Shown here: in pieces, positions 1 through 35,259 of the stretch
Layout of the letters: each line of letters starts with the position of its first letter
Numbering within the stretch: the first letter of the stretch is position 1
Source of the DNA: a virus
Direction: 5' to 3' (one strand)
Length of the DNA stretch: 35,259 nt
Virus record (IMG/VR): IMGVR_UViG_3300027704_000068
Coordinates: 1-35,259 of that record
Translations under genes and position numbers: made by a program
Notes under the pieces: model-generated
What the model was told of the DNA's origin: nothing
Database searches by the model: none
What the model saw: only the letters and a program-made list of their open reading frames with translations

Positions 1-160
1 CGTACATAGCTTATACAACGACATAGATCTAACTTACCTAGTTGGATACTGGAGAGCATTACTAGGAGGAACTAGTGTACAAGTAGTATACGGATACAAA
101 AACAGAAACTTAGCATACACTAACGCTTTAGCTGCTAGTTGGGATACAGACATATCATAA
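1..160 (+). CDS. 3' end of an unidentified protein (partial)
   Basis: An open frame enters from the left edge (first whole codon at base 2) and stops with TAA at 158-160, giving the last 52 residues. They are rich in aromatic and small residues (YLVGYWRALLGGTSVQVVYG) and end in WDTDIS. I do not recognise a family, and no catalytic motif is visible. It is followed by a 35-base A/T-only gap before the next start, so the next gene probably has its own initiation signal. The same strand and spacing suggest it belongs to the same late transcription unit. Confidence 0.6.
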   Translation, partial: VHSLYNDIDLTYLVGYWRALLGGTSVQVVYGYKNRNLAYTNALAASWDTDIS

Positions 161-180
161 CAAAAAATAACTAAATAACT

Positions 181-195
181 AAATTAAATTAAATT
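181..195 (+). promoter_or_regulatory. AT-only translation leader, three AAATT units
   Basis: Three exact AAATT units abut the ATG at 196, and there is no purine-rich Shine-Dalgarno site. A/T-rich leaders without Shine-Dalgarno are typical of Bacteroidota translation starts. Related pentamer-repeat leaders precede the starts at 6171 and 8928. A promoter role cannot be excluded, but no clear Bacteroidota -7/-33 pair was found. Confidence 0.4.
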
Positions 196-489
196 ATGGC
201 AACAAAAGGAACAAACGCAAAGATCAAAGAACTAAAGAGTGATAAACCTGAGAGAGTAACACAAGAAGATTTGAAAATGCTACAAAAATCCGTAAGCGAT
301 TTAAACCAAGCATACATAGAGCTTGGGAGAGTAACTTCTAGGCAGCACAACCAAATGCATCAAATAGCAGTATCACAAGATGAGTTTGAAGTTATAAGAA
401 AACAACTCAAAAGCACTTATGGTGTTGATGAGATTAATATTCAAGACGGAACAATACACTATAAGGGAGATGTCGAAGTTAATTCGTAA
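196..489 (+). CDS. Small coiled-coil phage protein, function unknown
   Basis: This is a 97-residue charged protein. It is predicted to be largely helical from residue about 20 to 70 (DLKMLQKSVSDLNQAYIELG onward), followed by a short beta-like tail, YGVDEINIQDGTIHYKG. I recall small phage proteins with a helical hairpin and a 'YGxxxINIQDGTI' tail in Bacteroidota phages, but their role is not known to me. The ATG at 196 directly follows an AT-repeat leader. The 3' end overlaps the next gene by 20 bases, which suggests translational coupling. It opens the block of small genes ahead of the terminase. Confidence 0.8.
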   Translation: MATKGTNAKIKELKSDKPERVTQEDLKMLQKSVSDLNQAYIELGRVTSRQHNQMHQIAVSQDEFEVIRKQLKSTYGVDEINIQDGTIHYKGDVEVNS

Positions 490-691
490 AATATCTATAG
501 GTAAAGACTATAAGAATGACGCTATGCACTATGCCGTGGGGCAAGAAGTGTATGGTGGTCATACTATCTGCGACATACTAGAGGAGAAAGATAAGTTTTC
601 TGTTTATATTAAAAAAGGTAAAGATGTTTTACCGTGGAAAGATTTTAATAAAAACATGGCTGTATCAGTAGAATATAATCTACAGTACTAA
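470..691 (+). CDS. Small conserved-looking protein upstream of terminase, function unknown
   Basis: A 73-residue protein starting MSKLIRKISIGKDYKNDAMH. The same frame is open from an ATG at 419. I chose 470 because it gives the smaller overlap with the upstream gene, a purine-rich AAGGGAG sits immediately before it, and the start MSKLIRKISIG looks like the conserved beginning of this type of protein. No enzymatic motif is visible; alternating hydrophobic residues suggest a small beta-rich fold. Its TAA stop overlaps the next ATG by one base (TAATG at 689-693), indicating coupled translation. Confidence 0.75.
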   Translation: MSKLIRKISIGKDYKNDAMHYAVGQEVYGGHTICDILEEKDKFSVYIKKGKDVLPWKDFNKNMAVSVEYNLQY

Positions 692-1281
692 TGAAAAGTG
701 TTTACGACTTTGTTGTAACGCCAAAAGGAGAAAGATACAACAACACTAAACAGCTAGACGGTGGAGAGCTAATATTAAACACTGAGATTTACAACCATCA
801 GTTTGTTAATAGAGAAGCCACAGTTGTATCCACTCCAATAGTGGGACACGCAGAAATAAAACCCGGTGATACGGTTTTAGTACATCACAATGTTTTCAGG
901 AGATGGCACAACGTTAAAGGTATTGAAAAGAATAGCAGAAGCTATTTCAATGAATCAACTTACTTTATAACTAAAGATCAAATCTTTTTATATAAAAGAG
1001 ATGACAAATGGATTTGCCCTAAGGGGTATTGTTTTGTGGCACCAATAAAAGCTACAGACCAATTTAACATTGAATCCGAAAAACCTTTACAAGGTATTGT
1101 CAAACACTCTGACGGTACAGTTGAAGTAAACGATCTAGTTGGTTTTAGACCAAGTAGTGAATACGAGTTTATCGTTGATGGCGAGAGACTATATCGAGTT
1201 TTATCTAATTTTATTACAATCAAATATGAACATCAAGGAAACGAAAAGGAGTATAATCCAAGCTGGGCACAAAGCAGTTGA
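691..1281 (+). CDS. Protein with two GroES-like (co-chaperonin) halves
   Basis: 196 residues. Two halves each show the pattern of the chaperonin-10 beta-barrel. In the first (about 43-107) a 'V.STP' strand is followed by IKPGDTVLVHHNVFRRW and a DQIFLYK strand. In the second (about 113-180) YCFVAPI resembles the GroES N-terminal strand, and VNDLVGFRPSSEYEFIVDGE then YRVLSNFITIKYE matches the GroES C-terminal pattern (GD.V.F....E...DG...........I.A). Known phage examples such as T4 gp31 replace host GroES so the chaperonin can fold the capsid protein. A place upstream of terminase, portal and capsid genes would suit that, but no mobile-loop GroEL-binding tripeptide was identified. It could instead be a structural protein using the same fold. 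The fold call is inference. Confidence 0.65.
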   Translation: MKSVYDFVVTPKGERYNNTKQLDGGELILNTEIYNHQFVNREATVVSTPIVGHAEIKPGDTVLVHHNVFRRWHNVKGIEKNSRSYFNESTYFITKDQIFLYKRDDKWICPKGYCFVAPIKATDQFNIESEKPLQGIVKHSDGTVEVNDLVGFRPSSEYEFIVDGERLYRVLSNFITIKYEHQGNEKEYNPSWAQSS

Positions 1282-1504
1282 AGAGTTAATTAAAGTAGCA
1301 AAAGAAGCTATAGTCACTGACTCTGAAGATGACTTAACAGCTGACAAGCTGAAAAACGCCGCGGCATCAAAAAAACTAGCTATATTTGACGCATTTGAGA
1401 TACTTAACAGAATTCAAGAAGAAGAAAACCTACTCGAGGGAAAAGCACCTGAAGAGACAGAGGAAAAAGCTTTTAAAGGATTCGCAGAAGGTAGATCTAA
1501 GTAA
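1226..1504 (+). CDS. Small protein just before TerL, possible small terminase subunit
   Basis: 92 residues from the ATG at 1226, the only methionine that leaves a sensible overlap (56 bases) with the upstream gene; the open frame extends back to an ATG at 1139 but would then overlap far more. The core QAGHKAVEELIKVAKEAI and LKNAAASKKLAIFDAFEILN is strongly helical, and the C-terminus is acidic then basic (KGFAEGRSK). Small terminase subunits are usually small helical proteins encoded directly upstream of TerL, so position and fold fit. I see no helix-turn-helix that would prove DNA binding. Its TAA stop overlaps the TerL ATG (TAATG at 1502-1506). Confidence 0.65.
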   Translation: MNIKETKRSIIQAGHKAVEELIKVAKEAIVTDSEDDLTADKLKNAAASKKLAIFDAFEILNRIQEEENLLEGKAPEETEEKAFKGFAEGRSK

Positions 1505-3720
1505 TGTACGAGCAAAATTTAGTTAAGACGGTTGAGCCTATAAAGAAAACCACTATTTCAAGAATGAACAAAGGAAAGAAGTGGAAGTATGGTTATAACA
1601 AAGAGCAAGACTTAATAGTCCTTTCTCGCGATGGGCAAATAGGAGAAATCATACAAATACAAGATCTAGTAATAGCTCTACCTAAAACACCTAAGAACGT
1701 ATATAAGGACGCGAAAGATAAATGGGTTAGGTTTGATCAACCTAAAGAATTAGAGCGCTTAAAAAACATATTTGACTGGAGAAGTTACCCGGAAAGCAAT
1801 AAAGAAAAATGGCACGATTATATAGACGAGGAATTTAGAAGAAGGGAAGAAGGATTCTGGTTTATGAATAATGGTAAACCAACCTGGATAACCGGTACGC
1901 ACTACATGTACTTACAATGGAGTAAGATAGATGTAGGCGCTCCAGACTTTAGAGAAGCAAATAGATTGTTCTTTATATTTTGGGAAGCTTGTAAAGCAGA
2001 CAAAAGATGCTATGGAATGTGCTATCTTAAAAACAGAAGATCTGGATTTTCTTTCATGTCTTCTGCAGAAGCCGTTAACTTAGCCACTCTTGCAAGTGAT
2101 AGTAGATATGGAATACTATCTAAATCAGGAGCTGATGCTAAAAAAATGTTTACCGACAAAGTTGTACCTATATCAATCAACTATCCGTTTTTCTTTAAAC
2201 CTATACAAGATGGTATGGATCGCCCAAAATCCGAGCTTGCTTATCGTGTACCCGCTAGTAAGTTTACTAGAAAGAAGATCACGGCGAATGAAAAGCTCGA
2301 GGATATACAGGGGTTAGATACAACAATTGACTGGAAGAACACTGGGGACAATAGTTATGATGGTGAGAAGTTAGCATTATTAGTACATGATGAAAGTGGT
2401 AAATGGGAGAGACCAGACAACATACTAAACAACTGGAGAGTTACAAAAACATGTTTAAGATTAGGTAGTAGGATTATTGGTAAGTGCATGATGGGATCAA
2501 CATCAAATGCTTTAGATAAGGGAGGTGAGAATTTTAAAAAACTATACAATGCTTCAGATGTCACAAAACGAAATAAGAATGGCCAGACAAAGTCTGGTTT
2601 ATACTCTTTGTTTATCCCAATGGAATGGAACTATGAAGGATTTATTGACGAGCACGGAGCTCCAGTTTTTACTACTCCTGATGTCGATAGATTCGCACCA
2701 GACGGTGAATTAATAGATTTTGGGGTAATAGATAATTGGCAGAACGAAGTAGATGGTTTAAAGGGAGATTCAGATGCTTTAAATGAATTCTACCGTCAGT
2801 TTCCAAGAACTACAGAGCATGCGTTTAGAGACGAGACTAAAGGAAGTATATTTAATCTAGTTAAGATATACGAACAAATAGATTACAACGAAGAAATGTC
2901 TAGGACACTAGGTATTACTAGAGGTAATTTTCAGTGGGTTAACGGTATTAAGGATTCTCAAGTAATATTTTACCCAAATCCAAAAGGCAGGTTTAAGGTT
3001 AGCTGGGTTCCACCTCAACACTTGCAAAACAATGTTGTACTTAAAAACGGAATAAAACATCCAGGTAATTCTCACATGGGCGCTTTTGGTTGTGATAGTT
3101 ACGATATATCAGGAACAGTGGACGGAGTTGGATCTAAAGGCGCTTTACACGGTTTAACAAAGTTTAGTATGGAAGACGCTCCCGCTAACAGTTTCTTTTG
3201 TGAATACTTGTCACGACCACCAACAGCCGAGATGTTCTTTGAGGACGTTCTAATGGCTTTAGTTTTTTACGGGATGCCTATATTAGCGGAGAACAATAAA
3301 CCGCGTCTACTGTACTATTTAAGGCGAAGAGGATATAGAGGTTTTAGTATGAATAGGCCTGATAAGATATGGAACAAATTATCTGTAGCAGAAAAAGAGG
3401 TTGGTGGAATACCCAACTCAAGTGAAGATATAAAACAAGCCCACGCCGCTGCGATTGAAATGTATATACAGGATCACGTCGGTATAAAACAAGATGGATC
3501 GTTTGGGGATGTTTACTTTAATGAGTTGCTGAATGATTGGAGTAGATTCGATATAAACAAAAGAACAAAGCATGATGCTTCTATAAGTTCTGGCTTAGCT
3601 ATTATGGCTAACAATAGACACTTGTATGCGCCAAATGCTAAGATAGTAAAAGCCCCACTAAACATGCATATCTCAAGATATTCAAATACAGGCGGTACGT
3701 CTAAAATAATCAAAAAATAA
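1504..3720 (+). CDS. terL: Terminase large subunit (DNA-packaging ATPase and nuclease)
   Basis: 738 residues, long for a TerL. The ATPase domain shows a Walker A-like KNRRSGFS at about 176-183, a Walker B ALLVHDE ending D296-E297, and a coupling motif MMGSTSNALDKGG at about 329-341. The segment EFYRQFPRTTEHAFR at about 428-442 is the typical TerL linker motif. The C-terminal RNase H-like nuclease has acidic residues in the expected order: D531 (GCDSYD), E596 (PILAENNK) and D691 (KHDASISSGLA). An N-terminal extension of about 110 residues precedes the RRREEGFWFMNNG region. The enzyme cuts concatemeric DNA and pumps it through the portal. The portal gene begins one base after the stop. The N-terminal region resembles TerL of crAss-like and flavobacterial phages as I recall them; a search is needed to place it. 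Confidence 0.95.
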   Translation: MYEQNLVKTVEPIKKTTISRMNKGKKWKYGYNKEQDLIVLSRDGQIGEIIQIQDLVIALPKTPKNVYKDAKDKWVRFDQPKELERLKNIFDWRSYPESNKEKWHDYIDEEFRRREEGFWFMNNGKPTWITGTHYMYLQWSKIDVGAPDFREANRLFFIFWEACKADKRCYGMCYLKNRRSGFSFMSSAEAVNLATLASDSRYGILSKSGADAKKMFTDKVVPISINYPFFFKPIQDGMDRPKSELAYRVPASKFTRKKITANEKLEDIQGLDTTIDWKNTGDNSYDGEKLALLVHDESGKWERPDNILNNWRVTKTCLRLGSRIIGKCMMGSTSNALDKGGENFKKLYNASDVTKRNKNGQTKSGLYSLFIPMEWNYEGFIDEHGAPVFTTPDVDRFAPDGELIDFGVIDNWQNEVDGLKGDSDALNEFYRQFPRTTEHAFRDETKGSIFNLVKIYEQIDYNEEMSRTLGITRGNFQWVNGIKDSQVIFYPNPKGRFKVSWVPPQHLQNNVVLKNGIKHPGNSHMGAFGCDSYDISGTVDGVGSKGALHGLTKFSMEDAPANSFFCEYLSRPPTAEMFFEDVLMALVFYGMPILAENNKPRLLYYLRRRGYRGFSMNRPDKIWNKLSVAEKEVGGIPNSSEDIKQAHAAAIEMYIQDHVGIKQDGSFGDVYFNELLNDWSRFDINKRTKHDASISSGLAIMANNRHLYAPNAKIVKAPLNMHISRYSNTGGTSKIIKK

Positions 3721-3721
3721 T

Positions 3722-6142
3722 ATGAGAGGTAGAGATGGTATAAATAATTTTTTCCCAAGCCAGGTTGTTAGCGATTCAGAGAAGATAAGCTACGAGTATG
3801 GTTTAAAAGTCGCGCGAGCAATAGAACAAGAGTGGTTTTCTAACTCTGGCAGAGGCGGTAATAAACATAGTAATGGTGTAAATAATTTTCATAGTTTAAG
3901 ACTGTATGCTAGGGGAGAGCAGTCTATTCAAAAATATAAGGATGAGTTGTCGATTAACGGTGATTTGTCCTATCTTAATTTAGATTGGAAGCCTGTACCA
4001 ATTATATCTAAGTTTGTAGACATAGTTGTCAACGGGGTAGCTGAAAGATTGTATGATATAAAAGCGTACTCGCAGGACCCAGCCGGCGTCAGTAAGAGAA
4101 CAGAATACATGGAGACTATCCAGAAGGATATGAAACTAAAAGAATTTGATGCAACTACAAAAGCTCAATTAAACATAGACCTCTCAGAAACTCCACCAGA
4201 AAGTCTTCCTGACTCCGAAGATGAATTACAATTACATATGCAGCTTGATTATAAGCAGGCTGTTGAGATAGCTAATGAACAAGCTATAAACGTGCTGTTA
4301 GATGGTAGTAGGTATGAGTTGATTAAAAAGAGATTTTTTCACGATTTAACTGTTATTGGGATTGGGGCTATAAAAACAACGTACAATACTTCCGAGGGAG
4401 CTAAAGTTGAATATGTAGACCCTGCTAACTTAGTTTACTCTTACTCTGATTCACCATACTTTGAGGATATATACTATGTTGGAGAAGTTAAGTCAATACC
4501 TATAAATGAACTAGCTAAAGAATTCCCATTCCTAGAACATGAGGATTTAGAAGAAATACAGAAAAGTAACTCTAGAAATGGTCGTTACGGTAACACTAGT
4601 AACGATAGCGATGATAACAAGGTAGAGGTTTTGTATTTTAACTACAAGACCTATATGAATGAGGTTTACAAAGTTAAAGAGACGGGTAGTGGTGCTGATA
4701 AAGTTATAAAGAAAAATGACAAGTTTAACCCACCCGAGTCAGACGAAGGGAATTTCTCAAAACTACAAAGGTCAATAGAGTGTCTTTATGACGGCGCTAT
4801 AATACTAGGTACTGATAAGTTACTTAAGTGGGAGATGGCTAAAAATATGATGCGCACAAAAAGTGATTACACTAAAGTTAAAATGAACTACTCTATAGTA
4901 GCCCCAAGAATGTACGAGGGAAGAATTGATTCTTTAGTTAATAGAGTTACTGGATTCGCAGACATGATCCAACTGACACACTTGAAGATACAGCAAATAT
5001 TATCTAGAATGGTACCAGATGGTGTTTACTTAGATGCTGATGGCTTAGCGGAAATTGATCTAGGTAATGGAACTAATTACAACCCACAAGAAGCACTAAA
5101 CATGTTCTTCCAAACAGGATCTGTTATCGGAAGGTCATTCACTCAAGATGGGGATCAAAATGCTGGTAGAATACCTATAACAGAAATATCAAATGGAGCA
5201 GGTGCTGGAGGTAAATTACAATCGTTAATAGGTAACTATAATTACTATCTACAGATGATCAGAGACGTAACTGGTCTTAATGAGGCTTCTGACGGATCCA
5301 CTCCAGATGCCAAGTCGTTAGTTGGGGTGCAAAAGATAGCAGCAGCGAACTCGAACACCGCAACAAGACACATATTGCAATCTGGTTTATTTCTAACAGC
5401 AGAGACCTGTGAGGCTTTATCATTGAGAATATCAGATATACTAGAGTACTCTCCGACCAGAGATGCTTTTATACAAGCTGTAGGTGTTCATAACGTCGCT
5501 ACACTAAAAGAGATGTCGGAGCTACATTTATCTGACTTTGGAATTTCATTAGAACTAGCGCCAGACGAAGAGGAGAAGCAATTGCTAGAAAACAATATAC
5601 AAGCATCGATAACACAAGGAGCAATAGACCTAGAAGATGCTATTGATCTAAGGGGTATAAGAAATATAAAGCTAGCTAACCAGATGCTAAAAATAACTAG
5701 GACTAAGAAAGCAGAAGCCAAAGCGGCTGAAGCGGAGTCACTAGCAAAAACACAGGGCGAAGCAAATGCAGAGGCCTCTAAAGCTGCTGCTGAAGCTGAA
5801 ACACAAAAAGCCCAAGCCGCTCACGCTTTAAACATAGAGTTAGAGCAAACAAAAGGACAGATCAAATCCCAACAAATGCAAGAAGAAGCTGCTATAAAAA
5901 AGGAGTTAATGCAATTAGAGTTTGATATAAACATGAAGCTTCAGAAAATGAACATGGATGAAGTTGACATGAAAGATACAGTGAAAGAAGATCGTAAAGA
6001 TGGAAGAACAAAAATGCAAGCATCACAACAAAGTGAGCTTATCGACCAGAGGCTAAACAAGAAACCACCAAAGAATTTTGAATCATCAGGTAATGACATT
6101 ATGAGCGGTGAATTTGGTTTAGGAGGATTTGGTCCTAAGTAG
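3722..6142 (+). CDS. Portal protein
   Basis: 806 residues, directly after TerL and before the scaffold and capsid genes. The N-terminal third contains LRLYARGEQSIQKYKDEL and LNLDWKPVPIISKFVDIVVN, followed by a helical stem region and the later segment RDVTGLNEASDGSTPDAKSL, a pattern I associate with large portals of Bacteroidota podoviruses. From about residue 660 to 770 a long Ala/Glu/Lys/Gln-rich coiled coil probably forms the helical barrel above the crown, as in P22-type portals. The C-terminus ends in a Gly-rich tail (GEFGLGGFGPK). The portal forms the dodecameric vertex through which DNA is packaged and released. Start choice is firm: the ATG is one base after the TerL stop and no other early methionine fits. 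Confidence 0.9.
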   Translation: MRGRDGINNFFPSQVVSDSEKISYEYGLKVARAIEQEWFSNSGRGGNKHSNGVNNFHSLRLYARGEQSIQKYKDELSINGDLSYLNLDWKPVPIISKFVDIVVNGVAERLYDIKAYSQDPAGVSKRTEYMETIQKDMKLKEFDATTKAQLNIDLSETPPESLPDSEDELQLHMQLDYKQAVEIANEQAINVLLDGSRYELIKKRFFHDLTVIGIGAIKTTYNTSEGAKVEYVDPANLVYSYSDSPYFEDIYYVGEVKSIPINELAKEFPFLEHEDLEEIQKSNSRNGRYGNTSNDSDDNKVEVLYFNYKTYMNEVYKVKETGSGADKVIKKNDKFNPPESDEGNFSKLQRSIECLYDGAIILGTDKLLKWEMAKNMMRTKSDYTKVKMNYSIVAPRMYEGRIDSLVNRVTGFADMIQLTHLKIQQILSRMVPDGVYLDADGLAEIDLGNGTNYNPQEALNMFFQTGSVIGRSFTQDGDQNAGRIPITEISNGAGAGGKLQSLIGNYNYYLQMIRDVTGLNEASDGSTPDAKSLVGVQKIAAANSNTATRHILQSGLFLTAETCEALSLRISDILEYSPTRDAFIQAVGVHNVATLKEMSELHLSDFGISLELAPDEEEKQLLENNIQASITQGAIDLEDAIDLRGIRNIKLANQMLKITRTKKAEAKAAEAESLAKTQGEANAEASKAAAEAETQKAQAAHALNIELEQTKGQIKSQQMQEEAAIKKELMQLEFDINMKLQKMNMDEVDMKDTVKEDRKDGRTKMQASQQSELIDQRLNKKPPKNFESSGNDIMSGEFGLGGFGPK

Positions 6143-6170
6143 GAGTTATTAATTATTATTATATTATATT
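6143..6170 (+). promoter_or_regulatory. AT-only leader ending in (TTATA)2 TTATG
   Basis: Between the portal stop and the ATG at 6171 nearly every base is A or T. The last bases are two TTATA units followed by TTATG, so the start codon is the third unit of a period-5 repeat. The leader at 8911-8930 has the same design. It probably keeps the ribosome-binding region unstructured, as expected for Bacteroidota hosts. Confidence 0.4.
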
Positions 6171-7343
6171 ATGGAAGAAAACAAAAGAGAAGAACCATCG
6201 GTAGACAATACCGTTGAAAAACAAAAGATCAAAAAGAAGCCGGTTATGAAAAAGAATTTTAGCAATTCTGAAGATATTACAAAGGTGGATTTAAAAGAGC
6301 TAGCTGCTAAAGCCGAAGAGGTAGTCAAGGTTGATGAGGTAGTTGCAGAAGAAAAAAGTGAAGAAGCTGTAACAGAAATTACCGAAGAAACAGAGGCACC
6401 GCTGGAAGTTGAAGCTAAAGATACTCCAGTGTTAGAGGAAGTGACTAGTGAAAACGAAGAAGCTACAACTGTAGTTGAAGATAACGTTGAAGAGCCTGTA
6501 GAGGCAACTACTCCACTTCCTGAAAACATTGAAAAGCTAATGAGCTTCATGGAGGATACTGGTGGAGATTTAAACGATTATGTTAAGTTAAATAAGGATT
6601 ATTCAGAAATGGATAACTTGACTTTACTAAAAGAATATTATAAAGAATCAAAACCTCATTTAGATGCTGATGAGATTGGTTTTTTGATGGAAGATAAATT
6701 TTCTTTTGACGAGGAGGTAGACGACGAAAGAGAGATAAAAAAGAAAAAAATAGCGATGAAAGAGCAGGTTGCCGGCGCTAAAGAACATTTAGACGGACTA
6801 AAGTCTAAGTACTATGAAGATATCAAAATGGGTTCAAAGCTTACGAGTGAGCAAAAGGATGCAATTGATTTTTTTAATAGGTATAACAAGGAGGAGGCAG
6901 GTAATAAGGAAACAGAATCAAAATTAAAATCTAGTTTCTTAAAGAAGACCGAGCAGGTCTTTAACGACAAATTCAAAGGTTTTGAATATAACGTCGGAGA
7001 GAAGAAATATAGATTTAACGTGAACAATGCTAACGAGGTTAAAAAGACTCAGGGTGATATAAACAACTTTGTCAAGAAGTTCTTGAACGAAGATGGTGAA
7101 GTATCAGATGCCAAGGGTTATCACAAATCTCTTTACACAGCTATGAACGCTGATGCTGTAGCTAAACATTTTTATGAACAAGGTCAAGCTGACGCTTTAA
7201 AGAATAGTGTCGCTAATGCCAAGAACATAGACATGAGCCCTAGGCAATCTCACAGTGGTGATACTAACACTAGTGGGTGGAAAGTAAAAGCTTTGGGCGA
7301 TGACTTTGCTAACTCAAAATTTAAAATTAACAAAAAAAAATAA
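6171..7343 (+). CDS. Probable head scaffolding protein
   Basis: 390 residues. Residues 1 to about 125 are strongly acidic and repetitive in Glu, Val, Ala and Thr. The middle (about 185-260) is charged and helical with many Lys and Glu. The C-terminal part contains KKYRFNVNNANEVKKTQGDI and a basic end (SKFKINKKK). An acidic N-terminus, a helical centre and a basic C-terminus, placed between portal and major capsid protein, fit a scaffolding protein whose basic tail docks on the capsid shell. No protease signature is visible. Function is inferred from position and composition, not from a recognised family. A 17-base A-rich gap separates it from the capsid gene. Confidence 0.75.
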   Translation: MEENKREEPSVDNTVEKQKIKKKPVMKKNFSNSEDITKVDLKELAAKAEEVVKVDEVVAEEKSEEAVTEITEETEAPLEVEAKDTPVLEEVTSENEEATTVVEDNVEEPVEATTPLPENIEKLMSFMEDTGGDLNDYVKLNKDYSEMDNLTLLKEYYKESKPHLDADEIGFLMEDKFSFDEEVDDEREIKKKKIAMKEQVAGAKEHLDGLKSKYYEDIKMGSKLTSEQKDAIDFFNRYNKEEAGNKETESKLKSSFLKKTEQVFNDKFKGFEYNVGEKKYRFNVNNANEVKKTQGDINNFVKKFLNEDGEVSDAKGYHKSLYTAMNADAVAKHFYEQGQADALKNSVANAKNIDMSPRQSHSGDTNTSGWKVKALGDDFANSKFKINKKK

Positions 7344-7360
7344 TTTAAAACAAAACAATT

Positions 7361-8857
7361 ATGGCAATATCAAATCCGGGTCCTGGTCATTCAGGAGTCG
7401 CGGGTACTTTGAATAGTGTACCAGCTTCGAAAAAAGCAACACTATCTTCAAATTACATCGATTTTACAAGTGGCTCAGGTAACGACTGGGGACAACAATA
7501 TTTACCAGATCTTATGGAAAAAGAAGCTGAGGTGTTCGGAAGCAGAACAATCGCAGGATTTCTTGAAAAAGTAGGAGCTGAAGAGTCTATGACTTCTGAT
7601 CAAGTAGTTTGGTCTGAACAAGGTAGATTACACTTATCATACATTGGAACACTAAATACTGGATCAAGTGTATTTACAATGACTACTGATATAGATGGAA
7701 ACGCAATCGCTTCAGGCGAGCACGGTATACGTATCAATGACATGGCTATTGTGGCTACAGCTGAAGGTACTATAAAATGTTTATGTACTGCGGCTAACGC
7801 AACTACAGCAACTTTACTTCCTTATGAACAAGCTAACATTGATGACGCTGCTGCGTTTTCTGTTATATCAGCTGCTCCTGCAACTGTATTGATAATAGGT
7901 TCTGAGTACGGAAAAGGTAAGCAAGGTCAAGGTGGAACAACTTCTGTTACTCCTGGTTTTGGAACTGTTAAGCCAACTCATACTTCTTTCTCTAACAAAC
8001 CAATCATCATTAAAGATTACTTCGAGATCTCAGGATCTGATGTTTCTCAAATCGGTTGGGTAGAGATTTCTGGTGAAGATGGGCAGAATGGGTACTTATG
8101 GTACTTAAAAGCTGAGGGTGAGACTAGATCAAGATTTACTGATTACTTAGAGATGACAATGTTAGAGGCTGTTAAAGGTATTGCAGGCAATTCTACTGCT
8201 GAGGGTACTATTGGTACTGCTGGTGATACTTTTGGTACTGAAGGTTTATTCGCTGCTGTTGAAAATCGTGGTAACGTTACTACTGGTATTACTGGTATTA
8301 ACCCAACGACTGATTTAGCTGAATTTGATGCTATCTTAGCTGAGTTTGATTCTCAAGGTGCTATTGAAGAAAATATGATGTTCGTTAATAGAGCAACTTC
8401 TCTTGCAATGGATGACATGTTAGCTTCTATGAATTCTTACGGCGCTGGAGGTACTTCTTACGGAGTATTCGACAATGAAGAAGATATGGCATTGAACTTA
8501 GGTTTCTCTGGTTTCAGAAGAGGTTCTTACGACTTCTACAAGTCTGATTTCAGATACCTAAATGACAAAGCTACAAGAGGTGGTGTTAACGCTAGAGATG
8601 CTGTCGCTCCACTTAGAGGGATTATGATCCCAGCTGGTGTATCAACTGTTTACGATCAAACTTTAGGTAAAAACTTAAAAAGACCGTTCTTACATGTTCG
8701 TTACAGAGCTTCACAAACTGAGTCTAGAAAATTAAAGACTTGGACTACTGGTTCTGTTGGCGCTGAAACTTCTGACTTAGATGCAATGCAAGTGCATTAC
8801 TTATCTGAGAGATGTTTAATCGTTCAGGGTGCTAACAATTTCATGTTGTTGAAATAA
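7361..8857 (+). CDS. Probable major capsid protein
   Basis: 498 residues, in the canonical place after portal and scaffold. Features fit an HK97-type capsid protein: an N-terminal arm (about 1-60), a helical ...LMEKEAEVFGSRTIAGFLEK segment at the start of the shell domain, a long central helix around FTDYLEMTMLEAVKGI, and a C-terminal beta region ending YLSERCLIVQGANNFMLLK. Leucine is coded mainly by TTA, and GCT, GGT and ACT dominate, more uniformly than in neighbours, as expected of a highly translated gene. The leader (7344-7360) is almost only A with a few T and C, without a Shine-Dalgarno site. A strong intrinsic terminator follows at 8870. The fold is inferred; no head-decoration domain is obvious, although the Thr/Ala/Gly-rich stretch around residues 100-190 could be an inserted domain. 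Confidence 0.87.
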   Translation: MAISNPGPGHSGVAGTLNSVPASKKATLSSNYIDFTSGSGNDWGQQYLPDLMEKEAEVFGSRTIAGFLEKVGAEESMTSDQVVWSEQGRLHLSYIGTLNTGSSVFTMTTDIDGNAIASGEHGIRINDMAIVATAEGTIKCLCTAANATTATLLPYEQANIDDAAAFSVISAAPATVLIIGSEYGKGKQGQGGTTSVTPGFGTVKPTHTSFSNKPIIIKDYFEISGSDVSQIGWVEISGEDGQNGYLWYLKAEGETRSRFTDYLEMTMLEAVKGIAGNSTAEGTIGTAGDTFGTEGLFAAVENRGNVTTGITGINPTTDLAEFDAILAEFDSQGAIEENMMFVNRATSLAMDDMLASMNSYGAGGTSYGVFDNEEDMALNLGFSGFRRGSYDFYKSDFRYLNDKATRGGVNARDAVAPLRGIMIPAGVSTVYDQTLGKNLKRPFLHVRYRASQTESRKLKTWTTGSVGAETSDLDAMQVHYLSERCLIVQGANNFMLLK

Positions 8858-8869
8858 GCACAATTTATT

Positions 8870-8904
8870 AAGGAGTCGGGGCTTCGGCCTCGACCCTTTA
8901 TTTT
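8870..8904 (+). terminator. Intrinsic terminator after the capsid gene
   Basis: An 8-bp stem, GTCGGGGC at 8875-8882 with GCCTCGAC at 8887-8894 (one G-U pair), closes a TTCG tetraloop. Pairing continues outward into AAGG and CCTT apart from an A-C mismatch, and a T-rich run TTTATTTT follows. It is one of the few GC-rich spots in the window. It should limit read-through from the capsid gene. Confidence 0.85.
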
Positions 8905-8910
8905 ATTAAT

Positions 8911-8927
8911 TTATATTATATTATATT
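8911..8927 (+). promoter_or_regulatory. AT-only leader, (TTATA)3 TTATG
   Basis: Three perfect TTATA units run into TTATG, whose ATG is the start at 8928. It is the same pentamer as before the gene at 6171. Because it follows a terminator, this stretch could also include promoter elements, but no -33/-7 pair was convincing. Confidence 0.4.
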
Positions 8928-9800
8928 ATGGCTAAAAAAGCTAACACAAAGAAAGTTGAGGTTGAACCTCAAATAGAAACAATGGAAGAAGTAGTTACAG
9001 AATTTTTTGAAGACACTGTAGTTGCAGAACCAAAAAAAGTTGTTAAAGAAAGATCTGAACCAACTCCAAAAATCATTAATGATTGGGAGATTAAGGATAG
9101 GACTTATCTTTTAAAAGGTCAAGGAAAACCCTTGTCATACATTGTTAAATCAGCTAACATACACTACTTCGACGAAGAAAAAGGGTATGAGAGGGAGCTA
9201 AAGTACTGCTCCAATCAAAGAACTGTATTCGTTGATGAAATGAAGGGTGATCAAAGATTAGAGCATATTATTTTTAGAGCTGGGGTTTTAATGGTTCCTA
9301 AGAATAAAACAGTATTACAAAAATTACTATCAACATACCACCCACATAGAGATAGGTTGTTTAAAGAGTGGAAGCCTGTAGAAGAAGCTACGTCACAATT
9401 GGATTGGTTAGAGTTTGAGGCAGACGCTTTGCACGCAGCCAAAAATTTAGAAATTGATCTAGCAGAAGCGGTTATGAGAGCTGAGATAGGTTCTAGAGTG
9501 AGTACGATGAGTTCTAGTGAACTTAAGAGAGATTTGTTGTTATTCGCTAAGAGAAACCCTCAACTGTTCTTAGAATTAGTTACTGATGACAATATCCAAC
9601 TCAGGAACTTTGGTATAAAAGCTACTGAAAAAGGTATACTAAAACTATCTGAAGATCAAAGAATTTTCACTTGGGGTTCAACGGGTAGAAAACTAATGAA
9701 CGTTCCTTTTGAAGAGCATCCTTACTCAGCTTTAGCTGCTTGGTTTAAAACCGACGAAGGTATGGAGATATATTCTAGCATTGAAAAGAGAATGAATTAA
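8928..9800 (+). CDS. Conserved-looking virion-associated protein, function unknown
   Basis: 290 residues. An acidic and lysine-rich N-terminal arm (1-45) precedes a folded core with WEIKDRTYLLKGQGKPLSYI, a KNKTVLQKLLSTYHPHRDRL helix, a helical region with MSSSELKRDLLLFAKRNPQL, and a C-terminal PYSALAAWFKTDEGMEIYSS segment. I remember proteins with these same blocks next to capsid genes in flavobacterial phages, but I know no experimentally assigned function. Being flanked on both sides by intrinsic terminators suggests expression tuned separately from the capsid gene. A capsid accessory or head-completion role is plausible; a transcription or assembly factor is an alternative. Confidence 0.75.
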   Translation: MAKKANTKKVEVEPQIETMEEVVTEFFEDTVVAEPKKVVKERSEPTPKIINDWEIKDRTYLLKGQGKPLSYIVKSANIHYFDEEKGYERELKYCSNQRTVFVDEMKGDQRLEHIIFRAGVLMVPKNKTVLQKLLSTYHPHRDRLFKEWKPVEEATSQLDWLEFEADALHAAKNLEIDLAEAVMRAEIGSRVSTMSSSELKRDLLLFAKRNPQLFLELVTDDNIQLRNFGIKATEKGILKLSEDQRIFTWGSTGRKLMNVPFEEHPYSALAAWFKTDEGMEIYSSIEKRMN

Positions 9801-9815
9801 CAACAAAAATAATAT

Positions 9816-9840
9816 GGTCACCCTTCGGGGTGATCATTTA
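9816..9840 (+). terminator. Second TTCG-loop intrinsic terminator
   Basis: An 8-bp stem, GGTCACCC at 9816-9823 with GGGTGATC at 9828-9835 (one G-U pair), is capped by TTCG. It is preceded by an A-rich tract and followed by ATTTATTA. It is 15 bases after the stop of the upstream gene. It shares loop and stem length with the hairpin at 8870 but not its stem sequence. Confidence 0.8.
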
Positions 9841-9854
9841 TTAAATATAATTTT

Positions 9855-10019
9855 ATGGGAGAAAAATCAAAGGGTTTAGGAGACTCAATTGAAAAAATAA
9901 CAAAAGCAACGGGGATAAAAAGTATTGTAGACGCTGTTAACAAAGCTAGGGGAGTTAAAGACTGTGGTTGCAATAAGAGGAAAGATGTGTTAAACAAAGC
10001 ATTTCCCTACAAAAAATAA
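9855..10019 (+). CDS. 54-residue protein with CGC motif and FPY tail
   Basis: A small gene between the second terminator and the connector genes. The product starts MGEKSKGLGDSIEKITKATG, continues with a helical stretch IKSIVDAVNKARG, and ends in DCGCNKRKDVLNKAFPYKK. The CxC followed by basic residues and a conserved-looking LNxxFPY end match a small protein I recall in several Bacteroidota phages. Its function is unknown to me. The two cysteines could bind metal or form disulfides but are too few for a complete zinc site unless it oligomerises. An A/T-rich leader (TATAATTTT) precedes the ATG, and the next gene starts 12 bases after the stop. Confidence 0.8.
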   Translation: MGEKSKGLGDSIEKITKATGIKSIVDAVNKARGVKDCGCNKRKDVLNKAFPYKK

Positions 10020-10031
10020 AAAAGAAATACT

Positions 10032-10721
10032 ATGATTTTTATAGATACAGTTTATCAAAGGGTTTTAACTTTAGCTAATAAAGAACAAAGGGGTTACATA
10101 ACGCCTCAAGAGTTTAACCTGCTTGCCAACCAAGCTCAGATGGAAATATTTGAACAATATTTTTATGATGCTAAGTCGGAAGATAAAAATCTTAAAAATT
10201 CAACAGAATTCTCTAACGTAGACGAAATGTTAGATGAAAAAATATCTGTTTTTAAAAACAACCAAGTAATTACAGTGTCCGGTGGTATAGGCGGTCTACC
10301 AGCAGATCTACATAGACTGGGCTCTTTATATATAACAGGGACGTTAGTGGAGGTAGAGCAAGTTACCGAAGAGGAGTTGATGTACTTACATCAATCACCA
10401 CTAGCAAGGCCAACTACAGGTTTTCCAGCATTTATAAGAAGTAAGATAGACCAAGTAACGCTTTATCCCCCAACCATAGCTGGTGTGAGCTGTAGGTATA
10501 TAGTGCGCCCCAACAAAGTAGCTTGGGGGTATATAGTTTTAAATGAAAAAGCACTGTATAATGCGCCATCATCTGTAAACTTCCAACTACATGAAAGTGA
10601 CGAGGCTGAGCTTGTATATAAAATACTAGCACTAGCTGGTATAGTTATAGCTAAAGTAGGTATAAAAGATATTGCTAACCAAGAAATAACAACACAGAAA
10701 GCACAAGAAAAACAACAATAA
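10032..10721 (+). CDS. Probable head-tail connector / ring protein 1
   Basis: 229 residues. The N-terminus (FIDTVYQRVLTLANKEQRGY, then ITPQEFNLLANQAQMEIFEQ) forms helices that I recall at the start of adaptor-like proteins in Bacteroidota podoviruses. The middle has LPADLHRLGSLYI and RPTTGFPAFIRSKIDQVTLY strands. The C-terminal part is helical (EAELVYKILALAGIVIAKVG) with a Gln/Lys-rich end. Its position after the head genes and before the giant tail protein, paired with another connector-like gene, fits a ring bound under the portal (compare T7 gp11 or crAss-like ring proteins). Assignment is by context and remembered resemblance. Confidence 0.6.
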   Translation: MIFIDTVYQRVLTLANKEQRGYITPQEFNLLANQAQMEIFEQYFYDAKSEDKNLKNSTEFSNVDEMLDEKISVFKNNQVITVSGGIGGLPADLHRLGSLYITGTLVEVEQVTEEELMYLHQSPLARPTTGFPAFIRSKIDQVTLYPPTIAGVSCRYIVRPNKVAWGYIVLNEKALYNAPSSVNFQLHESDEAELVYKILALAGIVIAKVGIKDIANQEITTQKAQEKQQ

Positions 10722-10724
10722 AAT

Positions 10725-11753
10725 ATGGGATTATATACAGGTAACTTAGCTAATTATTACGGTGGATTAGAGGAGCAAGGCGCTTATCAATTTGTATCCA
10801 TGACAGATATTATAAACAACTTTAGAGTTGCGTACGTAGGTGAGGACAAGATAATATCAAAAATATCTAGAGCTGATATCAAGTTTCACGCTATGAGAGG
10901 CTTGCAAGAATTGAGCTTTGACACGTTAAAGTCATGTAAGAGTTTAGAGTTGTATATACCACCAAGCCTGCTATTCCCTATACCACATGACTATGTTAAT
11001 TATATAAAGCTAACATGGACGGACGCTAATGGCAAGTGCCACCCTATAAATAGTTGTAGAGAGTGTTTTAAAGATCCAAAATCCTACAAACAACGTGACA
11101 AAAATGGCTTAATAGACGTGGGTGGTTCTAGAGATGGTAAAACAGAGAGTGTGTTAGTGACCGCTGCTTATGGTGAGGATTGTATACATGATAAAGGAGA
11201 AGATTGCGACCCTAGCAACCCGTATGACTGGAGGATATGGCACCCAGCTGTATATGAAGATGTAGTTACACCCGGTGGTTTTGATCATGACCCCATTGTT
11301 AGGTCATCATCATCAACTTGGTCTTTAAATATAAGACAAGGTAGTGGTAATTTAAACAGTAGTGGCACCGACTATGCTAGAAATGTAGGAGCTAGATATG
11401 GACTTGACGGTGGAGATGCTAATATCAATGGATCGTACTGGATTAATTGTAGAACAGGTAAAATCCATTTTAGCTCTAATTTAGCGGGAAAAACTGTGAT
11501 CTTAGAGTACATAAGCGACCACTTAGGTACTGACGACGAAATGAAGGTTCATAAGTTTGCTGAGGAAGCGATGTATAAGCACATAGCCCACGCTATATTA
11601 AACACGAGAGCAACTGTTGACCGTAATATTGTTGCTACGTTTAAGAAAGAAAGGTTCGCGGCTATTAGAAGCGCTAAGATACGCTTGTCAAGTATTAAGT
11701 TGTCAGAGATAACACAGATACTTAGAGGGAAGTCAAAATGGATTAAACACTAA
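10725..11753 (+). CDS. Probable head-tail connector / ring protein 2
   Basis: 342 residues, 3 bases after the previous gene. The N-terminal helical part contains YQFVSMTDIINNFRVAYVGE and FHAMRGLQELSFDTLKSCKS; then comes LYIPPSLLFPIPHDYVNYIK, a Ser/Gly/Asp-rich central insert with several cysteines (SCREC, EDCIHDKGEDC), and a C-terminal YWINCRTGKIHFSSNLAGKT followed by EEAMYKHIAHAIL helices. This architecture recurs in phages of marine Bacteroidota as I remember them. Pairing with the upstream gene and proximity to the tail protein support a ring or adaptor below the portal. The cysteine cluster at about residues 100-165 is unusual for a connector and may be an inserted metal-binding or disulfide loop. 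Confidence 0.6.
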   Translation: MGLYTGNLANYYGGLEEQGAYQFVSMTDIINNFRVAYVGEDKIISKISRADIKFHAMRGLQELSFDTLKSCKSLELYIPPSLLFPIPHDYVNYIKLTWTDANGKCHPINSCRECFKDPKSYKQRDKNGLIDVGGSRDGKTESVLVTAAYGEDCIHDKGEDCDPSNPYDWRIWHPAVYEDVVTPGGFDHDPIVRSSSSTWSLNIRQGSGNLNSSGTDYARNVGARYGLDGGDANINGSYWINCRTGKIHFSSNLAGKTVILEYISDHLGTDDEMKVHKFAEEAMYKHIAHAILNTRATVDRNIVATFKKERFAAIRSAKIRLSSIKLSEITQILRGKSKWIKH

Positions 11754-11756
11754 AAT

Positions 11757-14700
11757 ATGGCACAATCAAATAGAGGTTTTCAGAAGAGTAAGATGAATAA
11801 AGACGCAGATGAGAGAACTGTGGCTAATGGAGAATATAGAGACGCTTTAAATATACAAGTGTCAGCTTCTGATGGTTCTAATGTAGGTTCTGCACAAACT
11901 ATACTAGGTAACACGTTGATATCTGGCAACATGGTGCCTGGAGGTAGTACTGTTGTTGGTAGCATAGCACACAACAAAGAAGACAAAGTTTACTATCTAG
12001 TGGCTGGTCCAAAACCAACAGCAGCAAGCTGGAATCAAAAAGGATCATGGAAGGACTACATAATAGAGTTTGATATAAAAAAAGAAAGTTTTAAATACGT
12101 ATTTGTTGATATATACCAATCTAATGTTGAAAGTAACACTGGTGTAATCAGTAGAGATATACCTGTTAATATAGGAACCCCTAGTTTATTTGACTCTGTT
12201 AGATATGAAATGGTAGTGCAGGGTTTTGATAGTTCTGGTATGCAAATCATAACATCCGACCCTTCAAGTAACGTTGAGGTTATTAGCACATCGGTAACTA
12301 GCTCTACAACTGGTATAGTTAATATATATAGTACTACACAAGATTTTAACAGCATACCAACACCATCAGGTACTTGGTTAAACTGTAAGGCAGAGAGAGT
12401 GTTGAATTTTGATAAAGACCATTTAATAACAGGTATCAACATTATTGATGGAATGTTATTCTGGACAGATAATCACACCGAGCCAAAGAAGATAGATATA
12501 GAGAGAAGTATTAATGGTACGGGTGGTGGTAGCCCATTACCGCCATTATTAAGCTACACGTTCCCTGGGGACTCTGACCAGTTTCACACTAGGCTATGTA
12601 TAACGCCTGATAAAACAAACCCATTAAGAGTAAAACCTAGGAATGAAACAGAGCCTTGGTATATAAAAGAAGCTAACATCACTGTTATAAGAAAAGGCCC
12701 TGTAATACCTCCTTCGTTAGAAATGTCAGAACACGAAGACGGTAGAGCTGGAGCGACTTACTCTGAAACAGATGGTAGTCCAAGTGGTATATCTGGTTGT
12801 CCAAACGTTGGGTGTACTAGTTCTACAACAGCGCAAAATTCTTGGAGTATAAATCCCCCAGCTGGTCCAGATAGAATAAAGAAGGCCGGGGACACCATAG
12901 ACCAAGTATATGTAGTTAATCCTGTTGATTGGAGAATTGGTGACATGATACTTTTTAATCAGCAAGAAGATATAAATAGCGCCGAGGGTTTTATAGACCA
13001 CGACGTTAGAGCAACAGTCACTTCAACTCCGGGTGGAGCATCAACCGGTCCATACTCTTTTGAAATACAATCTATAGATAAAGACGCTATAGATCAAGAG
13101 CAGAAGATGTGGAACATAAGAATGGAGGAGAAAAAACCTATGTTTGAAATGAAGTTTGTTAGGTTTGCTTACAGATATAAATATGAAGACGGAGAATACT
13201 CTACATTCTCACCTTGGTCTCAGCCTGCTTTCATTCCTGGAGAGTATGATTACCTACCTAAAAAAGCTTACAACTTAGGTATGACGAATCGCCTTAGGCA
13301 ATTAAAAATTACTAACTACTTATTAGAAGGTCACTATGGTATATATAACGATGTTATAGAGATTGACTTGTTATACAAAGATGAAGTTGGCCCTCAAGTT
13401 TATGTCGTTGAAACACTTAAAATGACAGATGGTTGGGGTGTTGATGGTAGCCCTGACTTATGGCCTGATAAATGGAAAGATTGGCCGGTAGAGGATACAA
13501 CGTTACGTCGCAAACGTGGAGAGTATAAAGTTACTTCTGAATTAATAAGCAAAGTAGTACCATCAAACCAAATGCTAAGACCCTGGGATAATGTACCTCG
13601 TAAGGCACTAGCTCAAGAGGTAACTAGTAATAGATTGGTCTATGCTAACTACATGCAAAATTTTAACTTAACGAGTCAATATACTGATAACGAAGTAAAG
13701 CCAATAATAAATTTAACTCTAAGCGTTAAAGATGCACCCTTAAATGATCCAGACTTAACGGGTGAAGAAGATTCATTCTCAGTGTTATCACTGGAGGAAC
13801 AAGTGGGAAACCTAGAAGGCTTTGCTAAAGGTGTTAAAACCGTTAGATCACTAAGAACGTATCAGGTTGGAGTTGTATACGGCGATAAGTATGGTAGAGA
13901 AACACCTGTGCTAGCCGGTAAGGATGGTGCTGGTAGTTTAACTATAAACGTAGAAAACTCTAGTACTATAAACAAGTTGAAAGCTTGGGTGATAACTGAT
14001 GTACCAAGCTTCGCAGCATACTACAAGTTCTATGTTAAAGAAACATCTAACAAATACTATAACTTAGCTATGGACCGTTGGTACCTCGCTGAGGATGGTA
14101 ATATATGGATATCTTTTGCTAGCGCGGATAGAAACAAGGTGGATGATGAGACAAATATCATACTTAAAAAAATGCATGATACTCACGAGCCGGTTACGGA
14201 TTTAGCTCGTTACAAAATAATTGCAATAGAAAACTCTGCGCCTAAATTCATAAAAACCAAAGTACATTTATACGGCCAAGTACAACCTAGTGCTACACAA
14301 CTAGGTTCTGCTAGTATTGGTTTTCCCATGGAATTTTACAATGTTCTACACTTACATACAGGCTCAACAAATATGACCGAAGTTGAAGAAGCTTGGGGAA
14401 AAGATAATACTGCTGGTGGTGGTGGTAAAGGTACTATAACAGATAAAATCTCTTCTGGATTTATATACATAAGAGTTAGAACAAAAACAGTTAAATCTAA
14501 CTGGTACCAACTTGCTTCTATGGCAAAAAGTGGTTCGTATTACAAGATGAAACTAGTTAAGACATTCAAGAAAGATGTTGCATTTGCTGGGGGATCTTAC
14601 GCTAATGCGGCTTCAGATTTAAGAGTAGAATTCTCCTCTCAATTCCCAGAGGATAAGCCTGAGTTTGAGGGAAGATATTTTGTAAAAATATATAAAGATT

Positions 14701-17700
14701 TAATACTAATGAAGTGGTTGTTACAGTCTAAGAAAAAGAACTACAGGACTATGGCTGCTCGTCCATTTCATTACTTTAATCAAAGAAAAATTAACCAAAC
14801 CCGTAGCTCTACTGGTGCACAAGCTTCTTGGGAGTCATCAGGTGTAAATGTGGCAGGTGAATTTGATGCTAGTGGTGGTAGCCACCGTAACCCGTGTTTT
14901 AGCACCTCTGGTGTTTCTGTAACAAGCCACGGGGTTGATTCAATTAGTTCGTGCTCTAATCACTCCTCAACACTTAATAATAGAACGTTTTTCTACGGAA
15001 TGAATAGTGGTACTCATACTAGTGGTATGGGTGGCGCGTGGTTTAACACAGGGTCTACCATAAAAAATGTGAGATATTGGGGTCAATCGAGCCGACATAA
15101 GTTTTTTATTGATGGACTTATAACCCGTGGTACTGAATCATCGGGTAATATTTGCTTTCCGTTTGCAACTGGACTTGGTTCTAATGCGGCTTGTGCAAAT
15201 CTTTTTGGAAAACACTTCTTTAATGTTGGTAATAGATCAGATTTAACACATAGGCACGGTACTAGTACTAGTGGTAAAGGACAGAGAAGAGGTAGGGCAA
15301 TAGAGGATGATGGTATGAAAATACACTTTGGGTACATTCACACTGGTGGTTGGGCTTGGAATAGCGCTGAGGATGAATCGTGGTATAACTTCATGACAAC
15401 AAAAGGAACAATGTTTAGGTTTTCTGAAGACAAAGATGAAGTGATGTATGTTGTAACTGGATTTAACACTAGTTTAGATCAAAATGCTACTGGAGAAGGT
15501 AAGCACCATCTTCACTCCTCTTGGTCAAGTGGAAATGGAGGTGGTATTGGGATGGATAATGCTGGTAATAACCTTAGAAGGTTTAGCATAGAGATAGAGC
15601 AGATGGAGTACCCTGGTGTTGGACTACCATCGTATGTAGGTGGTGGAGCTGGATTTAGTGGTTATCACCCTTTAGGCGGTAAAACATCTACAAAAATCCC
15701 TGGAGTAGCTGAGCTAGGGTATTGGGGTGGTAGACCTGGGGCTACTAGTATCAACACTAGCGCTTTAGGTGGGGCGTTTGATGACAATAAAGACCTTCAA
15801 ATCCCAACACCTCCTGACTACCAAAACGAAGTAGTAAAAGTTAATGGTAGTGCTGCGTCAAATTTGAAAAACGATGGCGCTGGTGGATGGGAGGCTGGAA
15901 TAAGTGGGATACAACAGGCACGTAAGTATAGAATGCATCCAGCTAAGTTTCACAATATTGAAATTTTAGAAGAAGTGCCAGACGACGGGGATTGGAGCTC
16001 TAAAAATCCAGCCGTGTGGGAAACCGAACCTAAAGAAGATGTTGGTATGGATATTTACTACGAAGCATCACAAGCTATGCCGGTGAATGTAAATGCCTAC
16101 ACGAATGAACAGTTAGCACCTATAGGTAGCTTGGTAGAAAATGACTCTGGAAGTGACCTCCCAGGTGGACCATGGCAACTACATTCTTGGAGCGACACTA
16201 CGTTCACTATGAGACTTCTTGATGGTAACACACCTCCTTCTTTCACTATACAGTCTGGAGATAGATTTAGGTTTACTAGACCGGATGGGTTTGTAAGTAC
16301 TATTATAGTTAATACACCACCGGGATCAGCACCCTGGCCAGCTACTATCACTATTGCCAACTATAGGCTAAACGTTAGAGGTAACACCACAGCGGCTGTG
16401 CCCTCAACTCCTAACTTCGCTAACTCACCACACAATCAACCCGTAACTTTAAGTTGGCACAACGCTATTGCTTTTGGGAATGGAGTGGAATCAGATAGAA
16501 TTAGAGACGACTTTAACGCGAATACAATATCAAATGGTGTCAAAGCATCTACTGTATTGGCTATACCATACCACGAAGAAAGAAGGAAAGCAGGATTAAT
16601 ACACTCTGGTATATATAATTCTACCAGTGGATTAAATAGTTTAAACCAATTTATAGCTGCGGAAAAGATAACTAAGGATATGAACCCTTCTTATGGTGGG
16701 ATTCAAAAACTACACACTAGAGATAACAACATTGTTGTTATGCACGAAGATAAAATAATGAAAGTTCTTGCGAACAAAGACGCATTGTTTAACGCTGATC
16801 AAAGCAAAAACGTTGTTGTATCTAAAAACTTTTTAGGATCAGACGAGCCGTTCTCTACTAGATACGGTATGTCAACAAACCCAGAGTCGTTCGCTGTTGA
16901 TTTAACAGGTAGAGTTTACTTTACAGATAGGACTAGAGCAGCTGTTTTAAGGCTGTCTAACGATGGTATAACAAACATATCTGATTATGGCATGAAGGAT
17001 TGGTTTAACGACCACCTGAACCCAGAAACAAACACATTACTAGGTTCTTTTGATGAAAAGAAAGGGCTTTACAATTTGACTATTGATGGAGCTAGACAGC
17101 TAGCTGTTGATGAGGTGACAACTATAAACGATGGTGATGGTGGTGATAATGGTGTGGGTTGTGGTTGTGAAAATGGACCTGGAACAAATAGTAGTGGTGG
17201 TGCTGAAATAATAAGCACTGATGGAAACACTCTATACACGCCTGTATCAACAACGGTTAGTTTTAGTGAAAACGCTAAGGGTTGGACATCGTTTAAATCG
17301 TTTATCCCAGAAAATGGAATAAGCATAAACAACGAGTACTACACTTTTCTTGATGGAGAGATGTGGCATCACCACTCTAACTCTAGTAGAAATCAATTTT
17401 ACGGAGATCAATATGACTCTAGTATAGACATTATTTTTAATGACGACCCTAGTGCTGTTAAAAGTTATAGTGGAGTGAATTACGAGGGAACTGAAGCTAG
17501 GATCACTGGTGACCTGTTAGATTCTAACTACTTTAATTTAAACGATAAAACTGGTTGGTATGTTGATACAATGACAACAAACCTACAAACTACAAACAAC
17601 TTAGAGTTTAAAGAAAAAGAAGGGAAGTACTTTACAAGTATAAAGGGTAATACAACCACACTAGCTAATTTAGATGAAAACGAATTCTCGGTTCAAGGAA

Positions 17701-19598
17701 TTGGTAATTTTAGAAACATAAGTGTTTCAGGACCAGCTAATCCCGAACCAGGAGATGAAGGTAGGGTCACTTGTCTAACCGTAACACCTATAATTAACTG
17801 TGACGAGGTACTTGGTTGTACGGATCCTTACGCAGATAATTACGATGCAAGTGCAACTACTGATGATGGATCTTGTGAATATCCAGTAGCGTGTATCACT
17901 AGTCATACCGACGACCCATCAAATCCTTATCCTGGTCATGACGGTACTCTTAATCGACCTGAAAACAGCCATCACTGGCATACATGGGTGCAAGGTGGAG
18001 AGACAGGAGGGTTCATACTAACGCCACTAGCAACAACAAGCTCATTTTCTACATGTACAACTTATTTAGAGTTTCATTTTGAGCATCCAGGAAGCAATGG
18101 TGGTGGACATAATTATGCTAGCACTATGGATAACGATGGAACAAATAGTAATATTGCAACGCTTACGCCTGGTGTGGGAATACCTCTTAATCTAACAAAC
18201 ACTAATTCTATAAGTTCGTCTGGAATGCCTACTATCTATGTGGATGAATTTGTTTTTGGATCTGATTGTGATGGAACATTTTACTTTGAGCTTTCAAATA
18301 TACACAACAATTGTACCTCGACATTCAGCATAACTACACAAGAACCTCTAGCTAATGACCCGGTATCCCAAGGCGATCTTTGCCAGTATGTTGGTGGTTG
18401 GACTATGGATCCTTTAACTAGTGACATTTGGAACTATGATTATGATTTTAGCCCGATGCAAGTTTCTACAATGAGCAATCAAATACCCGCAAGTATTAAC
18501 GACCACACTATTTTTACTGATATCGCACAAAACGGACAGGTTAGTAGTGAGGGTGGTTACGGAGTAATGAACTCACTACCATTCCACTCTAACTCAGCTC
18601 CAACAGCTCTAAGACCTAGATTTGGCTCGCAGCAAGGGTTAGCTAGTTGGTTACCTGAATACGAGATGCTTTATATATCAGACCCAGCTAATGGCTTGCA
18701 AAGCAATGATTTCCGAACAAAACAGTGGCCATACTTCTATCAAGGCGCTGGTAATGGTTGGCGTAGACCGGTAGCTATACAAACAAACCCAGGCGCTATG
18801 AATCCTGGTTCGTATTTAGCTGATGCTTATCAATCAATAATTGGAACCGGTGCAAATGGTAGTTGGAGATCAATATGCGCAGCGGGTCAGTACGCTGGTG
18901 GGACAAATACACTCTCAGGTAATATTATAAACGGTTGGAATCAGGATTGTGACCACGCTTTGTGTGGTACGCTAGCAGGTTACTATGGAAACTATGACTT
19001 TTCTGACGAAATGGGTTATGGTACTAATCAATGGTCAACCACTCCGGGGACAAATACAGGTCAAGGTCCTCAAAACATAACTGGAAATTGGGGCGCACAG
19101 CCATATCAAACCACCGGTCAAGGTTGTGATACAAATGGACAATGGTCAGGGTTTCTACTAACATTATACAGTTACGAGGAGGTTATCCATTACGTTAGAC
19201 TACTAGCTCTTCACTGTGCAGATAATGAACCTGAGTTTGGAACTGGAAGTAATCACACAGCAACACGGAAGGGAGTTGTAATGGAATTTTTGAAAAACGC
19301 AACACTCTCCACGCCTTGGTACGGACCAGCATATATTGATCCCAACGGACATCCAATTACAGCATCTCCAGATCCAGCATACTCGGTAAACACCGCGTAC
19401 GGTATAGAGGGATCGCTAAGATTTTGTTTCGATGACGCTAAATGCGGAATAATTTCTGACTGCTTTTTACAAACTGTATTTGTTAACTGTGCTGCTGGAG
19501 ATGGTATTGGGAACAATGTCGGTGCTTCTGGGCCTTATGTAGCACCTTCTTACTTTGAAACCCACGTTGCTCCTTCACTCTGTAAAACAAATTTATAA
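11757..19598 (+). CDS. Giant tail protein, muzzle/nozzle-like, with distal domains
   Basis: 2613 residues. The N-terminus (GFQKSKMNKDADERTVANGE, then YRDALNIQV) and the block ITGINIIDGMLFWTDNHTEP near residue 230 look like the start of the large nozzle/stabilisation protein of Bacteroidota podoviruses, a counterpart of T7 gp12. A Gly/Ser/His-rich region spans about 1000-1280. A propeller-like region follows (about 1700-1760, ESFAVDLTGRVYFTDRTRAA), then SFSENAKGWTSFKSFIPENG at about 1835. A Cys-containing LGCTDPYADNYDASATTDDG motif lies at 2019-2038, ending with SCEY. The remaining 570 residues have Trp, Gly, Asn and Cys richness typical of surface-exposed adhesion domains. It probably forms the tail below the rings, with the C-terminal part facing the host. 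No lytic or depolymerase motif is recognised. Confidence 0.75.
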   Translation: MAQSNRGFQKSKMNKDADERTVANGEYRDALNIQVSASDGSNVGSAQTILGNTLISGNMVPGGSTVVGSIAHNKEDKVYYLVAGPKPTAASWNQKGSWKDYIIEFDIKKESFKYVFVDIYQSNVESNTGVISRDIPVNIGTPSLFDSVRYEMVVQGFDSSGMQIITSDPSSNVEVISTSVTSSTTGIVNIYSTTQDFNSIPTPSGTWLNCKAERVLNFDKDHLITGINIIDGMLFWTDNHTEPKKIDIERSINGTGGGSPLPPLLSYTFPGDSDQFHTRLCITPDKTNPLRVKPRNETEPWYIKEANITVIRKGPVIPPSLEMSEHEDGRAGATYSETDGSPSGISGCPNVGCTSSTTAQNSWSINPPAGPDRIKKAGDTIDQVYVVNPVDWRIGDMILFNQQEDINSAEGFIDHDVRATVTSTPGGASTGPYSFEIQSIDKDAIDQEQKMWNIRMEEKKPMFEMKFVRFAYRYKYEDGEYSTFSPWSQPAFIPGEYDYLPKKAYNLGMTNRLRQLKITNYLLEGHYGIYNDVIEIDLLYKDEVGPQVYVVETLKMTDGWGVDGSPDLWPDKWKDWPVEDTTLRRKRGEYKVTSELISKVVPSNQMLRPWDNVPRKALAQEVTSNRLVYANYMQNFNLTSQYTDNEVKPIINLTLSVKDAPLNDPDLTGEEDSFSVLSLEEQVGNLEGFAKGVKTVRSLRTYQVGVVYGDKYGRETPVLAGKDGAGSLTINVENSSTINKLKAWVITDVPSFAAYYKFYVKETSNKYYNLAMDRWYLAEDGNIWISFASADRNKVDDETNIILKKMHDTHEPVTDLARYKIIAIENSAPKFIKTKVHLYGQVQPSATQLGSASIGFPMEFYNVLHLHTGSTNMTEVEEAWGKDNTAGGGGKGTITDKISSGFIYIRVRTKTVKSNWYQLASMAKSGSYYKMKLVKTFKKDVAFAGGSYANAASDLRVEFSSQFPEDKPEFEGRYFVKIYKDLILMKWLLQSKKKNYRTMAARPFHYFNQRKINQTRSSTGAQASWESSGVNVAGEFDASGGSHRNPCFSTSGVSVTSHGVDSISSCSNHSSTLNNRTFFYGMNSGTHTSGMGGAWFNTGSTIKNVRYWGQSSRHKFFIDGLITRGTESSGNICFPFATGLGSNAACANLFGKHFFNVGNRSDLTHRHGTSTSGKGQRRGRAIEDDGMKIHFGYIHTGGWAWNSAEDESWYNFMTTKGTMFRFSEDKDEVMYVVTGFNTSLDQNATGEGKHHLHSSWSSGNGGGIGMDNAGNNLRRFSIEIEQMEYPGVGLPSYVGGGAGFSGYHPLGGKTSTKIPGVAELGYWGGRPGATSINTSALGGAFDDNKDLQIPTPPDYQNEVVKVNGSAASNLKNDGAGGWEAGISGIQQARKYRMHPAKFHNIEILEEVPDDGDWSSKNPAVWETEPKEDVGMDIYYEASQAMPVNVNAYTNEQLAPIGSLVENDSGSDLPGGPWQLHSWSDTTFTMRLLDGNTPPSFTIQSGDRFRFTRPDGFVSTIIVNTPPGSAPWPATITIANYRLNVRGNTTAAVPSTPNFANSPHNQPVTLSWHNAIAFGNGVESDRIRDDFNANTISNGVKASTVLAIPYHEERRKAGLIHSGIYNSTSGLNSLNQFIAAEKITKDMNPSYGGIQKLHTRDNNIVVMHEDKIMKVLANKDALFNADQSKNVVVSKNFLGSDEPFSTRYGMSTNPESFAVDLTGRVYFTDRTRAAVLRLSNDGITNISDYGMKDWFNDHLNPETNTLLGSFDEKKGLYNLTIDGARQLAVDEVTTINDGDGGDNGVGCGCENGPGTNSSGGAEIISTDGNTLYTPVSTTVSFSENAKGWTSFKSFIPENGISINNEYYTFLDGEMWHHHSNSSRNQFYGDQYDSSIDIIFNDDPSAVKSYSGVNYEGTEARITGDLLDSNYFNLNDKTGWYVDTMTTNLQTTNNLEFKEKEGKYFTSIKGNTTTLANLDENEFSVQGIGNFRNISVSGPANPEPGDEGRVTCLTVTPIINCDEVLGCTDPYADNYDASATTDDGSCEYPVACITSHTDDPSNPYPGHDGTLNRPENSHHWHTWVQGGETGGFILTPLATTSSFSTCTTYLEFHFEHPGSNGGGHNYASTMDNDGTNSNIATLTPGVGIPLNLTNTNSISSSGMPTIYVDEFVFGSDCDGTFYFELSNIHNNCTSTFSITTQEPLANDPVSQGDLCQYVGGWTMDPLTSDIWNYDYDFSPMQVSTMSNQIPASINDHTIFTDIAQNGQVSSEGGYGVMNSLPFHSNSAPTALRPRFGSQQGLASWLPEYEMLYISDPANGLQSNDFRTKQWPYFYQGAGNGWRRPVAIQTNPGAMNPGSYLADAYQSIIGTGANGSWRSICAAGQYAGGTNTLSGNIINGWNQDCDHALCGTLAGYYGNYDFSDEMGYGTNQWSTTPGTNTGQGPQNITGNWGAQPYQTTGQGCDTNGQWSGFLLTLYSYEEVIHYVRLLALHCADNEPEFGTGSNHTATRKGVVMEFLKNATLSTPWYGPAYIDPNGHPITASPDPAYSVNTAYGIEGSLRFCFDDAKCGIISDCFLQTVFVNCAAGDGIGNNVGASGPYVAPSYFETHVAPSLCKTNL

Positions 19599-19600
19599 CT

Positions 19601-20377
19601 ATGGCAAACTATACTATTGAAAGAAGACAAGAAGCTGGGCATGTTTATGGGTGCACTCCGTTCGCCACCACACAGGAAGGCGGTCAGATAGCGTCTCCAG
19701 GTGGGCAATTAGACTCTACTATACAGTGGAATATAAAAGCTGATAGTGGTTATGTTCTTGATATTAATAATTTTATTATTCCTGGAACAAGTTTATCTGG
19801 CGTTATCTCTCTTCCAGTAACACCACCGACAGCCGTGTACAACACTGGTTTTACAAGCCCTATTTTAGGGGCCTCATTTGAGGGATACTCGGACACCTTG
19901 ATAGTTGTTACTCTTTTTTTAAGCCCATACCCTAGTTATAATATAACTGGAGCTAATTTTGTGATGCCAACATCACCCGTGGATATATCCGTTAACATAG
20001 AGGGCTGTGCGTTTTTAAAAGGCGAAGGAGTGCACTTGAGAATCATAGAGCCAGAAGATCCTCTTACTACTACAGAGATAGTTATACCGGAACAAAGACA
20101 ACAGTACATAGCTCACAACACTTTAGATGACGGTGCTCAACGTATATCAGGCGTGTTAGAACCTACAGAGGATGGGGCTGAGATTGTAAGAGAAAACTTC
20201 ATAATGAGTTATAGTGTTAGAGCAGCTAATGGCATGAGATACGCATATCCGCCAACACTGGATTTTAACGATGTAGACTATTACTACACATCTACACTTG
20301 AGTACAAAGATAGTTTATTCCCAGGTAGAAGTCAAGATATTTGTGGCGTTGTATTTGATATATTTAAAAAACAATAA
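19601..20377 (+). CDS. Beta-rich tail accessory protein, function unknown
   Basis: 258 residues, starting 2 bases after the giant tail gene. Nearly all of it predicts as beta strands. The segment ITGANFVMPTSPVDISVNIE resembles the ends of InlB-B-like extracellular repeats (F.MP...V.V...), with a similar, weaker pattern earlier (VLDINNFIIPGTSLSGVISL). Such repeats are common in adhesins. Tight coupling to the tail gene suggests a co-assembled tail tip or fibre component. I do not recognise a named family for the whole protein. Confidence 0.6.
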   Translation: MANYTIERRQEAGHVYGCTPFATTQEGGQIASPGGQLDSTIQWNIKADSGYVLDINNFIIPGTSLSGVISLPVTPPTAVYNTGFTSPILGASFEGYSDTLIVVTLFLSPYPSYNITGANFVMPTSPVDISVNIEGCAFLKGEGVHLRIIEPEDPLTTTEIVIPEQRQQYIAHNTLDDGAQRISGVLEPTEDGAEIVRENFIMSYSVRAANGMRYAYPPTLDFNDVDYYYTSTLEYKDSLFPGRSQDICGVVFDIFKKQ

Positions 20378-20378
20378 A

Positions 20379-21683
20379 ATGGCATATAAAAAAACAGGTA
20401 TACAGCTTCAAAAAGATATAACTAAGAAACTTCTAGAATCTAAAACCAAGACAAGTAAGAAACCAAAGCTAAAAAGAAAAGAGAAGACAAGTGAAGCTAA
20501 CGTAATAGATAGTGCCATAGAAACGTCTACAGGTAGAGATATCAACGAGCTTAGTTTTAATGACTTAAGTGAATTAGACAAAGACAAAAGTGCCACGGTA
20601 TCACAAGATGATTTAGCGGCACTTGGTATAACCAACTTAGTAGGAGGCGAAGCTTCCATTGGTGAGGTTAAGAAGATTTTAGAGAAAAGACCTTTAGTGC
20701 CAGCACTGCAGGCTAGTGTTTTTAATTTAAACTACCAAATCGAGCCAGCGCCAATCCCTGCTATAAATAACCTATACTCGCTACAAACTAAGAGGGCAGA
20801 TATTTTTAACAAATTCGTACCGGACAAAGAATTTCGATCAGATAAAAATCTACCATACCAAGGTACATCGTATCACATAAATAAGTTCCTAAACCAAGAA
20901 GCATCACGAATTGAAATCGTAGTGACTGGCGATGTGGGTACTGCTTATAAATTAGTTATAAAAGATAACACAAATAACACTTATTACAACGAGACAGTAG
21001 GTTTGTTTAGGACTGGTTTTCATGAGATTAGCGGTTTAATTGGAGAACAGGAGGATGTTAGGGGTACAACCAGCAGCGAGGTAGAGGTTATGATACCGAT
21101 GAACATATACGAGACTGAGTATTATGTTTACCTCGTTAGCGATGGTGTAGTGCAACTAGGGCCTGGCTTGCCAACTGCGCAGATGCCTTGGGTAATAAAC
21201 CAATTACCCGATGTTACAACTACCTTAGTACTTACTACTGAAGCCAACTTTGGGGCTATTGGTGGTACCCAGGTGATTAAACATAAGCCAGGTGCCTTTC
21301 TATCTAGTCTGAAAAATTCATCAGCCGCTGTTGGTAGAGACGGTGAGTCTGATGACTCTAGAATACAAGCGGTGCAGCCTAGTAGTTTTGGTGATGCTAA
21401 CTTTACCCTAACAGTTGCGCCGGGAACTGGTGAGTATGATGTCATAAGCCTAGAAGAGAGTGTTCTTAATCAATTAGTTGAAACCCGTAGCATATATTCT
21501 AATGGAACAGACACTTATACCGCTACGGAGGTTTTAGAGCACAACCTAGTGATATCTGTTACTGGAAGCGGTACTGACATGAGAGGTAAGGTAACAGGTA
21601 CAATGCTATTAGGGAAAAGTGGTATACGGAACTCTATTATATATATAAATACTGATGACTTATTTAATCTTGCTGCTAATTAA
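20379..21683 (+). CDS. Tail-associated beta protein with an EF-hand loop
   Basis: 434 residues from the ATG at 20379 (MAYKKTGIQL), one base after the previous stop; the frame is open further upstream but that start would overlap the neighbour by 80 bases. Residues 10-40 are very basic. Residues 67-78 (DKDKSATVSQDD) match the canonical EF-hand calcium loop DxDxSxTxSxxD. Residues about 125-434 are beta-rich, with IEIVVTGDVGTAYKLVIKD and ETEYYVYLVSDG resembling repeated sandwich folds. The likely place is the tail or baseplate, with calcium stabilising the N-terminal part. Not recognised as a named family. Confidence 0.65.
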   Translation: MAYKKTGIQLQKDITKKLLESKTKTSKKPKLKRKEKTSEANVIDSAIETSTGRDINELSFNDLSELDKDKSATVSQDDLAALGITNLVGGEASIGEVKKILEKRPLVPALQASVFNLNYQIEPAPIPAINNLYSLQTKRADIFNKFVPDKEFRSDKNLPYQGTSYHINKFLNQEASRIEIVVTGDVGTAYKLVIKDNTNNTYYNETVGLFRTGFHEISGLIGEQEDVRGTTSSEVEVMIPMNIYETEYYVYLVSDGVVQLGPGLPTAQMPWVINQLPDVTTTLVLTTEANFGAIGGTQVIKHKPGAFLSSLKNSSAAVGRDGESDDSRIQAVQPSSFGDANFTLTVAPGTGEYDVISLEESVLNQLVETRSIYSNGTDTYTATEVLEHNLVISVTGSGTDMRGKVTGTMLLGKSGIRNSIIYINTDDLFNLAAN

Positions 21684-21694
21684 AAATAACACAC

Positions 21695-22048
21695 ATGGCT
21701 ACATTAACACTAACATTCGCTCAACAATTAAACCATTCTTTACAAGTTGGTGACACGGCTTACTACGTAAACACCTCAACGTCATCTACTTTCACTGTTA
21801 ACTCTTCCAGCGTAGTGCTAATAGGAACTGTAATATCACCACTCACAAACACGAGTTTTGTATGTAATACACTTCTAGCTCCATCTGAATACCCAACTGC
21901 TGACGACTATATATTTTTTACAAAAGATAACAAAGCAAATTTATCAAGTATACTGGGTTACTATGCTAGGGCTAATATAAGAAACAACTCCACCGATGAG
22001 GCTGAGCTGTTCCAAGTTAGTGCTGACTATTTTGAGAGTAGTAAATAA
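21695..22048 (+). CDS. Small beta-rich virion protein
   Basis: 117 residues beginning MATLTLTFAQQLNHSLQVGD. The strand-rich core (VVLIGTVISPLTNTSFVC) is followed by DDYIFFTKDNKANLSSILGY and the end EAELFQVSADYFESSK. I recall small proteins with a 'SLQVGD.AYY' start, an 'FxKD...NxSSxxGYY' middle and a C-terminal SSK in other flavobacterial phages, encoded among tail genes, without known function. A 42-base AT-rich gap with no clear motif separates it from the next gene. Confidence 0.7.
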   Translation: MATLTLTFAQQLNHSLQVGDTAYYVNTSTSSTFTVNSSSVVLIGTVISPLTNTSFVCNTLLAPSEYPTADDYIFFTKDNKANLSSILGYYARANIRNNSTDEAELFQVSADYFESSK

Positions 22049-22090
22049 AACGCTAAAACTGTGACTATATATGTACTTTAATACAATACA

Positions 22091-22693
22091 ATGGGACACA
22101 GCATAGAAAAACAAGTAAAAGAACAACCACTAACGAAAGCACAGAGCAAAGCTCAGTTTGAAGAAGTTACAGAGGAGTTAGGATTACTACACTCCTTTGA
22201 TTTTGATGAAGCTTGGGATATTGGTTTAGAAATTAGGAGAAGAAAAGAATTTAGAGAGAACATAAGTGATTTAGAAAAATCAATAACAGAAGCTGACGGT
22301 GGTATGACGGGTGAAGTTTTGCACAAAGTAAATCCAGTGAAGCATTCTTTTGCTGGTGGGTGTTACATTAGGGAGATATACAACCCTGCTAACGAGCTTA
22401 TAATAACAAAGATACACAAGAAAGAGCATCCGTTCTTTTTAATGAAAGGAGAGATGTCTATATTGACTGAGGATGGTATTGAGCATATAAAAGCTCCTTA
22501 CCAAGGCGTTACAAAGGTTGGTACGAAAAGAGCTATATATACACACGAAGAATGTATATTTATAACTGTGCATGCTACAGACAACACTTCTATTGAAGAT
22601 GTTGAGGAGGAGGTGGTTTGCACTAAGTATGAAGATTTACCAAAGGGATGTGATGCTTTAGATGTGTTAAGAAAAATTAATTTAAAAAAATAA
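22091..22693 (+). CDS. Cupin-like domain protein
   Basis: 200 residues. An N-terminal helical part (1-75) precedes a double-stranded beta-helix core. KIHKKEHPFFLMKGEMSI at about 107-124 has the H109...H113...G120 pattern of cupin motif 1, and VGTKRAIYTHEECIFITVHA at about 143-162 gives G144, H152 and H161 of motif 2. The usual Glu of motif 1 is replaced or shifted, so metal binding is uncertain. Cupin-like proteins occur in many phage genomes near tail or late genes, mostly uncharacterised; roles proposed for cupins range from sugar modification to purely structural. Being inside the tail/ejection cluster favours a virion or assembly role. The catalytic role is open. Confidence 0.65.
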   Translation: MGHSIEKQVKEQPLTKAQSKAQFEEVTEELGLLHSFDFDEAWDIGLEIRRRKEFRENISDLEKSITEADGGMTGEVLHKVNPVKHSFAGGCYIREIYNPANELIITKIHKKEHPFFLMKGEMSILTEDGIEHIKAPYQGVTKVGTKRAIYTHEECIFITVHATDNTSIEDVEEEVVCTKYEDLPKGCDALDVLRKINLKK

Positions 22694-22697
22694 TGAT

Positions 22698-23543
22698 ATG
22701 AGTTTTGTAGTAGCGGCAGTAGGTGTAGGTGTTGGGGTCATGAAGTTTATGGGTGCTAGTAAAGCCAAGAAAGAAGCAGCAGCAGCTCAGAAAAAAGCTA
22801 AGGCTGAAATGGATAAGAAAAAGAAAGAGTATGAGGCTCTGGACACTTCTAATCTAGCGGCTAATCAAGAAAATAAAATGGAGGACCTTACCATTAACCA
22901 AAAAGGTATGGAGAACCAAGCTAGAACCTCTGCACAGAATAGATCTAATATAATGGATGGTATGAATGCTGCTGCTGGTGGTTCCGGTATAGCCGCTTTA
23001 GCACAAACCATGGCTAACCAAGGATCTAAAGATGCGGCGGCGGAAGGAGCTATGATCGGTGATCAAGAAGCAGCTAATCAAAAAGCCTCCTCACAAGAAG
23101 CCTCTAAATTACAAGCGGCAGAGGTTGAGGGCGCGGGTGCTGCAAGAGATTTAAAGTACAAGAAAACATCTAATCTAATGGGTATGGCTGCTGCCGACGC
23201 TAAAGCTGCAGGGGATGCTAAAGCTCAAGCTAGTAAAGATAAGATGAGTGCTATTGGTGGTATAGCCACCTCTGCAATTGGCTTGTCAGATAGAAGGTTA
23301 AAAACGGATATTGAAAAAGTTGGGGTGTCACCTAAAGGCATAAACATATATCATTTTAAATACAAAGATCCAGATATGGTGAAATCTTGGACTACCGAGT
23401 TTAACTCTGGTGGGTTTGATTTTCATGGTAAAATCCAAGGCGTTATGTCAGACGAAGTGCCTAAGGAAGCTGTTGGAGAATTTCATGGTTATGATTTCGT
23501 AAATTATAGCTTGTTAGATGTAGAACATAAAAACATAGTATAA
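22698..23543 (+). CDS. gp14-like internal virion protein with C-terminal S74 domain
   Basis: 281 residues. A hydrophobic N-terminus (SFVVAAVGVGVGVMKFMG) is followed by an Ala/Lys/Gln-rich helical region to about 195, an architecture like T7 gp14, which inserts into the outer membrane during DNA ejection. Residues about 196-281 match the intramolecular chaperone/peptidase S74 domain: GLSDRRLKTDIEKVG with the Ser197-Lys202 pair, then FKYKDP, a GVMSDEVPKEAV block and VNYSLLDVEHKN. In endosialidase-type fibres this domain trimerises, assists folding and cuts itself off before the Ser. If active here, it would release a 196-residue helical protein, the size of T7 gp14. First of three genes of the putative ejection cassette. 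Confidence 0.75.
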   Translation: MSFVVAAVGVGVGVMKFMGASKAKKEAAAAQKKAKAEMDKKKKEYEALDTSNLAANQENKMEDLTINQKGMENQARTSAQNRSNIMDGMNAAAGGSGIAALAQTMANQGSKDAAAEGAMIGDQEAANQKASSQEASKLQAAEVEGAGAARDLKYKKTSNLMGMAAADAKAAGDAKAQASKDKMSAIGGIATSAIGLSDRRLKTDIEKVGVSPKGINIYHFKYKDPDMVKSWTTEFNSGGFDFHGKIQGVMSDEVPKEAVGEFHGYDFVNYSLLDVEHKNIV

Positions 23544-23545
23544 TT

Positions 23546-25051
23546 ATGGCGGGAGATAACGCAGGAGGTACAACTAGTGAGTTCATGAAAATGGGCAAGA
23601 TGATGGGTCAATCAAACAATCCTAGCAACAGTGGGATGTATGATGGCTTGGATAAAGTTACCGAGAAATTAATGGCTAATAAGCTAGCTAGACAAGCGGA
23701 GGTAAAAGGCGAGAGAGAGTCTCTTAGGAAAGAAAGAAAGTTAGCTGGGCAAAAACTTACAAATGAATTCACAGAAATGGGTCCTACTCTAAAGGTATTG
23801 GGCCCAGAATCTTTTGGACAAGCACAGACTGAGATAGAAGGTTTAAGACAGCAGATGTTTGAAGCTATTGATGCTGGTGATCAAAAAAAGATAGCAGAAC
23901 TAAACATGAAGCTTAACGATATAAAAACGAGGCACTCTGGGGATGCTGAAAACCTAACTACACTAATAGATTCCTGGGAGTCAGATACCGTGAGTACAGA
24001 CGCTATGACTAAGGAGAATATAGATGTTCTAACTAATTTCGCTGCAAACAAAACCAAGAAAGAAGTTTATGTGGAAAATGAAGATGGTGTTCCAGAGCTT
24101 AGGTATGAGTGGGATACTGAGGAGCCTTTATTAGACGAAACTACTGGCGAGCAACAAATAGACGAAGAAGGTAATCCAATGTTTGTAAAGGATCAAAAAT
24201 CCCTAGCTGAAATGCAAGACATGCTAGTAACCAAGGATACTGTCAACGGTAACAAAATGCTAGATCTAGGTCAAGAGCTAAAGGTTGGTTATAAAGATAA
24301 ATCACCAATGAGTGATGCTGACATAAAGCATAAGGTAGGAGAGATAATACCTCAAGATCCTAAAGCTATAAGAGATTGGTTACATGGTAACCCAGCTGAA
24401 TTTCCAGGTCTAAACGTTCACGACTACTTAAGCGATCTAATGAACACAGATTATGGTACATTTGATAAATTAGGTATTGATTTAACAAAACCGGAGTATG
24501 CACATTTAGATAAAGACAAAGAAGGTGATGATGGTTATGGTACGGTTGAAGCTGACGAGGTTCCAGAGGCGTTTAGAGAAGAACTAATAAACAATGTACT
24601 AGACGTAAAGGATCTAGAAGTATCGCATGGTATTATTACCGAGATATATTCTAGTCTTATGAAAAATAATATGATGGGTATTAGTAATGAAGATCAACGT
24701 GATCCTAGCGAAACAACTATACTAGGCAACAAAGAGAGCTCTAGCGCTAAAGCTAGTAACGATGCTAATGAAACTCTTGAAAAATTAAAAAGTCTAGGTG
24801 ATCCAGATTCGCCTATACATGCTGAAATAGCTAGAATGAATGAAGCACAAATAGCTACACACATACTTGGTTCTGGAGCAAAATGGACTGACGAGGTATA
24901 TGATCCAGTAACTAAAGAAAAAATTACATTAGCTAAATACATTGCTGATGCTAAAAACAAAAAATCAAAACCCAACGAGCAGAACCCCAAGGATCCAATG
25001 GCGGGTATGACAGCTGCACAAAAAATTCAATACATAAAAGATAATAAATAA
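23546..25051 (+). CDS. Putative second ejection (gp15-like) protein
   Basis: 501 residues, acidic and mostly helical, without transmembrane segments or cysteines. Early segments include GLDKVTEKLMANKLARQAEV and a coiled-coil-like QTEIEGLRQQMFEAIDAGD. A beta-hairpin-like acidic insert lies at about 170-215, and a Lys-rich tail at the end (ADAKNKKSKPNEQNPKDPMA). It sits between the gp14-like and the giant protein and overlaps the latter by one base (TAATG at 25049-25053). This order equals T7 gp14-gp15-gp16, so it may form the periplasmic or internal-core part of the ejection machine. No sequence similarity to gp15 is visible; the assignment is from order and size only. Confidence 0.6.
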   Translation: MAGDNAGGTTSEFMKMGKMMGQSNNPSNSGMYDGLDKVTEKLMANKLARQAEVKGERESLRKERKLAGQKLTNEFTEMGPTLKVLGPESFGQAQTEIEGLRQQMFEAIDAGDQKKIAELNMKLNDIKTRHSGDAENLTTLIDSWESDTVSTDAMTKENIDVLTNFAANKTKKEVYVENEDGVPELRYEWDTEEPLLDETTGEQQIDEEGNPMFVKDQKSLAEMQDMLVTKDTVNGNKMLDLGQELKVGYKDKSPMSDADIKHKVGEIIPQDPKAIRDWLHGNPAEFPGLNVHDYLSDLMNTDYGTFDKLGIDLTKPEYAHLDKDKEGDDGYGTVEADEVPEAFREELINNVLDVKDLEVSHGIITEIYSSLMKNNMMGISNEDQRDPSETTILGNKESSSAKASNDANETLEKLKSLGDPDSPIHAEIARMNEAQIATHILGSGAKWTDEVYDPVTKEKITLAKYIADAKNKKSKPNEQNPKDPMAGMTAAQKIQYIKDNK

Positions 25052-28000
25052 TGCCTGAAACACCAGAAGAAACTCTTAAAGCTCCTTCGATGGAGGAGAT
25101 AGAAGCGTCTAAAGCTAGAGGTGAGCAAACTGCTTTTAACAGGGGTCCAGATGGAGAACTGTTAGAAGAGGGTTATACAATGAACGATGCTGGAGAGGTT
25201 GTTTATGTTGGCGAAGGAGATGAGCCAGCTGCAACTACCACTGCGAATACTAATGAGTTAGAAGAAATAGTTCAATTCATGATGGACTCCGGACAGTCTG
25301 ACAAGAGTATTAGAGAGGTTGTAAAAGCTTATAAAGAAGATTTCCCTGCGGATGAAGAAGTAAAGGAAGAAACACCACCGGCGGATGTCCCTGTGGAAGA
25401 AGACGTTACGGCATCCAACTCGGAAAACTATTCTTCGGATGGGAAGTTAAAAGCAGATAGTGAGGGTAATACAGTTGACGAATCATATAAAGGTAAGAAG
25501 GTTGAGGTAGACGATTTAGATGCTAGTGGATTGGTTGAACTTGACGAAGAAGATTTAGAGGCTTATTTTAAAAGAAACATACCTTTAGCATCTACTAACC
25601 AAAGTGGTACTCCTATGGCTGGTAATGCTGTTAGAGTAAAACTTCCAGGTATGGAGGAAGTTGAAATAGATAACAAAGCTTTTTCATTAAACCCATTTGG
25701 ACCATCAAATGATGAGTTAAAGAAAATAGAGGCTGAGAAAATGCAAGCTTTAATAGATCATAATAAAAAGCTAGAAGGTATGCCATACTTAAATGCTTTT
25801 AAAACAGGTATTCGCGGTTGGGGTGGTAAAGGGGGTGTTGATTTATCTCAGAAAAAAATAGAACCAAAGCAGTTTAGTTGGATTCAACAAAATTACAAGG
25901 ACATCATGGGTATTGATATTAGTGAGACTGAAAGTTCTAGTCAAGGGATTATCACTCATGGTTATAAGGTTCGTGATGGAGATGGTAACATGTTGTTTCA
26001 GGGTTCAGCAACAGAGTTGCAAGACTACATGTATAACAATCCACCTAACAAAGAGCAAACCAAACTACTAGCACAAAAAACAAAAGAAGGTAGAGAGAAT
26101 AACTTTGGAGATAAAACCGTTAAAGAAGATATAGCTGCTCAAACAAACGAAGCTGTTGCCAGTGAGTTTATGCAAGCAAAAAGTGGTTATAGTACGTTAG
26201 TAGCGAATAATATGGGCATTGGTGCTGATGATATGTTTAATTCTGGAGAAAGAGAGTCCAAAAAAGTGAGTTCTATTTCAAGCGCCCTAGCAATGTATAT
26301 GAGGCAAGGCGGGGCAAAGGATACTAAAAGCCCTACTGAGTTTGCTGAGAAATTTATAGAGTGGGGTAGTGGGCTGGACGCTGCTTTTATGTTAGAGGAG
26401 ACTTTTGCTATGATTGGTGAAAACAAAGAAGGTCTTATAAACTCACTAACATTGCTGAAAGCTGATGATGGCAAGCTAATAAAGGATGGAGTTGCTGGGT
26501 TAAGAGTTAAAAATATTGCTAATATAAAAGAAGAGAACTTAAAGAATGGTGGTTTTCAGAATTTAATAGTAGCTAACGACATACACACAAAGGAGGAGTT
26601 GGTATCACAGCACGCTTTAACAAAAGCTGATATTAAAAAGTTTAAACCTACTATAGAAAAAGATACAGCTAAATTTAAAAAACAATACCAAGACATATAT
26701 GATCAAGCTAGTGTAGATGGAATAACTAGCATAGATCAAAGTAAGGCCACTGGATTATTCACGGTTAAAGGGAATAACGAGGAGGTTGCAAAACAGTATC
26801 AAGCAGAGTTAAATGCCTTGAACAATACAGTTAGTCAAAAGCAAGCCTACTATAATTCACAAGGCACTGTTTTAAATGAGCAGTACAATTCTCAAATCAA
26901 GCAATTAGGATTAGCTGATGTAGAGCTAGGTAAATCAACAAAAAACTTCTCGTTGATGGATGCAGTTCAAGATGATATTGAATCTAGTTTTAGTGGTTTG
27001 GTTTATCAACCAGCAGCGTTATTTGGTAGCACAGCTGCTATGGATAAAATAACCACTAGTCAAGAGGTAAACGCTGAGTTGTATCCGGAGATGGACTTTT
27101 CGAAAGGCGGTTGGAATTACACAGCTAGAACATGGGCTCAACAATCAGGTGTGTTAGCTTTAGCTATCGCAACACAAGGAGCTGGTACAGCGTTAGGGTT
27201 AACAGAGGCAGCTATAGCTACAACTACAGCTACAATGTTTGGTGTTGGCGCTGCGGGTGGTAAAAGAGCGGAGCTAGAAGCTCAGTTGCAAAACGTCGAC
27301 ATGACACATCAAGCTATTCTTGAGTTAGAATCCATGAAGGAAACAATGGATCCAGAACAGTACAAGAAAGCAAGGCTAGCACTAGTTAAAGCTAGAGATG
27401 ATAGTAACATGAGTAATACTCAAAAGTGGGGTTTAATAGTTTCCACGGGTATAATAGAAGGTACTGTTACTAGGTTTTTAGGTACAATACCTAATCTTAG
27501 TAAAACATGGAAAGCTGTAACAAGTCCTTTAGATGACGTGGCTGGATTAATTGCTAGAAAGAATTTACAAGCAACTGGTAGTGCTTTATTTCAAATAGGT
27601 AAAAGTGTTGGAGGTGAGATATTGGAGGAAGAGTTAATACATTTTGGTACCGCTGGTGCAGAAGCAGCTTGGTTAGGCAATGAAGTTGATTTTAGTGGTT
27701 GGCAAGATGTAGCTTTATCAGCTATTATGGTGTCTGGACCTATGAATGGTCCTGGTATGGCTTACTCGACATATGCTCAGCAAGTTGCCACTAAGGGCAT
27801 GCGTGAAAACCACTATCGTATCACAAGTGAACTAGGTGATTTACGCGCTGAGTTACTAGATCTTGATATAAATAGTGAGACATATGCCGAAGATGAAGGA
27901 AGATTGCGAGATAAAAGACAAAGTTTACTTGGAGAATTAACTAGCATGAATAGTGAGATGGAACTCCAGGTTATGGGGTTAGGAGCCGAGAACATGGCTA

Positions 28001-31000
28001 GCATGGTTACTAATGGAAGACGTATTAGTGATTTAGGCAGGGAAGCTGGGGTTGACCCATCTTTAGACACAGATACACAAACAGAACAAGTTAAAGCTTA
28101 TGCTGAGACATTAGAGCCTGATGCTAAAGAAGCTTTTATGAAAAAATGGAATTCTGCTATTAATGGTAAGAATGATTCATTTAACAAGAAAGCTGAGTGG
28201 AAGGATACTATAGAAAAAGTTTATGGTGATAAAGGTAAATCTATTTACGATGCTTTAGTGAAAGAAAATCCTGAGCTAAAAGATGCTACAGAAAAAGAGA
28301 AAGCTATAGCTGTACATGAGGAATTTAAAAAACAAAGAGTTGATGTAGCTATAGGTAAGGCTAAATCAAATCCAAATATAGTTGCACAAGTAGAGAACTT
28401 CATCTATGGTATGCCTTGGAAAGAAGCAGAGGGTAGAGGGTTCGAAAGACGACAAGGTGCGGAAAACAATGCTTACCAGAAGATAGGAGAGAGTGTACAA
28501 ACTGATATAAGAACTGGTGTTAAGCTTATAAAAGAACAATCAAAACAAGCAGCAGGAGTGCTTGGAAACAAAAGATTAAGCGAACTAAAGGTTACAGAGG
28601 CTAAAACAGATCAAGAGCTAATAAAAGAGACGAATAGAGCTTATGATGCAATGTATGAAATACAAGCCGCTAGAATTGATGCTGGTATAGATGAGGATGT
28701 TAAAGGTATGTCTGATGCTGATAAAGAATCAGCTAAACAAGTTTATAGAGCTGACTTTGCTCACGAGGCAGAACAATCAATTGCTGAGATTAAATCAGGC
28801 GCTACTAACGGTGTTATAGTTGGTGGTGAGTATATAGTTAGAGATATAAAAGCTGGTAACACAGCTGTTCGTGAAGGGTATTTACTTGCTGGTACTGTTA
28901 TGTCACATGAGATTTCTCACGCTGTAGATAATTTAGCTTTCGACAAAGCAGGTTTATTAAACTACGGGGAAAACCTATTTGATTACATGGCTGAAAACCA
29001 CCCGGAGATACATGCTAATGTACTACAAGGTCAAGAGCAGATAAATAATTATAGTAGGCAGGGAGATGCTTTCCCTAATGGTAAGCAGTTATTTTTTGAT
29101 GAGTACACTAAGATGGCTCAAGATATAATACAACGCCCAGAGAGTAAAAAAGCTTATGACAAAATACAAAAGCTTAATCAAAGCATGCCTAATGCCTTAA
29201 GAGCTATGACTAGGGGTGATTATGCTATCAACACACCTAGAGACGCAGCTGTTTATCTAGGTAGTTTTGTTGATGGCTTTAAGAATGATAAACTAGGTAG
29301 GTTACAAGAAAGAAAAATAGATGCTAAAGGCACTAAGGGACAAGTTGACATTAAAACTAAAAAGTCAGCAAACGTATCGCCAGTGTTACACTCCCAAGCT
29401 AACGCGGTGGGTAAAGAGGCTAACGATTTTTATGCTAACAGAGCTAACAATCCTGAGTACTCTTACGATATAGCTAAGTTGTTTGAACCTATGCTTGGAA
29501 AGTACTTAAATCGTATTGAAGCCGAAGGAGCTATACTGGGTAAGCAAGATGAGTATGGTCAAGTGAGTGGCGATGAGAGAGCTCAAAACATTGCTGACTA
29601 CAAGATGAATGGTATGTACGCTAAAAGGGGTATTGTTGATCTTGTTGAAAACGGGTTTAACCCAGAGGAAATGATTGAAGTTATAGATCCTGCCACTGGA
29701 GAGACAGTTCTTGAACCCAACACTATATCTAAATACTTAAACGGTGTATTCCCGCAAAGGTTATCTGAGTTTACAAAAAATACTACAGTAGATTTTGGTG
29801 GGTTTAAAGTGGATATAACCAAAGCCGCTAACATTGTTACCACAGAGACAGATCAAGCTATAAACGATATACTTACAACTAGCGTTCAAGATCAACTGAA
29901 CACACCTTTGCTGTCTGGTATAACTCTTAGCGCAGAACAGATAATAACGTTAAGAGAAGCCGTGTCAAGTATTGTTGGTAGAAAGCTACCAGCTATAGAT
30001 GCTATTGTTTCAAAAAATAAATCCGTAACACCATTAATAGCTGCTTTAAAAAAAGAGCTAGCAATCAAAGGTAGTGACCTGCACAACTTAGTATACGAGA
30101 TTATTGGTCAAAGTAAAGCGGAAGTAGAACAATTCTTAACAGACCCTAAGAATAAGAAAATGATGTTAGATGCTCTAACAACAACTTGGTTGGCTAAAAA
30201 CATACCCATGGCTGTTCAGAAAGAAGTTAACGGTATTGGATACACGACTGATTTCAAAGGTAGAACAAAAGGAACTAAACCTGGTCAAATTAATTTTTGG
30301 AGATCATCTGAAGATGGTCCCTACAAAGGTATGACTGATGGTAAGCAAAAGATTAGAAGAAACCCTAACGCTATAAAGGATGTTTCTAATGCCATGTTGT
30401 TAAGCATGTTTAACAAAGGTGTTACTATGACTGATGTTAAAAGAGCTGGTTTAGAAAAACTATCTTTAGCAATAACTCAAGAGTTTGGCTTAGAAGCTTT
30501 TAAAGCTGACATGATAAACGAAGGGCCACTGAAAGAATTATTTGTTGGTAGACAGGACTTGTTTGACAGGACATTGGCGGGTAATTTTGTAGAAGAGTTT
30601 GTTAGACAAACCGAGAGAGGTGTTACTAAGCGCTCTGAAAATTATCAAAAAAATTACGATTTAGGTAATCCAGAAGATGCTCTTACAGAAGAGCGAGTTG
30701 GAGTAGCTGCTTACGCTTTGATTAAGGATGTAATACAAAACTACGATAAAAATAAAAGATACGGTGGTCTAGAAGCTAAGCTAGAAGGATACCCTAGTTA
30801 TATGGTGGAGGCTTTTACTGAGGCGGGAATATTTGAAATGTTTGACACTGAGCGCAAGGCTAAGTTTGTTGGCCCAACAAAAGCTATGAGTTGGTTTGGT
30901 TTTGGTAAGGCTAAAGAAACATACCTTGAGAATGGTACTCAAAGTAAAACCATGAAAGACCTTCAAGCGCGTAACTCTAGCGAATTGATTAAACAACTAC

Positions 31001-34000
31001 CACCACAATTAGTTAGAAAGCTAGGTCCAGAGTTTTTTGGTTTAGGAAGTGAAAGAGGACTTGATGGATCTTTTAAAAAAAGAAAAGGTGGGAAGGGCGA
31101 GTATAATTGGTTACGTATAGAGTTTGATGAGGCTTCAAAACCCGAGCTTGATTGGAAAGATAATGATCCTAGACTAGTAGATGATAAAGGAAAAAGTACT
31201 TTGCCTTTTGATATTAGTAAAGTTGAAATGTTAAATTCCAGTAGTGGTTTAATGTCTTCTATAGAAACTATACAAGACATGGCTGTTCCAAAGAGTAAGA
31301 AAATAGAGTTAATGGGAAGGTTAAAATCTAGGATTGATGGAGCAAACACAAATAATAAAAAATTCTTAACATGGGTTTTAGCTGAGAACGCTAAGCTTGT
31401 GGCTAACAATCCTGAGTTCGCAGCTGGGTTAGCTAGTTTAATGCAAGGCGCTACAAATAACGTTAAGGGTTTCAGAGGTTACACCGGTCTTGGTATGATC
31501 AAAATTATGGATGGTTCACAAGCACCTTATTTAACCAAGGATGGTAAACCAACTAGAGTGAACACTGGGATTGTAAACACAGGGCATCCAGATTATAAGA
31601 GAGCTCTAGAGTTTACCAAAGGAGACGCTGAGCTAGCGGGTGAGTTAATTATATATAAAGGCGAACACATAGACCCAAGCGCTAACGTTAACCAGAGATT
31701 GTTTAGCCTTACTTTAGAGCTAGCTGATATGCTTAGTACTAATCCAAAGGCTGTACATAAACAGATACTAAGTGAGTATCAATCTAAAATGGGTCAAGAA
31801 GTTCAAAACTTTGATCAATCTTTAGGTACTAAGTTGGATTCTGATATGCAAGACGCTGCTCTTACTTCAACTAATGAATCAGCCTATGCTAGAAATCTAG
31901 TTATAGAAGATCAATTGAAACACTATGTTAACACTGAAAACTTTGGAGTTGTTGAGGATGTAGTAAAAAACAAAACCATTGGCATGTTACAACTTGTTGG
32001 TATATCTGAAAGGTTGAAAGCTAAAAGACTTCAGAATGCAGAGACTGAATCTAGGAAGTCTAAAAACCCTAATGGCATTACAGTATTAGATTTTGATGAC
32101 ACGTTGGCTACGAGCAACTCTGAGGTTCTCTCTACATCTCCAGAGGGTGTTGTTAGAAAGTTGACCGCAGAACAGTTTGCAAATGAAGGTGCCGATCTAC
32201 TAAGCCAAGGCTGGACTCATGATTTTTCAGAATTCAACAAGGTTGTTGATGGGAAGATAGCATCGTTATTTCAAAAAGCATTAAAATTACAAGGTAAGTT
32301 TGGTAATAACAATATGTTTGTGCTAACCGCTAGACCACAAGAGTCTGCTCAGTCTATATATGAGTTCTTAAAAGCTAATGGTTTAAATATACCATTAAAA
32401 AATATTACTGGCTTAGCTAACTCAACCGCTGAAGCTAAAGCTCTTTGGATAGCAGATAAAGTTGCTGAGGGTTATAACGATTTCTACTTTGCTGATGACG
32501 CAATGCAAAACGTGGATGCTGTTAGGGAAATGCTAGAAAGGTATGACGTTAAATCTAAGGTTCAGCAAGCTAAAAGATCAGCTAACCCTAGTTTAGAGTT
32601 TAACAATATAATACAAGAGAGTACTGGTGTGGAGTCTTTGAAACAGTTCTCTGAAGCTCAAGCTAAAGTAAGAGGTGCTAAAACAAAGTATAAGTCTATT
32701 ATACCTGCTTCTGCTCAAGATTTCTCTGGATTACTATATAGTTTTATTGGTAAAGGTAAAAAAGGAGAGGCTGATATGGCATTCTTCAAGAAAACATTAA
32801 TAGATCCTTTCGCTAGAGGTATAGATCAACTAAATGCCTCAAGACAAGGCGCTGCTAATGACTATGCAAACCTAAATAAGACGTTCCCTGAAACTAAGAA
32901 AATAATAAACGACAAAATCCCTGGAAGTGAGTTCACTGTTGACCAAGCTGTTAGGGTGTATCTTTGGAATAAAGCGGGTTTTGAAATACCAGGTTTATCA
33001 AATAGAGACCTTAACATGCTTGCTAGTGTTGTTGAGGGCGACAGTGAATTACAAGCCTACGCAGATGGGGTTGGGCTGATATCCAAGCAGGAGGATGGTT
33101 ACTCTAGGCCTGGAGAATATTGGTTGGCTGAAAACATAACATCCGACTTACTTAGTGATGGTGCTATTGGGGATGCTAGAGCTGACGTAATGGCTGAGTG
33201 GCAGCAAAATGTAGACCAAGTGTTTTCAAAAGAAAACCTTAATAAGATAGAAGCTATATACGGTAGTAAGTTTAGAGAAGCTCTTCAAGACATTTTGTAT
33301 AGAATGAAGACTGGTAGAAATAGACCAGCAGGTGGAGGTAGAATGGTTAACCAGTACATGAACTGGGTCAACAACTCTGTTGGTGCTATTATGTTCTTGA
33401 ACATGAGATCGGCAACATTGCAAACTATATCTATGACTAATTATGTAAATTGGTCCGATAACAATCCGTTGAAAACAGCTCAGGCATTTGCTAATCAACC
33501 ACAGTTTTGGAGCGACTTCTCTATGATATGGAATTCTGACTACTTAAAGCAAAGGAGATCTGGTAACCAAAGAGGTATTAATGAGGCTGAATTGTCAGCT
33601 GCGGTCGCTGGTGCCGAGAACAAAGCTAAAGCGGCTTTAAACTATTTACTTAAAAAAGGTTTTACCCCAACACAGTTAGCGGATAGCTTTGCGATATCAA
33701 TGGGTGGTGCTCCGTTTTTTAGAAACAGAACCAACAAGTATGTCAAAGAAGGTATGAGCCAAAAAGACGCGGAGGCAAGAGCATTTTTAGATTTCCAAGA
33801 AACAACAGAGGTTTCTCAGCAATCAGCTAGACCTGATATGATATCTCAACAACAAGCATCTCCACTTGGTAGGTTGATATTATCATTTCAAAATACTCCA
33901 ATGCAGTATGCTAGGATAATGAACAAAGCCACTAGAGATCTAGTTAATGGTAGAGGTGATACTAAAACCCACATTTCTAAAATAGCTTACTACGGGTTTA

Positions 34001-34875
34001 TTCAGAGTGTAATATTTGGGTCGTTGCAATCAGCGCTTTATGCTTCGCTAGGAGATGATGATGAGGAAGTTTTTGACAAGAAGAAAGAAAGAATAATAAA
34101 CCAAATGATAGACTCATGGTTAACTGGTATCGGATATGGGGGTAAAGCTATTAGTACTGTTAAAAACTCTATAAAAGAATATTTAAAACAAAGGGATAAA
34201 GGCTTTAGAGCGGATCACGCTTATACCATATTGTCTCTTCTTAGTTTCTCGCCACCTATAGGTTCTAAACTACGTAAAATATATTCATCAATAAAAACAG
34301 AGGAGTTTAATAGGGGTGTGTTTTCAAAACGAGGTTTATCTTTAGATAATCCAATTTGGTCAGGTATTGGTAATGTTGTAGAGGGTTTTACAAATGCTCC
34401 GCTTGGTAGGATATCTAATCTAATGTTGCAATTAGATAACGCTATGGACTCTAACCACAAATGGTGGCAGCGTGTAGCTTTGATACTAGGGCAGAACACT
34501 TGGGATCTTGGGATTAAAGATCCAGACATAGAAGCTGCTAAAAACGAAGTGAAGGAAGAAAAAGCTGTTATCAGTAAAGAAAAGCAAAAAAAGAAAAAAG
34601 AAGAAAAAAAGAAAGAAAAACAAAAAGAAAACGCAGTCGTAATAGAGGAAAACAAAAAGAGAAGCAAGAAAGATGGCGTTTGTTCTGCGGTAAGTAAAGG
34701 AGGTAGTAGGTGTAAAACAAAGGTGGTTGAAGGTAAGTTGTTTTGTACAGTGCACGAGAAAACCGAGCAAAGGTCAGATGGTAAAAAAACACAATGCCGA
34801 AAAAGAAAATCAGACGACACTAGGTGTAAGATGAAAACCACAAACAAGAGTGGTTATTGCTACTACCACGATTAA
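25051..34875 (+). CDS. Giant polyvalent ejection protein (zincin + HAD + zinc modules)
   Basis: 3274 residues. Acidic N-terminus (1-175). Hydrophobic segments at about 697-738 (GVLALAIATQGAGTALGL...), 793-815 and 887-906. A zincin motif H1286-E1287-x-x-H1290 (MSHEISHAVDN) has a candidate third ligand, E1351 (FFDEYTKM). A HAD phosphatase domain spans about 2340-2500: D2347-F-D2349-D-T, T2426 (LTARP), K2463/K2470 and D2482-D2483 (FADDAMQN). A helical region resembling 'large polyvalent protein' C-terminal domains runs from about 2540 to 3165, with hydrophobic stretches at 2774-2801 and 2981-3002. Then come a Lys/Glu linker (about 3168-3205) and two Cys/His modules (3211-3273). Probably packaged in the head and injected with DNA. 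It lacks a recognisable lytic transglycosylase and RNA polymerase motifs. Confidence 0.8.
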   Translation: MPETPEETLKAPSMEEIEASKARGEQTAFNRGPDGELLEEGYTMNDAGEVVYVGEGDEPAATTTANTNELEEIVQFMMDSGQSDKSIREVVKAYKEDFPADEEVKEETPPADVPVEEDVTASNSENYSSDGKLKADSEGNTVDESYKGKKVEVDDLDASGLVELDEEDLEAYFKRNIPLASTNQSGTPMAGNAVRVKLPGMEEVEIDNKAFSLNPFGPSNDELKKIEAEKMQALIDHNKKLEGMPYLNAFKTGIRGWGGKGGVDLSQKKIEPKQFSWIQQNYKDIMGIDISETESSSQGIITHGYKVRDGDGNMLFQGSATELQDYMYNNPPNKEQTKLLAQKTKEGRENNFGDKTVKEDIAAQTNEAVASEFMQAKSGYSTLVANNMGIGADDMFNSGERESKKVSSISSALAMYMRQGGAKDTKSPTEFAEKFIEWGSGLDAAFMLEETFAMIGENKEGLINSLTLLKADDGKLIKDGVAGLRVKNIANIKEENLKNGGFQNLIVANDIHTKEELVSQHALTKADIKKFKPTIEKDTAKFKKQYQDIYDQASVDGITSIDQSKATGLFTVKGNNEEVAKQYQAELNALNNTVSQKQAYYNSQGTVLNEQYNSQIKQLGLADVELGKSTKNFSLMDAVQDDIESSFSGLVYQPAALFGSTAAMDKITTSQEVNAELYPEMDFSKGGWNYTARTWAQQSGVLALAIATQGAGTALGLTEAAIATTTATMFGVGAAGGKRAELEAQLQNVDMTHQAILELESMKETMDPEQYKKARLALVKARDDSNMSNTQKWGLIVSTGIIEGTVTRFLGTIPNLSKTWKAVTSPLDDVAGLIARKNLQATGSALFQIGKSVGGEILEEELIHFGTAGAEAAWLGNEVDFSGWQDVALSAIMVSGPMNGPGMAYSTYAQQVATKGMRENHYRITSELGDLRAELLDLDINSETYAEDEGRLRDKRQSLLGELTSMNSEMELQVMGLGAENMASMVTNGRRISDLGREAGVDPSLDTDTQTEQVKAYAETLEPDAKEAFMKKWNSAINGKNDSFNKKAEWKDTIEKVYGDKGKSIYDALVKENPELKDATEKEKAIAVHEEFKKQRVDVAIGKAKSNPNIVAQVENFIYGMPWKEAEGRGFERRQGAENNAYQKIGESVQTDIRTGVKLIKEQSKQAAGVLGNKRLSELKVTEAKTDQELIKETNRAYDAMYEIQAARIDAGIDEDVKGMSDADKESAKQVYRADFAHEAEQSIAEIKSGATNGVIVGGEYIVRDIKAGNTAVREGYLLAGTVMSHEISHAVDNLAFDKAGLLNYGENLFDYMAENHPEIHANVLQGQEQINNYSRQGDAFPNGKQLFFDEYTKMAQDIIQRPESKKAYDKIQKLNQSMPNALRAMTRGDYAINTPRDAAVYLGSFVDGFKNDKLGRLQERKIDAKGTKGQVDIKTKKSANVSPVLHSQANAVGKEANDFYANRANNPEYSYDIAKLFEPMLGKYLNRIEAEGAILGKQDEYGQVSGDERAQNIADYKMNGMYAKRGIVDLVENGFNPEEMIEVIDPATGETVLEPNTISKYLNGVFPQRLSEFTKNTTVDFGGFKVDITKAANIVTTETDQAINDILTTSVQDQLNTPLLSGITLSAEQIITLREAVSSIVGRKLPAIDAIVSKNKSVTPLIAALKKELAIKGSDLHNLVYEIIGQSKAEVEQFLTDPKNKKMMLDALTTTWLAKNIPMAVQKEVNGIGYTTDFKGRTKGTKPGQINFWRSSEDGPYKGMTDGKQKIRRNPNAIKDVSNAMLLSMFNKGVTMTDVKRAGLEKLSLAITQEFGLEAFKADMINEGPLKELFVGRQDLFDRTLAGNFVEEFVRQTERGVTKRSENYQKNYDLGNPEDALTEERVGVAAYALIKDVIQNYDKNKRYGGLEAKLEGYPSYMVEAFTEAGIFEMFDTERKAKFVGPTKAMSWFGFGKAKETYLENGTQSKTMKDLQARNSSELIKQLPPQLVRKLGPEFFGLGSERGLDGSFKKRKGGKGEYNWLRIEFDEASKPELDWKDNDPRLVDDKGKSTLPFDISKVEMLNSSSGLMSSIETIQDMAVPKSKKIELMGRLKSRIDGANTNNKKFLTWVLAENAKLVANNPEFAAGLASLMQGATNNVKGFRGYTGLGMIKIMDGSQAPYLTKDGKPTRVNTGIVNTGHPDYKRALEFTKGDAELAGELIIYKGEHIDPSANVNQRLFSLTLELADMLSTNPKAVHKQILSEYQSKMGQEVQNFDQSLGTKLDSDMQDAALTSTNESAYARNLVIEDQLKHYVNTENFGVVEDVVKNKTIGMLQLVGISERLKAKRLQNAETESRKSKNPNGITVLDFDDTLATSNSEVLSTSPEGVVRKLTAEQFANEGADLLSQGWTHDFSEFNKVVDGKIASLFQKALKLQGKFGNNNMFVLTARPQESAQSIYEFLKANGLNIPLKNITGLANSTAEAKALWIADKVAEGYNDFYFADDAMQNVDAVREMLERYDVKSKVQQAKRSANPSLEFNNIIQESTGVESLKQFSEAQAKVRGAKTKYKSIIPASAQDFSGLLYSFIGKGKKGEADMAFFKKTLIDPFARGIDQLNASRQGAANDYANLNKTFPETKKIINDKIPGSEFTVDQAVRVYLWNKAGFEIPGLSNRDLNMLASVVEGDSELQAYADGVGLISKQEDGYSRPGEYWLAENITSDLLSDGAIGDARADVMAEWQQNVDQVFSKENLNKIEAIYGSKFREALQDILYRMKTGRNRPAGGGRMVNQYMNWVNNSVGAIMFLNMRSATLQTISMTNYVNWSDNNPLKTAQAFANQPQFWSDFSMIWNSDYLKQRRSGNQRGINEAELSAAVAGAENKAKAALNYLLKKGFTPTQLADSFAISMGGAPFFRNRTNKYVKEGMSQKDAEARAFLDFQETTEVSQQSARPDMISQQQASPLGRLILSFQNTPMQYARIMNKATRDLVNGRGDTKTHISKIAYYGFIQSVIFGSLQSALYASLGDDDEEVFDKKKERIINQMIDSWLTGIGYGGKAISTVKNSIKEYLKQRDKGFRADHAYTILSLLSFSPPIGSKLRKIYSSIKTEEFNRGVFSKRGLSLDNPIWSGIGNVVEGFTNAPLGRISNLMLQLDNAMDSNHKWWQRVALILGQNTWDLGIKDPDIEAAKNEVKEEKAVISKEKQKKKKEEKKKEKQKENAVVIEENKKRSKKDGVCSAVSKGGSRCKTKVVEGKLFCTVHEKTEQRSDGKKTQCRKRKSDDTRCKMKTTNKSGYCYYHD
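34681..34872 (+). repeat. Tandem C-x9-C-x10-C-x2-H zinc-binding modules
   Basis: The last 64 residues of the giant protein hold two modules with identical spacing: C3211, C3221, C3232, H3235 and C3249, C3259, C3270, H3273. Both have the pattern C...[GD].RCK.K......[FY]C..H. This is like short zinc-binding domains of the DUF5763 type (recalled, not searched). They follow a lysine-rich linker and may bind nucleic acid. Confidence 0.75.
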
Positions 34876-34909
34876 GTAAACAATTCAAAAAATAAGTGAT
34901 AATATAAAG

Positions 34910-35259
34910 ATGGTGAAAAGACTAATAATATTGCTCTTACTAGTATCAAATCTAGTAACAGCCCAATCATTTGATAAAGAAAGTGTTAAGAAGCTGTTTA
35001 AGTTCTCTACATTTTATGCTGCGATAAACGGTGGTACATCACTTTCTGATGTAGACGTTTTTTCCGTAAACAACGGCTTATCAACCCAAACAATTTCAAC
35101 TCCTTACGATTATAATTTCGCAATAGGACTACGTAAAATAGCTAGATTCGGATACGAAAACAAAGCACAAACATTTTATGATGGTACTGAGACGAATTAC
35201 AGTGATGCAGCCATTGTAGGTAAGTCAAGAGGGGTTGAATACTTATTTGAAGTAGACTA
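34910..35259 (+). CDS. Sec-exported protein, N-terminal part (runs off window)
   Basis: The first 116 residues are in the window, with no stop before the edge. MVKRLIILLLLVSNLVTAQS is a clear signal peptide: basic start, hydrophobic core and probable cleavage after TA, before QS, as is common in Bacteroidota. The mature part has alternating polar and aromatic strands (PYDYNFAIGLRKIARFGYEN, then TFYDGTETNYSDAAI) that would fit an outer-membrane or periplasmic beta protein. It follows the ejection cassette after a 34-base AT-rich gap without hairpin. I have seen similar exported proteins in marine Bacteroidota phages but know no function. Options include receptor masking, envelope modification or assembly on the membrane. 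Confidence 0.75.
   Translation, partial: MVKRLIILLLLVSNLVTAQSFDKESVKKLFKFSTFYAAINGGTSLSDVDVFSVNNGLSTQTISTPYDYNFAIGLRKIARFGYENKAQTFYDGTETNYSDAAIVGKSRGVEYLFEVD

Follow-up and report, generated by a model that had tools for sequence, protein, structure and literature searches.

What three closely packed genes downstream of the portal and tail genes of a phage called marine code for is the question raised by IMG/VR record IMGVR_UViG_3300027704_000068, a metagenomic fragment of 35,259 bp (the window), in which all features described here lie on the + strand. The upstream context includes genes for a terminase large subunit (1504..3720; phrog_6681, E 1.6e-166), a portal protein (3722..6142; phrog_6547, E 6.8e-145, 87 phage records), a first giant protein that is a virion structural and probably a tail protein (11757..19598; phrog_14478, E 2.9e-113), and a short tail fiber/adhesin-like protein directly upstream of the triad (22091..22693; phrog_12032, E 7.9e-31). 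The triad codes for P0001 (22698..23543; 281 aa), P0002 (23546..25051; 501 aa), and P0003 (25051..34875; 3,274 aa), with the latter two genes overlapping at TAATG. The order and sizes are as given by an earlier, sequence-only reading of the locus, which proposed an expanded version of the T7 gp14-gp15-gp16 ejection cassette. An ejection cassette is the best-supported reading, but T7 is not its best comparison; the three genes probably form a podoviral ejection triad of the N4-like size class, with the giant as an ejected enzyme carrier.

The small-mid-giant arrangement is not due to chance. A P0001 homologue is followed directly by a mid-size and then a giant open reading frame (ORF) at 62 of 65 related loci from IMG/VR (those fetched with complete ORFs at both upstream positions), with median intergenic gaps of 11.5 b and 10 b. 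The 80 sampled loci (L116 to L195) are the best of 586 confirmed loci and provide 73 complete giants, 65 complete small-position ORFs, and 72 complete mid-position ORFs; they were retrieved with the P0003 core, using patterns inside its HAD domain, and the presence of the core and HAD domain in them is therefore by construction. Eight contigs retrieved independently by their portals (G001 to G008; 69 to 72% portal identity to the window) have the same gene order, with the HAD motif in all eight, LTARP in seven, and HExxH in seven, the eighth having HEVLGH instead. The giants of G003 and G006 end at contig ends, G001 and L170 are one contig, and L174, L175, and L179 are near copies. The phage group is common in viral contig collections, with at least 600 portal-pattern matches and 599 relatives among the matches listed. 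A first scan for relatives of P0003 alone found none, and among named phages its first 1,383 residues have no tblastn match and its last part has only weak matches, to Gundel_1 and one uncultured phage. Isolated flavobacterial podoviruses have small-mid-giant triads at this position as well, as seen in phi38:1, phi46:3, elemo, Panino, Gundel, and ctfjg026, and the counterparts are mostly annotated as virion proteins. All three proteins are annotated as structural in phi38:1, as are the first, second, and giant proteins of phi46:3, the first and giant proteins of elemo and Gundel, and the first protein only of Panino; a literature search for elemo proteomics found no paper.

P0001, at the position of T7 gp14 and N4 gp52, is a predicted first ejection protein by homology, hydropathy, and its AF2 model. 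The description of a small Ala-rich protein with a hydrophobic N terminus is borne out, with 17.1% Ala (17.3% in T7 gp14) and a hydropathy peak at residues 1 to 19 (Kyte-Doolittle 1.78); 28 of 64 relatives reach 1.6. Iterated HMM searches show homology to phi38:1 gp99, phi46:3 gp117, elemo gp22, Panino CDS0072, and Gundel gp72, and the P0001 clade alignment matches a six-row outgroup alignment (hhalign, 96.1%). The model (pLDDT 69) has helices at residues 15 to 47, 68 to 92, and 98 to 190, and matched nothing among solved structures (best Z, 4.6). P0001 fits the pattern of a first ejection protein, about 200 aa with a hydrophobic segment and better conserved than the second, and is predicted to be membrane active.

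The C-terminal part of P0001 (residues 197 to 281; 23286..23540) resembles the S74 intramolecular chaperone by Pfam and tblastn, with PF13884 aligning at residues 197 to 226 (E 0.0054; 17.4 bits, under the 22-bit cutoff). S74 domains are typical of tail spikes, and this feature, together with the fiber-like gene directly upstream, would suit a triad located outside the capsid as parts of the tail or baseplate, such as host-binding or autoprocessing fiber proteins. However, the S74 motif is present in just 7 of 62 P0001 relatives, the phosphatase and kinase domains described below make little sense extracellularly, and the P0001 tail has tblastn matches to first ejection proteins bearing S74. 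The S74 tail of H6/1 is on a protein annotated as an ejection protein, with two more such proteins after it, and in pCB2047-C and PAE2 a similar row of genes begins with the one bearing this tail; at a further S74 match, MW202675, no clean triad was seen. Because the tail occurs elsewhere on first ejection proteins or row-leading genes, the tail fiber interpretation was set aside, and an extracellular location of the triad is extremely improbable.

P0002, at the position of T7 gp15 and N4 gp51, is a candidate second ejection protein by position and a profile match. It is soluble-looking, as had been described, and has no hydrophobic segment (maximum hydropathy, 0.58). Its N-terminal ~210 aa are common to relatives and the remainder is variable; a profile over residues 13 to 225 matches 35 of 88 mid-position proteins, P0002 itself included, in a pool of 72 from the loci and 16 comparison proteins, T7 among them. 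The second protein diverges fast, with blastp matching the window P0002 to 5 of 72 mid proteins, and P0001 to 59 of 65 small ones. Order, sizes, position, the Ala content and hydrophobicity of the small protein, and the soluble look and very fast divergence of the mid protein are criteria for assigning podoviral ejection proteins in the section of PMC8954989 drawn on here, and the annotation of P-SSP7 gp15 and gp16 reads "assigned by synteny and size." The window has the corresponding adjacent small, mid, and large genes downstream of capsid and tail genes, and it is these features, with the character of P0001 and P0002, that sustain the ejection cassette part of the sequence-only reading.

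The specific tie to T7 is not supported. Searches found no sequence similarity between T7 gp14, gp15, or gp16 and the window proteins, but accepted or assigned ejection proteins, compared with each other as a control, were also mostly undetectable: hhalign gave a probability of at least 5% for 8 of 84 pairs, and T7 gp14 and gp15 matched none. No T7 protein is among the structural matches listed for the core and P0001 models, an absence that says nothing of differing folds. An N-terminal transglycosylase in the third protein is a T7-type feature (absent in P22), and it was not found in P0003 by phmmer or Pfam; gp16 residues 1 to 160 matched only T7 when searched against all giants by phmmer, and there was no Pfam match. 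A true T7-type set, with P0003 as an enlarged gp16 that mainly builds the channel and opens the wall, would account for the synteny, size classes, Ala content, and hydrophobic N terminus, for a Gly/Ser turn at residue 94 of P0001 (between two predicted helices) and residue 92 of T7 gp14, and for the basic C terminus. The charge at the end of the giants also counts in favor of the ejection triad as such: the median net charge over their last 30 residues is +7.5, in 83% of 64 the value equals or exceeds the 95th percentile of the background, and basic C-terminal residues have been reported in gp16 of close T7 relatives (PMC8954989, same section). Such a set is very unlikely, as the transglycosylase is found in no giant, other enzymes and mosaic modules predominate in the giant, and its size and HExxH are better fitted by N4. 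The third component is indeed much larger than its T7 counterpart (2.5-fold), but a third component of this size is already known, the N4 giant gp50 having 3,500 aa and DEV gp71 3,398 aa, the latter being ejected according to the excerpted text of PMC10925440; what is new is which enzymes P0003 contains and how modular it is, a level of detail beyond the sequence-only reading.

P0003, a putative mosaic multi-enzyme carrier by its ORF, motifs, and module profiles, does carry the enzyme domain ascribed to it and has two, marked by HExxH at residue 1286 and the HAD motif DFDDT at residue 2347. The N-terminal two-thirds is mosaic, with module A (residues 646 to 937; 26986..27861) in 11 of the giants searched, module B (residues 1594 to 1862; 29830..30636) in 13, and module C (residues 1935 to 2294; 30853..31932) in 10, the window included in each case; module B has no usable match among PDB sequences. 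The zincin-type metallopeptidase region (residues 1150 to 1480; 28498..29490) is defined by the HExxH motif (HEISH, residues 1286 to 1290; 28906..28920, by motif scan), alignment, and profile, and Glu1351 (29101..29103), a candidate third zinc ligand, is invariant with H1286, E1287, and H1290 in a nine-row alignment. HExxH is present in 80 of 82 related giants, compared to 1.3% of shuffled ones, and the zincin profile covers an HExxH in 70 of 82. The starting profile matched none of six isolate giants well; an enlarged profile (hhalign) gave 90.7% with elemo gp20, 33% with ctfjg, and 20% with Gundel. PDB sequence searches with A5, A6, A3, and A8 returned nothing usable, the best for A6 being aureolysin (E 0.21). 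No segment of the window P0003 reaches the 1.6 hydropathy threshold.

Following the HAD domain is a conserved helical region (residues 2510 to 3165; 32578..34545), known from the AF2 model and a BFVD fold match with 55 matches at E ≤0.001, a fold common to phage large polyvalent proteins. The C terminus is a Lys-rich linker with two Cys/His knuckles (34546..34872) that are DUF5763-like by a Pfam match in a relative (G002; 19.2 bits, under the 26.3 cutoff); such a knuckle is present in 28 of 74 giants. The P0003 core has no PDB match by Foldseek at E ≤0.001, and its profile matches Gundel gp74 (hhalign, 90.2%) as the sole match among the six isolate giants.

The HAD phosphatase domain (residues 2340 to 2509; 32068..32577) is assigned from its AF2 model by VIA-align and motifs, Foldseek against the PDB giving no match at E ≤0.001. 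It has a HAD fold with four motifs, and the presumed catalytic residues D2347, D2349, T2351, T2426, R2428, K2463, D2482, and D2483 are invariant in 57 of 57 sequences. The model is nearest to the T4 Pnkp 3'-phosphatase (5uj0_B; Z 13.2, root mean square deviation 2.5, 126 aligned), but because Pnkp leads other HAD folds by only ~1.5 Z units, the substrate is uncertain. A 3'-phosphatase acting on nucleic acid ends is the predicted activity, as judged from this model. A 277-residue spacing of the HAD motifs is seen in 9 of 71 measurable giants, and in the two longer-spaced relatives looked at, G002 and G004, the HAD domain has a P-loop kinase inserted in it.

In the N4-like ejection triad that we favor, P0001 would be a small membrane-active component that leaves first and extends the tail into the outer membrane, and P0002 would be a second component of the periplasmic-tunnel class. 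P0003 would ride in the virion and thread into the cell last, with its conserved C-terminal block (HAD phosphatase and helical region) serving as a chassis, and its N-terminal two-thirds as exchangeable modules, nearly always with a zincin-type metallopeptidase that after entry may cut P0003 itself or host proteins. The Pnkp-like phosphatase, kinase-bearing in some relatives, could strip 3'-phosphates from RNA or DNA ends and might counter host nucleases ahead of any phage gene expression. What the analysis shows is the gene order and its conservation, the identities of the domains, the invariance of the catalytic positions, the modularity, and the homology of P0001 to proteins with virion annotations; capsid location, ejection, formation of a conduit, and the enzyme activities and their targets are inferred. 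Alternatively, P0003 could be internal head cargo only, a packaged effector such as T4 Alt or P1 DdrB outside the conduit, with P0001 and P0002 as chaperones or anchors; its zincin, HAD, and swappable modules (cf. PMC5512222, in the parts used here) and the polyvalent protein fold of its C-terminal region are compatible with this. It is an unlikely arrangement, since the small hydrophobic and mid proteins are coupled to the giant in 62 of 65 loci, and the N4 triad proteins, including gp50, are ejected, with gp50 both traveling in and belonging to the ejectosome in the portion of PMC12633501 consulted.

A broader proposal, which we offer tentatively, is that an abundant marine phage lineage injects nucleic acid end-repair enzymes along with its genome, through chassis and payload modules. 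A fixed C-terminal chassis with a Pnkp-like 3'-phosphatase, holding in some members a polynucleotide kinase-like domain inside the phosphatase, would thread in as the last ejection protein; it might repair RNA (tRNA) or DNA ends that host defenses have cut, doing so before any phage gene is read, and the upstream exchangeable modules could be further payloads that the built-in zincin sets free. A tRNA-methyltransferase-like domain in the Panino counterpart (phrog_4752, E 1.7e-16) fits an RNA-directed theme. If correct, a polynucleotide repair-type phosphatase acts at genome entry, amid host nucleases and before phage gene expression, the two enzyme domains of P0003 could let the phage work on its host from the instant of entry, and N4 with its RNA polymerase is one case of a wider design in which a giant third protein carries swappable enzymes. 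The isolates phi38:1, elemo, Gundel, and Panino make the triad testable, and the phosphatase is a clear biochemical target.

Among known systems, T7 gp14-gp15-gp16 resemble the triad in order and position, in what the first two proteins are like, and in rapid divergence, but P0003 is longer, carries other enzymes, and has neither a detected transglycosylase nor a sequence match. The Pervagoviridae/Pachyviridae/Elemovirus counterparts (phi38:1 gp99-gp101, phi46:3 gp117/gp118/gp120, and elemo gp22-gp20) share the order, the homologous small protein, and a giant annotated as structural, although among these giants HExxH is in elemo gp20 only and the HAD motif in none. T4 Pnkp has its kinase fused in front of the phosphatase. 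P0003 is like it in the fold and motifs of the phosphatase, and some relatives in having a P-loop kinase, but the P0003 phosphatase sits within a giant protein, the kinase is absent in the window, and that of its relatives is inserted inside the HAD domain. Like the polyvalent proteins (Iyer et al. 2017, PMC5512222, as excerpted), P0003 is a very large multidomain protein with a zincin and other enzymes in a phage with portal and terminase, and its predicted C-terminal fold is shared with proteins labeled ART-PolyVal or large polyvalent protein associated domain; an LPD38 profile did not match the window, but its controls were also silent. In the main text of that article, to the extent drawn on here, phosphatase, haloacid, and zeta toxin do not appear, polynucleotide appears once (for 2H phosphoesterases), and the kinases (sixteen mentions) are, where displayed, protein or zeta-toxin-like kinases.

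The closest parallels are in the Schitoviridae (N4 gp52-gp51-gp50 and DEV gp73-gp72-gp71). The N4 proteins (150, 644, and 3,500 aa) are in the same order as in the window and of similar sizes, their genes are likewise downstream of capsid and tail genes, and the giant has an HExxH domain (at residue 2228) followed by a large, mostly helical C-terminal region, an organization shared by P0003 with the HAD domain and other modules in between. No sequence similarity was found between N4 ejection proteins and the window proteins, and the two zincins reach only 4.3% by hhalign. A virion RNA polymerase in P0003 was considered and rejected, with no match by the N4 domain, Pfam, or PDB sequences; the N4 domain (residues 998 to 2103) gave ≤0.4% by hhalign and no phmmer match against all giants. 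Where the N4 giant carries an RNA polymerase, P0003 instead combines a Pnkp-like HAD phosphatase with mosaic modules.

Upstream of the cassette formed by P0001, P0002, and P0003 (22698-34875, plus strand), the window, an IMG/VR virus record of 35,259 bases, is organized with terminase, portal, and several virion genes, followed by a first giant protein of 2613 aa and an adhesin-like gene. Terminase and portal are matched by 87 phage records, 86 of which are Flavobacterium, Cellulophaga, Tenacibaculum, and Maribacter phages, and the sections of PMC8776804 dealing with the related isolates Gundel and Calle describe podoviral morphology by microscopy. A GroES-like co-chaperonin (691-1281; phrog_13932, E 2e-19) is coded a short distance before the terminase, an arrangement shared by several isolates. 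The first giant protein (11757-19598) is probably a host-facing tail protein and varies from 946 to 3652 aa across relatives with shared segments retained. At 19601-21683, a spot that is variable among relatives, there are two ORFs, one of 258 aa and one of 461 aa, whose called bounds overlap and which have no match in the 11 relatives compared and no clear family. The gene following the cassette (34910-35257, cut by the window end) has 81-85% identity in three relatives and is far better conserved than the cassette itself; no PHROG family matches its 366-aa homologue.

All three ORFs agree in coordinates and size (281, 501, and 3274 aa) with the sequence-only reading, with the P0002 and P0003 genes overlapping at TAATG. 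That reading also correctly described the first as a small Ala-rich protein with a hydrophobic N terminus (P0001 is 17.1% alanine) and the very large third protein as carrying enzyme motifs, and the lack of a hydrophobic segment in P0002 is compatible with its description as a soluble mid-size protein. Eight long contigs picked by portal have the same three size classes in the same order, except at contig ends, and a P0001 homologue, a mid-size ORF, and a giant follow each other almost without gaps in 62 of 65 loci picked by the P0003 core, the conserved C-terminal block of the giant; the 73 complete giants are 2068 to 4134 aa long. The triad is at the same genomic place in the isolated relatives, where database annotations label its members as structural in most cases. 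Five isolate proteins join the P0001 profile, and the P0001-clade and isolate alignments match with 96.1% probability; by these sequence comparisons, the first protein of the isolates is directly homologous to P0001. We favor, with reasonable confidence, the reading that P0001-P0002-P0003 most likely constitute an ejection triad. Against this, the P0001 model, which is of modest quality, has no match among solved structures, and just 28 of the 64 small proteins reach the hydropathy threshold, as do 15 of the 64 giants, with P0003 of the window falling below it.

The fixed part of P0003 is its last ∼830 residues. About 80 of the giants searched can be aligned over this core, though most of them were fetched using the core itself. 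Outside the core, P0003 is mosaic, with the exception of a zincin-type HExxH region. Residues 1 to 550 are matched over nearly all their length by at most one other giant, and segments A, B, and C are present in 11, 13, and 10 giants, respectively. In contrast, HExxH is present in 80 of 82 giants (versus 1.3% of shuffled giants), lies inside one common profile in 70, and is followed by a downstream Glu that is invariant in a nine-row alignment. Excerpts of Iyer et al. (PMC5512222) describe polyvalent-protein zincins with just this HExxH and downstream-Glu arrangement, and report that the N4 RNA polymerase region matching the zincin is needed for encapsidation. A further result against the favored reading is that, among the isolate and named giants, only those of elemo, Gundel, and ctfjg026 have HExxH and none examined has the HAD motif of the core, so the pairing of the two is a feature of the window clade. 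The elemo giant, gp20 (L003:29921-41002), shares the zincin with the window-clade giants and is annotated with DUF3293, which Pfam finds (E 1e-12) in one of five isolate giants. The Panino giant (L002:12232-17718) has a tRNA-methyltransferase-like domain (phrog_4752, E 1.7e-16), another exchangeable enzyme.

The core model (pLDDT 76) begins with the HAD domain, in which all 57 rows agree at the eight positions presumed to be catalytic. Polynucleotide kinase-phosphatases take the first five places among the solved structures that match it (Z 12.0-13.2), four of them from T4 and the fifth a bacterial Pnkp1, although their lead over other folds is small, the next-best structure having Z 11.7. In the giants of two portal-picked relatives, G002 (L089:9825-12899) and G004 (L095), a P-loop kinase (AAA_33, Zeta_toxin) is inserted between HAD motifs I and II, and the polynucleotide kinase family phrog_505 is also matched by two of the nine-row set. 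Motif spacing, measurable in 71 of 82 giants, is 78 residues in 56, 80 in 6, and 277 in 9; loci with the longest spacing, the same as in G002 and G004, include L122, L128, L136, L184, and L190. The inserted kinase is no proof of nucleic acid repair, since Iyer et al. (PMC5512222) take cell-wall precursors to be the targets of zeta-type kinases. The rest of the core model is helical and matches many predicted phage proteins, several of them labelled polyvalent. P0003 ends in two tandem DUF5763-like Cys/His knuckles (34546-34872), with a Lys-rich linker coded by an A-rich low-complexity tract (34576-34632); such a knuckle is present in 28 of 74 giants, while others end in a basic tail.

No sequence similarity of the cassette to T7 or N4 was found, but this is uninformative, as only 8 of 84 same-position control pairs among ejection proteins of T7, SP6, phiKMV, P-SSP7, HTVC019P, H6/1, PAE2, and pCB2047-C (some themselves assigned by position) reach even 5% probability. 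Searches for the N4 RNA polymerase and for the T7 transglycosylase found neither, and the triad, which would work like those of N4 or T7, thus belongs under neither. P0003 differs from N4 gp50 in having the HAD domain and modules rather than a detectable RNA polymerase. N4 gp52, gp51, and gp50 (150, 644, and 3500 aa) are in the same order as P0001-P0002-P0003, and gp50 likewise has HExxH, at 2228. The relevant portions of two recent structural preprints (PMC12633501, PMC10925440) describe N4 gp50-gp52 as ejection proteins, gp50 as carrying HExxH in its C1 domain and as having a C2 region that is large and helical, and the DEV counterparts (gp73-gp72-gp71) as functionally equivalent to T7 gp14, gp15, and gp16. 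The much larger third component that had been highlighted is real in its size, but with gp50 at 3500 aa and described as ejected, a giant of this kind was already known. The proposed likeness to T7 gp14-gp15-gp16 stands as a fair analogy, and N4 is the closer system to the window triad.

Follow-up and report, generated by a model that had tools for sequence, protein, structure and literature searches.

What kind of protein does a marine phage encode in a single gene of 3274 codons at the end of its virion-protein block, and what might that protein do when infection starts? The gene lies in a virus record of 35,259 bases, all of which was analyzed and is here called the window, where it is the last gene of a terminase-portal-muzzle module. 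The size and anonymity of injected phage proteins make them difficult to work on. In the family to which this giant belongs, a fixed part stands out clearly from an exchangeable one, marine members are numerous, and the modules are definite enough to be tested.

Genomic setting

The source phage is marine and is related to flavobacterial phages. Its genes run in the order GroES, terminase, portal, an unknown, a structural protein in the capsid position, a second unknown, two structural proteins in ring positions, the muzzle, tail genes, then an S74-chaperone-like protein supported by a weak Pfam match, a protein of 501 aa, and the giant. The main features are:

1504 to 3720, + strand: terminase large subunit (phrog_6681, 1.6e-166; relatives infect Flavobacteriia)
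3722 to 6142, + strand: portal protein (phrog_6547, 6.8e-145)
7361 to 8857, + strand: virion structural protein, probably the major capsid protein by position (phrog_13704; synteny)
11757 to 19598, + strand: muzzle protein, 2613 aa, with a crAss_MUZ_C domain (Pfam 2.8e-9; phrog_14478, 2.9e-113)
23546 to 25051, + strand: 501-aa protein immediately upstream of the giant, in the position of the MS/MS-detected phi18:3 gp121 (499 aa); the correspondence proposed is one of position
25051 to 34875, + strand: giant polyvalent-type gene, 3274 aa (ORF; relatives in IMG/VR)

The terminase matches 87 phage records, comprising Cellulophaga, Flavobacterium, Tenacibaculum, and Maribacter phages and one spring-water podovirus. 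In all five of the terminase-matched genomes that were compared, terminase, portal, rings, and muzzle follow one another in this sequence, and the block ends with a protein of ~450-650 aa followed by a giant of 1691-3859 aa, a gene order that is found in Pervagoviridae, Pachyviridae, Elemovirus, Panino, and MW202828. Because the 499-aa protein and the giant gp123 in the phi18:3 record were both seen by MS/MS and occupy syntenic positions, the slot of the giant encodes virion proteins. In elemoF the giant in this slot, gp18, is annotated as structural and carries a zincin homologous to that of the window family. Synteny with the phi18:3 giant and zincin homology to elemoF suggest that giants with the constant domain described below would also be present in virions.

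Of the features of Crassvirales, the muzzle with the crAss C-terminal domain is present, and the TerL matches come from flavophages placed in other taxa (Pervagoviridae, Pachyviridae, Elemovirus). The muzzle of the window is 2613 aa long versus roughly 950-1610 aa for the matching genes of relatives, which suggests large insertions within 11757-19598.

That the constant region is homologous to the giants of phi38:1, phi18:3, Panino, elemoF, and MW202828 was considered and rejected, there being no HMM match, and the constant domain was found in none of the cultured phages compared. The HAD and helical parts searched separately, including against the full MW202828 giant, gave no match, nor did the sigma-like profile against the giants of the isolates. 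The MW202828 giant (L087 741-12320; 3859 aa) contains two HEFGH motifs and lacks the HAD DxDxT motif, and the Panino giant (L085 26280-31769) is annotated as a ‘tRNA methyltransferase’ and lies beside clustered tRNA genes and a tmRNA.

A constant C-terminal part and an exchanged N-terminal part

The reading frame at 25051-34875 (+) is open throughout its 3274 aa and takes up 27.9% of the window, in agreement with the first-pass annotation, which had described one gene covering 28%; a chance ORF is ruled out by this length. A tblastn scan of IMG/VR with the C-terminal third yielded 550 stretches that passed, and the best 80 of the 550 loci were kept as relatives, the complete ones being about 2100-4360 aa long. 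The ~830 C-terminal residues are constant in 80/80 relatives, window residues ~2350-3150 aligning in nearly all of them, whereas most of the N-terminal 2300 residues align in at most 17 of 80. The three loci closest to the window in the constant region (78-79% identity; one truncated) share only 0-4 N-terminal residues with it, while other relatives at 50-56% identity share 1050-1780; L017 and L052, which are 51-56% identical in the constant part, have ~1770 residues of the N-terminus in common with the window. Because N-terminal sharing does not track constant-region identity, the N-terminus has been exchanged relative to the C-terminus, and the family thus displays the domain swapping between relatives by which polyvalent proteins are recognized. 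This constant/variable split is new here and was absent from the earlier annotation. The parts of the giant are:

25051 to 28587, + strand: variable N-terminal region, residues 1-1179 (common to few relatives; no convincing membrane segment)
28588 to 29130, + strand: zincin metallopeptidase domain, residues 1180-1360 (motif conservation; strand/helix order in model)
28906 to 28920, + strand: HEISH motif, residues 1286-1290 (HExxH)
29101 to 29103, + strand: third ligand Glu1351 (99% conserved)
29401 to 29979, + strand: sigma-70 region-2-like module, residues 1451-1643, core about 1471-1565 (fold, profile, and profile-profile searches)
32062 to 32583, + strand: HAD phosphatase domain, residues 2338-2511 (nearest fold: T4 Pnkp 3'-phosphatase)
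32653 to 34545, + strand: constant all-helical C-terminal region, residues 2535-3165 (80/80 relatives; model; BFVD polyvalent matches)
34546 to 34872, + strand: basic C-terminal tail with two DUF5763-like Cys/His modules (profile match; charge count)

The zincin domain

HExxH is found in 77/81 family sequences, and three of the four exceptions are truncated ORFs. Across the alignment of the 77 zincin-bearing sequences the two His and the Glu of the motif never vary, and the downstream Glu is kept in 76/77; in the window these are HEISH and Glu1351. The zincin motif set that had been noticed from the sequence is borne out. Structure prediction for this part, proposed earlier as a check, gave a divided answer: the AlphaFold model around the motif shows the expected succession of strands, HExxH helix, and Glu helix, but no solved zincin was matched convincingly when the zincin-region model was searched against the PDB. 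The BFVD fold search with the zincin/sigma model returned nothing at E ≤ 0.001, and neither the zincin region of one sequence nor the A3 alignment retrieved anything in related-loci searches. An Asp lies three residues past HExxH in the window and in 18/77 aligned sequences, and the excerpts of Iyer et al. (2017, PMC5512222) used here count this type among those that are widespread in the zincins of phage polyvalent proteins. In a search of a small set of phage proteins the family zincin profile matches the elemoF giant (5.2e-10), and the family is therefore tied to a cultured phage.

A sigma-70 region-2-like module

The module at residues ~1451-1643 had been missed by the earlier reader. Among PDB fold matches for the model of residues 1051-1850 a sigma factor comes first and three more sigma factors fall on the same stretch; the best of these matches has a Z of 5.6 with an rmsd of 21.7, on a part of the model of low confidence (pLDDT about 50). 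The match to 8i23 spans model positions 402-783 (rmsd 21.7), and the region 4 helix-turn-helix is absent from the profile alignments. When a 37-member profile of the module was compared with PDB sequences, sigma factors ranked first and third (E 0.066 and 0.6), with alignments that fall on region 2, and with a second, partly different profile FliA ranked second (E 0.33). Pfam Sigma70_r2 was detected at E 0.007 in the giant encoded by the L012 record; in 65 records it otherwise occurred only in the phages' own sigma genes, and it was not called in the window protein.

Against a comparison profile of four E. coli and five phage-type sigma factors, hhalign gave P 3.3e-5 (A7) and 5e-4 (A5), with scores of 35.8 and 31.2 versus shuffled maxima of 16.6 and 15.6, the shuffled maxima spanning 13-17 in all, and hhalign probabilities of 19-72%. 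Shuffled columns make a lenient null where profiles are helical, and the sliding-window and control-segment tests are the better controls. Specifically, the sigma-2 profile slid along the modeled regions peaks at the module only (28.2, versus ≤17.4 in non-overlapping windows), and a module scoring >10 bits sits directly downstream of the zincin in 68/77 zincin-bearing proteins, versus 0/353 control segments. A bacterial-only sigma profile scored 27.3 versus a shuffled maximum of 14.8, and a phage-only profile from the phages' own stand-alone sigma gene gave nothing above shuffles. The region 2 sequence pattern can be seen in L061, NYDPKKGKFSTHVYNNI, although phmmer with this segment, the most sigma-like by eye, matched no sigma factor. 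A sigma region 4 was not found. The single lines of evidence are weak but fall on the same site, and the resemblance probably reflects real homology to sigma region 2, though this is unproven.

The phages' stand-alone sigma factor gene (~250 aa) occurs on longer contigs of the family, with nine in 65 records (L088-L091, L093-L097). Relatives of it lie on three contigs (L102-L104) of an Aliivibrio MAG, which are probably misbinned phage contigs.

The HAD phosphatase and the cap-inserted kinase

The HAD motif residues T2426, R2428, K2463, D2482, and D2483 are identical in 50/50 aligned rows, and D2347 and D2349 in 47-48/50, the exceptions being misaligned by insertions there. The constant-region AlphaFold model (mean pLDDT 80.5) begins with the HAD fold, and the domain combines the Rossmannoid fold with the DxD, T/S, K, and DD motifs that characterize the superfamily. 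The earlier assignment as a HAD phosphatase therefore holds, both in the complete motif set and in model matches to HAD structures. The top six PDB fold matches are all Pnkp (Z 12.1-13.1), other HAD families scoring 11.5 and below, and phrog_415 ‘polynucleotide kinase’ matches 18/50 members (best 1.3e-8). Because the HAD profile matched no PDB sequence at E up to 1, the link to Pnkp rests on fold and PHROGs. The domain is predicted from its model to be a DNA/RNA-end phosphatase, nearest in fold to the T4 Pnkp 3'-phosphatase.

A zeta-toxin/AAA_33-type P-loop kinase (Zeta_toxin 2.3e-13 at best) lies inside the HAD domain of three relatives (L005, L035, L057), inserted right after the DFDDT motif, between motif I and the cap; this is compatible with a kinase-phosphatase reading. 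At the same cap position L027 has a different insertion of ~100 residues (residues ~2330-2430).

The helical region and the basic tail

Residues 2535-3165 are almost entirely helical in the AlphaFold model, and a BFVD search with the constant-region model gave phage proteins that carry a polyvalent annotation, at a TM of about 0.3-0.55, the closer matches being unnamed virus proteins. The last 114 residues contain 36 K+R versus 19 D+E, and the tail alone matches DUF5763 at E 1.3e-4, with 21.8 bits, below the cut-off of 26.3; the tail of one relative (L002) exceeds this cut-off with 27.6 bits, and elsewhere in the family the end has a single module or is rich in Lys/Arg. The zinc modules and nucleic-acid-binding-like tail of the first-pass annotation are thus recovered as a basic, zinc-finger-like tail with two DUF5763-like stretches. 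Its membrane-like segments are not: the best 19-residue Kyte-Doolittle mean in the window protein is 1.35 (residue 700), below the threshold of 1.6 that was used. Of the features of a T7 gp16-like ejection protein, a peptidoglycan-cutting domain and a membrane conduit, the window giant gave no Pfam/PHROG match to the former and had no strong hydrophobic segment. LPD, ART, and ArdC Pfam domains were searched for and not found.

A proposed mechanism and its alternatives

As computed, the architecture consists of a fixed C-terminal part, with the Pnkp-like HAD, the long helical region, and usually a basic or Cys/His tail, and an exchangeable N-terminal part that almost always has the zincin followed by the sigma-70 region-2-like module. 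On balance we favor, as somewhat probable, the reading that the giant is a virion-borne polyvalent protein with a delivered sigma-like module. We propose that the giant would be packaged near the portal, held there by the constant helical region and the basic tail, and that the chain would exit by way of the muzzle, together with the DNA or before it. The zincin may then cut its own chain, in the head or in the cell, and so free the modules. The sigma-like module would bind the clamp of the host RNA polymerase and bias it toward early phage promoters or away from host promoters, and the phosphatase, with the kinase in some relatives, may trim nucleic-acid ends damaged at entry or by host nucleases. 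Packaging, ejection, self-processing, clamp binding, and end repair are each steps that we infer around a computed domain content, order, conservation, exchange, and synteny. The earlier proposal of a polyvalent effector, predicted to be delivered with the genome, is largely upheld by the architecture, zincin subtype, fold matches, and end-of-block position of the giant; its membrane segments are not.

A neighboring reading keeps an ejected polyvalent protein and takes the post-zincin module as a mere helical bundle resembling sigma region 2, so that the zincin and the phosphatase do the work. It draws on sigma scores that are individually weak, on the low model confidence there, on the lack of region 4, and on a phage-only profile without signal; nevertheless, different methods converge on one site and one fold, the specificity and control-segment tests are clean, and the region 2 pattern recurs in L061, even if phmmer gave no sigma, and we consider this reading unlikely, though a real contender. 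That the giant is instead a structural ejection protein like T7 gp16, forming a conduit in which the enzyme domains are incidental and the zincin serves only virion maturation, appears quite improbable to us given the lack of convincing membrane segments in the window protein, the full conservation of the catalytic residues, and a swapping of N-termini that fits effectors better than a conduit, although the placement after the tail genes, the long helical C-terminal region, and the view that crAss-like cargo proteins form a channel (PMC10172136, excerpts) would suit it. Highly improbable, in our judgment, is a late-expressed intracellular protein that is never packaged: the virion link of the family does rest on synteny and homology, but the synteny is with a phi18:3 virion protein detected by MS/MS and the zincin homology is to an elemoF protein annotated as structural.

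Returning to a virion-borne polyvalent protein with a sigma-like module, the giant may help to take over the host transcription machinery as infection starts. Other phages approach transcription at entry by bringing a polymerase (N4, crAss-like) or by modifying the host enzyme (T4 Alt), and a virion-carried sigma-like domain, if true, would be a third way and a cheaper alternative to the RNA polymerase cargo of crAss-like phages. In the open-licence literature nothing relevant was found on a virion-borne sigma factor. A kinase within the HAD cap, if true, would be an uncommon arrangement among enzymes that repair nucleic-acid ends. It is possible, though we hold it with more doubt than belief, that a widespread marine phage lineage injects a sigma-like domain in a self-processing virion protein and redirects the host RNA polymerase before phage gene expression, from the slot where crAss-like phages keep their virion RNA polymerase proteins.

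Comparison with known systems

The giant shares its genomic slot with phi18:3 gp123, which was detected by MS/MS, and with elemoF gp18, which has the homologous zincin, but these two have no detectable HAD, constant, or sigma-like region. Its HAD resembles T4 Pnkp in phosphatase fold (Z 13.1), and three relatives add a P-loop kinase; the identity is 13-15%, however, and the kinase is absent in the window and sits in the HAD cap in the relatives, whereas in T4 Pnkp it is N-terminal.

In PhicrAss001 a multi-MDa protein cargo is proposed to leave by the tail ahead of the DNA, the muzzle acting as gatekeeper, and the cargo of crAss-like phages includes RNA polymerase proteins (PMC10172136, in the excerpts used here). 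The window phage has a homologous muzzle domain, and its giant is like the cargo proteins gp45-gp50 of that muzzle-bearing podovirus in being large and probably carried in the virion; gp45-gp50 differ in being channel-candidate and RNA polymerase-associated proteins for which the same excerpts of PMC10172136 describe no zincin or HAD. The N4 virion RNA polymerase is a very large virion protein with a zincin domain that acts on transcription at entry (PMC5512222, excerpts), and its DEV relative has 3,398 aa (PMC10925440). The giant is similar in size and in its zincin and differs in that no polymerase was found and a sigma-like module is present instead.

The giant groups with the proteins called polyvalent in phages and conjugative elements, for which several unrelated domains per chain, a zincin hub, swapped architectures, and injection with the DNA have been proposed or described (Iyer et al., 2017, PMC5512222, excerpts). 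These proteins were thus already described in 2017, and the first-pass suggestion of an undescribed kind of system falls. The giant lacks the LPD, ART, and ArdC domains but is alike in its multiple unrelated domains (zincin, HAD, and the probable sigma-2-like module), in its Asp zincin subtype, and in the fold of its helical C-terminus. What is new is the combination of a sigma-like module with a Pnkp-like HAD that has an optional kinase insertion, a composition that was not located in the excerpts of PMC5512222, nor was any mention there of a sigma or a phosphatase domain. The sigma-like module, together with the cap-inserted kinase of the relatives, sets this family apart as a variant among polyvalent proteins.
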